A DNA stretch of 64,000 nt from contig NZ_JANAIF010000007.1 of NCBI RefSeq assembly GCF_024721015.1, positions 1 through 64,000 of the forward strand, in the 5' to 3' direction. Made by a program: the position numbers and the translations under genes. The DNA comes from Xenorhabdus bovienii (lineage in GTDB: Bacteria; Pseudomonadota; Gammaproteobacteria; Enterobacterales; Enterobacteriaceae). Of the stretch, positions 1 through 64,000 are shown piece after piece. The notes below the pieces were generated by a model, which did no database searches, was not told the DNA's origin, and worked only from the letters and a program-made list of their open reading frames with translations. Numbering within the stretch: the stretch's first letter is position 1; every line of letters begins with the position of its first letter.

Positions 1-68
1 TGGACCGGAGGTAAACAAGGTTCTATCACTATCCATGCGTCATCAGGAATGTCGTAGCGTGCCATCAT
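1..68 (-). CDS. IS5-type transposase, N-terminal fragment cut by the window edge
   Basis: The minus strand opens with two adjacent ATG codons (68 and 65) and reads MMARYDIPDDAWIVIEPCLPP before running off the window. A short ARYD-x-PDDAW-x-IEP-LPP opening is typical of the N-terminal region (DUF4096 type) of IS5-family transposases. A purine-rich stretch (gggaaaaag) sits just upstream as a ribosome binding site. Only 22 residues are visible, so intactness and exact IS group cannot be judged. The outer inverted repeat of the element should lie in the next ~100 bases but I could not define it. Confidence 0.6.
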   Translation of the reverse strand, partial: MMARYDIPDDAWIVIEPCLPPV

Positions 69-580
69 CTTTTTCCCGTATTGAAAACAAGTTAGATGAT
101 AATACTATCAATTTACATTAAGGGACACAGCCTAGTATTCATTCTGGGATAATAGGTAGATGTTAAAAATATGTAAACATCTCTGCTGTGAGCACCGCAT
201 TTTTTGATTTTCCCGTTGATGAGCCATCATATAGGATATTTTCAACTCAATATTGGTTTTTTCTACAAAAATAACTAAATTAATAATAAGTGTGCTGAAT
301 AAATTATTGCTAACTGTATATTAATAATGAATTATTTTGGTGTATTCCTCTGATAAGTTAATGTATAACTTTGATATGTGCCAGAGGTATCTATGTATAT
401 AGTGTTCCTGGTTTGGTATTTGGGAGAATTTCTGAATTCATTTCCTTATGATGCTGTCATAAACAACCAAATACTCTTATTTTGATTAGTAGATTATAGA
501 CTTTAAAATATAATTTGGTATAAAATCCGTCATCTTTTATAGTTTGTCTGCTTTTTTATATAATTCAAATAAGTGATATT
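69..580. other. AT-rich intergenic region beside the IS end
   Basis: No convincing reading frame is present in these 512 bases. The sequence is very AT-rich. A 7-bp inverted repeat AGATGTT/AACATCT occurs at 158-182 with an 11-nt loop and no clear function. The stretch probably includes the terminal repeat of the insertion sequence on the left and the promoter of the DUF805 gene on the right, but no clean -35/-10 pair stands out. Confidence 0.5.
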
Positions 581-934
581 ATGAACTGGTATCTTAATGT
601 TTTAAAGAATTACGCTAATTTCTCAGGGCGTGCACGTCGTAAAGAGTATTGGATGTTTACTCTGTTTAACTACATTGCCATTATAGTTCTTTGTGTTTTA
701 GGGTCTGCAATCAGTGAAACTTTAGGTGTTGGGTTATTGGGGATTTATGCAATAGTGATTTTTATTCCTTCACTTGCAGTGATGATCCGTCGTCTCCATG
801 ATACCAATCGCTCCGGTTGGTGGTTTTTACTGGCTTTTGTTCCGATTTTAAGCATCGCGTTATTGGTATTCTTCTGCTTGGAAGGATCTAAAGGAGATAA
901 CGATTTTGGAGCAGATCCTAAAGGAATGCTTTAA
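581..934 (+). CDS. DUF805 family small inner-membrane protein
   Basis: This 117-residue protein has the DUF805 layout (as in E. coli YhaH/YhaI): an N-terminal FSGRARRKEYW motif (about residues 15-25) and several hydrophobic membrane segments. A conserved RRLHDTNRSGWW loop (about 69-80) and a C-terminal G-D-N-x-FG-x-DPK tail follow. Length is normal for the family. The biochemical role of DUF805 proteins is not known to me. It is monocistronic: preceded by an AT-rich gap and followed by a strong terminator at 982-1018. Confidence 0.85.
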   Translation: MNWYLNVLKNYANFSGRARRKEYWMFTLFNYIAIIVLCVLGSAISETLGVGLLGIYAIVIFIPSLAVMIRRLHDTNRSGWWFLLAFVPILSIALLVFFCLEGSKGDNDFGADPKGML

Positions 935-981
935 TATCTAAAAGTGCATCACTAATTGAGAAGTTGGTTTTGCATACTCAT

Positions 982-1018
982 AAAACCGCCGATCAAAAAT
1001 TATGATCGGCGGTTTTTA
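982..1018 (+). terminator. Rho-independent terminator after the DUF805 gene
   Basis: A GC-rich stem (accgccgatca pairing with tgatcggcggt) closes a short AT loop and is followed by a T run. It lies 48 bases after the DUF805 stop and ends that transcript. Confidence 0.85.
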
Positions 1019-1210
1019 TCTTTATAAATAATCACTATCCTACAAATAGGATATATTATTGCTCTGAATATGAGTGATTGTTTATCTGCTTTTTCTCTAA
1101 GCCAAATAACTTGTCATGGCTAAAAACACTCATCTTGTCCCTTATCCTAATTGATGGATTGTTATATCGTTTACCACATTCACAAAGATATGAGATAAGG
1201 AGTTTTATTC

Positions 1211-1642
1211 ATGAGTAGTTTGCGCCTTGCCTATTATGATTTATCACCAGAGCTGTTACAGGGTTTCCGTACAATAAAGCAAGAGCTGGAAGAAAGTCCA
1301 TTGGGTCTAGCACTGATTGAATTGGTCTATTTGCGTATTTCCCAAATCAATGGCTGTGCTTTCTGTTTGAACAAACACAGTCAATCCTTGCGGGAAAATC
1401 AGGAAACTGAACGCCGTTTGTCTGAACTGGCAGGGTGGCGTGTCAGCGGTCAGTTTACCCTGCGTGAAAAGGTGGCTCTGGAATGGGCTGAATCCCTTAC
1501 TCATGTTGTTACAACACATGCGGATGACTATGCCTATTTACCGCTGAAAGACCATTTTACGGATAAAGAAATCACTGATCTGACCTTCGCGATTGCATTA
1601 ATGAATGGAATGAATCGCCTTGCAATCGGTATGCGTCAGTGA
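1211..1642 (+). CDS. AhpD-like carboxymuconolactone decarboxylase family protein
   Basis: The 143-residue protein belongs to the CMD/AhpD superfamily. The signature is the INGCAFCLNKHS segment at about residues 47-58, with a CxxC pair and a following histidine. In AhpD relatives this forms the redox-active disulfide and proton relay. The rest is the expected all-helical fold (R-L-SELAGWR, KVALEWAESLT). AAGGAG lies 7 bases before the ATG. Many such stand-alone proteins are annotated as alkylhydroperoxidases, but substrate cannot be inferred. It is convergent with the MocR regulator, with stop codons only a few bases apart and no terminator between. Confidence 0.8.
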   Translation: MSSLRLAYYDLSPELLQGFRTIKQELEESPLGLALIELVYLRISQINGCAFCLNKHSQSLRENQETERRLSELAGWRVSGQFTLREKVALEWAESLTHVVTTHADDYAYLPLKDHFTDKEITDLTFAIALMNGMNRLAIGMRQ

Positions 1643-1646
1643 TCGT

Positions 1647-3101
1647 TTAATTACTGGTTCTTGATGTAGTAGGCAGGCATTTTTGCAGTAATTGAGCATG
1701 TTTCAAAGCATTTTCGGGGGTGGTTTCATTGGCAAAACTAAACAGTAATCCCTTGCCACAATCTGAGCTCAATCTTCGTGCGGACAAGGCGGTAATGCTA
1801 AGCCCATGCTCTCTGGCGAGTTGAGCCAGTGCTACATCATCTTCATAATGCGCAAGTCTTGCCAGCAAATGCAGGCCACCTGCGGGAATATCGAACCTCA
1901 GGCGGCTATCAAAAACTTGATTCAAACTCTCAATGACTATCTGGCGTCGCTGTGCATAGGCAGTGCGCATTTTACGTAAATGACGGGCGAAATGACCTCC
2001 CTGCATGAAATCCGTGACGACGGCCTGCTGTAATAAAGGACAGCCATCTTGCCGAGTGTGGCATACAGCATTAAATCTTGTTAACAGATGGGGAGGAACG
2101 ACGAGATAGGCAAGCCGGAGTGTTGGCGTCAGAACTTTACTGAATGTGCCGATATACAAAACATTGTTAGATCCCAAACTGGCCAGTGCAGGGTGAGGGC
2201 GTCCATCATATTGATATTCACTGTCATAATCATCTTCGATGACAAAGGCATTATTCTGTTCTGCCCACGCTAAAAGCATCTGCCTTCGTGCCATTGACAG
2301 CGTAACGCCTAATGGGCTTTGATGTGCTGGTGTAACCAGAGCAAATCGTGCATTTGGGGCGAGTTCTTGAGCCCCCGAAATATTCATGCCCTCTTGATCG
2401 ACTGGCACAGGAATAATTTCAGCGCCTATTTGAGATAGAAAATGTTGACTGGGAGGAAAGCAGGGATCTTCGAGCCAAACTTGATCCCGTGGTTGTATCA
2501 GGGTGTGAGCAATTAGGTTAAGAGCGCCGCGATAGCCAGCGGTGATAAAAATCTGCTGTGGGGAGCAGCTCACCCCACGTGATAATTGAAGATAAGCCGC
2601 AAGGGCTTCTCGTAACGGCAAATAGCCCTCAGGTTGCGGGTAAGACATATATCGGCTTTGCAAACGCAGTTGTTTGACGGTGAGGGTGTTCCATAATTTG
2701 CGGGGAAAGAGATCCAACGCTGGTAGCCCTAGTTGATAAGGTGAGGGATGAATGGATGAAGCGGAATCGAATAAAGATATACTAGTCACATCGATAGACG
2801 ATGATATAAGTGTTTCAGGGGGCTGTAATACCCTGTCTGCAAGCCTTGGGGACACAATAGTACCGGCCTGCCCTCTGGCCTCTAGATAGCCTTCGTTCAG
2901 TAATAGCGCATAGGCAGATTCCACTGTACTGCGTGAAACTTGCAGTTCACTGGATAACGCACGAATAGACGGAACACGTTGTTCAGGTCGCAATATGCCC
3001 TGATTAATCGCTTGAATAAAACGCTGATATATTTGGCGGTATAAGGGCAAAGACACATGGTGTTGTAATAGTTTGTCAATTTGAAAAAGAGTTGTCTTCA
3101 T
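1647..3101 (-). CDS. MocR/PdxR-type GntR regulator with aminotransferase domain
   Basis: This 484-residue protein has an N-terminal GntR winged helix (residues ~10-75: PLYRQIYQRFIQAI, VPSIRALSSELQVSRSTVESAY). It is joined to a class I aminotransferase-like domain. GTFSKVLTPTLRLAY near residue 320 carries the PLP-binding lysine, and EDDYDSEYQYDGRP is the usual MocR motif. Such regulators bind DNA and sense PLP or an amine/amino-acid ligand. The start chosen, ATG at 3101, overlaps the stop of the upstream MFS gene in ATGA, giving translational coupling. A longer start at 3134 would add 11 residues. The coupling suggests it controls the exporter gene, but its target and ligand are unknown. Confidence 0.85.
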   Translation of the reverse strand: MKTTLFQIDKLLQHHVSLPLYRQIYQRFIQAINQGILRPEQRVPSIRALSSELQVSRSTVESAYALLLNEGYLEARGQAGTIVSPRLADRVLQPPETLISSSIDVTSISLFDSASSIHPSPYQLGLPALDLFPRKLWNTLTVKQLRLQSRYMSYPQPEGYLPLREALAAYLQLSRGVSCSPQQIFITAGYRGALNLIAHTLIQPRDQVWLEDPCFPPSQHFLSQIGAEIIPVPVDQEGMNISGAQELAPNARFALVTPAHQSPLGVTLSMARRQMLLAWAEQNNAFVIEDDYDSEYQYDGRPHPALASLGSNNVLYIGTFSKVLTPTLRLAYLVVPPHLLTRFNAVCHTRQDGCPLLQQAVVTDFMQGGHFARHLRKMRTAYAQRRQIVIESLNQVFDSRLRFDIPAGGLHLLARLAHYEDDVALAQLAREHGLSITALSARRLSSDCGKGLLFSFANETTPENALKHAQLLQKCLPTTSRTSN

Positions 3102-4303
3102 TTCGCTCTCCCACGCATAACCAGATAAATCCATAAACCACCGAATACCATTGCTGCCATGAGCAGCGGTGTTTGTTTAGCAAGGTTGGATCCCAGCAGA
3201 GTACCAAAACAGACGTACCCAACAGGCACGGCAAGAAAGCGCGTAGAAGAAAACAGCGTCATTACCCGGCTAAACAGATTCTCTGGCACTTGGCGCTGGA
3301 GCAGAGTGATTTCAACTGGAGCAGAAAAACCAATGCAGCAACCGATAGCAAATAGCTGGGCAAAAAGAATATATTGCCCATTGAACAGATTGAGAGAGAC
3401 CAGAGACAATACCAGCAGGCTATAGCCAGAGAGAATGATTTGGTTGCTGGAAAAATGCTTACCATAAATACCATACAACAAGGAAGAGAGCGTTGTGCCT
3501 AAGCCAAAGCAGGTCATGGAAACACCAAGGCTGACGACGGAATTAAACTCGACCTTATTCACATAAGGTAAATAAACGATCAGGAATGGAGCGATGACAA
3601 AATTGACCACCGAACTCAGGATAAGAATAGAAAACAGTTCCTTTTCTGACTTAACGTATTTGAGTGCTTCAAGGAAATAGTGGTGTGGCAGGGAAGGAAC
3701 CTCAGTAACTTCATTGATATTGGTGACAAAATGTTTCTTCAGAATAATCAGCCCCAGCGCAACCACTAAAAAACTAACCGCATCGAAGTATAGGGCGTTG
3801 ATTGTACCGAACAGGGCAATAATCAATGAACCCAATACAGGCCCAGTAAGGTCACAAATATTTTCAATGGTACTGTTGATTCCATTGATCAACTCATGTT
3901 CACTTTTATTCTGTTTAATCTCTTTCGCCAGCATTACGTCTTTTGCTAAACGTCCCGGAGAATCCAAAATTGTCGAGAATATCAGCAAAGTGGCCAACAG
4001 GTAAAAGTGCATGATATCCATTGTATAAAATACGGGGATCAGTAAGACGCTCAGGAAGTTCACCAAATCAGATAAGACTGAAATATGGAAGGCTCCGTAT
4101 TTATCTACCAGTTGTGCGCTAAAGAAAATGGATAATATCAACGGCACTATTTTGGCAGACATCACGGCTGCGACCAGCAGTGGACTGCCTGATATTTCTA
4201 GAATCAGCCACGGAATGGCAATGTCTGTAATGGCGTTTCCCAAGATCGAAACGCCATTTAAAGCCAGTAATCCACTTATCTGAAAAGGTATACGCCTCAT
4301 CAT
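3098..4303 (-). CDS. MFS transporter (EntS/MFS_3-like), 12 membrane segments
   Basis: The 401-residue protein has about twelve hydrophobic segments and an MFS layout. The first helix pair (GLLALNGVSILGNAITDIAIPWLILEISGSP) and the loop QLVDKYG after helix 2 resemble the MFS_3 group, which includes EntS-like siderophore and macrolide exporters. It starts 12 bases after the mscM stop in the same direction, so it could be read through from the rsgA-psd-mscM transcript. Its stop overlaps the start of the MocR gene. Substrate cannot be determined from sequence. Confidence 0.8.
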   Translation of the reverse strand: MMRRIPFQISGLLALNGVSILGNAITDIAIPWLILEISGSPLLVAAVMSAKIVPLILSIFFSAQLVDKYGAFHISVLSDLVNFLSVLLIPVFYTMDIMHFYLLATLLIFSTILDSPGRLAKDVMLAKEIKQNKSEHELINGINSTIENICDLTGPVLGSLIIALFGTINALYFDAVSFLVVALGLIILKKHFVTNINEVTEVPSLPHHYFLEALKYVKSEKELFSILILSSVVNFVIAPFLIVYLPYVNKVEFNSVVSLGVSMTCFGLGTTLSSLLYGIYGKHFSSNQIILSGYSLLVLSLVSLNLFNGQYILFAQLFAIGCCIGFSAPVEITLLQRQVPENLFSRVMTLFSSTRFLAVPVGYVCFGTLLGSNLAKQTPLLMAAMVFGGLWIYLVMRGRAK

Positions 4304-4315
4304 CTCGAATTGAGC

Positions 4316-7300
4316 TTATAGTTCTCCCGGTTTACGCGGTGGATTGCGGCCCGAAATATTGGTTGTGGCACTGCGGATTTCTTGTCCGAAGATATCAACA
4401 CGTGCCTGAAATGGCGGGAATGGTAGGGTAATGCCGTGTTTGTGGAACTCCTGCAAAATATATTGATGCACTTCATGGCGGGCGGGCATACGATGCCCCA
4501 TCTCCGCTGCGTAAGCGCGCAGTTCGTAAATTTGAATACCGTTTTGTAAATCAACTAGATACACTTCTGGCATCGGGTTATCAATAATTAATGGTGACCG
4601 TCTGGATGCGGTCATTAATATGTCAGTCGCTTCTGCGGAATCAGTTTCAGCCGGCACCGGGATCGTTAAGACGATACGGGTGATCGTGTCAGACAGTGAC
4701 CAGTTGATGAATTGCTCGGTAATAAATGCCTTGTTGGGAACAATAATTTCTTTTCTGTCCCAGTCTGACAGCGTTGTTGCCCGCGTATTGATCTTCGTGA
4801 TGCTGCCAGTCAAATTACGGATAGTGACGGTATCGCCAATCCGGATGGGTTTTTCGAACAAAATAATCAGGCCAGAGATAATATTGGCAAAAATTTCCTG
4901 TAACCCAAAACCCAGACCCACACCCATTGCAGCAATCAGCCATTGAATCTTCGACCATTCAATGCCAACCAGCGAGAAACCCACAATCCCACCAATCAAC
5001 GTAAGGCCATATTTGGTTAGTGTCGTGATGGCGTAACCTGTGCCCGGTGTCAGTTCCAGATGCTGCAACAGGGCAAGTTCCAGCAGCGCGGGTAGGTTGC
5101 GGACAAGCTGCGTGGTGATGACGATAACTAAGATCGCAATCAGAACTGACCCCATGGTAATTGGCTGGATGGTATTGACCCCGTTGACCGTCGTGCTGAC
5201 GTCCCACAACCGGATATTCTCCAGGAAAGAGAAGGCAGAATGTAATTCTGACCACAGCAGAATCAGTGAAACCAACGCAATCATCGTCAGGATCGAGCGT
5301 ACCAGCCCCAAAGACTGGGCGCTGATTGCATCCAGATCGATCACCGGTTCTTCAACTTCAATGGAGCCTTCCACGCTGCTATTAGTATTGGCCGTCTCTT
5401 CTTCGCTTTTAGCGCGTTGAGCCAGGATCTCTGCTCGGCGTTGTTTTGCTCGCTCAAAGGCGAGTTTTCGCCGCTGGATCAGCATCCAACGGCGAATAAT
5501 ATGGTAGATAACCAGCAGGGAGAACCAGATGGCGACAGAAGTTTCTAAACGTCCCAGCAGCGCCTGTGAAGTTTGCAGATAGCCGAGTATAGACGCAAGA
5601 GCGGCCAAGATCGGGGCAGAGAGCAGTATCCACCACAGAACAGAATTGATGATATTTTCGCCTGAACCGTGTTTGTCCATGTACAGTGGTACTCCGGCGC
5701 GTTTTAAGCTGCTGGTCACCAGGCTCAGGGAAACGCACAGCATCAGGAAGCACAGCCTGCCGAGTGTCGCGGCAAATTCGCGATCACTGTAATTATTGAA
5801 CGTGATCAACGCCATCATGAGAGGCACAACCAAGAAAATAGACAGACGATAAAACCGCATTGCCCGTTTTATGCGTTCTTCAGGCCAGCGGAAGTGGGAG
5901 ATGAACAGACCATTCGGATTGGCAAATGACGCACTGAGCATGAAAACCCACAGGACTGGCGTTGTCTCACTGACACCGAGCCCAATCGCGGTGGCCATCG
6001 GGTACTGCCATGCATTTTGCAGCCCATAACCAATGGCTGACCAAAGTATCGGCAGGGGCAATGCAGCGACAATAGACCAGAAAACGGTACGCAGGGTAAG
6101 CGAGAAATGATCTTGTGTGACTTTGCCAATGCGGTTGCTGGAGCGCTCAAGGAACGCATGATATTGACGATGTGAGCTGATACTGAAAATCACCAGCAAT
6201 AGCGTACCCAGTAAATAGAGCAGGGTATCTTTCGTGGTCAGCATAACGTGAATTGCGACCCCTAGCTGAGATAACGTATCCAGAGAGAGCAGCCGTGTCA
6301 GATCCTGAACGACAAGCAACGGATAGTCTAGTGAAATAGGATTGACATCCGTGACCCAGAACAGGTATCGATGGGTAGCATCCTTTATCTCTTTTAAAGC
6401 ATCATTTAACTGGTTGGTTGCGACTTTGAGTTTTGTGAGTTCCAATATTTCATTGTCATAACCTGAGAGCAGGGAGTTCAATAACTCTTTTCTGGTACGG
6501 ATAAGAGATTCATAGACCTGCTTTTGCCCTGATGTCAGGTTTTGAGGCGAAGGCAATGCTTGATCATTTTCCTGCTGGGAGCGCTCCTGCATTTCCTCAT
6601 ATTTCAGTCTTTCGACCCGCAATTCCACAATATTTCGGTCAAGTTGCTGGGATTTCGGCACATCAGGGATGCGGGTTAATTGAGTTCTTAATGCTTCACC
6701 GAGTGCGGTTGAATCACTCAGCCATTCCGCTTGTTCACGGATGGTATTGAGTGTTCGGCGTACTTGTAGAATATCGTTAGCAGCTTTGCGTTGCTGTGAG
6801 CCAATGGCCTCCATGCGTTGGGTTTGTTGACTGAGCAGTTGTGACAGCTGGCGGTTTTGATGGAGCTCATCCAGCAAAAACTGTGGTAGTTTTCCACCCG
6901 CCTGTTCCGCCAGCATTTCAGTATGTTCGAGGGCCGATTCTGCTTTCTGCTGGCGTTGAATGTTTAATTGGTTGCGTAATTGCTGGAGTTTGAGATCCAG
7001 ACGTTGATAACGTTTTTTAAATAAATCTGCCCGCATGCGGGCGATTTCCTGCCGATTATTAGCAGAAAGTTGTGACATCTCCAGTTCATTGGTGACCGCT
7101 TTGCGGGCACTGACTTCGGCCTGAACAAGTTTCAATTGGGCTTCGGTCAGGGGTGTCGGAGGCGTACCCAAGGATTGGAGGCGGGAAGTTGCCTCAGCCA
7201 GCAGTCGTCTCGCTTCAACCTGCTGTTGGGGCAGCAGGTTCATTGAATCACTGATTTCCCGGATCTTATCCTGTTCCTGTTGTAGTTGGCGCTCTTGCTC

Positions 7301-7660
7301 CAACAACTGGCTACTGGTCTGGAGAGTCTGCTGCTCTAACTCACCGATAGACTGATTGGCCGGAATTGAGGGGACAATATCACTTTCAGTAAGAGTTTTT
7401 TGACGCAATTCTTTGATGATCTTGGGAAAATCATCAATAGTCTGTTGGTATGTCTGGCTGCGTTCATTGGTGGACTTAGCATCGTTAAGCCAGTTTATTG
7501 CCCCTTGAAGTGCCTGTGCGATTTCAGCATCCTGTGGATTTTTACTGCCTCCAACCTGTTTTAGCTCTTGTTTCAGTTGGGTTTCATCCAACTGTGCTAT
7601 CGAAGCGAAAGCCGGATTCGCAAGAAACAGGCTGAAAAGTAAACTGATAATCAGGCGCAC
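4316..7660 (-). CDS. mscM: Miniconductance mechanosensitive channel MscM (YjeP)
   Basis: This 1114-residue inner-membrane channel of the large MscS class releases solutes upon hypo-osmotic shock. Residues 1-19 form a signal peptide ending NPAFA. Residues ~20-460 form a long glutamine-rich coiled-coil periplasmic domain. About eleven membrane segments follow, and then the MscS core: pore helix GVGLGFGLQEIFANIISGLIILFEKPIRIGD near residue 900 and a cytoplasmic beta domain (GSITKINTRATTLSDWD). Length matches E. coli YjeP (about 1107). It is the last gene of the rsgA-psd-mscM set and is followed by the accessory MFS gene. Confidence 0.95.
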   Translation of the reverse strand: MRLIISLLFSLFLANPAFASIAQLDETQLKQELKQVGGSKNPQDAEIAQALQGAINWLNDAKSTNERSQTYQQTIDDFPKIIKELRQKTLTESDIVPSIPANQSIGELEQQTLQTSSQLLEQERQLQQEQDKIREISDSMNLLPQQQVEARRLLAEATSRLQSLGTPPTPLTEAQLKLVQAEVSARKAVTNELEMSQLSANNRQEIARMRADLFKKRYQRLDLKLQQLRNQLNIQRQQKAESALEHTEMLAEQAGGKLPQFLLDELHQNRQLSQLLSQQTQRMEAIGSQQRKAANDILQVRRTLNTIREQAEWLSDSTALGEALRTQLTRIPDVPKSQQLDRNIVELRVERLKYEEMQERSQQENDQALPSPQNLTSGQKQVYESLIRTRKELLNSLLSGYDNEILELTKLKVATNQLNDALKEIKDATHRYLFWVTDVNPISLDYPLLVVQDLTRLLSLDTLSQLGVAIHVMLTTKDTLLYLLGTLLLVIFSISSHRQYHAFLERSSNRIGKVTQDHFSLTLRTVFWSIVAALPLPILWSAIGYGLQNAWQYPMATAIGLGVSETTPVLWVFMLSASFANPNGLFISHFRWPEERIKRAMRFYRLSIFLVVPLMMALITFNNYSDREFAATLGRLCFLMLCVSLSLVTSSLKRAGVPLYMDKHGSGENIINSVLWWILLSAPILAALASILGYLQTSQALLGRLETSVAIWFSLLVIYHIIRRWMLIQRRKLAFERAKQRRAEILAQRAKSEEETANTNSSVEGSIEVEEPVIDLDAISAQSLGLVRSILTMIALVSLILLWSELHSAFSFLENIRLWDVSTTVNGVNTIQPITMGSVLIAILVIVITTQLVRNLPALLELALLQHLELTPGTGYAITTLTKYGLTLIGGIVGFSLVGIEWSKIQWLIAAMGVGLGFGLQEIFANIISGLIILFEKPIRIGDTVTIRNLTGSITKINTRATTLSDWDRKEIIVPNKAFITEQFINWSLSDTITRIVLTIPVPAETDSAEATDILMTASRRSPLIIDNPMPEVYLVDLQNGIQIYELRAYAAEMGHRMPARHEVHQYILQEFHKHGITLPFPPFQARVDIFGQEIRSATTNISGRNPPRKPGEL

Positions 7661-7686
7661 AATAAGGGGCTCCTTGGTGGTGAAAA

Positions 7687-8613
7687 TTAGCTGATGATAT
7701 CTTTGTTCATAGATTCATCATCTGCATTTGCTGCCTGCTCTTCATTTGCTGTGACAGCCTGCGCCAACAGGTCACCCATCAGGGTTTGTGAGCCGCTGTA
7801 TAAATTATTGGCAAATTGAATCTGATTGGGCGCAAACAGGTTAATCACCGTTGAACCCAGTTTGAAACGCCCCATTTCTTCTCCTTTCTTGAGAGAAATC
7901 GCGCCTTCCTGACCTGCTGCTGGATAAGCCCAACGCTTGATGATGCCTTCACGCGGTGGTGTGACACAGCCGCTCCAGACGGTTTCGATACTGCCGACAA
8001 TAGTTGCACCAACCAGAATCTGTACCATTGGACCGAAAGCTGTATCAAACAGGCAGATGACCCGCTCATTACGTGCAAACAGATTAGGGACATTTGCTGC
8101 GGTTAATGGATTGACTGAGAACAGCTCGCCTGGAACATAGATCATCTCTTTCAGTACGCCGTCACACGGCATATGGACACGGTGATAATCTTTGGGTGAT
8201 AAGTAAGTTGTGACGAAATGGCCATTGCGGAATTGTTCAGCAAGTTGATGCTGGCCGGCCAGCAGAGCTTCTACGGTATAGTAGTGACCTTTGGCCTGAA
8301 TAATTTGATCGTCACGGATCATCCCGAGCTGGCTGATGGTTCCGTCTGCTGGCAGCGCCAACTGGTGAGCTTCATTGACGATGGGACGAATGCCTTCTTT
8401 TAATGGGCGGACAAAAAATTCATTGAATGTTGAGTAAGCTGTGAATGAAGAATTTTTGGCTTCATTCATATCTACCTTATAGACTTTGGCGAAAGATTGA
8501 ATTGCAAGCTGTGTCAACCAGCCCGCCTTTTTATTGGCGAACCAGCCTGCCAAATTAGTAATACATTGTTTTGGCAGTAAATATTGCAATTTAATTTTAA
8601 TATTATCCAGCAC
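7687..8613 (-). CDS. psd: Phosphatidylserine decarboxylase proenzyme
   Basis: Psd converts phosphatidylserine to phosphatidylethanolamine at the inner membrane. The self-cleavage motif [11 protein letters not shown] is present, and Ser near residue 253 becomes the pyruvoyl group of the alpha chain. [14 protein letters not shown] and [12 protein letters not shown] are family hallmarks. I place the start at a GTG (8613), which gives 308 residues and an N terminus aligning with E. coli (MLNSFKLSLQYILP versus (V)[13 protein letters not shown]). GAGG lies 5 bases upstream. An in-frame ATG 60 bases further up would add a non-homologous 20-residue tail. It lies between rsgA and mscM as in E. coli. 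Confidence 0.93.
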
Positions 8614-8712
8614 ATCAACCTCTTGGATTTTTGATAGGCAAATTGGGCAAAAGTCTACTATTGTACCCGCCATTATGTTGAATGTCAGGGTAACGTATCG
8701 TTAATTATTGTC

Positions 8713-9780
8713 TTATTTTTGGACATCCGTGAAATTTCTTCGTGGTTTAACCTGCGCCATGCTTTCTAGAATTCGATGGTAATTTTCGAAACGCTCTTCT
8801 GCAATTGCTCCTTGCTCCAGTGCTGCATTCAAGGCACATCCGGGATCAGCCTGATGTTTGCAATCACGGAATTTGCATTCGCCAATGTATTCACGGAATT
8901 CAATGAAACCTTGTGTTACCTGTTCTGGCGTTAAATGCCATAATCCAAATTCACGGACGCCAGGGGAGTCGATCACATCGCCTCCCTGTGGGAAGTGATA
9001 CAGGCGTGCGGTTGTGGTTGTATGTTGACCCAGGCCGGAGTTATCCGATACTTCATTGACCAGAATATCTTTTTCATCGTCTGGCAGCAGGGTATTCAGC
9101 AAGCTGGATTTTCCAACCCCAGATTGCCCCGCAAAGATGCTGATTTTATCCACCAGCTGGGAAACTAGCTCGGATACGCCTTCTCCGGTATGGCTGGAAA
9201 CTTCCAGTACGCGATAGCCAATGTGGCGGTAAATGTCCATGACACTGTTGACCCATGCACGACTTTCGGCATCCAACAGATCGATTTTATTGAGCACGAT
9301 CAGAGGCTCAATATTAAGTGTTTCACACGCAACCAGATAACGATCGATAATATTCAGCGAAAGTTCAGGCAAGATAGCGGAAACAATCATGATTTGGTTG
9401 ATATTGGCTGCAATGGGTTTAATGCCATCGTAGTAATCAGGGCGAGTAAGGACGGAGGTGCGTTCATGCACAGCTTCCACGATCCCATTGACCTTGACAT
9501 CAGTTTGGAGCTGTAATGTGGGTCGCCATACGACGCGATCACCCGTGACCAGTGAGCGAATTGTCCTGCGAATATTGCAGCGCTGTATGGAAGCATCTGC
9601 GGCTTCAATATCTGCATGCTGCCCGAATCGGCTGATAACCAGCCCTTCCTGTGGCTCACCAAACAGGCTGTCATCCATTTCTGGTTTATTGGCAGCCCTG
9701 TCGAGCGGCTGCTTCAGCCTGCGCTGGTGATTGGCCTGAACACGGCGTTGCTGCCCTTTGGAGAGTTTATTCTTAGCCAC
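8713..9780 (-). CDS. rsgA: Ribosome small-subunit GTPase RsgA
   Basis: RsgA is the circularly permuted GTPase that proofreads late maturation of the 30S subunit. The 355-residue protein has a basic N terminus ([20 protein letters not shown]) and an OB-fold. G motifs come in permuted order: NKIDLL (G4), [12 protein letters not shown] (G1), then DSPGVREF (G3). The C-terminal zinc knuckle is C-x4-C-x-H-x5-C ([14 protein letters not shown]). It is the first gene of the minus-strand rsgA-psd-mscM group and diverges from orn, with a 110-bp shared promoter region. Confidence 0.96.
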
Positions 9781-9890
9781 CGAACCTCACTTATTTCATC
9801 TATTTTGCTGATTATCGCTGTGAGTGATCAAAAACGTTATGATACACCACTGATACAGACTATCTGTTTTGAAGGAAACTAGGATATATC

Positions 9891-10436
9891 ATGTCAAAAA
9901 ATGAGAACAATCTTATCTGGATAGATTTAGAGATGACCGGTTTGGATCCAGAGCGCGATCGCATAATCGAAATCGCGACTATTGTCACCGATTCGGAACT
10001 GAACATCCTTGCGGAAGGGCCAGTTATTGCGGTGTATCAGCCTGATGAACAACTGGCATTGATGGATGACTGGAACGTGCGAACGCATACTGCAAGTGGG
10101 CTGGTTGAGCGTGTGAAACAAAGTCAGTTTGGTGATGTGGAAGCAGAAAAAGCGACGATTGCTTTTCTGGAGCAGTGGGTTCCTGCGGGAAAATCTCCTA
10201 TTTGCGGGAACAGTGTGGGTCAAGATCGCCGTTTTCTGTTCCGTTATATGCCAGAGTTGGAGAAATATTTTCATTACCGCTATCTGGATGTCAGTACGCT
10301 TAAAGAATTGGCTCGCCGCTGGAAGCCTGAAATGTTGTCGGGGTTCAGCAAAAAAAATACTCATCAGGCATTGGACGATATTCGGGAATCAATTGCTGAG
10401 TTGGTGTACTACCGCGAGCACTTTATCCAGAAATAA
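9891..10436 (+). CDS. orn: Oligoribonuclease
   Basis: Orn is the DEDDh 3'-5' exonuclease that degrades 2-5 nt RNAs and pGpG to mononucleotides. The 181 residues contain ExoI ([12 protein letters not shown], residues ~11-22), ExoII ([16 protein letters not shown]) and ExoIII ([11 protein letters not shown]). Length equals the E. coli enzyme. AAGGAAAC precedes the ATG. The neighbours rsgA (divergent) and tRNA-Gly (downstream) match the enterobacterial order. Confidence 0.97.
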
Positions 10437-10473
10437 AAAAGTGTGTTTGGTGTAAGGGGTGTACGATAATTAA

Positions 10474-10527
10474 TCTCTGGATTGATGATGAAACGGATTG
10501 TTTGCTGATTTAATCATCAATCAGAGA
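10474..10527. repeat. Long imperfect inverted repeat after orn
   Basis: tctctggattgatgat (10474-10489) pairs with atcatcaatcagaga (10513-10527) with a single bulged base, enclosing a 23-nt loop. There is no T run on either side, so it is not a standard intrinsic terminator. It may stabilise or end the orn mRNA. I do not recognise it as a named repeat family. Confidence 0.6.
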
Positions 10528-10556
10528 AAAGAACGCGATTTTTTGTGTTGGGGGGC

Positions 10557-10584
10557 TTGTCAGGGCAATGATTTTTCGTATAAT
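10557..10584 (+). promoter_or_regulatory. Sigma-70 promoter of tRNA-Gly copy 1
   Basis: -35 TTGTCA (10557-10562), a 16-bp spacer and a perfect -10 TATAAT (10579-10584). A GC-rich GCGCTCC discriminator follows, as expected for a stringently controlled stable-RNA promoter. The mature tRNA begins about 80 bases downstream. Confidence 0.8.
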
Positions 10585-10666
10585 GCGCTCCCCGTACCGA
10601 TGAAGAATTTCAACAGTACGGCATACCGAAAGTACTACGCCAAAAGTACCACGCATCGATATGTAA

Positions 10667-10742
<76 letters not shown>

Positions 10743-10822
10743 ATTCTTATTATGTAAACCTCCACGCAAGTCTGCTTTCCTTTGAAAAGAATTCGTCCAG
10801 TGTTTGTTAATCCGAAAAAAAA

Positions 10823-11038
10823 TTAGTGGGAATCCATCGGCAATGCCAGGCCGCTGTTGATGACCGATACATGGACGCTATTGACCATCGGGCCAGTACT
10901 TGTCACTCGTGCTGCACCGATACGGCCCACTAGAGGCGTTGCTATCCGTCCTGTTGCGATGAGAGCGATTGCAAACGGCAGGAATGCGGTTGCTGTCATG
11001 AGCGGTGTCCATCCGAAGATAGAGCGATATGCTGCCAT
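10823..11038 (-). pseudogene. Remnant of an MFS (DHA2-like) transporter
   Basis: The 71-codon frame reads GWTPLMTATAFLPFAIALIA and TPLVGRIGAARV. This resembles the segment around membrane helices 9-10 of DHA2-type drug/H+ antiporters (G-x-SPL-x-AG-x-AFLPFA, L-x-RFGARRV). Both ends of a transporter (about 450-500 residues) are missing, so it is a decayed fragment. It lies between tRNA-Gly copies 1 and 2. A 13-bp motif identical to half of the tetR-pxaA operator lies 62 bases upstream of its first ATG, hinting that it was once an exporter under related control. Confidence 0.55.
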
Positions 11039-11099
11039 TCAATGTAATGATTGAATGATAGGTGATTATGACTTTAATCTTTCGTCAATGGTTAGCAGA

Positions 11100-11112
11100 G
11101 AGTGACATATTG
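11100..11112. promoter_or_regulatory. Solitary copy of the tetR-pxaA operator half-site
   Basis: GAGTGACATATTG at 11100-11112 is identical over 13 bases to 12379-12391, one arm of the large palindrome between tetR and pxaA. Only a half-site is present here, upstream of the MFS remnant. Confidence 0.4.
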
Positions 11113-11220
11113 ACCCTGCTATGCGGCAGAAAAATGAGGGCAACAACGGGTGTAAAATGTCCATGTCACGTCAGTTAGAATGTATTTTGAACGTTTGGTA
11201 TTGGGTTGTGTGCAAAGGGC

Positions 11221-11249
11221 TTGCCATCTTCTCCAAACAAGTCCATAAT
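11221..11249 (+). promoter_or_regulatory. Sigma-70 promoter of tRNA-Gly copy 2
   Basis: -35 TTGCCA (11221-11226), a 17-bp spacer, -10 CATAAT (11244-11249) and the GC-rich discriminator AGCGCCC. It is near-identical to the promoter in front of tRNA copy 3. Confidence 0.8.
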
Positions 11250-11350
11250 AGCGCCCATCTTGGTACGTAAATATAGAAAAATTCCTTTAAATCAAATGGT
11301 TATAGGATGTTCGTATCTAGAAATTAAGGCTGACAGTAGTCATCAGCAAT

Positions 11351-11426
<76 letters not shown>

Positions 11427-11468
11427 AATTCAGGACTGTAGATTTTTATGAAAGTCTGCAAGTCACAG

Positions 11469-11494
11469 AAAAAAGGACCGAAAGGTCCTTTTTT
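11469..11494 (+). terminator. Rho-independent terminator after tRNA-Gly copy 2
   Basis: A perfect stem aaaaaaggacc/ggtcctttttt with a GAAA tetraloop and a T run, 42 bases after the tRNA. Confidence 0.92.
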
Positions 11495-11605
11495 CGTTCC
11501 AGTGATAATGACCAAAATCCACTCGCATCCAGTGCTTTTTAGCCGGTCGTTAATAACCCCCTGCCTGCGTTTACCCGAACTTTTCGGTTATCTAGGGTAA
11601 GGTCA

Positions 11606-12247
11606 CTAGATATCTGGCTGATTGTTTGCTGGAAAGTTGAGACCATTCTCGATAATTAGAAATACTTCATCAAGAACATCAGAGTAAAGCATAGAAGAGT
11701 GTTTTTTCCGCTTCCAAACGTCATATGTAGCCCAATGTGCATAATCTAAAACGCCGGCTAAGACGCCTGGTCTAATATCTATTTTAGGGTCGGTTCCCAT
11801 ACGTTGAGCGATTAACGAAATGATAGGGGGTTTCCGATCCTCTCCGCGCTGAAGATTTTTTGCCCGAATTAAAGGATGGTTCCTTATCAAGTCTTGAAGG
11901 GTCATGAAACAGTTCGTATTAAAGCCATAAGAACCTCCTTCGCATCTTTTCATAATTTCGACAGCTGTATGCCGTAATGCTGATAACGCGGGTTCATGAG
12001 GCGGACGGCGGATGAGTGCGGCAATAAAGTCTTTGTGTTCTGCCTCTTGGTAGTCAAGGACAACATCTTCCTTTGAGGAAAAATATCGAAAAAAGGTGCG
12101 GGTAGAAACGTCAACTTTTTCAGTGATATCTTCTACTCGAGTTTCATCAAATCCCTTAATAGCAAAAAGTTCGTAAGATGTCTTAATTAGGGCATCCTTC
12201 AGCATAAGCTTCTTCCGCTCACGGCGGCCAACTTTTTCTCTATCTGT
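11606..12247 (-). CDS. TetR-family regulator divergent from the NRPS operon
   Basis: The 213-residue protein has an N-terminal TetR helix-turn-helix (about residues 17-60: IKTSYELFAIKGFDETRVEDITEKVDVSTRTFFRYFSSKEDVV) and an AcrR/MftR-like C-terminal ligand domain. I place the start at GTG 12247, preceded by AGGAGG at a 10-base distance. The first ATG at 12367 would add a 40-residue tail that overlaps the palindromic operators. It is transcribed away from pxaA across a 312-bp region with a 12+12 bp perfect palindrome, so it probably represses itself and pxaAB. The ligand is unknown. Confidence 0.85.
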   Translation of the reverse strand, partial: TDREKVGRRERKKLMLKDALIKTSYELFAIKGFDETRVEDITEKVDVSTRTFFRYFSSKEDVVLDYQEAEHKDFIAALIRRPPHEPALSALRHTAVEIMKRCEGGSYGFNTNCFMTLQDLIRNHPLIRAKNLQRGEDRKPPIISLIAQRMGTDPKIDIRPGVLAGVLDYAHWATYDVWKRKKHSSMLYSDVLDEVFLIIENGLNFPANNQPDI

Positions 12248-12354
12248 CACGCGCCTGTTTCCTCCTGTCTGGAATAAGTGATCTGTGTTTGAACCTCCAT
12301 TATTGCATAAAAGGACACTTATGTAATAGTTGACTAGTGATACTATTAGCAAAA

Positions 12355-12415
12355 TGTCATTTGACACAATATGTCATCGAGTGACATATTGTGCGTTCGA
12401 TAACATATTATGTCA
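12355..12415. promoter_or_regulatory. Cluster of three TGACA palindromes between tetR and pxaA
   Basis: Three inverted repeats lie side by side: TGTCA-TT-TGACA (12355-12366); CACAATATGTCA (12365-12376) with its exact complement TGACATATTGTG (12382-12393) around a 5-bp spacer; and TAACATATTATGTCA (12401-12415, one mismatch from perfect). They sit 108 bp from the tetR start and 145 bp from the pxaA start. This is the expected position of operators for the divergent TetR protein. Nothing else notable was seen in the remaining 12248-12559 interval. Confidence 0.75.
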
Positions 12416-12559
12416 TCTGAAATAATTTTTTCGAATATTAAGAGCCGAGATGGAGCGGTTTGGCTTGGTTGAATCAAGGGGACAGCTTCAGCCCAGAAAT
12501 ACTCGGTTTGTGTCGTTATTCGTAGAGCTAATGTCATTAGTCTAAATGGAGTTCAAGCT

Positions 12560-15500
12560 ATGAGTATTGCAGAACCGACTTCGTACGAAAGGGATTTATG
12601 GGTTGAGGAGCTACATGATCCGCACTGCCATCAGTTCACAGTGGCTCTTAGTGAATTGTTACCCAGATCTATCGATCTCGTGAATCTCAAGAGGGTTGCT
12701 GAACAAGTTCTGGAGTCGGAGCAAGCTTCCCACAAGTCTTTTCACGAGCAAGAGGGGCATCTAGTTCTGAAGAAAGCTCCCGTTGTGGTTTGTGCCGAGT
12801 TATATGAATTCAAGAATGAAGACGACTTTGCCTCATTCTTCAAGGAGTGGCCTCGTAAGATTTGGGATCTTTCTGTTCCACCCTTGCTCGATATTGCGAT
12901 AGGCCAAACAGATCAGGCAACTATATTGATGATACGTGCCCACCACATCGTTGCCGACGGTTGGGGTCTGAATCTGTTGTCCAAGAAAATACTCGGTGCT
13001 TATGCGGATAATCATTTAGGTCTAAATGAACAGCTCAAAGGGGTGAAACGTTACGCGACAAAATATCCAACCCTGGAAGGCAGTAAACTTGATGAGGCAA
13101 TCGACGACGTCGTCGTGAAAATCGCTGATACCGATCCCGTATTATTCCCAAAATCTGGAGCGACTCTTTCGACATCCCCCAGCTATATCAGACCATTCAA
13201 GATATCAGCGCACGAAGTCGCTCATGGTATTGAAAATGGTTTTACTCCTTTTTTGGCTGTTTCAACGGCTCTGGCAGTTCTGCTGTCAAATGCATACGGA
13301 AGCGAGAAATTTTTCATTGGAGTGCCGTTTCTTAACAGAACCGATACAGAAATTACGTCAGTCAGTCACCGAGCTAATATTCTTCCCGTGAAAGTCGAGG
13401 TATTACCTCAAAATACACTCAGAGCAATTTACTCGCAGATCAAAGATTTTATCGTCTTTCTGAAAGACAAAGAATCGGTTCCGTTAGGGGGTATTATTTC
13501 TGCTCTGGCAAGTTCCTCTCGTCAACTTTTTGATGTAACAATGTCCTATCTGCGTTATCCAGAATGGGGGGCAATTGCTGGATTTGAAGAAAAAACCCAG
13601 AATATCGCGCACATACATACCCAGGATGCGATAGCAATTCATCTGTACACTTATGGCAATAATGCAGATGTTTGGGGAGATGTGTGTTTGAATAGCTCAG
13701 TATTTGATACTGAGGAATCAGCGAATGCATTCTTAGATACATTCATTCATCTTATCGATAATTTTGGTAATAATGTTGATAAGCGTGTGTCGGAAGTAAA
13801 CTTGCTGACATTTAAGCAAACGGAGCAGCTGCGACAGTATGAAAATGGGCCAACTAAGCCATACAGCGTGAATGAAACCGTTGTTTCGCTCTTTGAGGCT
13901 AAAGCCGAACAATTTCCTGAAAATATCGCTCTTCGAGATCACACTGGCACATCGCTTTCTTATTCTCAATTAAATGCATGGTCATCCACCATTGCCGCTG
14001 CGTTAGAAGAACGGGGAATCGGTCAGGGGGATATCGTGGCGGTATCAGTCGAGCGATCGCCAGAGATGTTGGCCGCAATATTTGGCGTCCTCAAAACTGG
14101 GGCAGCCTATTTACCCATTGATAGCGACTATCCCGAAGATCGTATTCAATATATGCTCAACGACAGCAACGCCAAGTTAGTCATTTCTAATCTGCCCCAC
14201 GTTATGAAATCTGATGATCCTCGTTGGTTTGATCTGGACGCTTTGCCAACTGAATTACCTTCTCATTATAAATACAAAAGCAAGGCCCAGCCTAATGAAC
14301 CCGCGTATGTGATCTATACGTCAGGTTCTACTGGTCGTCCCAAAGGGGTCATCGTCGAGCATCACTCAGTGGTTAATCGTTTAGAGTGGATGCAGGAAAT
14401 ACATCCGTTAACCAGTGACGATGTGATCCTCCAGAAAACGTCGATATCATTTGACGTTTCTGTGTGGGAGCTTTTTTGGTGGGCGATGACAGGAGCTTCT
14501 GTCGCACTCCTAAAACAAGGCGCACAACGGGATCCCAGGGAATTGATCCAGACAATTTCTACACACGGGGTAACGGTAGCGCATTTTGTGCCGTCAATGT
14601 TTGAACCGTATGTGCAAACTTTGAATGATGATAGACAGTCTCTTTTATCGGTTAGCAGTCTGAAATGCCTATTTACAAGTGGTGAAGCGTTAACACCCGC
14701 TGTCGTGAATAAATACAGGAAGATTTTCAGTCACGATATCTGTCCGCCAAGGCTAATTAATTTATATGGCCCGACGGAGGCAACGGTTGACGTAACCTAC
14801 TATGAATTAAATCTGGAACAGGATTCGGATATCAACGCAGTACCAATCGGTTTTCCGATCAACAATACCTCAGTGAGAATAGCCTCATTGCATGGGGTCA
14901 GGCAGCCTATAGGTATATCTGGAGAACTACAGATTGGCGGTGTGCAATTAGCGCGAGGTTATTTGAATCGTCCCGAGCTGACGGCAGAACGTTTTATTAT
15001 CGATCAGAATGACAGTTGCAGTCGCTGGTACCGAACGGGTGATCTCGCGGCTTGGGCTGAAGATGGATCCATCCTTTACCTCGGAAGGATGGATGGCCAA
15101 GTGAAGATACGCGGCAATCGCATAGAGCTTGGTGAAATCAAGAACGCCTTGCTTAACCTGCCAGAGGTGCTGAACGCGGAGGTTATCGTTGAAGATGATG
15201 CTCGGGGAAAACACCTGATTGCAGTCTATGTAGGCCGACGAGACTTGAATGAGCGTGATATTCGCGCAAAACTTGGGAAACAGCTTCCTTCCTTCATGGT
15301 TCCCGCAAGATTTGTCCGACTGGGGTGCATTCCTCTTACACCTAATGGAAAATTTGATCGCGTCAGTGCTCTCAGTGAGGTCAGTGGAAATAAAACATCT
15401 CCGCAGACAGTAAAACTTGATGAATCCGAAACGATTGTTGCCAAGATATGGGAGAAAGTACTCGGTCGGTCAAACATTAGTGCAGATGACGACTTCTATA

Positions 15501-18500
15501 CGCTTGGTGGCGATTCCATCTTGATGTTGAAAGTGAGATCAGAACTGGAAAGTCACGGGTATGGCGTTGGCTTATCCGATCTGGCGCAGTATACGACAGT
15601 GCGTAGCTTGGGAAATGTCCTCGAAAGTGTGTCACGTGTTCTCAGTAGCCCGAAAGAAGCACTTCCTCCTTTTTCTCTCATAAGTGAAATCGATCAAAAG
15701 AGGCTGAGTTCAGCATACGATGATGCTTATCCCGTATCTCAGCTGCAACTTGGCTTGCTTTTCCATAGTCGAGAGATGGAGGGCGCGAGAACTTACAAAG
15801 ATGTATTCCGATATACCCTGAAGTTGGCGTGGAATGAAGTCGCGTTCAGGTCTGCTTTGCAAGGATTGGCTCGTAGGCACCCCGCATTACGCACAGTTTT
15901 TAACCTTAGTGACTATCATCTACCCCTTCAGCTAATCAGACCGGAGATTCTAATTGATGATGTTTTATCAATTGAAACGCCTGATGTGGTTGAGTATGAG
16001 CATACAGTTCTTGCTCATATGGATAAGTGGTCACGGTATAATTATTCGTTCGCATCGGGACCCCTTTTCCACGTAGCGATATTTGCTAATAGTGAATCAA
16101 ACTACATCGACTTAGTTTTCAGCTTCCACCATGCGATTCTTGACGGAGGAAGCGTTGCAAACCTGATACGTGAGCTTCTTTTGTCCTATTCTCAGGGGAA
16201 TGATGGTGCCAATCTCGGTTACCCTGAAGACGAACTCCCAAATCCATCAATTTTTGTCCAAAACGAAATAGAAGTCCTTGAAGCGAGTGAGCCCAGGAGT
16301 TACTGGAAAGAATACCTCTCTGGCGCGACGAATACATTGCCAATAGGCTTGGCTGGATATTCAACTGCTCCAGTGAAGCGTATTTTTTCTTATCGTTTCC
16401 TAATAGATCCTGTACTTGATGCCGCACTTAATCAGCTGGCAAGAACTATTCGAGTCCCTATAAAGCATCTTTATCTTGCCGCTCATTGCACCGCCATTGC
16501 GTTAATGAGTGGTAAAGAGGACATCGTCACGGGTGTAGTGACACATACACGGCCGGAAATTAAGCACTCGGAGCGTATCCTGGGGCTATTTTTGAACACA
16601 CTTCCTTTAAGGGTTGATATAAAGAGTTTGAATTGGCTTCAGGTTGTCGAAGGGTTGTACCGAAATGAAAAAAGAAGTCATAAACATCGGCTCTTTCCTT
16701 TAAGCAAAATCCAAGCTGACAATGAATCGTTTTCTCTCCAGACCGCATTTAACTATGTACACTTTCATATATTGCAGGATATTTCTGAGAAGACAGATAT
16801 TGAAATCGTAGCCTTTGATACGAAGGAGGAAACAAATTTCGATATTCTGGTAAACGTAATGCGCGATGTTGATGGCAAACGTACGAGTGTTCGCATGGAT
16901 ATCAATGGAAGCGTTTATGCCAGAGAACAAGGGGCAGTTTTTTCCAGGCTCTTTAATCGTGCGTTAGAGCGAATAGCCTATCAACCAGAAATGCCCGTAT
17001 CCCTCAGTCGCCCGATTACTGAAGTTGGGTGCCTTGTGGAAAGAATTTCGGATAAGGCATTTATTTCACTTCCAGCCACGATCCGAAATAGCGTTCAACG
17101 TGATCCGGATGCAGTTGCCATCACGTATGGTGACAGCGAGTGGAGCTATCAGCAGTTATGGGATGCGGCGACAAGGATTGCCTTTTTGCTGAGTGAACGT
17201 GGTGTCAATAAGCAGGATGTGGTTGGAATTGCACTACCACGGTCGTTTGAACAAATTGCAACTGTCGTGGCTATTCTGAGGATGGGTGCTATTTGTCTTC
17301 CGATCGACTTATCATACCCGGCCAGCCGAATTGAGCTGATATTGAAAATAGCGAATCCGGCAGTGGTTGTAACCGATCGTTCTGTTACAGAGTTACCCTC
17401 AAGTGAGCGAGTACTTTTCCTTGAGTATGACTCAATTGAGGCGGTCGCTGAAAGAGACGATGCTGCGATAGATTCGACTGATGCGGCCTACATTCTATTT
17501 ACTTCCGGCTCAACGGGTACGCCTAAAGGCGTGACTATGCTGCATAGGGGATTGACCAATCTTGTTGGCTGGCAAAATAAAATAAGTAGTGGCGCCAAGG
17601 TTACCTCTACACTCCAGTTTTCGCCTTTGAGTTTCGATGTTTCTTTCCAGGAAATACTCTCCAGCCTCTCATCAGGTGCCACATTGCATCTGATTAGCGA
17701 GATGGAACGTCGAGATCCGGTAGCTTTGGTCAGGCATCTCGATCATAAAGGCGTTGAGCGGATATTCCTTCCGTACATCGCTTTGCAGCAACTCGCTGAG
17801 ACGGCAGTTATGCTGGGATTCTTTCCGAAGAAACTGCGGGTGATTGTCTCGTCTGGAGAGCAGTTGCGTGTCACCAAAGAGATACGGACGCTTGTCGATA
17901 ATCTACCTGGCGGCATATTGGAAAACCAGTATGGTCCAACCGAGACTCATGTGGTGACAAGTTACACTATGAGCAGTGATCCCAGCCAGTTTCCAGCACT
18001 TCCGCCGATTGGTATCCCGATCACGGGTGTCGGCATTGTGATCCTTGACGAGAGTTCAAATGTCGTTCCCGATGGGGTTCCTGGCGAAATCTGTGTGTTC
18101 GGAGAAGCTTTGGCATCGGGATATTACCGTTCGCCAGAGGAAACCAAGAAAAAGTTTATTGCACACGCCGACGTGCCAGGTGGGATGTTTTACCGGACGG
18201 GGGATATTGGCATCCGTTCAGCATGCGGCGAGATTATCAGCCTTGGTCGCAAGGATACACTGGTCAAAGTTCGTGGCTATAGAGTAGAACTCTCTGAAAT
18301 CGAGTTAAAAATCCTCGAATTCTTTGAAAACCGCCGAGAAAATGTTGAAGTAGCGGTTGTCGCTCGGCCTCGTGACGATCTGGATTCATACTTGATCGCC
18401 TACCTGGTGGGTAAGGAAGATCGTATTGCGTTGGAGGAACTTCGGCAGTTTATCGGAGCTGAATTACCCGCATATATGGTGCCGACACACATCACATGGA

Positions 18501-19702
18501 TAAATGAGCTTCCCAAGACACCGAGTGGCAAGCGTGATGATGCGATGCTCCGGAAACTGGATATACAGCTTGTATCAGAAAAAAATTATCGTGGCCCAGA
18601 AGGCGAGTATGAAAGCCGGCTTTGCGAGCTGACCGCAGAGCTACTGAAGATCCCCGAAATAGCCCCTGAGCAGAGTATTTTTGATTGCGGTGCGACTTCT
18701 TTGACTGCAATGCGCATAGTGGTTCTTGTCGAAAAACTGTATGGCATTAACGTACCGCTTTCGGCATTTGTCAGCGCGCCAACCATTGCGAAGCTTGCCA
18801 TGCTTATTCAAGATGGTGGTGGTCAGTTCAAGTTTGATCCACTTGTCCCACTGCGCGAAGCAGGTAACCGCAGGCCACTCTTCCTCGTACATCCTATGGG
18901 AGGAAATATCCTGTCATATCTGCGAATGCTTCCACACCTGCCATCTGATCAGCCACTTTATGCTCTTCAAGCATCGGGTGTTGATGCGGGTTCGTCACCA
19001 ATAACGACTATTGAAGAGCAGGCTGCTTTTTACATCGATGCGATCAAGAGAATCCAGCCGACGGGTCCTTATGTGATTGGTGGCTGGTCCTATGGTGGAT
19101 TTATCGCCTTCGAAATGGCGAATCAGTTAATCCGATCAGGAGAAACGGTCTCTAATGTTCTGATTCTTGATACGATGGCTCTGAGCTCACAGGCAAAAGG
19201 TCAGGCGAGCGATGATGCTTTGCTCAGTTGGTTCTTCTGGGAATTGCTGTGGACATCGAAGGGCTCTTCGTTACCTGTTCAGGTTGTTCCTTCCTATATC
19301 GAAAGTTTGCAAGAGAAATTCGAATATATAACTGATCATGCAACCCAGATAGGAGCGATCCCGGAAGGCAGCACAAAAGCAGTCATGCAGCGCCTCTTCG
19401 AGGTATATAATGCTAATTGGCAAGCTGCGGCTGAATACAACGCACAATGCCCGAATCTCGATGTGACGCTTATTCGCGCAAGGCAGCCTCTTCCTCAGAT
19501 ATTGCAAGAGATGCACAATACCATACGTAGTGAATATCATGATCCTCTGAATGGCTGGGGTGGCAAGACGTCTGGTCGAGTTAACTTGATTGAAGTGGAT
19601 GGTGATCATCTGACTATCATGGAAGAGCCTTTCGTTGGGCCAATGGTGTCGGCAATTATTACTGAGATTAATAAAGTGAAAGGGGTGGATGCTAATGTCT
19701 AG
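12560..19702 (+). CDS. pxaA: Two-module NRPS C-A(Ser)-T-C-A(Pro?)-T-TE, PxaA-like
   Basis: The 2380 residues read C-A-T-C-A-T-TE. Starter C domain HHIVADG is near residue 128. A1 has YTSGSTGRPKGV near 585, and its specificity positions read D-V-W-H-F-S-L-V-D by motif alignment, the serine code of EntF. T1 is LGGDSI near 984; C2 is HHAILDG near 1190. A2 has FTSGSTGTPKGV near 1646, and its code begins D-V-Q and ends V-V, consistent with proline. T2 (GATSL near 2044) and TE (GGWSYGG, Ser near 2176; late His in DGDHLTIMEEP) follow. An N-terminal C domain implies N-acylation of Ser. This architecture plus a downstream flavin monooxygenase matches pyrrolizixenamide synthetase; Pseudomonas brabantamide enzymes are close analogues. 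No MbtH, acyl ligase or PPTase gene is adjacent. GGAG precedes the ATG by 8 bases. Confidence 0.88.
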   Translation: MSIAEPTSYERDLWVEELHDPHCHQFTVALSELLPRSIDLVNLKRVAEQVLESEQASHKSFHEQEGHLVLKKAPVVVCAELYEFKNEDDFASFFKEWPRKIWDLSVPPLLDIAIGQTDQATILMIRAHHIVADGWGLNLLSKKILGAYADNHLGLNEQLKGVKRYATKYPTLEGSKLDEAIDDVVVKIADTDPVLFPKSGATLSTSPSYIRPFKISAHEVAHGIENGFTPFLAVSTALAVLLSNAYGSEKFFIGVPFLNRTDTEITSVSHRANILPVKVEVLPQNTLRAIYSQIKDFIVFLKDKESVPLGGIISALASSSRQLFDVTMSYLRYPEWGAIAGFEEKTQNIAHIHTQDAIAIHLYTYGNNADVWGDVCLNSSVFDTEESANAFLDTFIHLIDNFGNNVDKRVSEVNLLTFKQTEQLRQYENGPTKPYSVNETVVSLFEAKAEQFPENIALRDHTGTSLSYSQLNAWSSTIAAALEERGIGQGDIVAVSVERSPEMLAAIFGVLKTGAAYLPIDSDYPEDRIQYMLNDSNAKLVISNLPHVMKSDDPRWFDLDALPTELPSHYKYKSKAQPNEPAYVIYTSGSTGRPKGVIVEHHSVVNRLEWMQEIHPLTSDDVILQKTSISFDVSVWELFWWAMTGASVALLKQGAQRDPRELIQTISTHGVTVAHFVPSMFEPYVQTLNDDRQSLLSVSSLKCLFTSGEALTPAVVNKYRKIFSHDICPPRLINLYGPTEATVDVTYYELNLEQDSDINAVPIGFPINNTSVRIASLHGVRQPIGISGELQIGGVQLARGYLNRPELTAERFIIDQNDSCSRWYRTGDLAAWAEDGSILYLGRMDGQVKIRGNRIELGEIKNALLNLPEVLNAEVIVEDDARGKHLIAVYVGRRDLNERDIRAKLGKQLPSFMVPARFVRLGCIPLTPNGKFDRVSALSEVSGNKTSPQTVKLDESETIVAKIWEKVLGRSNISADDDFYTLGGDSILMLKVRSELESHGYGVGLSDLAQYTTVRSLGNVLESVSRVLSSPKEALPPFSLISEIDQKRLSSAYDDAYPVSQLQLGLLFHSREMEGARTYKDVFRYTLKLAWNEVAFRSALQGLARRHPALRTVFNLSDYHLPLQLIRPEILIDDVLSIETPDVVEYEHTVLAHMDKWSRYNYSFASGPLFHVAIFANSESNYIDLVFSFHHAILDGGSVANLIRELLLSYSQGNDGANLGYPEDELPNPSIFVQNEIEVLEASEPRSYWKEYLSGATNTLPIGLAGYSTAPVKRIFSYRFLIDPVLDAALNQLARTIRVPIKHLYLAAHCTAIALMSGKEDIVTGVVTHTRPEIKHSERILGLFLNTLPLRVDIKSLNWLQVVEGLYRNEKRSHKHRLFPLSKIQADNESFSLQTAFNYVHFHILQDISEKTDIEIVAFDTKEETNFDILVNVMRDVDGKRTSVRMDINGSVYAREQGAVFSRLFNRALERIAYQPEMPVSLSRPITEVGCLVERISDKAFISLPATIRNSVQRDPDAVAITYGDSEWSYQQLWDAATRIAFLLSERGVNKQDVVGIALPRSFEQIATVVAILRMGAICLPIDLSYPASRIELILKIANPAVVVTDRSVTELPSSERVLFLEYDSIEAVAERDDAAIDSTDAAYILFTSGSTGTPKGVTMLHRGLTNLVGWQNKISSGAKVTSTLQFSPLSFDVSFQEILSSLSSGATLHLISEMERRDPVALVRHLDHKGVERIFLPYIALQQLAETAVMLGFFPKKLRVIVSSGEQLRVTKEIRTLVDNLPGGILENQYGPTETHVVTSYTMSSDPSQFPALPPIGIPITGVGIVILDESSNVVPDGVPGEICVFGEALASGYYRSPEETKKKFIAHADVPGGMFYRTGDIGIRSACGEIISLGRKDTLVKVRGYRVELSEIELKILEFFENRRENVEVAVVARPRDDLDSYLIAYLVGKEDRIALEELRQFIGAELPAYMVPTHITWINELPKTPSGKRDDAMLRKLDIQLVSEKNYRGPEGEYESRLCELTAELLKIPEIAPEQSIFDCGATSLTAMRIVVLVEKLYGINVPLSAFVSAPTIAKLAMLIQDGGGQFKFDPLVPLREAGNRRPLFLVHPMGGNILSYLRMLPHLPSDQPLYALQASGVDAGSSPITTIEEQAAFYIDAIKRIQPTGPYVIGGWSYGGFIAFEMANQLIRSGETVSNVLILDTMALSSQAKGQASDDALLSWFFWELLWTSKGSSLPVQVVPSYIESLQEKFEYITDHATQIGAIPEGSTKAVMQRLFEVYNANWQAAAEYNAQCPNLDVTLIRARQPLPQILQEMHNTIRSEYHDPLNGWGGKTSGRVNLIEVDGDHLTIMEEPFVGPMVSAIITEINKVKGVDANV

Positions 19703-20870
19703 AAAACCTTCTGCGCTCATCGTCGGTACTGGTATCGGTGGGTTGTCATGCGCGATCGCATTGAAAAAAATTGGTTGGTCTGTGCGTCTCTTTGAGAAGA
19801 CGGACAGTTTACGAGCGACCGGATCGGGTCTGTCGGTAATGTCAAACGCCAGTTCGGCGATGAAGAAGCTGCTTGATATCGACCTCGGGTTGAAGAATTA
19901 TGGTGCTGAAGTTCGAGACTTTGAGATTCGGCATAGCTCAGGATTGCTCTTGAAGCGTCTCCCTGTTCAAAAAATCTCTGATGAGCAAGGCGCACCGAGT
20001 ATTTGCATATCAAGGGAAAACCTCCAGAGGGCGTTGTTGGATCAGCTTGGCGATGCTGATATTAGTTTTGGTAAGCGCGTAACTGGCTATAACGAAACTC
20101 ATGATGCCGTCCATATCAATTTTGAGGATGGCACCGTTTCATCGGGAGACATTATTGTCGGGGCTGATGGGTTTTATTCTGCAATTCGTGACGCGATCGG
20201 AACAGAATCTATTATCCAGGAAGCCAGTTATATTTGCTGGCTCGCCTTAGTTAAATACTCCCATCCCAAAATTACACCCGGCTACGTTGCCCATTATTGG
20301 GGGAGAGGGAAGCGTATGGGGATTGTAGATATCGGTGATGGCTGGGTGTATTGGTGGGGAACCGCGAATATGTCGAATGATGACGCCAAAAAATGGAAAG
20401 GTACGAATAGGGATGTAGCTAAGTTTTATGCGGGTTGGCCGGATCTTGTTCAAGACATCATTAACTCAACTGACAGTGAATCCATAATCACTGTTGACGC
20501 CAAAGATAGAACCTTCCCTGAAAATTGGACAAAGGGACGAGTGACTCTTCTCGGTGATGCAGCTCATCCGATGCTAACCAGTCTCGGTCAAGGTGCTGGA
20601 ATATCTATAGAAGATGCTGCGGTGCTGGGGTATGTGCTTAAAAATACTGAGGACTATAGTGCTGCGCTACGCCGATATGAAGCTATTCGGCAACCTCGTG
20701 CTCGCGCAATCGTCAACACCTCGCGATCTTTAAGTGATATTGAACAGCATGACCGCTTTTTCCCTTGTTTGGAGCGAGACGTTGGCATGTTGCTTACATC
20801 CAAAAAGTCCATGCGTAAACGGCTTCAGGATTCGCTGCTATTTGACGATCTCGCTATTCAAGCGCAATGA
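19695..20870 (+). CDS. pxaB: FAD-dependent monooxygenase, PxaB-like (ring-contracting)
   Basis: A group A flavoprotein monooxygenase. The Rossmann motif IVGTGIGGLSCAIALKKIGW is at the N terminus, GADGFYSAIRD near residue 155, and GRVTLLGDAAHPMLTSLGQGAGISIEDA near 280. The start at 19695 gives 391 residues and overlaps the NRPS gene by 8 bp, so the two are translationally coupled; an ATG two codons earlier is also possible. In the pyrrolizixenamide pathway, the partner enzyme oxidises the cyclised acyl-dehydroalanyl-proline intermediate in Baeyer-Villiger fashion, contracting it to a pyrrolizidine. That role is inferred here from family and gene order. Confidence 0.85.
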   Translation: MSRKPSALIVGTGIGGLSCAIALKKIGWSVRLFEKTDSLRATGSGLSVMSNASSAMKKLLDIDLGLKNYGAEVRDFEIRHSSGLLLKRLPVQKISDEQGAPSICISRENLQRALLDQLGDADISFGKRVTGYNETHDAVHINFEDGTVSSGDIIVGADGFYSAIRDAIGTESIIQEASYICWLALVKYSHPKITPGYVAHYWGRGKRMGIVDIGDGWVYWWGTANMSNDDAKKWKGTNRDVAKFYAGWPDLVQDIINSTDSESIITVDAKDRTFPENWTKGRVTLLGDAAHPMLTSLGQGAGISIEDAAVLGYVLKNTEDYSAALRRYEAIRQPRARAIVNTSRSLSDIEQHDRFFPCLERDVGMLLTSKKSMRKRLQDSLLFDDLAIQAQ

Positions 20871-20956
20871 ATGTGGTAGAAATATCCTTCAATTAACAGG
20901 GTGATGTCATGTCAAAAAAAGCATACTGATAATGACGCATCATCTGGATTAAGCTA

Positions 20957-21008
20957 AACGGCTGCATGAAAACTTGCTAACAGTGGCTTTTATGTTTTCG
21001 CAGCCGTT
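20957..21008. repeat. Long imperfect stem-loop between pxaB and the IOR gene
   Basis: AACGGCTGC-at-GAAAAC (20957-20973) pairs with GTTTTC-GCAGCCGTT (20994-21008), a 15-bp stem with a 2-nt bulge around a 20-nt loop. It lies between two convergent genes and may act as a bidirectional terminator, although T tracts are weak. The rest of 20871-21084 contains only a 6-codon ORF start (20909) that looks like a scar. Confidence 0.6.
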
Positions 21009-21084
21009 CATTCATTAATAATATGGGAACCGCTTAACCTCACCGTACCCGAAATATTTTTTATCTGTGCTATCACTCTGTTTT

Positions 21085-24000
21085 TTATAGCTCTTCCAGT
21101 AATGCCTCCTTACGCTCCATCATGTTTTTTATCGCTTTTTGCTTAACATGACCGAAGCCACGGACTTGATCGGGCAGCTCCGCGAGTTGCTGACAGATCG
21201 CTAAATTATCGCGGTTCAGTTTTTCTATCAGAAAATCAAGTAATCGCTCATATTCGAGCAGTAAATTTCTTTCCTGTTTGCGTTCTTCCTGATAGCCGAA
21301 AATATCGAACATGGTTCCACGAAGTGGCTTACATGCGGCAAGAACGCGGAGGATAGGGATGATCCATGTGCCATATTCTTTTTTTCCTCTCTCGCCTGTA
21401 CGTGGGTCTTTGCGATTGAAAAGGGGCAGGCTGAGGTGAAAGCGAATGTTATCCGTATTATCAAACTGTGAGCGGAGATTCTCGAAAAAGTCGCTTTTGG
21501 CGTAGAGTCGCGCGACTTCATATTCATCCTTATAAGCCATTAGTTTAAATAAGTTTTCAGCGACCGATTTGGCAATTTCTTCTGCATCAATTTGTTGCGT
21601 GACCAGTTGAATCTGAGCAACGCGACTGAGATAACGCTGTGCATATCTTTCATTCTGGTAATCAACCAAAAATTGATATCGATGCATAATGAGATCATCC
21701 AGCGTCTTAATGCTTTTTTGCGGCTTGATGTGCAGGCGCTCATTCAGGATATCTGGCTGTACAGCAGCAATGCGGCCGATATGGAAAGCGCGTCGTGCAC
21801 TGTCTGTGGCATTGCCCAGTGCCTGAATGGTATGGTCGATAGCAGAAAGCGTGATTGGAATCTTGCCGAGCTGCCATGCATAACCGATTAATACGATATT
21901 TGTTTGGTTTCTGTCACCGACCAGATCAGCCGCCATTATTTCGGCATCAATGGAATTTAATGTTTGGCAGTGTTGGTGAAGAGTCGTCATCATCTTGGGA
22001 TGATCCAGATTCAGGGTGGGAGCCCGAAGCATAGTGCCGATTTGCGTTTCATGGGTATTGAGGACGCATTTCGTTGCATTTTTTGACATCACTGTCAGTG
22101 AATTTTGTCCCATTGTGGCCACTAAATCAGCCGCGATAACGAGATTAGCGCGCCCACGGTCAATTCTGACTTGATGTAGCTTATTCATATCATGGCATAA
22201 TCGGACATGGGTGATTGCTTCACCGCCTTTTTGTGCAAAGCCCGTAAAATTGAGCAGACTGACGGAATAATTATCCGCTTCGGCCGCAATCGCCAGTAAA
22301 TTCCCTGCTGTGACGATACCTGTACCACCTACGCCGACGAGCAGGATTTCATAAGGGTTATCGCTAATGATCGGTGTTGGCTGGGGTAATTCACGGAGTA
22401 ATTTGTCTAGATCGCCTTGCGGGATTATTTTACTGAGATCATGGCGTGGATTGGCATTTTCGACGGTGACAAAGCTGGGGCAAAACCCTTTCAGACAGGA
22501 TAGATCGGAGTTGCAGACGTGCTGATCGATCTTGCGTTTAGTCCCCAAAGGGGTTTTGACCGGGATCACTGCGAGGCAATTTGATTGTACCTGACAGTCA
22601 CCACATCCCTCACAGACCAACTCGTTAATCACGGCGCGTCGTGTCGCTTTCGGCTCCAGACCTCGCTTTCTCTTGCGGCGCAGTTCTGTGGCACAGGCCT
22701 GATCGTAGATAATTACGGTTACCCCCGCGATTTCTCGAAAGCGTTTCTGCACCTCTTCGAGGTAATCACGTTGATAGAGCGTCACCTTAGCGGGTAGCAG
22801 GTTTTTATCCTGATATTTATCAATATTATCTGTAACGATAGCGACTTCTTTGACCCCTTCAGCCAGCATTAAGGCCGCAATCTGCGATATGGTAAGATTG
22901 CCATCTAGTGGCTGTCCTCCAGTCATTGCCACAGCCTGATTAAATAGCAATTTATAAGTAATTCGATTGCCTGCGGCTACTGATTGGCGAATGGATAAAT
23001 GGCCGGAATGGAAATAGGTCCCATCGCCTAAATTCTGAAAGACATGGGGACGGTTGATAAAAGGTGAGTGTCCGACCCAGTCGGCACCTTCCCCTCCCAT
23101 TTGGACAAAACCAAATCCCGTATTGCGATCCATCCAAGCCGCCATGACATGACACCCAATACCAATATGGGCTTGGCTGCCGTCAGGTAAACGGGTTGAA
23201 GTGCTATGGGGACACCCTGCGCAGAAATAAGGCGTGCGTTTGGGAAGCGTGAGATCGTGTGGTGTTGTTTTGGTTGCCCATTCCAGAGGAACTGAGAGAA
23301 ACAAATCGAGTTTGTGTAGCCATCCAGAAAGCAGGGGAGTAATCAATGAAGGGCGTAACTCAATGTCTGCGGGTAAAAGTTGCTGGCCAAGATGGTTGTG
23401 TTTGCCTATCAGCTTAATATTTTTCTGTGAATTAACCAGATGGCGTGCCAGCAGTATCTCGACAACAGCGCTCTTCTCCTCAATAACAAAAATATCAGTG
23501 ACCTGTGAAGCAAGATCGCTGAGAAGCGGCGACAGAGGATAGACTAAGCGGACATGGACAAAAGCCACCCCTTGTTTGGCGAGTTGGGAAGGCGTTAAGC
23601 CTCCGGCACGTAAGGCTTCCAGCACATCTCGGTGAGCTTTGCCAACGGTGACCAGCAGGGCACGCGGATGGGCGCACGGGGCAAGGAGTTGATCGATCGG
23701 ATTAGCTCTGGCGAAGGCTTCAACGGCTTTAAGTTTATAGGCCAAGCGTTTCTCAATCTGTGGGCCGGGAAGATCAGGCCAGCGCCAATGCAGCCCATCT
23801 GGCCCAGAATCGATTTCAGGTGTTTCATACTCAGGAAAGGGTTTGCTTTCTCTGATAGCACTACTTTCCACAACTTCACTGATTGCTTTAAACCCGACCC
23901 AAGCCCCACTCGCGCGTGATGCCGCCCAGCCCCATAATCCTACATCGTGATAGTCAGAAACAGATGCTGGATGCAAAATCGGCATGCTCCAAGCCATTAA

Positions 24001-24453
24001 AGCGAGATCAGATTGATGGGACATGGAGGAGGAGACACAACCGTGGTCATCACCGAGGAGTACAAGTACCCCGCCGTGTGGTGAGGAGCCATAGGCGTTG
24101 CCATGCCTGAGCGCATCGCCAGAGCGATCCACTCCAGGCCCTTTGCCGTACCACATGCCAAAGACGCCGATAACATTCCGATCAGGGTCGGATTCGATTT
24201 TTTGAGTACCGATAAGTGCAGTGGCGGCTAGATCTTCGTTGATGGCAGGTTGAAAGCGAATATTGGCTTGAGCAAGTTCTTTACCATGCTGCCATAATGC
24301 CTGATCTAAACGAGCTAAGGGAGAGCCGCGATATCCAGAAACAAACCCCGCAGTGTTGAGATTATGGCTTTTATCCAGTTCAGCCTGAGCGAGTAAAAGC
24401 TCAGCAAGGGCATCAGTACCTGTGACAAATTTAGATGGATAATGTCGAGTCAT
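21085..24453 (-). CDS. Fused indolepyruvate ferredoxin oxidoreductase (2-oxoacid:acceptor oxidoreductase)
   Basis: This 1122-residue single-chain enzyme combines the alpha and beta parts of archaeal IorAB. The N-terminal part has GYRGSPLARLDQAL and a thiamine-diphosphate region (GMWYGKGPGVDRSGDALRHGN; FCAGCPHSTSTRLPDGS; GIGCHVMAAWMDR). A cysteine segment near residues 612-655 (CEGCGDCQ..C, CNSDLSCLKGFCP) is likely an Fe-S site. The gamma-type domain begins near 704 (GVGGTGIVTAGNLL). A C-terminal extension of about 230 residues follows. The enzyme oxidatively decarboxylates indole- or arylpyruvates to arylacetyl-CoA. It faces pxaB convergently and sits inside the tRNA-bounded segment. A functional link with the NRPS is possible but unproven. 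Confidence 0.88.
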   Translation of the reverse strand: MTRHYPSKFVTGTDALAELLLAQAELDKSHNLNTAGFVSGYRGSPLARLDQALWQHGKELAQANIRFQPAINEDLAATALIGTQKIESDPDRNVIGVFGMWYGKGPGVDRSGDALRHGNAYGSSPHGGVLVLLGDDHGCVSSSMSHQSDLALMAWSMPILHPASVSDYHDVGLWGWAASRASGAWVGFKAISEVVESSAIRESKPFPEYETPEIDSGPDGLHWRWPDLPGPQIEKRLAYKLKAVEAFARANPIDQLLAPCAHPRALLVTVGKAHRDVLEALRAGGLTPSQLAKQGVAFVHVRLVYPLSPLLSDLASQVTDIFVIEEKSAVVEILLARHLVNSQKNIKLIGKHNHLGQQLLPADIELRPSLITPLLSGWLHKLDLFLSVPLEWATKTTPHDLTLPKRTPYFCAGCPHSTSTRLPDGSQAHIGIGCHVMAAWMDRNTGFGFVQMGGEGADWVGHSPFINRPHVFQNLGDGTYFHSGHLSIRQSVAAGNRITYKLLFNQAVAMTGGQPLDGNLTISQIAALMLAEGVKEVAIVTDNIDKYQDKNLLPAKVTLYQRDYLEEVQKRFREIAGVTVIIYDQACATELRRKRKRGLEPKATRRAVINELVCEGCGDCQVQSNCLAVIPVKTPLGTKRKIDQHVCNSDLSCLKGFCPSFVTVENANPRHDLSKIIPQGDLDKLLRELPQPTPIISDNPYEILLVGVGGTGIVTAGNLLAIAAEADNYSVSLLNFTGFAQKGGEAITHVRLCHDMNKLHQVRIDRGRANLVIAADLVATMGQNSLTVMSKNATKCVLNTHETQIGTMLRAPTLNLDHPKMMTTLHQHCQTLNSIDAEIMAADLVGDRNQTNIVLIGYAWQLGKIPITLSAIDHTIQALGNATDSARRAFHIGRIAAVQPDILNERLHIKPQKSIKTLDDLIMHRYQFLVDYQNERYAQRYLSRVAQIQLVTQQIDAEEIAKSVAENLFKLMAYKDEYEVARLYAKSDFFENLRSQFDNTDNIRFHLSLPLFNRKDPRTGERGKKEYGTWIIPILRVLAACKPLRGTMFDIFGYQEERKQERNLLLEYERLLDFLIEKLNRDNLAICQQLAELPDQVRGFGHVKQKAIKNMMERKEALLEEL

Positions 24454-24670
24454 ACACTTGGCCCTTTTTGAGGAGCATTATTGTCTAAGATACGACCAAA
24501 ACTATCTCTAATCTATTGCCCTAGAATTATTCCGACAAGCACAAATCTTATTAGAGGTTAGTTGTATATTTAGTGTTAATTTTTAGAATCACAAATGTTT
24601 CTAAAATGGATGTATACTCTCATTGGCGAATGTTTTTTGAACGTTTGGCATAAGAGTGCATGCAAAGGAC

Positions 24671-24699
24671 TTGTCATCTTCTCTGAGCAAGTCCATAAT
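24671..24699 (+). promoter_or_regulatory. Sigma-70 promoter of tRNA-Gly copy 3
   Basis: -35 TTGTCA (24671-24676), a 17-bp spacer, -10 CATAAT (24694-24699), then AGCGCCT. The tRNA starts 90 bases downstream of the -10 end. Confidence 0.8.
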
Positions 24700-24788
24700 A
24701 GCGCCTATTCCTGACATGCAGATTAAAAAATAGTATTATTAATCATAAGCATTCAGGCACTTCAGGCTAAATAACAGCCATCAGCGAC

Positions 24789-24864
<76 letters not shown>

Positions 24865-25065
24865 ATATCTTATCTATAAACTTTAAACTTCTACTGATAT
24901 TTACACCTCTCTGAAAAAAATGGTCTAGCCCATATTTTCCGTCTTAACAAATTTCATTGAAATCTAATAGCGATTGACCCTTTTAAGATTAGCAGCTATG
25001 CGATGTTCATAGACGGGTTCTTAAGAATTAAGTTTTTCAAAACTGAAATGGTCGACAAAAATTTG

Positions 25066-25995
25066 TCAAGTGGGTTCCCATACAGCTTGCCCGTGCCAAC
25101 AATCTTCAATTGCGGCAATAAACCCTTTCACCTTTGGAGACAGGTGCCGTTTTGTGGGGTAAACGGCACATATTGGCGGCTCAGTTCGGCAAAATCGATC
25201 TAATACGGGGACAAGGGTGCCGGCTGCTACTTGTTCGCCGACCAGGAAGGCACCAACTTGACATAAGCCGCACCCTTCTAAGGCTGCATCTCGCAACGCT
25301 TCTGTATTGTTGAAACGCATCCTTCCTTTGGCAGGGTAATCGCGGTGTTGGCTATTCACTTCGTAGTGCCACGGAACTGGCATACCTCGATGTGAGAACA
25401 CTAACGTGTCATGGTGCAACAGGTCATCTGGCACTTCAGGAATACCGTGAGTTTCTAAATAGTGGGGGGATGCACATGTAATGAGTCGGTGAGGAGCGAG
25501 AACCTTGCGAACGAGCCGGCTATCATCGTTACCGCCAATGCGAATGGTCAAATCGATCCCATCACGAACAAGGTCACTGTACTCGTCCGAAAACGTGACT
25601 TCCGCATCAACTTCAGGCCACCTCTCTAGGAAATTGCGGAGAATTGGCAAAACATGTAAGCGACCGAATGCCACAGGAAGATCGATACGAAGGTGTCCTT
25701 TTGGTGTTTGGTTCCGCTTGTTTATCACGTTTCCCGCTTCGTCGACTTCGGCCAAGATGCGTATAGCATGCTCATAAAACACCTGCCCTTCCTCGGTAAG
25801 GCTAACGCTTCTTGTGGTTCGGTGAATAAGCCTGGTAGTCAGGCATTTTTCCAGCCGGGTAATGCACTTCCCAGCAGCCGACCGCGATATCCCGAGTTTC
25901 TCGGCAGCCATTGTGAAACTGTGGGCATCAGCGACTCTTACAAACACTAAAATGTCGGATAAATGATCGAAAGGCATTTGTATTATATTAGCCAC
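25066..25995 (-). CDS. LysR-family transcriptional regulator
   Basis: 309 residues with an N-terminal LysR helix-turn-helix (residues ~10-65: DILVFVRVADAHSFTMAAEKLGISRSAAGKCITRLEKCLTTRLIHRTTRSVSLTEEG) and a periplasmic-binding-like effector domain. It resembles the large DsdC/YafC/AaeR-like enterobacterial group. It is divergent from the MFS gene at 26152 across 156 bp, the classic arrangement for a LysR activator controlling its neighbour. An alternative start at residue 7 (MPFDHL) is possible. The inducer is unknown. Confidence 0.87.
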   Translation of the reverse strand: MANIIQMPFDHLSDILVFVRVADAHSFTMAAEKLGISRSAAGKCITRLEKCLTTRLIHRTTRSVSLTEEGQVFYEHAIRILAEVDEAGNVINKRNQTPKGHLRIDLPVAFGRLHVLPILRNFLERWPEVDAEVTFSDEYSDLVRDGIDLTIRIGGNDDSRLVRKVLAPHRLITCASPHYLETHGIPEVPDDLLHHDTLVFSHRGMPVPWHYEVNSQHRDYPAKGRMRFNNTEALRDAALEGCGLCQVGAFLVGEQVAAGTLVPVLDRFCRTEPPICAVYPTKRHLSPKVKGFIAAIEDCWHGQAVWEPT

Positions 25996-26151
25996 GAATT
26001 GTCCCCAATGTTGCTCTTATAGTGTAGTTTATCATCTGATTGGATACAGTTACAATGTTGCAGTTCAGTGGCGTTGTTGCCCTCGATCGGTCTGTTTCCT
26101 GATCATCCGCAACAGTCTATTCAAAAAAGAGTCTTCAACTGAGGAAATTCA

Positions 26152-27345
26152 ATGAACAGATCCCATCCGGTAGAGGAGCAAACAGGAAATGTTATGAGAC
26201 CGTGGTTAGCTGTGACTGCAATAGGTTTGTCAACGTTTTCCGTCGTTACAACCGAGATGTTACCTGTCGGTCTCTTGAATCCAATTGCGGATACGCTTAA
26301 CTCAACTGTCGGCACTGCTGGATTGATGATTTCGTTGCCGGCGCTGCTCGCTGCGTTATTTGCTCCGCTCGCTGTTCTCGCCTCTGGGGGCATAAACCGC
26401 AGAACGATCCTCTGTTTCCTTATTATCCTCCTTATTATGGCAAACATTGCATCGGCAACCGCAACCAGCATGAACTGGTTGTTGGCGGCACGCGTCATTG
26501 TCGGATTCTGCATGGGGGGGATTTGGGCTATCGCTGGTGGTCTGGCGGGGCGCTTGGTGTCACCAGGTTCTGTTGGTCTGGCGACATCGATTATTTTTGG
26601 GGGAGTTGCTGCGGCGTCTGTGTTCGGAGTACCACTAGGGGCATTTATTGGTGACGCTTTTGGGTGGCGTGCAGCATTTCTAGCAATGGCTATTTTAGCG
26701 ATGCTGGTGCTAATCCTCCTCATAAAATCATTACCATCACTTCCGGTGAATAACTCTGTAACAATAGGACAGTTTGCTGAGGTGCTTGCGAACCGAAAAG
26801 TTTTAGTCGGCCTTTTGGTCACGTTTTTTCTGGTCGCTGGTCATTTTATGGCGTACACATATGTACGACCACTGCTCCAGACCGTCTCCAAGTTTGATAA
26901 TAGCTGGATTAGTCCACTTTTGTTTGCCTACGGCCTTGCTGGAATAGCGGGGAATTTTCTTGCTGGCAGCATCGCTACGAAGCAACTTCGCTGGACTCTC
27001 GTGTTTATCGCAATTGGCATAACTGCTGCCGTTCTCCTTTTTTCTCCTTTGGGAGGATCTATCACAGGTGGTAGCCTCATTACTCTCTTGTGGGGCGTTG
27101 CGTATGGCGGAGTTTCGGTTTCGTTGATGACATGGATGATGATTGCTGCATCAAAGTCAATTGAAGTTGCGACCTCTCTTTACATCGCGATATTTAATAT
27201 TGGCATTGCGTCAGGATCGTTCCTTGGAAGCCAAGTTGTCGATAAATACGGACTTCTGACTAATACAACACTTGCTGGAGTGGTTGCCATTCTGGCGCTA
27301 GCTGTGCTCATATTTTCAAATATAAAAGCTGATCCTGCGCATTAA
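26152..27345 (+). CDS. MFS transporter, DHA1 family (AraJ/YdhP-like)
   Basis: 397 residues, about twelve membrane helices. The N-terminal AVTAIGLSTFSVVTTEMLPVGLLNPIAD and motif A-like APLAVLASGGINRRTIL are typical of the AraJ/SotB/NepI branch of DHA1 antiporters, which export sugars, purines or drugs. GAGGAAATTCA precedes the ATG. It is divergent from the LysR gene and is presumably its target. It might export a product made by the island but this is only inferred from position. Confidence 0.87.
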   Translation: MNRSHPVEEQTGNVMRPWLAVTAIGLSTFSVVTTEMLPVGLLNPIADTLNSTVGTAGLMISLPALLAALFAPLAVLASGGINRRTILCFLIILLIMANIASATATSMNWLLAARVIVGFCMGGIWAIAGGLAGRLVSPGSVGLATSIIFGGVAAASVFGVPLGAFIGDAFGWRAAFLAMAILAMLVLILLIKSLPSLPVNNSVTIGQFAEVLANRKVLVGLLVTFFLVAGHFMAYTYVRPLLQTVSKFDNSWISPLLFAYGLAGIAGNFLAGSIATKQLRWTLVFIAIGITAAVLLFSPLGGSITGGSLITLLWGVAYGGVSVSLMTWMMIAASKSIEVATSLYIAIFNIGIASGSFLGSQVVDKYGLLTNTTLAGVVAILALAVLIFSNIKADPAH

Positions 27346-27505
27346 CGACTGTTAATACGCTGAAATACCAACTGTTGACGTAATCATAAAAACTTTTGAA
27401 CTGAGTCAATGGTTACCGTTAATCAGCGCCGAAATTGTACAATCACAATGGAATCCCAGCCGTGGCTCCATTCTTGTCATATAGTATCTTGACCTATTGC
27501 TTTGA

Positions 27506-27826
27506 TCGCGGATAGTTCCGCGCCCACTGAGGACTGGCCACAATAGGTTGCATTTACCGATTGGATTACCAACCATGGGAAGGCCTCTTGTGACTAAGAG
27601 AGGGGTTACGTTTTTCTCAGGTTCGATGGACTATTATCTTCGAGCTATCGACAGTCGTAGCGGTAGCGAACTTTGGCGCAGCCGATTGCCAGTCGGGAGT
27701 CAAGCAGCTCCAATCACATACATTGGGAAAAAAACGAGAAAACAGTTCGTTGTTGTGACCGCAGGTGGCGCGCAGCGTTCAGACAAGGATCGGGGTGATT
27801 ATGTCATCGCCTATACGTTGCCGTGA
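27506..27826 (+). pseudogene. C-terminal remnant of PQQ glucose dehydrogenase (gcd)
   Basis: The frame reads IGLPTMGRPLVTKRGVTFFSGSMDYYLRAIDSRSGSELWRSRLPVGSQAAPITY and continues to GDYVIAYTLP. This matches the last ~90 residues of membrane-bound quinoprotein glucose dehydrogenase (E. coli Gcd: IGMPTMGGP, DNYLRAYNMSNGEKLW, GDYIVAYALP). The other ~700 residues are missing. The upstream 160 bases show no coding. It is a deletion scar beside the amidase gene. Confidence 0.8.
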
Positions 27827-27882
27827 AACATGTAACCTCGTTCTACAAGGATACGGGCTTATCTCCAATATCAATATAGGGT

Positions 27883-29310
27883 ATGGTGATGTCTAGAGAA
27901 GATCTTTCCATTCTATCAGCGACTGAAATTTCCAAGCTTGTGCATCAAAAGGATGTTTCTGTCAGAGAAGTTGCTACTGCGGTGATTGCAAGACTTGACG
28001 GTGTCAACCCTCATATTAATGCGGTTGTTGAATATCGGCCGGAAGAGATTATAAGACGTGCTGAAGAGCTCGATATTGCACTTGCAAAAGGTGAGAGTGT
28101 GGGAACTCTCGCAGGTGTCCCTGTAACCATAAAAGCGAGCATAGATCAAATCGGGTTTGCAACGACAGACGGAGTCCGGGCCAGAGAACATGAGTTCCCT
28201 CCCTCCAACAGTGCGGTTGTCGATCACTTGCTGAAATCTGGGGCATTACTTATAGGGCGTACGAATACAGCTGCTTTTAGCTATCGCTGGTTCACCGAAA
28301 ATCGGCTATATGGATCAACGAGAAATCCGCATAATCCTTCTTTAACACCTGGGGGATCCTCTGGTGGTGCCGCAGCAGCAGTTGCTGCAGGTCTTGGTGC
28401 AATTGCGATAGGGACCGACTTGGCAGGTTCTATCCGGTATCCAGCGTATGCCTGCGGGGTTCACGGTTTGCGTCCTTCTTTCGGGCGAGTGGCGAGATTC
28501 AATCCGACTGATCCTGAAAAAGTGCCGATAGGGGTGCAGTTAATGGCTGTCACTGGGCCTGTTGCCAGAACTGTCAATGACTTGCGTCTAGCGATGGATG
28601 TCATTGCTAGAGAGGATATCCGCGATCCTTGGTGGGTACCAGCGCCCATGGTGGGTTACGATGCCCCGAAATGTGCAGCGTTCTGCGTGCGGCCAAATGG
28701 ATTGGATACCCAGCCAGACGTCGCGGACGCGCTTTATGATGCAGCAGGAAAACTGCGTGATGCAGGCTGGACAGTCGTCGAGTTGGAGGATATTCCCTCT
28801 CTCCGTTCAGCTTCGGATATTCAACTGACCCTATGGTTGGGTGAAGATTATGAGGGTCAACTCTTAGCGGTACAGGAAGACGGAGATCCCGGTGCGCTGA
28901 ACTTCTTGAACATGTACCGTGAATTTGCGCATTCCGTGTCTCTGGTCAATTACTCTTCGGCATTGAGTCGACTTCATACGATTGCGTGTGAATGGCAACA
29001 GTTTCTCTCTGAAAAGTTTGCGGTGATCCTTTTACCGACTTCAGCAGAATTGCCATTCTCTAACAATCTGGATCTTGAATGTGAAACTTCATTTATGCGG
29101 GTCTGGAATAGTCAAATGCCAATGCTTACGCTCCCTGTTACAGGGCTCCCTTGTGTCAATCTCCGGACAAATTTGATTTCCACTCCTTCCGGGGAAACGA
29201 TACCAGTGGGTATTCAGATAGTGAGTGCACGCTTTCGAGAAGATCTATGCCTGAAAGCAGCAGAGGATATTGAAAAAAGGGGAGAACCTGTCGAAGTTGT
29301 CACTCCGTGA
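27883..29310 (+). CDS. Amidase-signature family enzyme (GatA/AtzF-like)
   Basis: 475 residues of the amidase signature family. The Ser-cisSer-Lys triad is visible: Lys in PVTIKASID (about residue 87), the cis-Ser in TPGGSSGGAAAAVAAG (about 160), and the nucleophile in GTDLAGSIRYPA (about 185). The family hydrolyses amides, aryl-amides or carbamates. The C-terminal half is ordinary for stand-alone amidases. It is not GatA, since no gatB/gatC neighbours are present. The start is ambiguous between 27883 and 27889. It follows the gcd remnant by 56 bp; substrate unknown. Confidence 0.87.
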   Translation: MVMSREDLSILSATEISKLVHQKDVSVREVATAVIARLDGVNPHINAVVEYRPEEIIRRAEELDIALAKGESVGTLAGVPVTIKASIDQIGFATTDGVRAREHEFPPSNSAVVDHLLKSGALLIGRTNTAAFSYRWFTENRLYGSTRNPHNPSLTPGGSSGGAAAAVAAGLGAIAIGTDLAGSIRYPAYACGVHGLRPSFGRVARFNPTDPEKVPIGVQLMAVTGPVARTVNDLRLAMDVIAREDIRDPWWVPAPMVGYDAPKCAAFCVRPNGLDTQPDVADALYDAAGKLRDAGWTVVELEDIPSLRSASDIQLTLWLGEDYEGQLLAVQEDGDPGALNFLNMYREFAHSVSLVNYSSALSRLHTIACEWQQFLSEKFAVILLPTSAELPFSNNLDLECETSFMRVWNSQMPMLTLPVTGLPCVNLRTNLISTPSGETIPVGIQIVSARFREDLCLKAAEDIEKRGEPVEVVTP

Positions 29311-29337
29311 GCGTTATAGCGGTGCTATCTTAGCCCT

Positions 29338-29708
29338 ATGTTGCTGGATGTAGGATATTTCTGGATCAATGCGGCCCGTGTAAGGCATATGGGAAAGGCT
29401 TATAGACCGATAAAAGAAACGATCATCGGCTTTACACGAGGCCTCATGGCGTTCGCATTCAGAGATGTCGATCTTTCTTGTCTTGGCCTGGCCTGCTGTG
29501 TGCCGCCATTGGGCTGGCGACAGGCAACTTTGAAAATGCCAGAGGGCTGTTTGCCAACTTATCTGATCATCAGTTGCTGGCTGTTTATAGCGGTGCTTTC
29601 AGTGTCTTGACATACACCTTGATGGGAATAACGTTATTGGCTGTTATGGTTTGTTTTATGACTTTGAGAAAAGTCCAAATAGCTTTTAATTCTGGTGTGT
29701 CAAAGTGA
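29338..29708 (+). pseudogene. Decayed membrane-protein fragment, possibly an MFS C terminus
   Basis: Two overlapping frames carry pieces of one apparent protein. One reads GFTRGLMAFAFRDVD. The other (29478-29708) reads LLCAAIGLATGNFENARGLFANLSDHQLLAVYSGAFSVLTYTLMGITLLAVMVCFMTLRKV, with two hydrophobic segments like the last helices of a multidrug MFS protein. The need to change frame and the missing N-terminal bulk suggest a frameshifted remnant. Family assignment is weak. Confidence 0.4.
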
Positions 29709-30168
29709 CGGTTAAATATTTTTCAGGGGAAGTTATCAGAATTTTATATTAATGAAATAAATATTCTGGGATATATAAATCAAGATAAAAAAGAAAGTAT
29801 TAGAAATAAATAAAGATTTATATTTTTAATTCATTATATTTAATAAGCCCTATGCGAAATTCTAACTTTTGTTGATTAAATTAATCTGACTATTATTGGT
29901 TAATATGATAATGCTGGAATTTTATGTCGCTTTTATAGTTAATCCACAGGAACATATCTCGGTATTTTTCGGTACATAGAATGGTGTCGGAAATACGAAA
30001 ATCGGGCAATGTTAATGAAAGAGGTTTCTCTCACATATTAAGATCGGTGATTCACTTCCTGATAATGGAGGAATAATTATCTTTGTATATTAAGCGCTCT
30101 GTACTGAATAGAAAGATTTCTTTTCTTGACTTTTAAAAGTCGTGATCAGTGATAGGAGAGTAAAAAAG
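29709..30168. other. AT-rich gap before the hpaB-like gene
   Basis: 460 bases without a credible reading frame and strongly AT-rich, typical of a junction between accessory blocks. The last 20 bases hold the ribosome binding site (AGGAG at 30154-30158) of the next gene. A TTGACTTTTAAAAG stretch near 30127 could be part of its promoter. Confidence 0.5.
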
Positions 30169-31602
30169 ATGATAAGAACCGGAGAAAGATATATTGATGA
30201 TTTACGTGATGGGCGAGCTATTTTTATTAATGGAGAGGTAGTCACAAATCATGTGGATCATCCTGCATTCAGAAATACGATCAGGTCGGTTGCGAATCTG
30301 TATGATTATCAGATCGAACATGCCGACAGAATGATGTTTATGACAGAAGCGGGTAATCGAATTAGTCTATACTGGCAATTGCCTTCTACACCTGAAAAAT
30401 TGATTGCACGTGGTCGGGCTGAATATGAACTGGCTACACAGAGTGTTGGCTGGCTCGGAAGAAGCCCCGATAACGTGTCGTCGGTGCTTACTGGGATGAT
30501 GACTCATATCGAGGTATTTGAAGATTATTCGCAAGAGCGGGCTGATGCTCTACGGAATTATTTTACCTATGTGAGTGAGAAAAACCTCTATTTAACTTAC
30601 GCACTGGTTAACCCTCAGGGAGATCGCTCAAAGGCTCCAGGAGAACATACCAAGAATATTTATCACACTCTGGGTGTGGTGGAAAAGAATGCCAAGGGAA
30701 TTATTGTCAGAGGTGCAAAAATGCTCGCTACGGGAGCACCACTGGCTGATGAAATTCTGATTGGTGTGCATAATCCACTTAAACCTGGGATTGATGAACG
30801 GTATGCGGTTTCTTTTGCCATGCCACTTAATGCGAAAGGTATCAAGATTATTTCAAGGCGTTCTTATGAATTAGGCGTAAATCCCAAAGATTATCCGCTG
30901 TCGTATCGGTTCGATGAAAATGACTCAATTATCTATTTTGATGATGTCTTAGTGCCTTGGGAACGGGTATTTATTTTTGAGGATATAGAGATGTGCCGTC
31001 GGCAATTTAAGGAAACTGCTGCGGAAGTGCTGATGGATACTCAAAGTCAGGCTCGTTATGCGGTGAAATTGCATTTTCTGGCGGGGCTAGCTCAGACAAT
31101 GGCAGAAACAAACGGTGTTTGCGAATATCCCACGGTAAGAGAGTCTCTTGCTAAACTTGCGTGTTATGCGATGAATATTGAAGGGTTGTTTAATAGTTTG
31201 ATCCATAACCCCAGAGTCGATAACGGGTTTTATATTCCTGATCGAACACAGCTTTATGCGTGTCAGGTTATTGCACAGGAAATATATCCAAAAGTATTGG
31301 AGACGATAAGGAAACTCGCGGGTGGAGGTGTTTTGATGCTGCCATCAAGTGAAGCTGATTTGGAGAATGATGAAATTTTACGCATTATTGAGAAAACACA
31401 ATATTCATCTGTTGCTTCCCCTATTGAAAGAGTCAGGCTGATGAAACTGGTATGGGATGCAGTGGGGTCAGAATTTGCTTCAAGGCATTTGCAATATGAG
31501 ATGTTTTATACCGGTGCTTCTTACTTTGCGCTAGAGCGTCTTTATACAAAATATGATTGGAAATCATCGAAGGAATTGGTTGAAAAGATAAAAGCGCTCT
31601 AG
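30169..31602 (+). CDS. HpaB-family flavin-dependent aromatic hydroxylase (oxygenase component)
   Basis: The 477-residue protein is of the 4-hydroxyphenylacetate 3-monooxygenase / PvcC group (acyl-CoA dehydrogenase fold, uses reduced FAD). It opens GERYIDDLRDGRAIFINGEVV-x-HPAFR, the family N terminus. YLTYALVNPQGDRSK, ATGAPLADEILIG, DDVLVPWERVF and the C-terminal LAGGGVLMLPSSEAD segment are further family landmarks. The ATG at 30169 has AGGAG 10 bases upstream; a GTG at 30142 is less likely. These enzymes ortho-hydroxylate phenols and need a flavin reductase (HpaC), which is not adjacent. It may act in aromatic catabolism or tailor a phenolic natural product. Confidence 0.85.
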   Translation: MIRTGERYIDDLRDGRAIFINGEVVTNHVDHPAFRNTIRSVANLYDYQIEHADRMMFMTEAGNRISLYWQLPSTPEKLIARGRAEYELATQSVGWLGRSPDNVSSVLTGMMTHIEVFEDYSQERADALRNYFTYVSEKNLYLTYALVNPQGDRSKAPGEHTKNIYHTLGVVEKNAKGIIVRGAKMLATGAPLADEILIGVHNPLKPGIDERYAVSFAMPLNAKGIKIISRRSYELGVNPKDYPLSYRFDENDSIIYFDDVLVPWERVFIFEDIEMCRRQFKETAAEVLMDTQSQARYAVKLHFLAGLAQTMAETNGVCEYPTVRESLAKLACYAMNIEGLFNSLIHNPRVDNGFYIPDRTQLYACQVIAQEIYPKVLETIRKLAGGGVLMLPSSEADLENDEILRIIEKTQYSSVASPIERVRLMKLVWDAVGSEFASRHLQYEMFYTGASYFALERLYTKYDWKSSKELVEKIKAL

Positions 31603-31640
31603 TCTGATTTTTATCCTATTGTCGCAGTAGGTAAGGGGAG

Positions 31641-31670
31641 AGTGCCAGCGGGGAGATGTTGGCACTTTTT
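31641..31670 (+). terminator. Rho-independent terminator after the hpaB-like gene
   Basis: Stem AGTGCCA (31641-31647) / TGGCACT (31660-31666) with a 12-nt loop and a T run, 38 bases after the stop codon. Confidence 0.75.
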
Positions 31671-31748
31671 GCTGGATGTTAGCGTTATTTGCCCTTAACT
31701 GCCCGCTCCGTACTATCTATCACCATAAATAAATTGTCGATAAAGCAC

Positions 31749-31777
31749 TTGCTATCCAGATTTAACAAGTCCATAAT
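31749..31777 (+). promoter_or_regulatory. Orphan tRNA-Gly-type promoter without a tRNA
   Basis: -35 TTGCTA (31749-31754), a 17-bp spacer and -10 CATAAT (31772-31777), embedded in aacaagtccataat-gccgcc. The same aacaagtccataat block precedes tRNA copy 2 and nearly the same one copy 3. No tRNA follows before queG. It is probably the remains of a further repeat unit that lost its tRNA. Confidence 0.6.
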
Positions 31778-31896
31778 GCCGCCTCATTTTTGAATAGGCA
31801 GAGGAAAATTTCTCCACCAGCGTCTAGAATGTGAGAGTGGATTCTGGTTTTACTGCTTATTTCTGAGATTTTCCACTGAAATACAATTACTGTTTT

Positions 31897-32135
31897 TTAT
31901 CCACAGTATTTAACCTTACTACCATATTGACTTGTCTGATGACGCTCTATTTGCTACACAGAGTTATCCACAGTCGGTATTTCCGTATCTGTGTTTTTTG
32001 ACCCATCATTTAAAATAATAAATCATATTTAACTTATTGATAAGTTAACGTAATTAGCTCCATTTAAAAAGATATTGATTAATATTTAAACTCTTTTTGT
32101 CTGTTGATCAACAAGGCATTTTTATTTTATTCACA
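31897..32135. promoter_or_regulatory. DnaA-box cluster with IHF site, datA-like
   Basis: Three DnaA boxes in one orientation: TTATCCACA at 31897-31905 and 31964-31972, and TTATTCACA at 32127-32135. A perfect IHF consensus on the minus strand (TAACTTATTGATA on plus, 32030-32042) lies between boxes 2 and 3, and the whole interval is AT-rich and non-coding. A fourth box in reverse orientation (TGTGGATAA, 33234-33242) falls within queG. As I recall, E. coli datA, which promotes DnaA-ATP hydrolysis with IHF, occupies this same place between the glyVXY tRNAs and queG. The equivalence is inferred from position and motif set. Confidence 0.65.
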
Positions 32136-32180
32136 AGGAAATAGACGGGTTTTTTGACAGTAAATTCGGCTGGTTGATTA

Positions 32181-33338
32181 TTAAGCATCTCTGGGTAGAC
32201 CTTTGGTGATTGCCCGAATTAATCGCTTCTGCTGTGATGTTTGAACTTCAATCGTATTGGCATTGCGGCGAGTTATTTGCTGATCGATGGCCCAGTGGAT
32301 ATGTTCATCCAGTACCTCACTTAAACCGATTCTTTTTTCCAGTGCCAGCACGATATCATCCTGATAAAGGGCATTACCCAAAGCAACGGAAATATTGCGC
32401 AGCCAGCGTAAATAACCAATACGGCGGATTGCCGATCCTTCTGTAATGCGTAGAAACTTTTCTTCGCTCCAACTGAATAAATCAAGTAATTTTGGTGTGT
32501 GCAGGGCTGCACGAGGGCTGAAATCTACTTCATCCGTTAATTGTGAAAAACGATTCCATGGGCAAATAAGCTGACAATCGTCACAACCATAAATCCGGTT
32601 GCCCATTAACGGGCGCAACTCTTCAGGGATAACGCCATCCAATTCAATGGTCAGATAAGAAATACAGCGCCGTGCATCAATGGTATAAGGTTCAACAATG
32701 GCGCCTGTTGGGCAGGTCGTCATACAGGCAACGCAACGCCCGCATTGCTCCTCTTGTGGGGCATCTATGGGAAGGGGAAGGTTAATCAACAATTCGCCGA
32801 GGAAAAACCACGAACCCGATTCCCGATTCAATATAAGTGAGTGTTTACCAACCCAGCCGAGACCAGCCTTGGCTGCCAAGGGGCGCTCCATGATCGGGGC
32901 AGAATCGACAAAAGGCCGAAAATTCAGAGTTCCCTGATATTCATGAGCACTACAATAGTCTTGAATCTGCCCACCGAGTTTTTTGAGTCGTTGACGCAAT
33001 AGCTTGTGGTAGTCTCTGCCTAACGAATAGCGGCTGACATAACCCAATTCAGGATTATTCAGTGTACTGGCAAAAGCGGCTTTGGTTGGCAGGTAATTCA
33101 TGCGCACGCTGATGACCCGCAAGGTGTCAGGCAGTAGTTCATGGGGGCGGGCGCGCATCATACCGTGACGAGCCATCCAATCCATTTCGCCGTGGTATTG
33201 CTTATCAAGCCATTCCTGTAGTTTGGGTTCTTCTGTGGATAAATCGGTGTCACAAATACCGACTTGTTGAAAGCCAAGGGAAAGGCCCCATTGTTTGATG
33301 TTTGCTGCCAGAAGATTCAGATCGAGAGGGGTTGCCAT
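32181..33338 (-). CDS. queG: Epoxyqueuosine reductase
   Basis: QueG performs the last step of queuosine synthesis, reducing epoxyqueuosine in tRNA with a cobalamin and two [4Fe-4S] clusters. The 385-residue protein has CGRCVACMTTCPTGAIVEPY near residue 195 and the second cluster half YGCDDCQLICPWNRF near 250. A C-terminal HEAT-like part follows. Length is close to E. coli (379). It diverges from tsaE. The nnr gene that sits between them in E. coli is absent. Confidence 0.95.
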   Translation of the reverse strand: MATPLDLNLLAANIKQWGLSLGFQQVGICDTDLSTEEPKLQEWLDKQYHGEMDWMARHGMMRARPHELLPDTLRVISVRMNYLPTKAAFASTLNNPELGYVSRYSLGRDYHKLLRQRLKKLGGQIQDYCSAHEYQGTLNFRPFVDSAPIMERPLAAKAGLGWVGKHSLILNRESGSWFFLGELLINLPLPIDAPQEEQCGRCVACMTTCPTGAIVEPYTIDARRCISYLTIELDGVIPEELRPLMGNRIYGCDDCQLICPWNRFSQLTDEVDFSPRAALHTPKLLDLFSWSEEKFLRITEGSAIRRIGYLRWLRNISVALGNALYQDDIVLALEKRIGLSEVLDEHIHWAIDQQITRRNANTIEVQTSQQKRLIRAITKGLPRDA

Positions 33339-33543
33339 TGAATATCAAATTACTGCTGCAAAGGGGACGTAGTTTAGCACACAGCGGATTGAATACAAAA
33401 AGTGCGGTACGTGGCAGTACGGCGGAGCAGAAGATGTTAAATGATAATGGCTGAGTTATGTTATGGTTATTGGTTAAACTATTTAACTGATAAACCTAAA
33501 TCTCATTAGGCTTTAATTCAATAAATAAAATAGATACTTTTCG

Positions 33544-34008
33544 ATGAAAGAACTCGTTTTATTACTTCCAAATGAAAATACCACGGTTGCATTGGGCAAT
33601 GCAGTGGCGGCAGCCGGCGATCGAGGCTATGTTATTTATTTATATGGCGATCTGGGTGCCGGAAAAACGACATTCAGTCGTGGCTTCCTACAGGCGCTCG
33701 GCCATCAGGGACATGTGAAGAGTCCGACTTATACACTGGTTGAACCTTATGCTTTGCAACCGCGGCCTGTCTATCACTTTGATCTTTACCGTCTGGCTGA
33801 TCCTGAAGAATTGGAATTTATGGGCATTCGTGATTATTTCCATCAGGATGCTATTTGTCTGGTGGAATGGCCTCAACAGGGCGCAGGGTTTTTACCTGAT
33901 GCCGATATTGAGCTGCATTTGAGCTATGACAGTGAAGGGCGGCACGCGCGTTTTGTGGCGTTATCTGAATATGGTGAAAATCTGCTGGATAATCTGAAGT
34001 CCTTATGA
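33544..34008 (+). CDS. tsaE: tRNA threonylcarbamoyladenosine biosynthesis ATPase TsaE
   Basis: The 154-residue P-loop protein works with TsaB/TsaD in t6A37 synthesis. The Walker [19 protein letters not shown] is at residues ~35-52, [10 protein letters not shown] at ~59-68 and HFDLYRL at ~77-83. CLVEWPQQG marks the C-terminal part. Its stop codon overlaps the first possible start of amiB (ATGA at 34005), placing both in the tsaE-amiB-mutL-miaA-hfq superoperon. Confidence 0.95.
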
Positions 34009-35348
34009 AGGAATACCCGACCATGATGAATGCTTTCTTTGTGAAAGTGATAAAAAAATGGCAAGCCCATTGGGTGATGTCCTGTGCATTGTTTGTCATG
34101 TTGAGTCAACTGATCATGATGACGGCGACAGCGGCTACGTTGTCGAATATTCATGTGAATAATAGCCCATCTGAAGCTACCGTAACGTTGGGATTCACAG
34201 GCGGGCATCCTGATTATCGGTTTTTCCCCCTGCATGCTCCTGAGCGGTTGGTGGTGGATATTCGTCAGTCTGGTCATGTCATAGGACTGCCAATGCGTTT
34301 ATCAGGCCAGGATCTGGTGAAAGTGATTCGAACCAGTCAGTCCCCTGATGCACAGCATAAGCGGTTTGTATTGGAATTGGCACATCAGGCTACCGCGACT
34401 TCTTCAGTGAAAGGATCCGCCAGTGAATATCAGGTGGTTTTTACGTTGCAAGCTAATAGTGCAGCGGCTAAGAGTACAGCGAATAGCACCTCGATGCTTA
34501 AGGGAAATACTTCATTACATGAAAGTAAGCAATTACTAGCTAATAATGTTCAGTCACCGAAGCAGGAAACAAAGCCTACTCCGGCTCATCATGGGCAGGG
34601 AGTGAAAAAGCAGGCAGCTAAGGCAGCACAGGGAAAATACCCGATTGTGATTGCCATTGACGCAGGGCATGGTGGGACAGACCCAGGCGCCATCGGGCAA
34701 GGGGGCTTGAAGGAAAAAAACGTGACCATCAGCGTTGCACGCAAGCTGGAAGTTCTTTTACGCAATGATCCCATGTTCAAGCCTGTTTTGACGAGGGATG
34801 GCGATTATTTTATCTCAGTTGCTGGACGTTCTGAGGTCGCCCGTAAGCACAAAGCCAATATGCTGGTGTCTATTCATGCGGATGCAGCACCTAATCGCAG
34901 CGCCAGAGGGGCTTCTGTTTGGGTACTATCCAACCGTCGCGCAAACAGTGAATTGGGGAATTGGCTGGAGCAGCACGAGAAACAATCGGAATTGTTGGGC
35001 GGTGCGGGAGATGTTCTATCCAATGGTGTTAATCCTCTATTGAGTCAGGCTGTGTTAGATTTGCAGTTTGGTCATTCCCAGAGAGTGGGCTATGACGTTG
35101 CTGTTCAAGTATTGAGTCAGTTAACTAGCATTGGATCTTTGCATAAGCGCACGCCAGAACATGCAAGCCTTGGTGTGTTACGTTCACCTGATATTCCTTC
35201 CATCTTAGTGGAAACGGGTTTTATCAGTCATTTATCCGAAGAGAAGCTTCTGGGGTCTAATGATTATCAGGCGAGATTGGCACAAGCTATTCACTTTGGG
35301 CTGCGCCACTATTTTCAGGCTAACCCGTTGCAGACTTCTCCAATGTAA
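34005..35348 (+). CDS. amiB: N-acetylmuramoyl-L-alanine amidase AmiB
   Basis: AmiB is a periplasmic zinc amidase that splits septal peptidoglycan under EnvC activation. It has a hydrophobic N-terminal signal region ([23 protein letters not shown]) and an AMIN domain (residues ~45-140, septal targeting). A low-complexity Ser/Thr/Lys linker leads to the catalytic domain from about 205: [14 protein letters not shown] (His), LKEKNVT (Glu), VSIHADA (His) and [10 protein letters not shown] (Glu). 447 residues; no LysM repeats. The start may instead be ATG 34023 with AAGGA 10 bases upstream, removing six residues. Confidence 0.95.
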
Positions 35349-35373
35349 TACTAAACCGTAAAGAAGGTTGAAT

Positions 35374-37317
35374 ATGGCTATCAGGATTTTACCCCCACAA
35401 TTAGCAAATCAGATTGCTGCTGGTGAAGTGGTTGAGCGCCCTGCATCGGTGGTGAAAGAATTGGTGGAAAACAGCCTTGATGCCGGCGCTACCCGCATTG
35501 ATATTGAGATTGAGCGCGGTGGTGCAAAATTAATCCGCATTCGTGATAACGGCTGTGGGATCGACCAGCAAGATCTGACATTGGCACTGGCACGTCATGC
35601 CACCAGTAAAATCGCTTCGCTTGATGATTTGGAGGCGATTGTCAGTATGGGATTCCGTGGGGAAGCACTGGCCAGTATCAGCTCGGTTTCACGATTGACT
35701 CTGACTTCCCGTACTGAAAGCCAAACAGAAGCGTGGCAGGCTTACGCCGAAGGCCGTGATATGGAAGTCACCGTAAAACCCGCAGCTCATCCCGTCGGTA
35801 CGACGGTTGAAGTATTGGACCTGTTTTATAACACGCCAGCACGTCGCAAATTCCTGAGAACAGAAAAAACCGAGTTCGGGCATCTTGATGAAGTGGTGCG
35901 CAGGATAGCTCTGGCACGGTTGGATGTGGCGATCAACCTGCATCACAACGGCAAATTGGTTCGTCAGTATCGTCCAGCGAAAGAAGAATCTCAGCATGAG
36001 CGGCGTTTGGCGGCCATTTGTGGAATGGCGTTTGTGCAACAGGCTCTTGCGTTGTCATGGCAGCATGACTCCTTGTCCATTAAAGGATGGGTTGCTGATC
36101 CCATGAATGATACTGCCGGGAGCGATATTCAGTATTGTTATGTCAATGGACGTATGATGCGGGATCGGCTGATTAATCATGCTATCCGCCAAGCTTATCA
36201 AGATTTGCTTCAGGGAGAGAAGCAGCCTGCTTATGTATTGTATCTGGAGATCGATCCGCATCAGGTTGATGTCAATGTGCATCCAGCGAAGCATGAGGTA
36301 CGCTTCCATCAGGCACGTCTGGTGCATGATTTTATTTATCAGGGTGTGGCAGCGGTATTGAAACAGCGGGAGAAGGGAGCTGAACTAGCGCTTGGCTGTG
36401 AGGAGCCGGCTGCCAGTTGGGTGCCGGAAAACCGTCCTTCTGCGGGAGAGAACCATTTTCTCCAGCAAAATACGACATCACCGAAGGCGTCACCGCCTTC
36501 TCGTGCCGCGACTTCTCCCTTGGTTTCGTCTGGGGGGCATGATAAAGAACAGCCTCAGCTTGATCGCCCGCATTCTGGCAATGACACGCGGCAACTTCAT
36601 CATGGGGAAAATTACCAGAAGAAACAGGGCGAGTTGTACCAAAAAATGATGCAATTTGCACCAGAGGAGAAACGGCTGCTGTTTCCTGAAAAGGCTGTCT
36701 CCGTGAGGGAAAAAGCCGCTCCAGTTCCTGTTTATGCAGCACTTTTGCAGGGAAAAAACAATAGTTACAGTTTTGGCAAAGTATTGAGCATCCATGCTGC
36801 CAGTTATGCCTTGATTGAGTCCCCGTTGGGGATTGGGCTACTGTCTTTGCCAGTTGCTGAGCGCTGGCTGAAACAGGTGCAGTTGACGCCAGGGGAGCTA
36901 GGGCTTAAATCGCAGCCGCTACTGATACCGCTGAAACTTTCTCTCAGTCAGGCAGAAATCGACGCTTTAAAGCAGAATAGTGAGCTATTGAAGACTTTCG
37001 GTATTGAATCTACAGTCGCACATGGAAAAGTAACTATTCATGCGGTATCGTTGCCACTGCGTCAACAGAACCTGCCGAAACTCCTGCCGGAGCTGTTGAA
37101 CTATCTAGTGGAACAACCCTCGGTCTGTGCTGAACAGGTAGCGATTTGGCTCTCCCGTCACGTTGGGAGCGAACATGAAACGTGGAACGTTGCGCAAGCT
37201 GTCCAGCTTTTAGCTGATGTCGAGCGTCTTTGCCCTCAATTGGTGGAATCCCCGCCTGGGGGCTTATTACAGTTAATTGATTTACAAGCAGTGGTGGCAC
37301 TTCTCAATCATGAGTGA
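35374..37317 (+). CDS. mutL: DNA mismatch repair protein MutL
   Basis: MutL couples MutS mismatch recognition to MutH. The 647-residue protein has the GHKL ATPase N terminus ([53 protein letters not shown]). A variable, proline- and histidine-rich linker covers about residues 340-450, and the C-terminal dimerisation domain follows. No endonuclease motif is present, as expected in a MutH-containing species. ATG 35374 is preferred to the in-frame TTG at 35368 because it gives the canonical N terminus and has AAGAAGG upstream. Confidence 0.96.
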
Positions 37318-38251
37318 TTTAAAAACTCAACATCTGCCGACAGCCATTTTCATCATGGGGCCGACAGCTTCAGGAAAAACGGCGTTATCGATCGCCTTGC
37401 GTCAGCATCTTCCTGTTGAATTAATCAGCGTTGATTCTGCGTTGATTTATCGTGAAATGAATATTGGCACTGCGAAACCTACCGCAGCAGAGCAGGCACA
37501 GGCACCTCATCGTCTGGTTGACATTCTCGATCCTGCTGAAATTTATTCCGCTGCTGATTTTCGCCGTGATGCTCTGAAAGAAATGGCTGATATCACGGCT
37601 GCCGGGAGAATTCCCCTCCTAGCTGGCGGAACCATGCTATATTTCAAAGCATTGCTGGAAGGATTATCGCCCTTACCCTCTTCTAATCCTGATATCCGGG
37701 CGCAGATCGAGCAACAGGCGGCCGAACATGGGTGGGAAGCCTTGCATCGGCAATTGCAGGAAATTGACCCCGTTGCAGCAGCAAGAATTCACCCAAATGA
37801 TCCACAACGTCTCACTCGTGCACTGGAAGTTTTTCGAATTTCGGGTAAAACTCTAACTGCATTGACTGAAACGTCTGGAGAAATATTGCCTTATCGTGTT
37901 CATCAATTTGCGATCGCACCTGCAAGCCGTGAAATTTTGCATCAGCGCATCGCCGCCCGTTTTGAACAAATGATCAAATCAGGGTTTGAAGATGAAGTAA
38001 AAGCGCTTTATGCTCGTAGTGATTTGCATACAGATTTACCTTCCATTCGTTGTGTTGGTTATCGTCAAATGTGGTCTTACCTTTCAGGCGAAATCTCTCA
38101 TGATGAGATGGTTTATCGTGGCATCTGTGCGACACGCCAGCTAGCGAAGCGCCAGATCACGTGGCTCAGAAGTTGGGACAATGTGACTTGGTTGGACAGT
38201 GACCAACCTGAACAGGCACTGAATACAGTGATGCAGGTTATTAGTACATAA
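37310..38251 (+). CDS. miaA: tRNA dimethylallyltransferase MiaA
   Basis: MiaA transfers a dimethylallyl group to A37 of UNN-reading tRNAs. It has the P-loop [11 protein letters not shown] (residues ~16-26), [39 protein letters not shown] and the tRNA-binding region [12 protein letters not shown] near 245. I chose ATG 37310, overlapping mutL by 8 bp, which gives 313 residues (E. coli 316). A start 33 bases upstream would add a non-homologous tail. Confidence 0.96.
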
Positions 38252-38359
38252 ATTCATTGATTGTGTACAATTGATCAGTACAAAGCGTTATTTTTGAGTA
38301 GTTACTTTTTCGAACCAACAGGTTCTTAGTTAAGAACAACAAAATAAGGAAAATATAGA

Positions 38360-38662
38360 ATGGCTAAGGGGCAATCTTTGCAAGATCCATTCCTGAACGC
38401 GTTACGGCGTGAAAGGGTCCCGGTTTCTATTTATTTGGTCAACGGCATCAAGTTACAGGGTCAGATTGAATCTTTTGACCAATTTGTTATTTTACTGAAA
38501 AACACGGTCAGTCAGATGGTTTATAAACATGCTATTTCAACTGTTGTGCCTTCCCGTCCTGTGTCTCACCACGGCAATAATCCGAACGTGACGACTGGCG
38601 TTGGAAATTATCATGCTGGCGCTAACCCAGCAGCACAACCGGAAAGTGATGGCGCTGAATAA
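38360..38662 (+). CDS. hfq: RNA chaperone Hfq
   Basis: 100 residues. The Sm1/Sm2 core is intact ([47 protein letters not shown] and [14 protein letters not shown]). It is followed by the usual acidic, glycine/asparagine-rich tail. It forms a hexamer that pairs small RNAs with mRNAs. AAGGAAAATATAGA lies before the ATG. It has its own upstream region of 108 bp after miaA, consistent with a separate hfq promoter. Confidence 0.98.
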
Positions 38663-38690
38663 ATCAGTGTCCGTGCCTGACGTAAATAAA

Positions 38691-38724
38691 AACATAGGTA
38701 GGGAGACTTTACCTATGTTTTTTC
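38691..38724 (+). terminator. Rho-independent terminator between hfq and hflX
   Basis: Stem AACATAGGT/ACCTATGTT with a T run, 28 bases after the hfq stop. Read-through to hflX is likely partial. Confidence 0.8.
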
Positions 38725-38759
38725 CTATGGATTTCTACTTAGCCTGAGGGGTTGCACCG

Positions 38760-40040
38760 TTGTTTGATCGTTATGAAGGCGGAGAATTAGCCGTTCTGGT
38801 GCATGTTTTTTTCTCACAGGAAAAAGATACGGAAAATCTCAGTGAATTTGAATCATTGGTGACTTCCGCAGGTGTTTCTCCTGTGCAGATTGTGACGGGA
38901 AGCAGAAAGGCACCGAATCCGAAATATTTTGTCGGAGAAGGTAAAGCAGAGGAAATTGCTGAGGCTGTCAAGAACAGCGGTGCAGATGTGGTCTTGTTCA
39001 ACCATACACTAAGCCCTGCTCAGGAACGTAATCTTGAACGTCTTTGCCAATGTCGTGTCGTTGATCGCACGGGTGTGATCTTGGATATTTTTGCCCAACG
39101 GGCAAGAACGCACGAAGGTAAGTTGCAAGTCGAGTTGGCACAATTACGTCATTTATCTACCCGTCTGGTTCGAGGCTGGACTCACCTTGAACGTCAGAAA
39201 GGGGGGATCGGTTTGCGTGGCCCAGGGGAAACTCAGCTAGAAACTGACCGCCGCCTGCTGCGTGACAAAATCAAGCAGATTTTGGGGCGTCTCGGCAAAG
39301 TTGAAAAACAGCGCGAGCAGGGGCGTCAGGCACGTAATAAAGCTGATATTCCCACTGTTTCTCTTGTTGGTTATACCAATGCGGGAAAATCAAGTTTATT
39401 CAACCGGATAACTTCGGCTGAGGTGTATACTGCCGATCAACTTTTTGCTACCCTCGATCCCACTTTGCGTCGGATAGACGTGAATGATGTCGGTACAGTT
39501 GTTTTGGCGGATACCGTGGGTTTTATTCGCCACTTACCCCATGATTTGGTTGCGGCGTTTAAAGCTACTTTGCAGGAAACCCGGCAGGCAAGATTGCTGC
39601 TGCATGTTGTGGATGCGGCAGACAGCCGTCTGGACGAAAACATTGTTGCAGTAAACAGTGTCCTGGAAGAAATTGAAGCCAATGAGATCCCTTCCTTGTT
39701 GGTGATGAATAAAATCGACATGTTGGAAGATTTTGTTCCACGTATTGATCGCGATGAGGAAAACCGCCCGATAAGGATCTGGTTATCCGCACAGACTGGA
39801 GAAGGTATCCCGCTGTTATTTCAGGTGTTGACCGAATATCTTTCAGGTGAAATTGCACACTATGAATTGCATTTGCCGCCTGATGCGGGGCGTTTGCGCA
39901 GTCGTTTTTACCAGCTTCAGGCCATTGAGCGTGAATGGATAGAAGACAGTGGCCAAATTGGTATTGAAGTCAGGATGCCGATGGTTGATTGGCGCCGACT
40001 ATGTAAACAAGAATTGAATTTACTTGACTATGTTGTCTGA
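38760..40040 (+). CDS. hflX: Ribosome-rescue GTPase HflX
   Basis: HflX splits stalled 70S ribosomes under heat stress. 426 residues: an N-terminal nucleotide-binding subdomain ([23 protein letters not shown]-like segment), the glycine-rich linker [17 protein letters not shown], then an Obg-type G domain with [12 protein letters not shown] (~204), [14 protein letters not shown] (~243) and NKIDML (~320). The start is TTG, as in E. coli (MFDRY-x-x-GE). GAGGGG lies 6-11 bases upstream. Confidence 0.96.
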
Positions 40041-40362
40041 TTGATTGGCTCAGGAAGACAAACAAGGTATCATTTTGTCAGCCATTTCAAGGCGCTTATA
40101 GTCATGTAGTAGCTGTAATGGGATGGCGGTGATGGAATGACTGTGCCAGAATTGCAGTGACAGAATCAGTACTGTCAAAAACATCACCCAAAAATATTGG
40201 TTGCTTACTAAAACGACGAAATTTGTCGTTTCTGACCACAGAGGCCGCTGTCAGACCTGTCAGGGACAGGCAATGGCCTGTGAAGTGGGAAGCCTCATCC
40301 GTTAGGGTGGAGAGCAGTCACCTCTGAAAAACCAGTGAAAAACTAAAAAGTGGAGCTAAAAC
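40041..40362 (+). promoter_or_regulatory. Unusually long, structured leader upstream of hflK
   Basis: 322 non-coding bases separate hflX from hflK, against less than 100 in E. coli as I recall. Nested pairings are visible: AAACGAC/GTCGTTT (40211-40231); CCTGTC-agg-GACAGG (40256-40270) enclosed by CACAG-ag-GCC/GGCCTGTG (40237-40282); and GGTG/CACC (about 40306-40323). None has a T run, so these are not terminators. A promoter for hflKC or a cis-acting RNA is possible; I do not recognise the element. Confidence 0.45.
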
Positions 40363-41607
40363 ATGGCGTGGAATCAGCCCGGTAATAACGGACAGGACCG
40401 CGACCCGTGGGGAAGCAGCAATAATAATGGCGGCAACTCCGGCGGCAACAATAAAGGTGGTCGAAACCGTGGGGCAACTGATCTCGACGATCTATTCCGT
40501 AAGCTGAGTGAAAAACTCGGTGGTTTCGGTGGAAAAAAAGGTGGAAATGGTTCTGAGCAGGGCCCTAAATTTGGTGGCCGTATTATTGGTCTTGCCGTTG
40601 CTGCTGCCGTTGCTATCTGGGTTGTAAGTGGGTTTTATACTATCAAAGAAACAGAACGTGGCGTTGTTATCCGATTGGGTAAATTCAGCCATATTGTGCA
40701 GCCTGGCTTGAACTGGAAAATGACGTTTATCGATCGAGTCCGAGCCGTTAACGTCGAATCTGTTCGCGAACTGGCGACATCGGGTGTCATGCTGACATCG
40801 GATGAAAACGTAGTGCGTGCTGAAATGAACGTACAGTATCGTGTGACCGACCCTGCGGCTTATCTTTTTAATGTCACCAGCCCGGACAACAGCCTGAGCC
40901 AAGCGACTGACAGCGCAGTGCGTGGTGTTGTAGGCAAATACACCATGGAAAAAATCCTGACGGCAGATCGTACCATCGTGCGTAACGATACCCAGAAAGT
41001 ACTGGAAGAAACCATTCGTCCATACAACATGGGGATCACGCTGCTTGATGTTAACTTCCAGACTGCCCGTCCACCAGAAGAGGTGCAAGTGGCATTTGAT
41101 GATGTTATCGCAGCGCGTGAGGAAGAGCAAAAAACCATTCGTGAAGCTGAATCCTACAAAAATGCTGTTTTGCCTATGGCTAAGGGTGATGCTCAACGCA
41201 TGATTGAAGATGCCAGAGCCTATAAAGTCAGTGTGGTATTGAATGCTCAGGGTGAAGTGGCAAGTTTTGCCAAAATTCTGCCGGAGTATAAAGCTGCACC
41301 GGAAATTACCCGTGAGCGTCTTTACATTGAAACGATGGAGTATGTTCTGAGTAATACCCGTAAGGTCATTGCAAACGAAAAGAGCAATAACATGCTGGTA
41401 CTGCCATTGGATCAGGTTTTTCGTAAACAAGCTGAAGTACCGAAAACGCAGTCATCAGATGCCAAAGTAGCGCCAGAGAAGAGCGGCTCTACACATTTTG
41501 CACCTGAACAAGGACAAACAGGTTATAACAACTCCAGTAATAATCATTCTAGCTATGGCAATCCCAGTAGCCTGCGTGGTGAGACGCTAAGACAAGGGAG
41601 ACCATAA
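40363..41607 (+). CDS. hflK: FtsH protease modulator HflK
   Basis: HflK with HflC forms the large periplasm-facing cage around FtsH. 414 residues: a Gly/Asn-rich cytoplasmic N terminus (residues 1-65), one membrane helix (about 72-92: IIGLAVAAAVAIWVVSGFYTI), then the SPFH/band-7 domain (ETERGVVIRLGKFSHIVQPGLNW) and a coiled-coil. The C-terminal tail is Ser/Asn/Gly rich. GTGGAGC precedes the ATG. It is 2 bp from hflC. Confidence 0.97.
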   Translation: MAWNQPGNNGQDRDPWGSSNNNGGNSGGNNKGGRNRGATDLDDLFRKLSEKLGGFGGKKGGNGSEQGPKFGGRIIGLAVAAAVAIWVVSGFYTIKETERGVVIRLGKFSHIVQPGLNWKMTFIDRVRAVNVESVRELATSGVMLTSDENVVRAEMNVQYRVTDPAAYLFNVTSPDNSLSQATDSAVRGVVGKYTMEKILTADRTIVRNDTQKVLEETIRPYNMGITLLDVNFQTARPPEEVQVAFDDVIAAREEEQKTIREAESYKNAVLPMAKGDAQRMIEDARAYKVSVVLNAQGEVASFAKILPEYKAAPEITRERLYIETMEYVLSNTRKVIANEKSNNMLVLPLDQVFRKQAEVPKTQSSDAKVAPEKSGSTHFAPEQGQTGYNNSSNNHSSYGNPSSLRGETLRQGRP

Positions 41608-41609
41608 TC

Positions 41610-42620
41610 ATGCGTAAGTCATTCGTCTTTGCTATTGCCGTTATATTGGTTGTGCTGTATACGTCGATATTCATCGTGTACGAAGGTCAGCGCGGTATTG
41701 TACTGCGTTTTGGTAAGGTTGCGCGTGATGCGGAAAATAAACCACTGGTTTATCAGCCTGGTCTGCATTTTAAAATTCCATTTATTGAGACAGTCAAAAC
41801 ACTTGATGCCCGTATCCAGACTATGGATATCAAAGCTGACCGTTTCCTGACGCGTGAAAATAAAGACCTGATTGTTGATTCTTACCTGAAATGGCGCATT
41901 AAAGATTTCAGCCGCTATTATCTGGCGACAGGTAATGGAGAAATTGCTCAGGCTGAACTGCTGCTAAAGCGTAAATTCAGTGACCGTCTGCGTTCTGAAA
42001 TCGGTCGTTTGGATGTGCGTGGTATTGTGACGGATTCCCGTGGTCGTTTAACTACCGATGTGCGTAATTCTTTGAACTTAGGGACAAGTGATGGTGATAC
42101 GGCAGAAACAGCGGACAATCCGGTTGCTTCGGCTGCGGCTAGTGTAGGGCAGGAAACGAAAGGCAAACAGCCCGTTCTGAACCAGAACAGTATGGCCGAG
42201 CTGGGCATTGAGGTTGTGGATGTGCGTATCAAACAGATCAACTTGCCACAGGAAATTTCAGAAGCAATTTATCAGCGTATGCGTGCAGATCGTGAAGCTG
42301 AAGCACGTCTCCTGCGCTCACAAGGTCTGGAAGAAGCTGAAAAGATCCGTGCAGTAGCAGATAAAACAGCAACTGAAATTAAAGCTAAGTCGAATAGCGA
42401 GGCACTTATCCTGCGTGGAGAAGGTGATGCGGAAGCGGCCAAGCTGTTTGCTGATGCGTTCAACAAAGATCCTGAATTCTATGCGTTCATCCGTAGCCTG
42501 CGTGCTTATGAGAAGAGCTTCAAGAATGATGGCAATAACATCATGGTACTCAGCCCAGATAGCGATTTCTTCCGTTATATGAAAGCGCCAGTTAAGCAGC
42601 ACAGTAATACCAATGACTGA
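41610..42620 (+). CDS. hflC: FtsH protease modulator HflC
   Basis: 336 residues with an N-terminal signal-anchor (FVFAIAVILVVLYTSIFIV) and an SPFH domain (YEGQRGIVLRFGKVARDAENK). An alanine/threonine-rich insertion of about 30 residues (as in E. coli HflC) precedes GIEVVDVRIKQINLPQEISEAIYQRM. A coiled-coil and the conserved C-terminal SPDSDFFRYMK end complete it. It partners HflK in controlling FtsH access. The yjeT gene that follows in E. coli is absent. Confidence 0.97.
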   Translation: MRKSFVFAIAVILVVLYTSIFIVYEGQRGIVLRFGKVARDAENKPLVYQPGLHFKIPFIETVKTLDARIQTMDIKADRFLTRENKDLIVDSYLKWRIKDFSRYYLATGNGEIAQAELLLKRKFSDRLRSEIGRLDVRGIVTDSRGRLTTDVRNSLNLGTSDGDTAETADNPVASAAASVGQETKGKQPVLNQNSMAELGIEVVDVRIKQINLPQEISEAIYQRMRADREAEARLLRSQGLEEAEKIRAVADKTATEIKAKSNSEALILRGEGDAEAAKLFADAFNKDPEFYAFIRSLRAYEKSFKNDGNNIMVLSPDSDFFRYMKAPVKQHSNTND

Positions 42621-42692
42621 GCCGCTCAGATAGGCGAATTGCCTTAATGAACAAAAAGAAATCTAACGCGGCGGAATGAATGACCGCTGCCT

Positions 42693-42727
42693 AAGCCACT
42701 GTAAGAAAACTTGCAGTGGCTTTTTTG
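42693..42727 (+). terminator. Rho-independent terminator after hflC
   Basis: Stem AAGCCACTG/CAGTGGCTT with a 12-nt loop and six Ts, 70 bases after hflC. It ends the hflKC transcript before purA. Confidence 0.9.
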
Positions 42728-42855
42728 TTACTAGCATCATTACGAATGCTTACTTAACAGCCCGTTAATATGACGAAACGAAATAACAGAAGTGAGAAAA
42801 AATACTGAAAGGTGCTAAATGAGATGGTAGAATCCATTTTTAAGCAACCGAGTGA

Positions 42856-44163
<1,308 letters not shown>

Positions 44164-44191
44164 TTGATAGTTTAATCTTTTAAGTATGTAT

Positions 44192-44217
44192 AACCGGGCC
44201 TTATGCCCGGTTTTTAC
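44192..44217 (+). terminator. Rho-independent terminator after purA
   Basis: Stem AACCGGGC/GCCCGGTT with a small loop and a T run, 29 bases after the stop. Confidence 0.93.
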
Positions 44218-44382
44218 TTTTTGGGGATAGGCTTTTGGGCGAGAGGTTATAAAACGCAGCTCGTTTTGCTTAATTTTTAAAATGCCCACATAATGTGAAC
44301 AGATAATGATAAACCAATAAACATATATTTTATTTCTTGGTTCTAAATAACCGCTGTTATATCCAGTCGCCCAGAGGTGAGT

Positions 44383-44802
44383 GTGCAGTTAACCAGTTTT
44401 ACCGATTATGGCTTGCGCGCCCTGATTTATATGGCTTCTCTGCCTGAAGGTCAGATGACTAGCATTACCGAAGTAACTGAAATTTATGGTGTTTCACGTA
44501 ATCATATGGTGAAGATAATTAACCAGCTCAGTAATTTAGGTCTAGTTAATGCTGTCAGGGGAAAAAATGGCGGCATTAGTCTGGGTAAGCCTGCCAGCGA
44601 GATCAAAATTGGCGATGTAGTCCGTTCACTGGAACCGCTTCCATTGGTTAACTGTAGTGCTTGCTATATCACGCCTGCATGTCGCTTAAAATTAGTGTTG
44701 AATCAAGCGGTAGAAAATTTTTTGCAAGAGTTGGATAAACATACTTTGGCCGATATGGTCAAAGACAATCGTCCCCTTTATCAGTTGCTTCTGGCTAAGT
44801 GA
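44383..44802 (+). CDS. nsrR: Nitric-oxide-sensing Rrf2 repressor NsrR
   Basis: NsrR uses an Fe-S cluster to sense NO and represses hmp and other detoxification genes. The Rrf2 winged helix is clear ([49 protein letters not shown]). The GTG at 44383 is chosen (139 residues) because it gives the E. coli N terminus and has AGAGG upstream; a GTG 6 bases earlier is possible. The cysteines fall at 91, 94 and 100 (C-x2-C-x5-C). E. coli NsrR, as I recall it, has 91, 96 and 102, so two residues are missing from the cluster loop. It leads the nsrR-rnr-rlmB set. Confidence 0.93.
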
Positions 44803-44857
44803 AGCGAGAGTGAAGCACGGGGAGCAACAGCTTGCTGATGACAACAGAGGAATTACG

Positions 44858-47296
44858 ATGTCAAAAGATCCTTTTCAGGAACGAGAAGCTGAAAAATACG
44901 AATCTCCTATCCCAAGCCGTGAATACATCTTGGATATCCTTTCTAAACACACCACTCCGGTAAGTCGTCAGGAATTAGCAAAAGAACTTCAGTTAACCAG
45001 TGCAGATGCACAGGAAGCGTTTCGACGTCGCCTGCGGGCAATGGAGCGTGATGGACAGTTGATTTTCACTCGTCGTCAATGTTATGCGTTGCCGGAAAGA
45101 CTGGATTTGTTGAAAGGTACGGTGATTGGACATCGTGATGGTTACGGTTTCCTGCGTGCGGAAGGCCACAAAGAAGATTTTTATCTGCCAGCAGAACAAA
45201 TGAAAATGGCAATTCATGGCGATGTCATATTGGCACAGCCTTTGCAACCAGACCGTAAAGGTCGCGTTGAAGTGCGTATCGTTCGAGTACTGGAGCCAAA
45301 GAACAGTCAGATTGTCGGGCGATATTTTGTCGATGCGGGTATGGGATTTGTTGTCCCTGATGACAGTCGGCTAAGTTTCGATATCTTGATCCCAAAAGAA
45401 GAAATTTGCGGTGCAAGAATGGGCAATGTCGTCGTCGTTGAATTGACGAGTCGTCCGACCCGCCGAACTAAAGCTATCGGCAAGATCGTTGAAGTGCTCG
45501 GTGAAACGATGGGTACGAACATGGCGGTTGAAATTGCGCTTCGTACCCATGAAATTCCACATAGCTGGCCACCAATGGTAGAAAAACAGGTGGTCGATCT
45601 CGATGAAAATGTACCGGAATCGGCGAAAAAAGGCCGTGTTGACCTGCGTGAACTGCCACTGGTCACGATTGATGGTGAAGATGCCCGTGACTTTGATGAT
45701 GCGGTTTATTGTGAAAGAAAACGTGGCGGCGGCTGGCGTTTATGGGTAGCGATTGCGGATGTCAGCTATTATGTTCGTCCGCAAACACCTCTGGATACAG
45801 AAGCGCGTAGCCGTGGTAACTCAGTCTATTTCCCATCTCAAGTCGTACCGATGTTGCCGGAAATTCTGTCGAATGGGCTGTGTTCTCTGAACCCAGAAGT
45901 CGATCGCTTGTGCATGGTGTGTGAAATGACCATTTCTGCCCAAGGCAAGCTGTCTTCCTATAAGTTCTATGAAGCTGTGATGAACTCTCATGCCCGTTTG
46001 ACTTACACCAAGGTATGGAAAATATTGCAGGGCGATCAAGAGCTGCGTGAACATTACCAGCCGCTGGTGACGCATATCGAGTATCTGCATGAGCTTTATC
46101 AGGCACTGGAGCAGGCGCGGGAACAGCGTGGAGCCATTTCGTTTGAGTCTGAAGAAGCGAAATTTATCTTTAACGCAGAACGCCGCATTGAGCGTATTGA
46201 ACCCGTTACGCGCAGCGATGCCCATAAACTGATCGAAGAGTGCATGATTCTGGCCAATATTGCGGCGGCACGCTTTGTTGAGAAAAATAATGAGCCAGCG
46301 TTATACCGAGTCCATGATCGGCCCAGAGAAGAAAGTATTTTAAATCTGCGCTCAGTCTTCAACGAACTGGGTTTGAGCTTATTGGGTGGAATGAAACCTG
46401 AACCGAAAGACTACGCTCAATTGATGAAAGATGTGGCTGAACGGCCGGATCATGAATTACTGCAAACCATGTTGCTGCGCTCCATGAAACAGGCGATTTA
46501 TGATCCGGAAAACCGTGGCCACTTTGGCCTGGCTCTGCGTTCTTACGCGCACTTTACGTCGCCAATCCGCCGTTATCCTGACTTGGCATTGCACCGAGCG
46601 ATCAAATATTTATTGGCGCAAGAGCAAGAGAATGGTGCCGTTGAACAGCACTGGACACCAACCGGCGGCTGGCATAACGATATGGATCACATGCTGCAAT
46701 TGGGCAACCATTGCTCCATGACTGAGCGCCGTGCGGATGAAGCAACAAGAGACGTGGCAGACTGGCTGAAATGCGATTTTATGCAGGATCAAGTGGGCAA
46801 TGTTTTCACTGGCTTGATTACTAGCGTGACGGGTTTCGGTTTCTTTGTCAGGTTGAATGAGCTGTTTATTGACGGCTTGGTACATGTTTCAACACTGGAT
46901 AATGATTACTACAGATATGATAATGTCGGCCAGCGTCTGATTGGTGAATCTTCTGGCCAGACTTATCGGCTTGGTGATGAAGTAGAGATCCGTGTCGAAG
47001 CGGTTCACATGGATGAACGCAATATTGATTTCGCCTTGCTTTCTTCGACCCGAAAGGCGCGTAATCAAGGTAAGACCGCGCGAGATAAGTCGAAAAGAGG
47101 TACACCAGAGCGTAACAGTAGCAAAAAAGGGCGTGATCATAAAAAATCAGCCAATTTTGAGCCAGACAACGCCTCCCGTAAAAAGAAAAAAGCGGAAAAG
47201 CCTAAAGCAAGCAAGAAGAAAACGTCAGACAAAACCAAAAAGATTACTGCAAAATTGAAAGCGAAACGCGTGAAAAAAACGCAGGAAAATAGCTGA
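44858..47296 (+). CDS. rnr: Exoribonuclease R
   Basis: RNase R is the 3'-5' exonuclease that digests structured RNA and takes part in trans-translation decay. 812 residues: N-terminal helix-turn-helix ([25 protein letters not shown]), cold-shock domains, RNB catalytic core with [14 protein letters not shown] near residue 271, an S1 domain ([25 protein letters not shown]), and a long Lys/Arg-rich tail (from about 730). ATG 44858 has GAGGAATTACG upstream and matches the E. coli start; an earlier in-frame start at 44810 lacks homology. Confidence 0.97.
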
Positions 47297-47382
47297 CAAA
47301 TACAGAGAATCAGGGCGGCTTCTGCTGCCCTCCATTTTTCAGGTATCATTTAAGATATCAGTGAGTTAGGTATCAACCAGTC

Positions 47383-48120
47383 ATGAGTGAAATTATCTAC
47401 GGTATTCATGCCGTTAAAGCCTTGCTGGATCGCGATCCTCAGCGATTCATGGAAGTTTATGTATTGAAGGGACGTGAAGATCGTCGCTTAACCCCATTGT
47501 TACGGGAATTGGAAGATATTGGTATTGCAGTTCAACTGGCTAATCGTCAATGGCTGGATACTCAGACAGAAAGCGCGGTACACCAAGGGATCATTGCCAA
47601 AGTTAAACCTGGGCGCCAGTATCAGGAAAGCGATTTACCGGATTTTCTATCGCAGTTGGATCGTCCTTTTTTGCTGGTACTGGATGGCGTTACTGATCCC
47701 CATAATCTTGGGGCTTGTCTGCGTACTGCGGATGCTGCTGGCGTTGATGTAGTCATTATTCCTCGTGACCGCTCCGCACAACTGAATGCAACCGCCAAAA
47801 AAGTCGCTTGTGGTGCAGCAGAAAACGTACCGCTCATTCGGGTGACCAATCTTGCCCGTACCTTGCGTTTGCTGCAAGAAAGCAATATCTGGATTGTGGG
47901 AACTGCGGGTGAAGCTACCCATTCGCTGTATCAGAGCAAGCTTACTGGCCCGATGGCTTTGGTGATGGGTGCAGAAGGGGAAGGAATGCGCCGCCTGACA
48001 CGCGAACATTGTGATGAATTGATCAGTATCCCAATGGCGGGTTCTGTTTCTTCTCTGAACGTGTCGGTTGCGACTGGGGTTTGCTTGTTTGAAATTATGC
48101 GTCAGAGAAGCGCCCAGTAA
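47383..48120 (+). CDS. rlmB: 23S rRNA (Gm2251) 2'-O-methyltransferase RlmB
   Basis: A SpoU-class enzyme with a trefoil-knot fold. 245 residues: an N-terminal substrate-binding domain ([14 protein letters not shown]) and SPOUT motifs [31 protein letters not shown] and [22 protein letters not shown]. It methylates G2251 in the P loop of 23S rRNA. It is 86 bp after rnr in the same direction. Confidence 0.97.
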
Positions 48121-48265
48121 TTTTTTGTCCTGCATGATGCGTTTCATTGGGACATCATTGGAAATAAGAATAAACGCGTTTTTTCTTTTACCCGTACCTT
48201 GAGTTTTTTTTATTGTGCAGGTATAGTTACGCGTCGATTTTTCAGCCGTATTCAATACGTTCCTT

Positions 48266-48300
48266 GCCTCCATGGGCCACGGTTGACCCTGACAGGAGGC
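48266..48300 (+). promoter_or_regulatory. rpsF leader stem-loop (likely S6:S18 autoregulatory RNA)
   Basis: GCCTCC (48266-48271) pairs with GGAGGC (48295-48300) around a loop that contains GGG/CCC and a CCACGG element, 25 bases before the rpsF start. A conserved structure of this kind in the rpsF leader binds the S6:S18 complex in many bacteria. The assignment rests on position and fold, not a covariance search. The rest of 48121-48265 presumably holds the operon promoter. Confidence 0.6.
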
Positions 48301-48325
48301 TAATAATCCGTAAGGAGCAATGCTA

Positions 48326-48724
48326 ATGCGTCATTACGAAATCGTTTTTATGGTCCATCCTGACCAAAGCGAACAGGTTCCGGGCATGATCGAGCGTTAC
48401 AGTGCGACTATCACTAACGCGCAAGGTCAGATTCACCGTCTGGAAGACTGGGGCCGCCGTCAACTGGCTTACCCAATCAACAAACTGCACAAGGCTCACT
48501 ACGTTCTGCTGAACGTTGAAGCGCCACAGGAAGCGATTGATGAGCTGGAAACTAACTTCCGCTTCAACGATGCCGTTATCCGCAGCATGGTTATGCGCGT
48601 TAAGCACGCAGTAACTGAACCATCACCAATGGTTAAAGCTAAAGACGAACGTCGTAGCCGTGACCTGGTCTTAGAAGAAGACATGGCTGATGATGCTGAT
48701 GAAGCTGGGGACTCTGAAGAGTAA
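48326..48724 (+). CDS. rpsF: 30S ribosomal protein S6
   Basis: 132 residues starting [25 protein letters not shown], with the conserved [25 protein letters not shown] core and an acidic C-terminal tail ([11 protein letters not shown]). ATG 48326 is chosen over 48320 because AAGGAG is 8 bases upstream and the product matches known S6. First gene of the rpsF-priB-rpsR-rplI operon. Confidence 0.98.
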
Positions 48725-48729
48725 TTACT

Positions 48730-49279
<550 letters not shown>

Positions 49280-49317
49280 TAGGCTCAGTCCATTAACGAC
49301 TTTGAGAGGATAAGGTA

Positions 49318-49770
49318 ATGCAAGTTATTCTGCTTGATAAAGTAGCGAACCTGGGTAGCCTGGGTGACCAAGTTAACGTTAAAGCGGGTTATGCCCGTAA
49401 CTTCTTAGTTCCACAGGGCAAAGCCGTTCCTGCGACTAAGAAAAACATCGAATTCTTCGAAGCTCGCCGTGTTGAACTGGAAGCCAAATTGGCTGACGTT
49501 CTGACAGCAGCAGAAGCTCGTGCAGCACAAATTAACGCACTGGGCTCTGTCACCATCGCTTCTAAAGCGGGTGACGAAGGTAAACTGTTCGGTTCTATTG
49601 GTACTCGTGACATCGCTGACGCAGTTTCTGCTGCTGGCGTTGCGGTATCTAAGAGCGAAGTTCGCCTGTCTAACGGCGTTCTGCGTACCACTGGTGAGCA
49701 CGAAGTTCACTTCCAGGTACACAGCGATGTATTCGCACAGTTGAACGTTAACATCGTTCCTGAAGCTTGA
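49318..49770 (+). CDS. rplI: 50S ribosomal protein L9
   Basis: 150 residues: an N-terminal rRNA-binding domain ([36 protein letters not shown]), a long connecting helix and a C-terminal globular domain ([16 protein letters not shown]). Last gene of the rpsF operon, followed by a strong terminator. Confidence 0.98.
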
Positions 49771-49799
49771 TCTCTGATTAGCTAAAGCGAACATGTGAC

Positions 49800-49829
49800 A
49801 AAAAACGCTGGCATTGCCAGCGTTTTTTG
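49800..49829 (+). terminator. Rho-independent terminator of the rpsF-rplI operon
   Basis: A perfect stem AAAAACGCTGGC/GCCAGCGTTTTT with a 3-nt loop and a T run. Confidence 0.95.
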
Positions 49830-49935
49830 TTTGTATTTTTTCATTACCCATCTCGATTAAAACTCTTCGCGCGTTTACCCATCCTGGCAGGGCTGTTATG
49901 CTTGAGTCTTCATTCATTTAATAACAGGTATTTTC

Positions 49936-50556
49936 ATGACAACACCTTCTTTTGAGTCTATTGAAGCGCGGGCGAGTTACGGCATTGGTTTACAGGTTGG
50001 GCAACAATTGCAGGAATCTGGTTTACAGGGATTGGAACCAGAAGCATTACTGGCAGGTCTGTGTGATGCTCTGGAAAATCGTTCTCCGGCTATTCCTGTA
50101 GAAGAACTGCATCGTGCGTTGCGCGAAATTCATGAACGTGCTGATAGTGTTCGTCATGAACATCAGCAGACGATGGCAGAAGAAGGCAAAAAGTTTCTGG
50201 CAGAAAATGCAGAACGTGAAGGCGTCAGCAGCACAGAGTCTGGCTTACAGTTCTCCGTTCTGACACAAGGTGATGGTGCGATCCCTGCTCGTAGTGACCG
50301 TGTTCGTGTGCATTATACTGGTCGCCTGATTGATGGCTCTGTGTTTGATAGCTCCGTGCAGCGTGGTACACCAGCAGAATTCCCAGTGAGTGGCGTTATC
50401 CCTGGTTGGATTGAAGCGCTGACCCTGATGCCTGTTGGTTCCAAGTGGGAACTCTATATCCCTCATAATTTGGCTTATGGTGAGCGTGGCGCAGGCGCGT
50501 CAATTCCTCCTTACAGCACACTGATCTTTGAAGTAGAATTACTGGAAATCCTGTGA
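49936..50556 (+). CDS. fklB: FKBP-type peptidyl-prolyl isomerase FklB (FKBP22)
   Basis: 206 residues. An N-terminal dimerisation region ([20 protein letters not shown]) and a long helix lead to a C-terminal FKBP domain from about residue 110 ([66 protein letters not shown]). It catalyses cis-trans isomerisation of Xaa-Pro bonds in the cytoplasm. It directly follows the rplI terminator; oapA (ytfB), found here in E. coli, is missing. Confidence 0.95.
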
Positions 50557-50574
50557 TTTTATCTTTCATCAATG

Positions 50575-50602
50575 AAATAGCCGGTTATCCGGCTATTTTT
50601 TT
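50575..50602 (+). terminator. Rho-independent terminator after fklB
   Basis: Stem AAATAGCCGG/CCGGCTATTT with a small TTAT loop and a T run. Confidence 0.92.
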
Positions 50603-50699
50603 GCGCGTTTTTTGAGATAAAGTATTCGCTATTCCAGTACAAAATACGCTAAAAATGTAATCTAAAGTTATAGCTGAACAATTAATGCAGAGGTGTATG

Positions 50700-51440
50700 A
50701 TGCTACAACAGATCTGCCAATTGGCGCGGGAAGCTGGAGCTGCAATCATGGCGGTTTATCAGGATGAGCAGCCGTTGAAAGTAGAGCATAAAATGGATGA
50801 CTCACCTGTTACTGCTGCGGATATTGCCGCCCACAAGATTATTAAAGCGGGATTGATGCGTATTGCACCGGATATCCCGTTGCTGTCAGAAGAAGATCCT
50901 CCTGTATGGGAGGAGCGCAAAAACTGGCAGCGTTATTGGTTGGTTGATCCGTTGGATGGTACGAAAGAGTTTATCCAGAGAAACGGCGAATTTACCGTCA
51001 ATATTGCACTGATTGAGGATGGTGTCCCGGTGATGGGCGTCGTTTATGTTCCTGTGCTGAATGTTTTGTACGCAGGGCAGGGACATCAGGCTTGGAAGGA
51101 AACCAATGGGCAGACAATTCCTATTAAGGTTGCTGCTGCAATGCTGCCGACTGTGGTGATCAGCCGTTCTCACATGGACGAGGAATTGAAGGATTATCTT
51201 ACTCAATTAGGAACTCATCAGACACTTTCGGTCGGATCTTCACTTAAATTTTGTATGGTTGCAGAAGGAAAAGCTCAACTTTACCCGCGTTTTGGGCCAA
51301 CTAATATTTGGGATACCGCCGCAGGCCACGCTGTTGCGATTGCCGCAGGTGCACATGTCACGGATTGGGAAGGTAAGAAGTTAAATTACGCGCCGCGTGA
51401 ATCTTTTCTGAATCCGGGATTCAGAGTCACTATTTTTTAG
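50700..51440 (+). CDS. cysQ: 3'(2'),5'-bisphosphate nucleotidase CysQ
   Basis: CysQ removes the 3'-phosphate from PAP/PAPS formed in sulfate assimilation. It has the inositol-monophosphatase-like metal sites: LLSEEDPP (~62-69), [12 protein letters not shown] (~80-91) and [11 protein letters not shown] near residue 202. 246 residues from ATG 50700, the E. coli length, with AGAGG 6 bases upstream. Possible earlier starts add a few residues. Confidence 0.96.
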
Positions 51441-51466
51441 TTATTAGTTTCTTAATTATTAAGGTG

Positions 51467-51494
51467 ATAATGGTTCCTGTTTTGGAACCATTAT
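51467..51494. terminator. Inverted repeat between convergent cysQ and ytfJ
   Basis: A perfect 11-bp stem ATAATGGTTCC/GGAACCATTAT with a TGTTTT loop. It lies between two convergent genes and probably ends both transcripts, although T runs are weak. Confidence 0.55.
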
Positions 51495-51534
51495 GACTAA
51501 CTTATGATTACTGAAGTGTTAATGAAACTACAGG

Positions 51535-52092
51535 TTAGTTGTTCAATTCTTCTTTGATTAGATTGAGAACATGGGTGATATCTTCGTTGCTCAATTTACC
51601 ATCTTTAACAAATTTCACGTTACCGTTTTTATCCAACACGATGATTGCCGAACTTTTGGGTTCCAGACCCCAGGCTTTCTTGGCTAAACCTTCGCTATCG
51701 ACAATAAACTGTGACCACGGAAACTCTTTTTTACTGTCTTCGAGGCTATTACGAACGAAGACGCTGGTACCAAAAATAGCATCATCAGTATTCACGATGC
51801 TGGTTGTTTGATATTTTGCCTTTGGAAGGTCGGCTTGTTTCAACGCTTGAATCAGAGGATCATTCATCTCTTTTGCAGAACTGCGGCCAGCAATATGCTG
51901 GATGGTTCTTACTTTTCCAGGAAGTTCTGTACTGTTCCAATTTTGGTAGCTGAACTTGTCATTGTTGAGCAGTAACTCACCTTTATCTGTCACGCTGACC
52001 GCAGGGACTGGCTGTCCTACTGTGATGTTATGGGCGAATGCGAATACTGAAGTTAAACTCAGCATTGCAGATAACACAATGTTTTTTATCAT
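51535..52092 (-). CDS. ytfJ: YtfJ family periplasmic protein (thioredoxin-like fold)
   Basis: 185 residues with a signal peptide (MIKNIVLSAMLSLTSVFAFA), then HNITVGQPVPAVSVTDKGEL and a thioredoxin-like domain without a CxxC pair (no cysteines are visible in the mature part). GKVRTIQHIAGRSSAKEMN and WGLEPKSSAIIVLDKNG are family signatures. The function of YtfJ is not known to me. Monocistronic; its upstream gap is shared with ytfK. Confidence 0.93.
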   Translation of the reverse strand: MIKNIVLSAMLSLTSVFAFAHNITVGQPVPAVSVTDKGELLLNNDKFSYQNWNSTELPGKVRTIQHIAGRSSAKEMNDPLIQALKQADLPKAKYQTTSIVNTDDAIFGTSVFVRNSLEDSKKEFPWSQFIVDSEGLAKKAWGLEPKSSAIIVLDKNGNVKFVKDGKLSNEDITHVLNLIKEELNN

Positions 52093-52418
52093 ATTTATTC
52101 CTTAGTTAGCATGGTGAAGCATGTTATCAGGGAACGTCACATTCAGCATAGCGCTTGTTAACTGGTCTGTCCTCATAAAAATAAACAAATTGATAACATT
52201 TGAAACAAAATATAAGGTAATCCCATGTTAAAGCAACATAATACTCTATAGTTTCATTATGTTACGTAAAATTAGTGATTGAATCTCTAAAATCAGGGAA
52301 CAAATTTCTATATGCATAGTCTATACATCTTACACAGCAGTGATGTGTCTTTTGATTCACTGATGGTGTAATGCAGTAGAAATAGTACCGTAAGCAGAAT
52401 GGGAGGAGAAAAAAATAA
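52093..52418. other. Divergent intergenic region ytfJ/ytfK
   Basis: 326 non-coding, AT-rich bases that must hold the promoters of both genes. One inverted repeat, GCAACATAAT/ATTATGTTAC (52233-52265, one mismatch), stands out with unknown meaning. I see no PhoB-box pattern before ytfK. GGGAGGAG lies about 12 bases before the ytfK start. Confidence 0.5.
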
Positions 52419-52625
52419 ATGAAAATCTTTCACCATTATAACCCACTGAAAGTTGCTCTTTACGTAAAAACTCTATTTCGTGGGCGTTTGTATATTAAGG
52501 ACATGGGCGCTTTTGAATTTAACTACGGGAAGATCTTACCACCCAAGATAAAAGATAAACGTCACTTGCATGTAATGAGCGAAATTAATCAGCAAGTGTT
52601 GCGCCTACAGGCTGAAATAGGGTAG
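52419..52625 (+). CDS. ytfK: YtfK (DUF1107), SpoT-linked stringent-response protein
   Basis: 68 residues, collinear with E. coli YtfK (MKIF[24 protein letters not shown] and KVKDKxHLxVMSEIN). In E. coli it binds SpoT and shifts it toward (p)ppGpp synthesis. The family has no predicted enzymatic site. It is convergent with ytfL, with a shared terminator between. Confidence 0.94.
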
Positions 52626-52699
52626 TTTTTCTGTAACGACTGACTCACCGAACGGTATGTGTCAGAGTTGATAGCACATAGCGTATGATGAGTATAATT

Positions 52700-52720
52700 A
52701 ACGGCCTTGCGGCCGTTTTT
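52700..52720. terminator. Bidirectional terminator between ytfK and ytfL
   Basis: Stem AACGGCC-ttgc-GGCCGTT followed by Ts on the plus strand and flanked by AT on the other side. It serves two convergent genes. Confidence 0.85.
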
Positions 52721-52731
52721 GATCGGATTTT

Positions 52732-54063
52732 TTACTGGGTTTGTGCTTGACCGCTGGGAGATGGGTTGGATTGGGTTGGTGTGTCCACAATTTTCGTCAC
52801 CAGCAATTGGTCGATTTTGTAATTATCGATATCCACCACTTCAAACTTGTAGCCGCTGAATTTCACAAAATCTGTACGCTTTGGAATTTTCCGCAGGCGA
52901 AACATCATAAATCCTGCGATGGTTTCATAATTGCTGGAGTCAGGGAAATCATCGATATCCAGTACTCGCAACACATCTTCGATCGGTGTGCCACCTTCAA
53001 CAAGCCATGAATTTTCATCACGGACAACAATCTGCTCTTCCTGCCCCTGATCAACTAAATCGCCCATTAAGGTGGTCATTACGTCATTCAAGGTAATGAC
53101 TCCCATCACCAATGCGTACTCGTTGAGGATGATCGCAAAATCTTCACCAGCCGCTTTGAAACTTTCCAGCGTATCAGAGAGTGAGAGCGTATCAGGGATC
53201 ATCAGGGCATTGCGGGTTTGAACGCCATCTTTCAAGCTGAGGCTTTGCCCGTTCAGAACACGGTTGAGTAAGTCTTTGGAATCCACATAGCCAGTAACAT
53301 GGTCAATACCGCCATCACAAACGAGAAATTTTGAATGCGGATGGGTGGAGATCTTTTCCTTGATACTGTTTTCGTCTTCATTCTTGTCAAAATAAATGAC
53401 GCTTTCACGGGAAGTCATGGCAGAAGGCACGGTACGGGATTCCAGTTCGAAAACATTTTCAATCAGCTCATGCTCCTGTTTACGTAATACACCCGCTAAC
53501 GCTCCGGCTGCAACAACGGCATAAATATCATCGGAAGTGATGTCTTCATTACGTGCCATAGGGATTTTAAAGATTTTTAAGAAACAGTCAGCAAGGCCAT
53601 TGAACAGCCATACCAACGGGCGAAAAGTTGCCAGACAGAAACGCATTGGATTGACAATTCTCACTGCAACGGCTTCGGGCTTAATCATGCCAATGCGTTT
53701 AGGGATCAAATCAGCAAGCAGAATAAAGAGGCTGGTGACGATAATGAAAGAACAGATAAAGCCAAGTTGATCGGCCCATTCCTGACGCATAAAGTTTGAG
53801 AATAGTGTTTTCAGGGCGGGTGAAAATGCGGATTCTCCCACGACGCCCGCGAGGATCGCTACTGCATTCAAACCAATTTGAACAATAGTAAAGAACATGC
53901 CTGGCGTTTCTTGTAACTTAAGCACATGGGCAGCATTGAGGTTCCCTTCATCGGCCATGAGTTTTAATTTGATCCTTCTTGAGGCGGCCAGAGAAATTTC
54001 AGATAGCGAAAAAAATGCGCTGATTGCACATAGCAAAAGTATTATTAATAAACTATTTAACAT
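52732..54063 (-). CDS. ytfL: CNNM/CorC-type inner-membrane protein YtfL (PaeA)
   Basis: 443 residues: a DUF21 transmembrane domain (residues ~1-190, four hydrophobic segments), a CBS pair (about 210-335: VIYFDKNEDENSIKEKISTHPHSKFLVCDGG, EYALVMGVITLNDVM) and a CorC_HlyC domain at the C terminus. The E. coli and Salmonella protein is named PaeA and protects against cadaverine/putrescine at high pH, presumably by export. Earlier annotations call it a hemolysin. The tail is rich in Ser/Pro/Gln. Confidence 0.93.
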   Translation of the reverse strand: MLNSLLIILLLCAISAFFSLSEISLAASRRIKLKLMADEGNLNAAHVLKLQETPGMFFTIVQIGLNAVAILAGVVGESAFSPALKTLFSNFMRQEWADQLGFICSFIIVTSLFILLADLIPKRIGMIKPEAVAVRIVNPMRFCLATFRPLVWLFNGLADCFLKIFKIPMARNEDITSDDIYAVVAAGALAGVLRKQEHELIENVFELESRTVPSAMTSRESVIYFDKNEDENSIKEKISTHPHSKFLVCDGGIDHVTGYVDSKDLLNRVLNGQSLSLKDGVQTRNALMIPDTLSLSDTLESFKAAGEDFAIILNEYALVMGVITLNDVMTTLMGDLVDQGQEEQIVVRDENSWLVEGGTPIEDVLRVLDIDDFPDSSNYETIAGFMMFRLRKIPKRTDFVKFSGYKFEVVDIDNYKIDQLLVTKIVDTPTQSNPSPSGQAQTQ

Positions 54064-54144
54064 AAGGTACCCGTGTTTTATCTCCAGCGGTAGGGTAGGT
54101 TTTATTTGAATAACACCGGAGGGGAGATGAAAAATTATACAAAT

Positions 54145-54172
54145 AAAATCTTACGGCATTTTACCGTAAGAT
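54145..54172 (-). terminator. Terminator after msrA (minus strand)
   Basis: A perfect 9-bp stem ATCTTACGG/CCGTAAGAT with a 7-nt loop. Read on the minus strand it is followed by TTTTATTT, 47 bases past the msrA stop. Confidence 0.75.
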
Positions 54173-54218
54173 ATATAAATTTAGCCCAATGATTATAACA
54201 CTGAGCTAACTAAATCGG

Positions 54219-54866
54219 CTAGTTTTTGTGCGTAGGAAGGAGGCATACCCCAATACCACCGAGTCCACAATACCCTTCAGGATTTTTGAAGAGATACTGC
54301 TGGTGATAATCTTCCGCAAAATAGAATGGCTCCGCTGCGCGGATCTCCGTGGTGATTGTGCGCTGGTCGCCATTTTCATCCATCGCTTGCTGGAATTGTT
54401 CGCGGGTAGCGAGTGCCTGCTCGTACTGCTGAGATGAAATAGTGTAAATGGCAGAGCGATATTGTGTACCGACATCACCATGCTGACGCATACCTTGGGC
54501 GGGATCGTGATTTTCCCAGAAAAGCGTCAATAACTGCCCATAAGTGATTTTGGTTGGATCAAATACGATCCTGATCACTTCGGCATGTCCGGTTAACCCT
54601 GTGCAGACTTCTTCATAAGTTGGATTTGGCGTAGTACCGCCACTGTAACCCACAGAGGTCGTGTAAATACCTTCCTGTTGCCAGAACAGGCGTTCAACTC
54701 CCCAGAAACACCCCATTCCTATATAAGCTATCTCCATGTTTTCAGGAATGTCGTTTATCGAATGCTGTGTGACGACGTGGTAGGGTGATACAGTTAATGG
54801 GATTGCCCTACCCAGTAATGCATCCTGTGTGGAAACATGTTGGCTTTCGTTGGCTGAATTTGGCAA
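54219..54866 (-). CDS. msrA: Peptide-methionine (S)-S-oxide reductase MsrA
   Basis: 215 residues. Catalytic [13 protein letters not shown] has its Cys at residue 53, followed by [27 protein letters not shown] and the [23 protein letters not shown] segment. The glycine-rich C terminus may carry the family's resolving chemistry (a Cys lies in GYCGLGG). It reduces methionine-S-sulfoxide in oxidatively damaged proteins. It is divergent from tamA. Confidence 0.96.
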
Positions 54867-55002
54867 GATTCTCTCCCGTTATTCATAAATTTTATGGTTA
54901 TTAGTTGCTTGTATATCTTTCAAACTTTACCAGAATTAATTTATTGCAGCATTTTTATATCGTTGGATTTTATCCCCAGATAGATAAATATTAGGAGTTT
55001 GC

Positions 55003-56745
55003 GTGTCACGATACCCCTTCATATTTGTGCTTTGCGTGTCTGTCGCAACTCCATCGGCCTATAGTGCAAATTTACGATTGAAAGTGGAAGGACTTTCTGG
55101 CGAACTGGAAAAAAATGCCAGAGTACAGCTCTCAAACATAAGTACCGATGAAGTCGCTCCCGATGGGCGCTTCCAGGCCCGTGTCGAGAAAGCCATACAG
55201 CAAGGGTTAAGGCCATTGGGATACTACGATCCCACTGTTGAATTCACTTATCAGGAGAAAACACCACCTTCCCGTCCTATTTTGACAGCGAACGTGACAC
55301 CGGGTGAACCGGTACGGGTAGTCGAAGTCAATGTTGATTTGGAAGGTAGCGCAAAAACCGATAAAGATTATGCGGCACTCATCAAAAAAAATATGCCAAA
55401 GGAAGGGGCGATCCTTAATCATGGTGAATACGAACATTTCAAGGGCGCATTGAATAGTCTGGCAGTTAGAAAGGGTTACTTTGATGCCGTGATGAAAAAA
55501 AGTGAATTAGAAGTATCACGGGAGCAGCATGAATCCTATTGGAACTTCGATTTCGACAGCGGAGATCGTTACCGTTTTGGCCCCGTGAGATACCACGGCT
55601 CGCAAATTCGTGAGAATTACCTGAACAATCTTTTGCCCTTTAAACAAGGTGAGTATTACACCTCGGATCAACTTGCGGAGTTCAGCAGTCGTCTGGCGAA
55701 TACGGGATGGTTCAATTCTGTGGTTGTCGTGCCTGATTTCAAGGTAGGCCACACGAGCCAGGATAAGTTATTGCCACTGGATGCTTCCTTGGTTCCCAGT
55801 TCTGCCAATTATGTTGAACTAGGGGGGGGTTATGCAACGGATGTCGGCCCCCGGGTTAAAGCAAAATGGAAAAAGCCATGGCTTAACTCTCGTGGGCATA
55901 GCCTGAGTACCAATATTAACCTGTCGGCACCTGAACAAGTTATTGATGCATCCTACAAAATGCCACTCAAATCTAATCCGCTTGAACAATATTATGAGTT
56001 GCAGACAGGTTATAAACGTAAAGATATTAACGATACCATTTCTGATACGGCAACATTGAACCTTTCCCGCAATTGGGATCTCTCCACCGGATGGCAATAT
56101 GGTATCAATTTACGCTGGAGTCTTAGTCACTTTACGCAGGCCAATGTGACAAATACGACGATGCTGCTCTATCCGGGAGCGAATGTCAGCCGAATTCGCC
56201 AGCGTGGTGGCACCATGCCTTATTGGGGAGATAGTCAGCGTTATTCGATAGATTTTTCCGACAAAACCTGGGATTCGAATGTGGATTTCTTGGTGTTGCA
56301 GGCACATCACGTCTGGATCAGGACTTATAAGGAGAAGCACCGCTTTGTGTTACGGGGGGATCTAGGCTGGATTGAAACCAATGAATTCAATAAAGTTCCC
56401 CCAGATTTACGTTTCTTCGCAGGGGGGGATCGCAGCATCCGTGGTTATAAGTACCAAAAAATTTCGCCGAAAAATAGTGAGGGGAAACTGACTGGGGCAT
56501 CGAAACTAGCCGTTGGCTCACTGGAATATCAATATAATATCTATGGGAATTGGTGGAGTGCGTTGTTTGTAGATGCGGGTGAAGCGGTGGATGATATTAA
56601 AAAAAGTGATTTTAAAACCGGCGCAGGGGTTGGTGTGCGTTGGGCTTCACCCGTCGGACCAATTAAGTTTGATCTTGCGATGCCAGTAGGAGACGCAAAC
56701 AATCATGGTATTGAGTTTTACATCGGTTTAGGGGCTGAATTATGA
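55003..56745 (+). CDS. tamA: Outer-membrane translocation protein TamA
   Basis: TamA is the Omp85-family barrel of the TAM complex. 580 residues: signal peptide (residues ~1-21, ending AYS), three POTRA domains (22-~265), and a 16-strand barrel with [16 protein letters not shown]-like lid-lock motif near residue 470. The C-terminal strand ends in FYIGLGAEL. The start is GTG 55003 with TAGGAG 6 bases upstream. Its stop overlaps the tamB ATG (ATGA). Confidence 0.96.
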
Positions 56746-59700
56746 GGTGGGTCAAAAGGCTCAGTATGGCTTTTCTGCTGCTTGTTGGCCTGGTGTTGAT
56801 AACCGTTATGGGATTGGTTGGTACACAAACCGGCCTGCATTTTATGATTAACAGCGCCGCACGTTGGGTTCCCGGACTGGATATCGCCAATGTCAGCGGG
56901 GGCTGGCGCGATTTAACCTTAAAAGGTGTTAAATATCAGATGCTGGGAATAAATGTCAGTGCTGACAATTTACACCTTTCGTTACGCTTATCCTGCCTGA
57001 AACACAGTCATTTGTGTGTCAATGCGTTGACCACAGAAGGTGTGGTAGTTTCGGTGAATACGGCTGAGCTTCCTCCATCAGAAGAGTCACCTGCATCAGA
57101 ACCATTGACTGAATTGAAAACACCGTATCCTATTTCACTGGATTTGCTTTCTTTGAAGAATATCCACGTCAAGGTTGACGATATAGTGATTGCGTTGGAT
57201 GAATTTAAAACAGGAGCGCAGTGGAGGGAAAAACAGCTGACATTGAAACCAACGGAAATCAGCAATCTGTTGGTTGCTTTGCCTAAAACGCCGCCTGAAC
57301 AAAGCGGTACAGTGGAAAATACAGCGCAAAAGGGTAAACAAAAGCCTGAACCTGAAAAATCATTGGGTGAAACCTTGAAGGCGCTATTTGCCAAACCTTT
57401 CTTAGCTGAATTGCCCAATGTTCCTATTCCTCTCGATATTACGGCAGAAAACATTCATGGCAGTCAGCTTCGCCTGACAGGTGATACAGGTATCACGATT
57501 AATGATCTACGGCTGCAAGCCAGTAATCAGGGGCAGCAGGTTGATATGAAAACCTTCAGTGTAAGTGCACCGGAAGGCTCACTTTCGCTACAGGGGACGG
57601 TGGGGCTATTTGGACAGTGGCCAGTCAAACTGGCGATTAAGGGCAATACAAATCTGAATGAACTAAAAGGGCAAAAGGTTGATTTAACCCTGAATGGTGC
57701 TCTGTTGCAGCAGCTTAATCTGGCATTGCATCTTTCAGGGCCTGTTGTTGCCAATCTGAGTGCTCAGACTGAGTTGGCGAAGGCGGGTTTGCCTGTACGC
57801 CTGACATTGGAAAGCAAACAACTTCAGTGGCCATTGACGGGTGAACCGGAATATCGACTTGATGGTGTTAAGCTTCGACTGAATGGCAAAGCCAGTGGCT
57901 ACGATCTCTCCCTCCGTTCAGATATTAAAGGTCGTGATATTCCTCCTGCATTACTGATGCTGGATGCGAAGGGTAATGAAGAACTGCTCAGGCTAACCCG
58001 TCTGCGTCTGTCTGCCTTGCAGGGGAAGGCGGAGATCACTGGCGTTGTTGACTGGCGTAAAGCGATTAGCTGGAATGCGAACCTGATTCTGGATGGCATC
58101 AATACAGCTAAACAGTGGCCAGAATGGCCAGCTAAAATGAATGGCAAAATGGCTGTGCGCGGTAGCCTGTATGGTGGTAGTTGGCAACTCCAGATCCCTG
58201 AAATTGCTCTTGACGGTGATGTGAAACAAAATACCGTCAAGGCGCATGGCAAGGCGTCAGGTAATGCGGCGGGACAGTGGAATATTCCGCAGTTTGACCT
58301 CACTTTTGGCCGCAATAGGCTGAATATTCAAGGGCAGCTTACAGATGAAAAGTGGAAGTTGGACGGTGAAATTAATGCACCACAGTTAAATGGACTACTG
58401 CCGGGATTGGCTGGTGTGGTTATCGGTAATGTGAAACTGCGCGGTAACATGAAAGCGCCACAAATAGTGGCAGATTTAAATGCACGTAATGTGCGGTGGC
58501 AGAATGAGCTGAAAGTGGATAGCGCCACGATTAAGGGAGATGTGCGCTCGGCTGAACAGATTGAAGGACAGCTCTTAGTTACTGTTCATCAATTGAAACA
58601 GGCGGATTTAATCATCAATAACTTGATGCTAAATGCCAAGGGCACGGAAAAGCAGCATGATTTACATTTGAAAATTGAGGGTAACCCCGTATCAGGTCAA
58701 TTGGCACTCAATGGCCGCTTTGACCGCGGGCAGGAGCGTTGGCAAGGGACTATCAACAATACCTACTTTGATACTCCTGTTGGTGAGTGGCGCTTAAGTA
58801 AGGCGATTGCCATTGATTACCTGAATCTACAGCAGAAAGTGACAGTAGGAACACATTGCTGGCTTAACCCGAATGCACAGATCTGTGTCCCCAAACCGAT
58901 TGAGGCGGGAGCCAGTGGTCATGCTGAAGTGGTGCTTAAGCGTTTTGATTTGGCCATGATTCAGCCATTCCTTGATAAAATGACCCAACTTAAAGGCGTG
59001 TTCAGCGGGAATGCCAATGTCAAATGGACTGCGGGACAGGTTTTGCCACAGGCTAAAGTCGTCTTGCAAGGAAATGGGGTTCAGCTTCACCAAATGGTTG
59101 AGGGGACTGCATTACCTGTTGATTTTGAAACATTAACAGTGAATGCAGGACTAACAAATGGTAAGGCAAATGTGGCATGGTTGTTTAAGCTGGCAGGCAA
59201 TGGGCAATTGAATGGCAATGTTCAGGTGGCTGACCTGGAAGGCCGCCGCAAGCTGTCTGGGAATGTGGATATTCAAGCTCTTTCTTTAAAGCTGATTAAA
59301 CCGATTTTGGGTAAAGACGAGAAAGCAGAAGGGGATTTGAACGCTAACCTCCGTCTCGGTGGTAATGTAAAAAACCCGCTGTTGTTTGGTCAGCTTAAGA
59401 CGGATGATCTCCAAATCGTCAGTTATTGGCTGCCTTTTGATATCACCCAAGGCCAGCTAGCTATCTATTTTGATGGTGTCCGCTCTGGCTTGGAGGGCGT
59501 TATCAAAACGCCTAAAGGGCAGCTAAACCTTAACGGCAATGCTGACTGGCGTAATTTGAACGCATGGTATGCCAAGATTGCCGCGAATGGTGAAAAATTG
59601 CGTGTGACAGTGCCGCCAATGGTGAAAATTGATGTTAGCCCTAATCTGGTACTTGAAGCCACGCCTGATCTACTGAAACTTGATGGGAATGTGGATATTC

Positions 59701-60521
59701 CATGGGCACGCATTACGGTGCAGGAATTACCAGAGTCTGCTGTGGGTATTTCTTCTGACGAAGTCATGCTGGATAAAAATCTCCAGCCGATAGAGAAGAA
59801 AAAATCGTCCATTCTGGTTAAAAGTAACTTAAATATTCGCATTGGTGATGATGTCCGTTTGAATGCATTTGGTCTGAAAGCTCAACTTAAGGGAGCCTTG
59901 AAAGTCATTCAGGATAAACAGGGGCTGGGGCTGAATGGCCAGATTGATATTCCAGATGGTCGTTTCCATGCCTACGGGCAGGATTTGCTGGTACGCAAGG
60001 GTACAATCATATTTTCTGGCCCGCCGGAACAGCCGATGTTGAACATTGAAGCAATCCGTAACCCCGACTCGACGGCGAATAAGGTTGTCGCTGGTGTGAA
60101 AGTTACGGGATTGGCGGATAAACCCAAAGTTGAAATTTTCTCTGAGCCAGCAAAATCACAGCAGGAAGCACTGTCTTATCTTCTGCGTGGTGAAGGTTTG
60201 GAGAAGAGTGGTTCTGACAATAACCAAATGACTTCCATGCTGATTGGTTTGGGCGTTTCCCAAAGTGGTCAATTGGTTGGCAAGATTGGTGAAACTTTTG
60301 GTGTTTCTGATTTAGCTTTAGATACTCAGGGTGTGGGTGACAAATCTCAGGTTGTCGTCAGTGGCAAGATAACCAACAACTTGCAGGTGAAATACGGTGT
60401 TGGTATTTTTGATTCTCTGGCGACCTTGACATTACGCTATCGTGTAATGCCAAGATTGTATCTCGATGCGGTATCTGGTATTGATCAGGCTTTAGATCTG
60501 CTCTATGAGTTTGAGTTTTAA
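56742..60521 (+). CDS. tamB: Inner-membrane TAM component TamB
   Basis: 1259 residues, the E. coli length. There is one N-terminal membrane anchor (about residues 8-27: [19 protein letters not shown]). A very long beta-rich periplasmic part with repeating hydrophobic-groove strands follows, and then the C-terminal TamB/DUF490 domain (about 890-1259), ending [21 protein letters not shown]. It bridges the envelope and works with TamA in outer-membrane protein assembly and phospholipid transport. It is translationally coupled to tamA. Confidence 0.97.
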
Positions 60522-60523
60522 AA

Positions 60524-60871
60524 ATGCGAGTGATTGTTTATGGCAGCCTGAGGCGCAAACAAGGTAACCATCACTGGATGACCTATGCCCAACTTCTAGG
60601 AGAACATAGGTTAGAAGGTTATGAAATTTATGACCTGGGACATTATCCAGCGGTGATCCGTGGCGAAGGGACAATTGAATGCGAAGTATATCGCATTACG
60701 CCATCCATCCTGACAGAACTGGATGCTTTGAAAAAGAATTCTCAGGAATACGAAAGGGAACTGATTAAAACACCTTACGGCAGTGCATGGATCTATTTAT
60801 ATAGACTGCCTGTCGATGGACTGCATCGGATAACATGTGGTGACTGGATCAAGCGCCACGAAGAAGAATAA
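60524..60871 (+). CDS. ytfP: YtfP, gamma-glutamylcyclotransferase-fold protein
   Basis: 115 residues: VYGSLRRKQGNHHWM at the N terminus forms the conserved YGSL loop, and TELDALKKNSQEYERELI carries the acidic/basic active-site-like motif of the GGCT fold. The tail ends GDWIKRHEE. True enzymatic activity of YtfP is not established to my knowledge. It starts 3 bases after tamB, so it belongs to the same operon. Confidence 0.93.
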   Translation: MRVIVYGSLRRKQGNHHWMTYAQLLGEHRLEGYEIYDLGHYPAVIRGEGTIECEVYRITPSILTELDALKKNSQEYERELIKTPYGSAWIYLYRLPVDGLHRITCGDWIKRHEEE

Positions 60872-60874
60872 ATA

Positions 60875-60911
60875 AAAACCTCTGCCTCTATGTGGTGGCA
60901 GAGGTTTTTTA
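60875..60911. terminator. Bidirectional terminator between ytfP and ppa
   Basis: Stem AAAACCTCTGCC/GGCAGAGGTTTT with a 10-nt loop and T tracts on both strands, between convergent genes. Confidence 0.93.
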
Positions 60912-60940
60912 TGATCAAAACCCGCTGTTATCCTTTAGGA

Positions 60941-61471
60941 TTATTTTTTAGCAGCGCGTTCGAAAGAAGACAGAATTTCAGCTTTAGCGGCTTCAACATT
61001 GTCCCAACCGTCAACTTTCACCCATTTGCCTTTTTCCAGATCTTTATAATGTTCAAAGAAATGGGTGATTTGGGCACGCAGCAGTTCTGGCAGATCGTTC
61101 ACATCTTTGATGTGATCGTATTCTTTGCTCAGTTTGGTGTGAGGAACAGCGACCAATTTCGCATCTTCACCGGATTCGTCGGACATTTTCAGAACGCCAA
61201 CTGGACGGCAGCGAATAACGGAACCTGGTTGTAATGGGTATGGCGTAGGAACCAGCACGTCAACAGGGTCGCCATCAAGGGACAGAGTATTGTTGATGTA
61301 ACCGTAGTTGCAAGGATAGAACATTGCCGTAGACATGAAACGGTCTACAAACAGTGCGCCGGAGTCTTTATCTACTTCATATTTGATCGGATCTGCGTTT
61401 GCAGGGATCTCAATGATGACATAGATATCTTCAGGCAGTTCTTTACCGGCCGGTACATTGTTCAGGCTCAT
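60941..61471 (-). CDS. ppa: Inorganic pyrophosphatase
   Basis: 176 residues, the E. coli length. Metal-binding aspartates are in [17 protein letters not shown] and [10 protein letters not shown]. The N-terminal [31 protein letters not shown] is typical of family I soluble enzymes. It hydrolyses pyrophosphate and pulls biosynthetic reactions forward. A strong -10 TATAAT reads on the minus strand at 61514-61519, about 43 bases before the start codon. Confidence 0.98.
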
Positions 61472-61634
61472 AAAAGGTTTCCTTTAATTTCAAACCAAAA
61501 TGGAGTGCGGGCTATTATAGCCAAAACAGACTTAAAGTCCCCGCATTTTTCCAGTCGTTGAACGCCATACAGCTCAGGAATTGGGTGTTATAAAATCTGT
61601 TGTAGTGGATAAAAAGTGATTATTTACTTTTTTA

Positions 61635-61689
61635 TTGTTCACACTTCTGCCTTGTTCATGAGTCATGAACAGAATGATTTCGTGAACAA
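61635..61689. promoter_or_regulatory. Symmetric array of four GTTCA half-sites
   Basis: A perfect inner palindrome TGTTCATGA-g-TCATGAACA (61653-61671) is flanked by TTGTTCAC (61635-61642) and its exact complement GTGAACAA (61682-61689). All arms are symmetric about base 61662. The spacers between inner and outer arms do not pair, so this is a protein-binding layout rather than a hairpin. A TATAAA box follows at 61691. Confidence 0.65.
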
Positions 61690-61754
61690 ATATAAATAGA
61701 GAAAGAGTATGTATAGAACTTAAGGGAACAATATAGATAATCGGCAGGGAAAAA

Positions 61755-61817
61755 ATGATGTTAACGTTGAGAGTAAGTCGTTGCGTTAAGCGTGTTGCTC
61801 AACAAATTAAAGGATAA
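61755..61817 (+). CDS. Possible 20-codon small ORF
   Basis: ATG 61755 opens a basic peptide (MMLTLRVSRCVKRVAQQIKG) with CAGGGA a few bases upstream. It lies downstream of the GTTCA operator-like array and before an inverted repeat. No homology is known to me. It may be chance, since such short frames are common in a 400-bp gap. Confidence 0.2.
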   Translation: MMLTLRVSRCVKRVAQQIKG

Positions 61818-61887
61818 GTCGTGTCGTTTATTAAAGAGGCGACACTTCGCCCCTTCATTAAATTAACTATTCAATCAACAAACCTAC

Positions 61888-62892
61888 TTACTCACCTGGA
61901 AATTCAGCCATAAAGCTTTCAGCTTTTTCCACCATTGATTCTGTTCCCACGAAGAAAGGAACTCGCTGATGCAATTGGGTTGGTGTGATATCTAGAATTC
62001 GGTTTTTGCCATCACTGGCCTTGCCGCCAGCCTGCTCAGCCAAAAAAGCAATTGGGTTGCATTCATACAGCAGACGCAATTTTCCTGTTGGGTGACTTGC
62101 GGTGCTTGGATAAATATAGATACCGCCTTTCAGCAGGTTGCGGTGGAAATCTGCAACCAGCGAGCCAATATAGCGGGTGGTGTAAGGGCGCTGGGTGGCT
62201 TCGTCTTGCTCTTGGCAATATTTGATGTACTTCTTCACGCCCATCGGGAATTTGATGTAGTTCCCTTCGTTGATGGAGTACATATTGCCTTTGGCAGGGA
62301 ATTGAACTTTCTCATGAGTCAGGCAAAATACGCCGAGTGAGGGATCGTAAGTGAATGTATGAACTCCGCAACCCGTGGTGTAAACCAACATAGTGGACGA
62401 GCCATAGACCACATAACCCGCCGCAACCTGACGATTCCCCGGTTGCAGGAAATCTTCTTCGGTAACCGGCTGCCCAATAGGTGTAATTCGACGGTAAATT
62501 GAGAAAATAGTCCCGACGGAAACGTTTACATCAATATTCGAAGAACCATCCAGTGGGTCCATCAAAACAACATACTTCGCATTTTCTGCACGGTCGCCAT
62601 CAAAGACAACGATCTCATCTTCTTCTTCGGAAGCAATACCTGCTACTTCACCGCGCGCTTTCAATGCAGCCTTCAGTTTTTCATTGGCATACAAATCCAG
62701 CTTCATCTGAACTTCGCCCTGAACATTCGATACGCCGCTGGTGCCTAAAATATCCACCAGACCAGCCTTATTGATGTCCCGATGAATGATCTTGGCACCC
62801 AGTTTGATGGCAGAAAGCAGTGCGGTCAGTTCACCCGTAGCATGAGGAAAGTCGTGCTGTTTCTCGACGATGAATTCGCCTAATGTTTTCAT
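61888..62892 (-). CDS. fbp: Fructose-1,6-bisphosphatase class I
   Basis: 334 residues from ATG 62892 ([39 protein letters not shown]), matching E. coli Fbp. Metal and substrate sites are [26 protein letters not shown] near residue 110. [42 protein letters not shown] and [17 protein letters not shown] follow. It is the gluconeogenic enzyme, inhibited by AMP. A longer frame opens at 63075 but the extra 61 codons overlap the mpl promoter and are not homologous. Confidence 0.96.
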
Positions 62893-63063
62893 GACGAAAG
62901 CCCTGAATTTTGTTGTGGTTTTAGAGAGCGTGCTGCACTTGCGTGTCGCACTCATGCGCGGCAGTTTAGCTAAAGAATGGGGTGATTGATAGGCTATTGC
63001 ATTTCTAATCTCAGCATTGATGGTTAGAATAGTGACACACCTCATGATATTGGATAGAAATAA

Positions 63064-64000
63064 ATGCGTATTCATATTCTTGGCATCTGCGGTACTTTCA
63101 TGGGAGGGCTGGCGATCCTCGCTCGTTCACTGGGTCATGAAGTTACCGGCTCTGATGCCAATGTGTATCCTCCAATGAGTACCCTTCTGGAAAAACAGGG
63201 CATTGAGCTGATTCAAGGATATGATCCTTCACAGCTCGATCCTGAGCCAGACATGGTAATCATTGGCAATGCCATGACACGTGGTAATCCCTGTGTGGAA
63301 GCGGTGCTGGATCGTGGCATTCCTTATACATCTGGCCCACAGTGGCTACATGATCATGTTTTGCCAGAACGCTGGGTGTTAGCCGTCGCGGGAACGCATG
63401 GTAAAACGACAACCGCAGGAATGCTAGCATGGATCTTAGAAGCCTGCGGTTATAAGCCGGGATTCCTGATCGGCGGTGTGCCGGGCAATTTTGACGTTTC
63501 AGCACAAATCGGTGAAAGTCCATTTTTCGTGATTGAAGCGGATGAGTATGACTGCGCGTTTTTTGATAAACGTTCAAAATTCGTGCATTACGGCCCCCGC
63601 ACACTAATCATGAATAACCTTGAATTTGATCATGCTGATATTTTTGAAAATCTAGCGGCCGTCCAAAAACAGTTCCACCATCTCGTCAGGGTTGTGCCGG
63701 GCAGTGGTAAGATTCTGGTACCCGATAATGACATTAACCTGAAACATGTGCTCGGAATGGGATGCTGGAGTGAGCTGGAACATATCGGGGAAACGGGTAA
63801 CTGGCAAGCGAAGAAAGTCAGTCAGGATAGCAGCATCTACCAAGTGTTCCATCAAAGTGAACAGGTTGGCGAAGTGAACTGGTCATTGGTGGGTGAACAC
63901 AACATGCACAATGGTTTGATCGCAATTGCGGCTGCCCATCATGTTGGTGTTCAGCCTGCGGATGCTTGTCAGGTACTGGGCGATTTTATCAATGCGCGCC
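63064..64000 (+). CDS. mpl: Murein tripeptide ligase Mpl (cut by the window edge)
   Basis: Mpl joins recycled L-Ala-gamma-D-Glu-meso-DAP to UDP-MurNAc. 312 codons are visible: an N-terminal Rossmann-like part ([31 protein letters not shown]), the Mur-ligase ATP loop [14 protein letters not shown] near residue 107, [10 protein letters not shown] and [16 protein letters not shown]. It runs off the right end, missing about 145 residues of the C-terminal domain. It is divergent from fbp across about 170 bp. Confidence 0.96.

Follow-up and report, generated by a model that had tools for sequence, protein, structure and literature searches.

Two adjoining genes of Xenorhabdus bovienii, an insect-killing bacterium, encode a nonribosomal peptide synthetase (NRPS) and a Baeyer-Villiger-type monooxygenase (BVMO). 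In our reading, to which we give a probability of about 0.7, they would form a minimal two-gene pathway to an N-acylated pyrrolizidine alkaloid, under the control of a TetR-family regulator, in a lineage sister to, and distinct from, the pyrrolizixenamide genes pxaAB. Trees of both proteins place the pair of the window (by which we mean the whole 64,000-nucleotide stretch analysed) in a minor clade made up of six loci, four from Xenorhabdus and two of Pseudomonas type (L155 and L156), apart from a common clade of 15 Xenorhabdus pairs. We infer the reactions from domain order and motifs, the serine code, the grouping of the second adenylation domain, the His/Tyr/Trp residues known from LgnC, and the published chemistry of PxaA and PxaB; probable repression is read from the linked TetR gene and the palindrome in the promoter.

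Architecture and proposed chemistry of the gene pair

The NRPS gene (12560..19702, forward strand, 2380 residues) shows by open reading frame and Pfam the bimodular order C-A-T-C-A-T-TE. Its domains, all on the forward strand, are the starter condensation domain C1 (12560..13849, motif HHIVADG), A1 (13892..15364), T1 (15437..15649, LGGDS), C2 (15722..17002, HHAILDGGSV), A2 (17084..18532), T2 (18617..18799, Pfam and GATS) and a thioesterase (18872..19624, Pfam Thioesterase and GWSYGG). Pfam reports two AMP-binding, two PP-binding and one Thioesterase match, and three Condensation stretches, C1 being split in two; C1 is weak against Pfam (40.9 and 43.5 bits for its two stretches, compared with 183.8 for C2). 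The active-site motifs HHIVADG, HHAILDGG, GGDS, GATS and GWSYGG are undamaged. The FAD-dependent BVMO gene follows (19689..20870, forward strand, 393 residues). The 8-bp overlap described in the sequence-only reading holds from the second ATG, an alternative start at 19695, while the first ATG, at 19689, gives 14 bp. The tandem NRPS-oxygenase pair recurs at 18 of the 18 further Xenorhabdus loci compared (L031-L048), so the arrangement is more than chance.

Conserved motifs served as anchors for reading the adenylation codes, with positions in GrsA numbering. A1 (located by Pfam) carries the predicted serine code DVWHFSLVDK, found in 17 of 19 Xenorhabdus loci, the other two having a single V-to-I change; both this code and the domain order had been proposed from the letters alone, and both are borne out. 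For A2 that reading gave D-V-Q-?-V-S-Q-V-V; the missing letter is F and the full code DVQFVSQVVK. Its departure from the textbook proline code stands, but the A2 letters alone predict no other chemistry, as Ser301/Gln322 is common to all 15 common-clade loci. The idea that an unusual A2 marks a new amino acid was rejected because the same two residues occur in 19 of 19 Xenorhabdus pairs; they are also present in both minor-clade Pseudomonas-type pairs and in five of seven Streptomyces pairs. By these counts the odd code is a lineage trait. A2 is predicted to activate proline: an A-domain tree (built from 17 of the 33 pairs and 18 further A domains, with long-branch and composition warnings) places it, at SH-aLRT 100, in a single clade with A2 domains of the PxaA and brabantamide types, and not away from proline-type domains, an outcome that the sequence-only reading had named as counting against it.

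The monooxygenase, already recognised as a flavin enzyme, matches Pfam FAD_binding_3 and belongs to the PxaB/LgnC/BraC family. Its H202, Y221 and W223 align with H200, Y219 and W221 of LgnC, whose catalytic His, Tyr and Trp are reported as essential from mutants (PMC11457151). These residues are kept in all 33 oxygenases compared.

In the proposed pathway, the starter C domain would put a fatty acyl chain on serine activated by A1. C2 would dehydrate the acyl-serine (dehydration has been reported for the equivalent domain of LgnD, PMC8748450) and then condense it with proline activated by A2, and the thioesterase would cyclise and release the chain as a bicyclic indolizinone. Oxygen insertion by the monooxygenase would give a seven-membered oxazepine-dione, expected to break down in water to the pyrrolizidine; the chemistry of PxaA and PxaB and this non-enzymatic last step are published (PMC11177316). 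As no tailoring enzymes adjoin the pair, the spontaneous pyrrolizidine is the expected end product. The codes, motifs and oxygenase residues leave the chemistry suggested earlier (acyl-serine, dehydration, proline, oxidative ring step) as the best reading.

The acyl chain is probably where the product would differ. Window C1 is 95% identical to that of L031 and 42-48% to those of L032, L033, L155 and L156; against L047, the PxaA-type pair discussed below, it falls to 28%, compared with 49-57% for A1, A2 and the thioesterase, which agrees with the earlier pointer to the starter domain as the likely source of acyl variation. The climb in identity at the C1-A1 linker fits a starter-domain swap or fast evolution. 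Divergence of C1 alone is no proof of a different chain, since common-clade C1 domains also evolve fast (in three loci they are 61-71% identical, where A1 reaches 77-82%). Pyrrolizixenamides carry unsubstituted C6-C8 acyl chains, and with a starter domain so far from the PxaA type the chain here is probably a different one.

The chain bears in turn on the oxygenase product, and it is possible, if rather unlikely, that a bicyclic carbamate of the brabantamide kind forms from the oxazepine-dione under the influence of the oxygenase or the acyl chain, in place of a pyrrolizidine. Each of the five substrates 3a-e is reported to yield such products with BraC, and a 3-hydroxylated C14 substrate to do so efficiently with PxaB, so that the outcome is chain-dependent (PMC11177316); the distance of window C1 from PxaA-type C1 leans the same way. 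Against this, pyrrolizidine is the major product with either enzyme in the published assays (PMC11177316), the window oxygenase is nearer the PxaB type than the BraC type (40-42% identical to four brabantamide-type loci), and a BraA-like gene is absent from the 64-kb window.

Two lineages of NRPS-oxygenase pairs

Support for the minor clade is 100/100 in the oxygenase tree and SH-aLRT 100 in the synthetase tree, the latter with long-branch and composition warnings. The minor and common clades join at 99/98 and 100, respectively, in these midpoint-rooted trees; an oxygenase that was part of a fusion was cut to about 420 residues. Outside Xenorhabdus, L155 and L156 come closest to the window pair within the set of genomes searched (NRPS 60-64%, BVMO 69-72% identical). 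Seven of eight Pseudomonadaceae-type matches are included (G783 was left out). Nine Streptomyces loci have an adjacent NRPS (L049, L051-L058), and seven of them enter the trees and code tables, L054 and L057 being omitted because their genes are split in the ORF calls; the seven are 39-42% (synthetase) and 41-45% (oxygenase) identical to the window.

The PxaA-type reference is L047, the sole such pair of genome G004. Three Kj12 docking domains are identical in G004, which is taken for X. stockiae on the assumption that strain Kj12 is of that species; the comparison covered 30 genomes for Kj12B and just five loci for Kj12A and Kj12C. L047 falls in the common clade and is 45% (synthetase) and 48% (oxygenase) identical to the window pair, so the earlier statement that the pair matches pxaA/pxaB is not supported. 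Orthology to pxaAB is rejected on this identity and the separate clade, which presupposes that G004 is X. stockiae.

The opposing view, that the window pair is pxaAB by descent and makes pyrrolizixenamides A-D, is one we hold to be distinctly improbable. It can draw on the shared architecture, serine code, A2 pocket type and oxygenase family, and on a cluster of X. bovienii MEL2.2, known to us by its label, that a genome paper names pyrrolizixenamide A, its similarity to BGC0001873 being 43% (PMC12377575). Besides the identities to L047, it has to contend with a well-supported separate clade, a regulator of its own, the lack of a minor-clade pair in G004, and an assembly of X. hominickii (G023, the named Xenorhabdus record among the matches listed) with one pair of each clade. 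The estimated contamination of G023 is 7, so a two-pair strain is not proven.

Excess divergence within the genus was dropped as evidence of transfer, since, between most species, oxygenases of the common clade likewise reach no more than 70-76% identity. Base composition, examined as a sign of import, is uninformative (46.5% compared with 45.8% for the window).

Within the literature covered (PMC11794875, PMC7820566, PMC10676414, PMC9177418, PMC12383660, PMC10892061, PMC10371910, PMC6972681, PMC8778618, PMC8159955 and PMC4493835 among it, supplements aside), we found no report of the two clades, no published product for any minor-clade member and, on the question whether the closest homologues belong to a non-pyrrolizidine pathway, no characterised product among them. 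Labels of the kind "pyrrolizixenamide A, 43%" may hide two lineages. More tentatively, Xenorhabdus may hold a second pyrrolizidine-type family, a TetR-NRPS-oxygenase cassette in common with Pseudomonas and with its own operator, whose different, perhaps hydroxylated, chain would send part of the product to a bicyclic carbamate, and which genome mining may be filing as pyrrolizixenamide. For chemists in search of new acyl-pyrrolizidines or carbamates, the split points to the X. bovienii host and its close relative, to X. hominickii and to some Pseudomonas. A further gain is a natural enzyme with which to ask how the acyl chain sets pyrrolizidine versus brabantamide-type products, a matter on which the 2024 work on BraC and PxaB calls for structural comparison.

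A linked regulator and the edges of the segment

Divergent from the NRPS gene lies a TetR-family gene (11606..12250, reverse strand; Pfam TetR_N), whose longest ORF reaches 12367 and whose homologues suggest a start near 12250. Homologues hold the same position in L031 (97% identical) and in L033, L155 and L156 (63-67%). At E <= 1e-30 the gene occurs in three of 30 Xenorhabdus genomes, all with a minor-clade pair, and a linked TetR gene is present in five of the six minor-clade loci (missing in L032).

In a consensus scan, TTGACA-18-CATATT (12361..12390, forward strand) stands out with 10 of 12 matches as promoter-like and would serve the NRPS gene; promoter-like sites number seven in the region compared with 2.5 (sd 1.5) in shuffles, and alone are no proof of function. 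The promoter spacer contains the operator-like palindrome ATGTCA-N5-TGACAT (12371..12387), three bases of which fall within the second hexamer; it is the sole exact match in the window, with 0.00 expected. The palindrome is exact in L031 and L033, and the best intergenic site has one mismatch in L032 and L155 and three in L156. Genome-wide, sites with at most one mismatch occur at 10 places versus 6 for a reversed control, which leaves location and conservation as the only features that give the motif weight. A second exact palindrome in the genome (C222) was rejected as a further TetR target because it lies within an NRPS coding region. TetR probably represses the pair through the promoter palindrome, and regulation probably differs from that of the PxaA-type lineage.

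ARAGORN finds three tRNA-Gly(gcc) genes on the forward strand, at 10667..10742, 11351..11426 and 24789..24864. The second and third form the left and right edges of a segment holding the TetR, NRPS, BVMO and an indolepyruvate oxidoreductase gene; L031, from a 95%-identical relative, has the same segment, flanked by two tRNA-Gly genes (4461, 17910). The indolepyruvate oxidoreductase gene (21085-24453) is unlikely to belong to the pathway, being on the opposite strand to the pair and matched, among L031-L048, only in L031; the ORF lists of L155 and L156 lack it too.

Extra tailoring genes lie beside the pair in the X. hominickii and Pseudomonas relatives. Short-chain dehydrogenase (SDR) genes lie immediately downstream in L155, L156 and L033, and L033 has a PapA-like gene whose counterpart in L157, the azetidomonamide-type locus, is 62.8% identical. 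These genes lend something to the notion that enzymes encoded elsewhere in the genome tailor the product to an azabicyclene- or clipibicyclene-like compound. We think this very unlikely: at E <= 1e-8 the 64-kb window, L031 and L032 contain no homologue of the SDR, PapA-like, ALDH-like or PPTase genes.

Comparison with known systems

With legonmycin LgnA-D and the Streptomyces pairs, the window shares the oxygenase family and its catalytic residues. Legonmycin is described as using threonine, a split A-T / C-T-C-A-T-TE pair and a TEII shuttle (PMC8748450), whereas the window has a single synthetase with a serine code and no split threonine NRPS.

The azetidomonamide/azabicyclene-type locus L157, whose gene layout we presume to follow that of P. 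aeruginosa, has a homologous NRPS and BVMO. It differs in its A2 code (DMQLVSQQVK) and in having PapA, SDR, P450 and FabH; a 247-residue protein of L157 looks by eye to be of SAM type. Membership was rejected because the pair is distant and the partner genes were not found: the window has no SDR or PapA homologue, and Pfam names no AzeJ-type synthase, P450 or FabH among 17 ORFs of the window that lie between 4316 and 38251.

As far as the oxazepine-dione, the brabantamide pathway (braABC; type loci L158-L161) follows the same route through an indolizinone and its oxygenation. The window synthetase and oxygenase are 31-33% and 40-42% identical to those of the type loci, whose A2 code is the textbook DVQF(S/N)AHVVK, unlike the window's. 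By tblastn the L158 glycosyltransferase BraA matches L158-L161 (89-100%) and nothing in the window. Since BraA is absent and the pair does not group with these loci, used as stand-ins for BraB/BraC, membership was rejected here too.

L155 and L156 have TetR, NRPS and BVMO in the same order as the window, with TetR at 63-67% identity. Their cluster continues as TetR-NRPS-BVMO-SDR-ALDH-PPTase, and its last three genes (SDR, ALDH-like, PPTase) were not found in the 64-kb window.

Pyrrolizixenamide is made by PxaA and PxaB in X. stockiae, and its MIBiG entry BGC0001873 comes from X. szentirmaii. The window pair resembles PxaAB in its C-A-T-C-A-T-TE order, A1 serine code, Ser301/Gln322 in the proline pocket of A2 and adjoining oxygenase with His, Tyr and Trp. 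It differs in its A2 code (DVQFVSQVVK versus DVQYISQVIK in the PxaA type), in its sister clade, in the low identity to L047 (28% for C1, 45% and 48% for the pair), and in its linked divergent TetR gene and palindrome.

The gene pair and its place within Xenorhabdus

The window encodes a synthetase of 2380 aa (12560-19702, plus strand) and a FAD monooxygenase of 393 aa (19689-20870, plus strand), in a genome of 4,553,391 bases and 517 contigs with 64 condensation-domain family matches. The pair is a real feature: as the sequence-only reading claimed, both ORFs are present, the synthetase has the order C-A-T-C-A-T-TE, and the 8-bp gene overlap is correct for the oxygenase's second ATG (14 bp from the first). 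The domain motifs are intact. The oxygenase family (E <= 1e-60) occurs in 18 of 30 Xenorhabdus genomes, at 19 places, and a full-length synthetase adjoins it at all 18 places fetched (all except the window). These pairs split into a minor clade of four (the window, L031, L032 and L033) and a common clade of 15. Identity of the window (synthetase/oxygenase) is 95%/97% to L031, 65%/74% to L032 and 63%/74% to L033, against 42-45%/48-54% to the common-clade pairs. The X. hominickii genome G023 has one pair of each clade; the contamination estimate of this assembly is 7, and X. hominickii DSM 17903 (record NZ_NJAI01000008.1) gives a pair match identical to G023's.

The X. stockiae genome was sought among the 30 through docking domains of known structure from Kj12A, Kj12B and Kj12C, the synthetases of X. 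stockiae KJ12.1 (the record names the strain just "Xenorhabdus KJ12.1"). The Kj12B domain (61 residues) is 100% identical in genome G004, the next best of the 30 reaching 89%, and Kj12A (61 residues) and Kj12C (58 residues) are also 100% identical there (five loci compared). The sole pair of G004, L047, belongs to the common clade and is 45%/48% identical to the window's. X. stockiae DSM 17904 is the source of the studied PxaA and PxaB (PMC11177316 and PMC11794875). These observations make it most likely that the window pair is a sister lineage rather than pxaAB. Genome G014, which we presume to be X. poinarii G6, has only a common-clade pair. Since PMC10371910 lists X. poinarii G6 with a pyrrolizixenamide A cluster, this is a further, weak hint that PxaAB belongs to the common clade. 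The earlier assignment to pxaA/pxaB very likely mistakes the descent of the pair, which is better described as pyrrolizixenamide-type but of a second lineage that also occurs in Pseudomonas and has its own TetR gene. Genome G028 is tentatively taken as X. bovienii SS-2004. An X. bovienii cluster labelled pyrrolizixenamide A at 43% similarity in PMC12377575 may belong to the window's lineage.

Relatives outside the genus and possible horizontal movement

At E <= 1e-70 the oxygenase is found in 8 of 398 genomes of a gammaproteobacterial family, and seven of the eight loci were fetched. We infer the label Pseudomonadaceae from several strong OprD genes in the family's centre genome, the brabantamide- and azetidomonamide-type cluster layouts, and the flank of locus L155, whose DNA is 82% identical to a Pseudomonas mandelii plasmid record. 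Locus L157, with ClpP, PapA-like, SDR, P450, SnoaL, FabH and ACP genes, presumably has the azetidomonamide-type layout, and a 247-aa protein near its cluster resembles, by eye, an AzeJ-type enzyme. Four of the seven (L158-L161) have the brabantamide layout, as described in PMC4493835, each with a BraA-like glycosyltransferase gene (Pfam on L158; tblastn 89-91% in the other three). Among the matches listed, 80 named loci were kept, and at least nine of these (L050-L058), one in X. hominickii and eight in Streptomyces, carry a long synthetase homologue next to the oxygenase. In Streptomyces coffeae (L058:10001-12535) an 844-aa oxygenase ORF runs on into a region that resembles PapA (41% to the PapA-like gene of X. 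hominickii), with an SDR match after it; this ORF reads as a fused oxygenase-acyltransferase.

L155 and L156 belong to the minor clade. In midpoint-rooted trees of 33 pairs, with long-branch and composition warnings on the synthetase tree, they group with the minor-clade Xenorhabdus (oxygenase 100/100; synthetase SH-aLRT 100), whose four members cluster together (92/100; 85); the group then joins the common clade (oxygenase 99/98; synthetase 100). Their synthetases are 64% and 60% identical to the window's. The window oxygenase is 72% and 69% identical to theirs, versus 74% to those of L032 and L033; common-clade oxygenases are 70-76% identical to L047's in 13 of 14 cases and 88% in the remaining one. 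For MutL, the one marker gene compared, the window's identity to four Xenorhabdus genomes is 81-97%, and to the two Pseudomonas-type genomes 59-60% (alignment of the first half only). Oxygenase likeness is thus as high across families as within the genus, which, by this single marker, fits horizontal movement. In the window and L031 the cassette is flanked by tRNA-Gly genes; the stretches fetched for L032 and L033 show no such flanks.

Within the same tRNA-Gly-flanked segment, a gene of the indolepyruvate:ferredoxin oxidoreductase family (21085-24453, minus strand; NCBIfam NF009588, 1457 bits) is convergent with the oxygenase gene, and L031 has its only match among L031-L048. Beyond the third tRNA-Gly are a LysR gene (25066-25995, minus strand) and an MFS gene (26152-27345, plus strand), with homologues (69% and 64%) directly downstream of the X. 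hominickii common-clade pair, L034. Amidase and HpaB-type hydroxylase genes (27883-31602) lie between the cassette and queG.

A TetR gene and a shared palindrome

Five of the six minor-clade members (the window, L031, L033, L155, L156) have a TetR-family gene that is divergent from the synthetase gene; outside L031, its homologues are 63-67% identical to the window's. Searched at E <= 1e-30, it occurs in three of the 30 Xenorhabdus genomes, each with a minor-clade pair, and is absent from G021, the genome of L032; none of the 15 common-clade neighbourhoods has a match. The best promoter-like site has the palindrome ATGTCA-N5-TGACAT (12371-12387) in its spacer, overlapping the second hexamer; the palindrome is exact also in L031 and L033. 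In the other members the closest intergenic copy differs at one position (L032, L155) or at three (L156). When these stretches are shuffled by mononucleotide, 4 of 2000 (L032) and 1 of 2000 (L155) shuffles contain a site with no more than one mismatch. The whole genome has one further exact copy, within an NRPS gene, and 10 sites with at most one mismatch versus 6 for the reversed control.

Predicted chemistry and comparison with known pathways

Read by GrsA numbering, the A1 code is DVWHFSLVDK (serine, EntF-like) and the A2 code DVQFVSQVVK. The latter does depart, as first noted, from the textbook proline pattern DVQF(S/N)AHVVK, which is the code of brabantamide-type A2; its Ser301 and Gln322 are common to all 19 Xenorhabdus pairs. 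As to whether A2 groups away from proline domains, a midpoint-rooted tree of 52 A domains places A2 of 17 of these synthetases in one clade (SH-aLRT 100), joined first by brabantamide-type A2 and separate from the serine and rhabdopeptide-type domains included (with a long-branch warning). PxaA A2 is reported as Pro-specific, also accepting azetidine-2-carboxylate (PMC11794875). The clade, the genus-wide residues and this report make the window A2 most likely a proline domain.

In LgnC, changing H200 or W221 to Ala abolishes activity and Y219F costs 95% (PMC11457151); all 33 oxygenases compared have the equivalents of these three residues. According to PMC11177316, PxaB and BraC alike make an oxazepine-dione, from which the pyrrolizidine arises non-enzymatically; bicyclic carbamates come from BraC, and with PxaB efficiently only for a 3-hydroxy C14 chain. 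Given these outcomes, the window pair would make a pyrrolizidine, unless the carbamate is favoured by its acyl chain or by its oxygenase. The chemistry class first proposed is probably right.

By domain, the window is 28% (C1), 52% (A1), 41% (C2), 49% (A2) and 57% (TE) identical to L047, and 47%, 73%, 59%, 68% and 77% to L155. In each clade C1 varies more than any of the other four large domains (eight loci compared), so that an acyl chain different from the PxaA-type one is likely. The clusters of L155 (4845-18822) and L156 (4821-17368) run TetR-NRPS-BVMO-SDR-ALDH-like-PPTase, with an MFS gene next in L155; we know of no product for this type. Neither the 64-kb window nor L031 nor L032 gave a match to their extra SDR, aldehyde-dehydrogenase-like and phosphopantetheinyl-transferase genes, or to the SDR and PapA-like genes of L033. 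The minor-clade cluster of X. hominickii (L033:950-4906) has two tandem SDR genes and this PapA-like condensation gene, 62.8% identical to that of the azetidomonamide-type locus L157; it is possibly an azabicyclene-like branch in Xenorhabdus.
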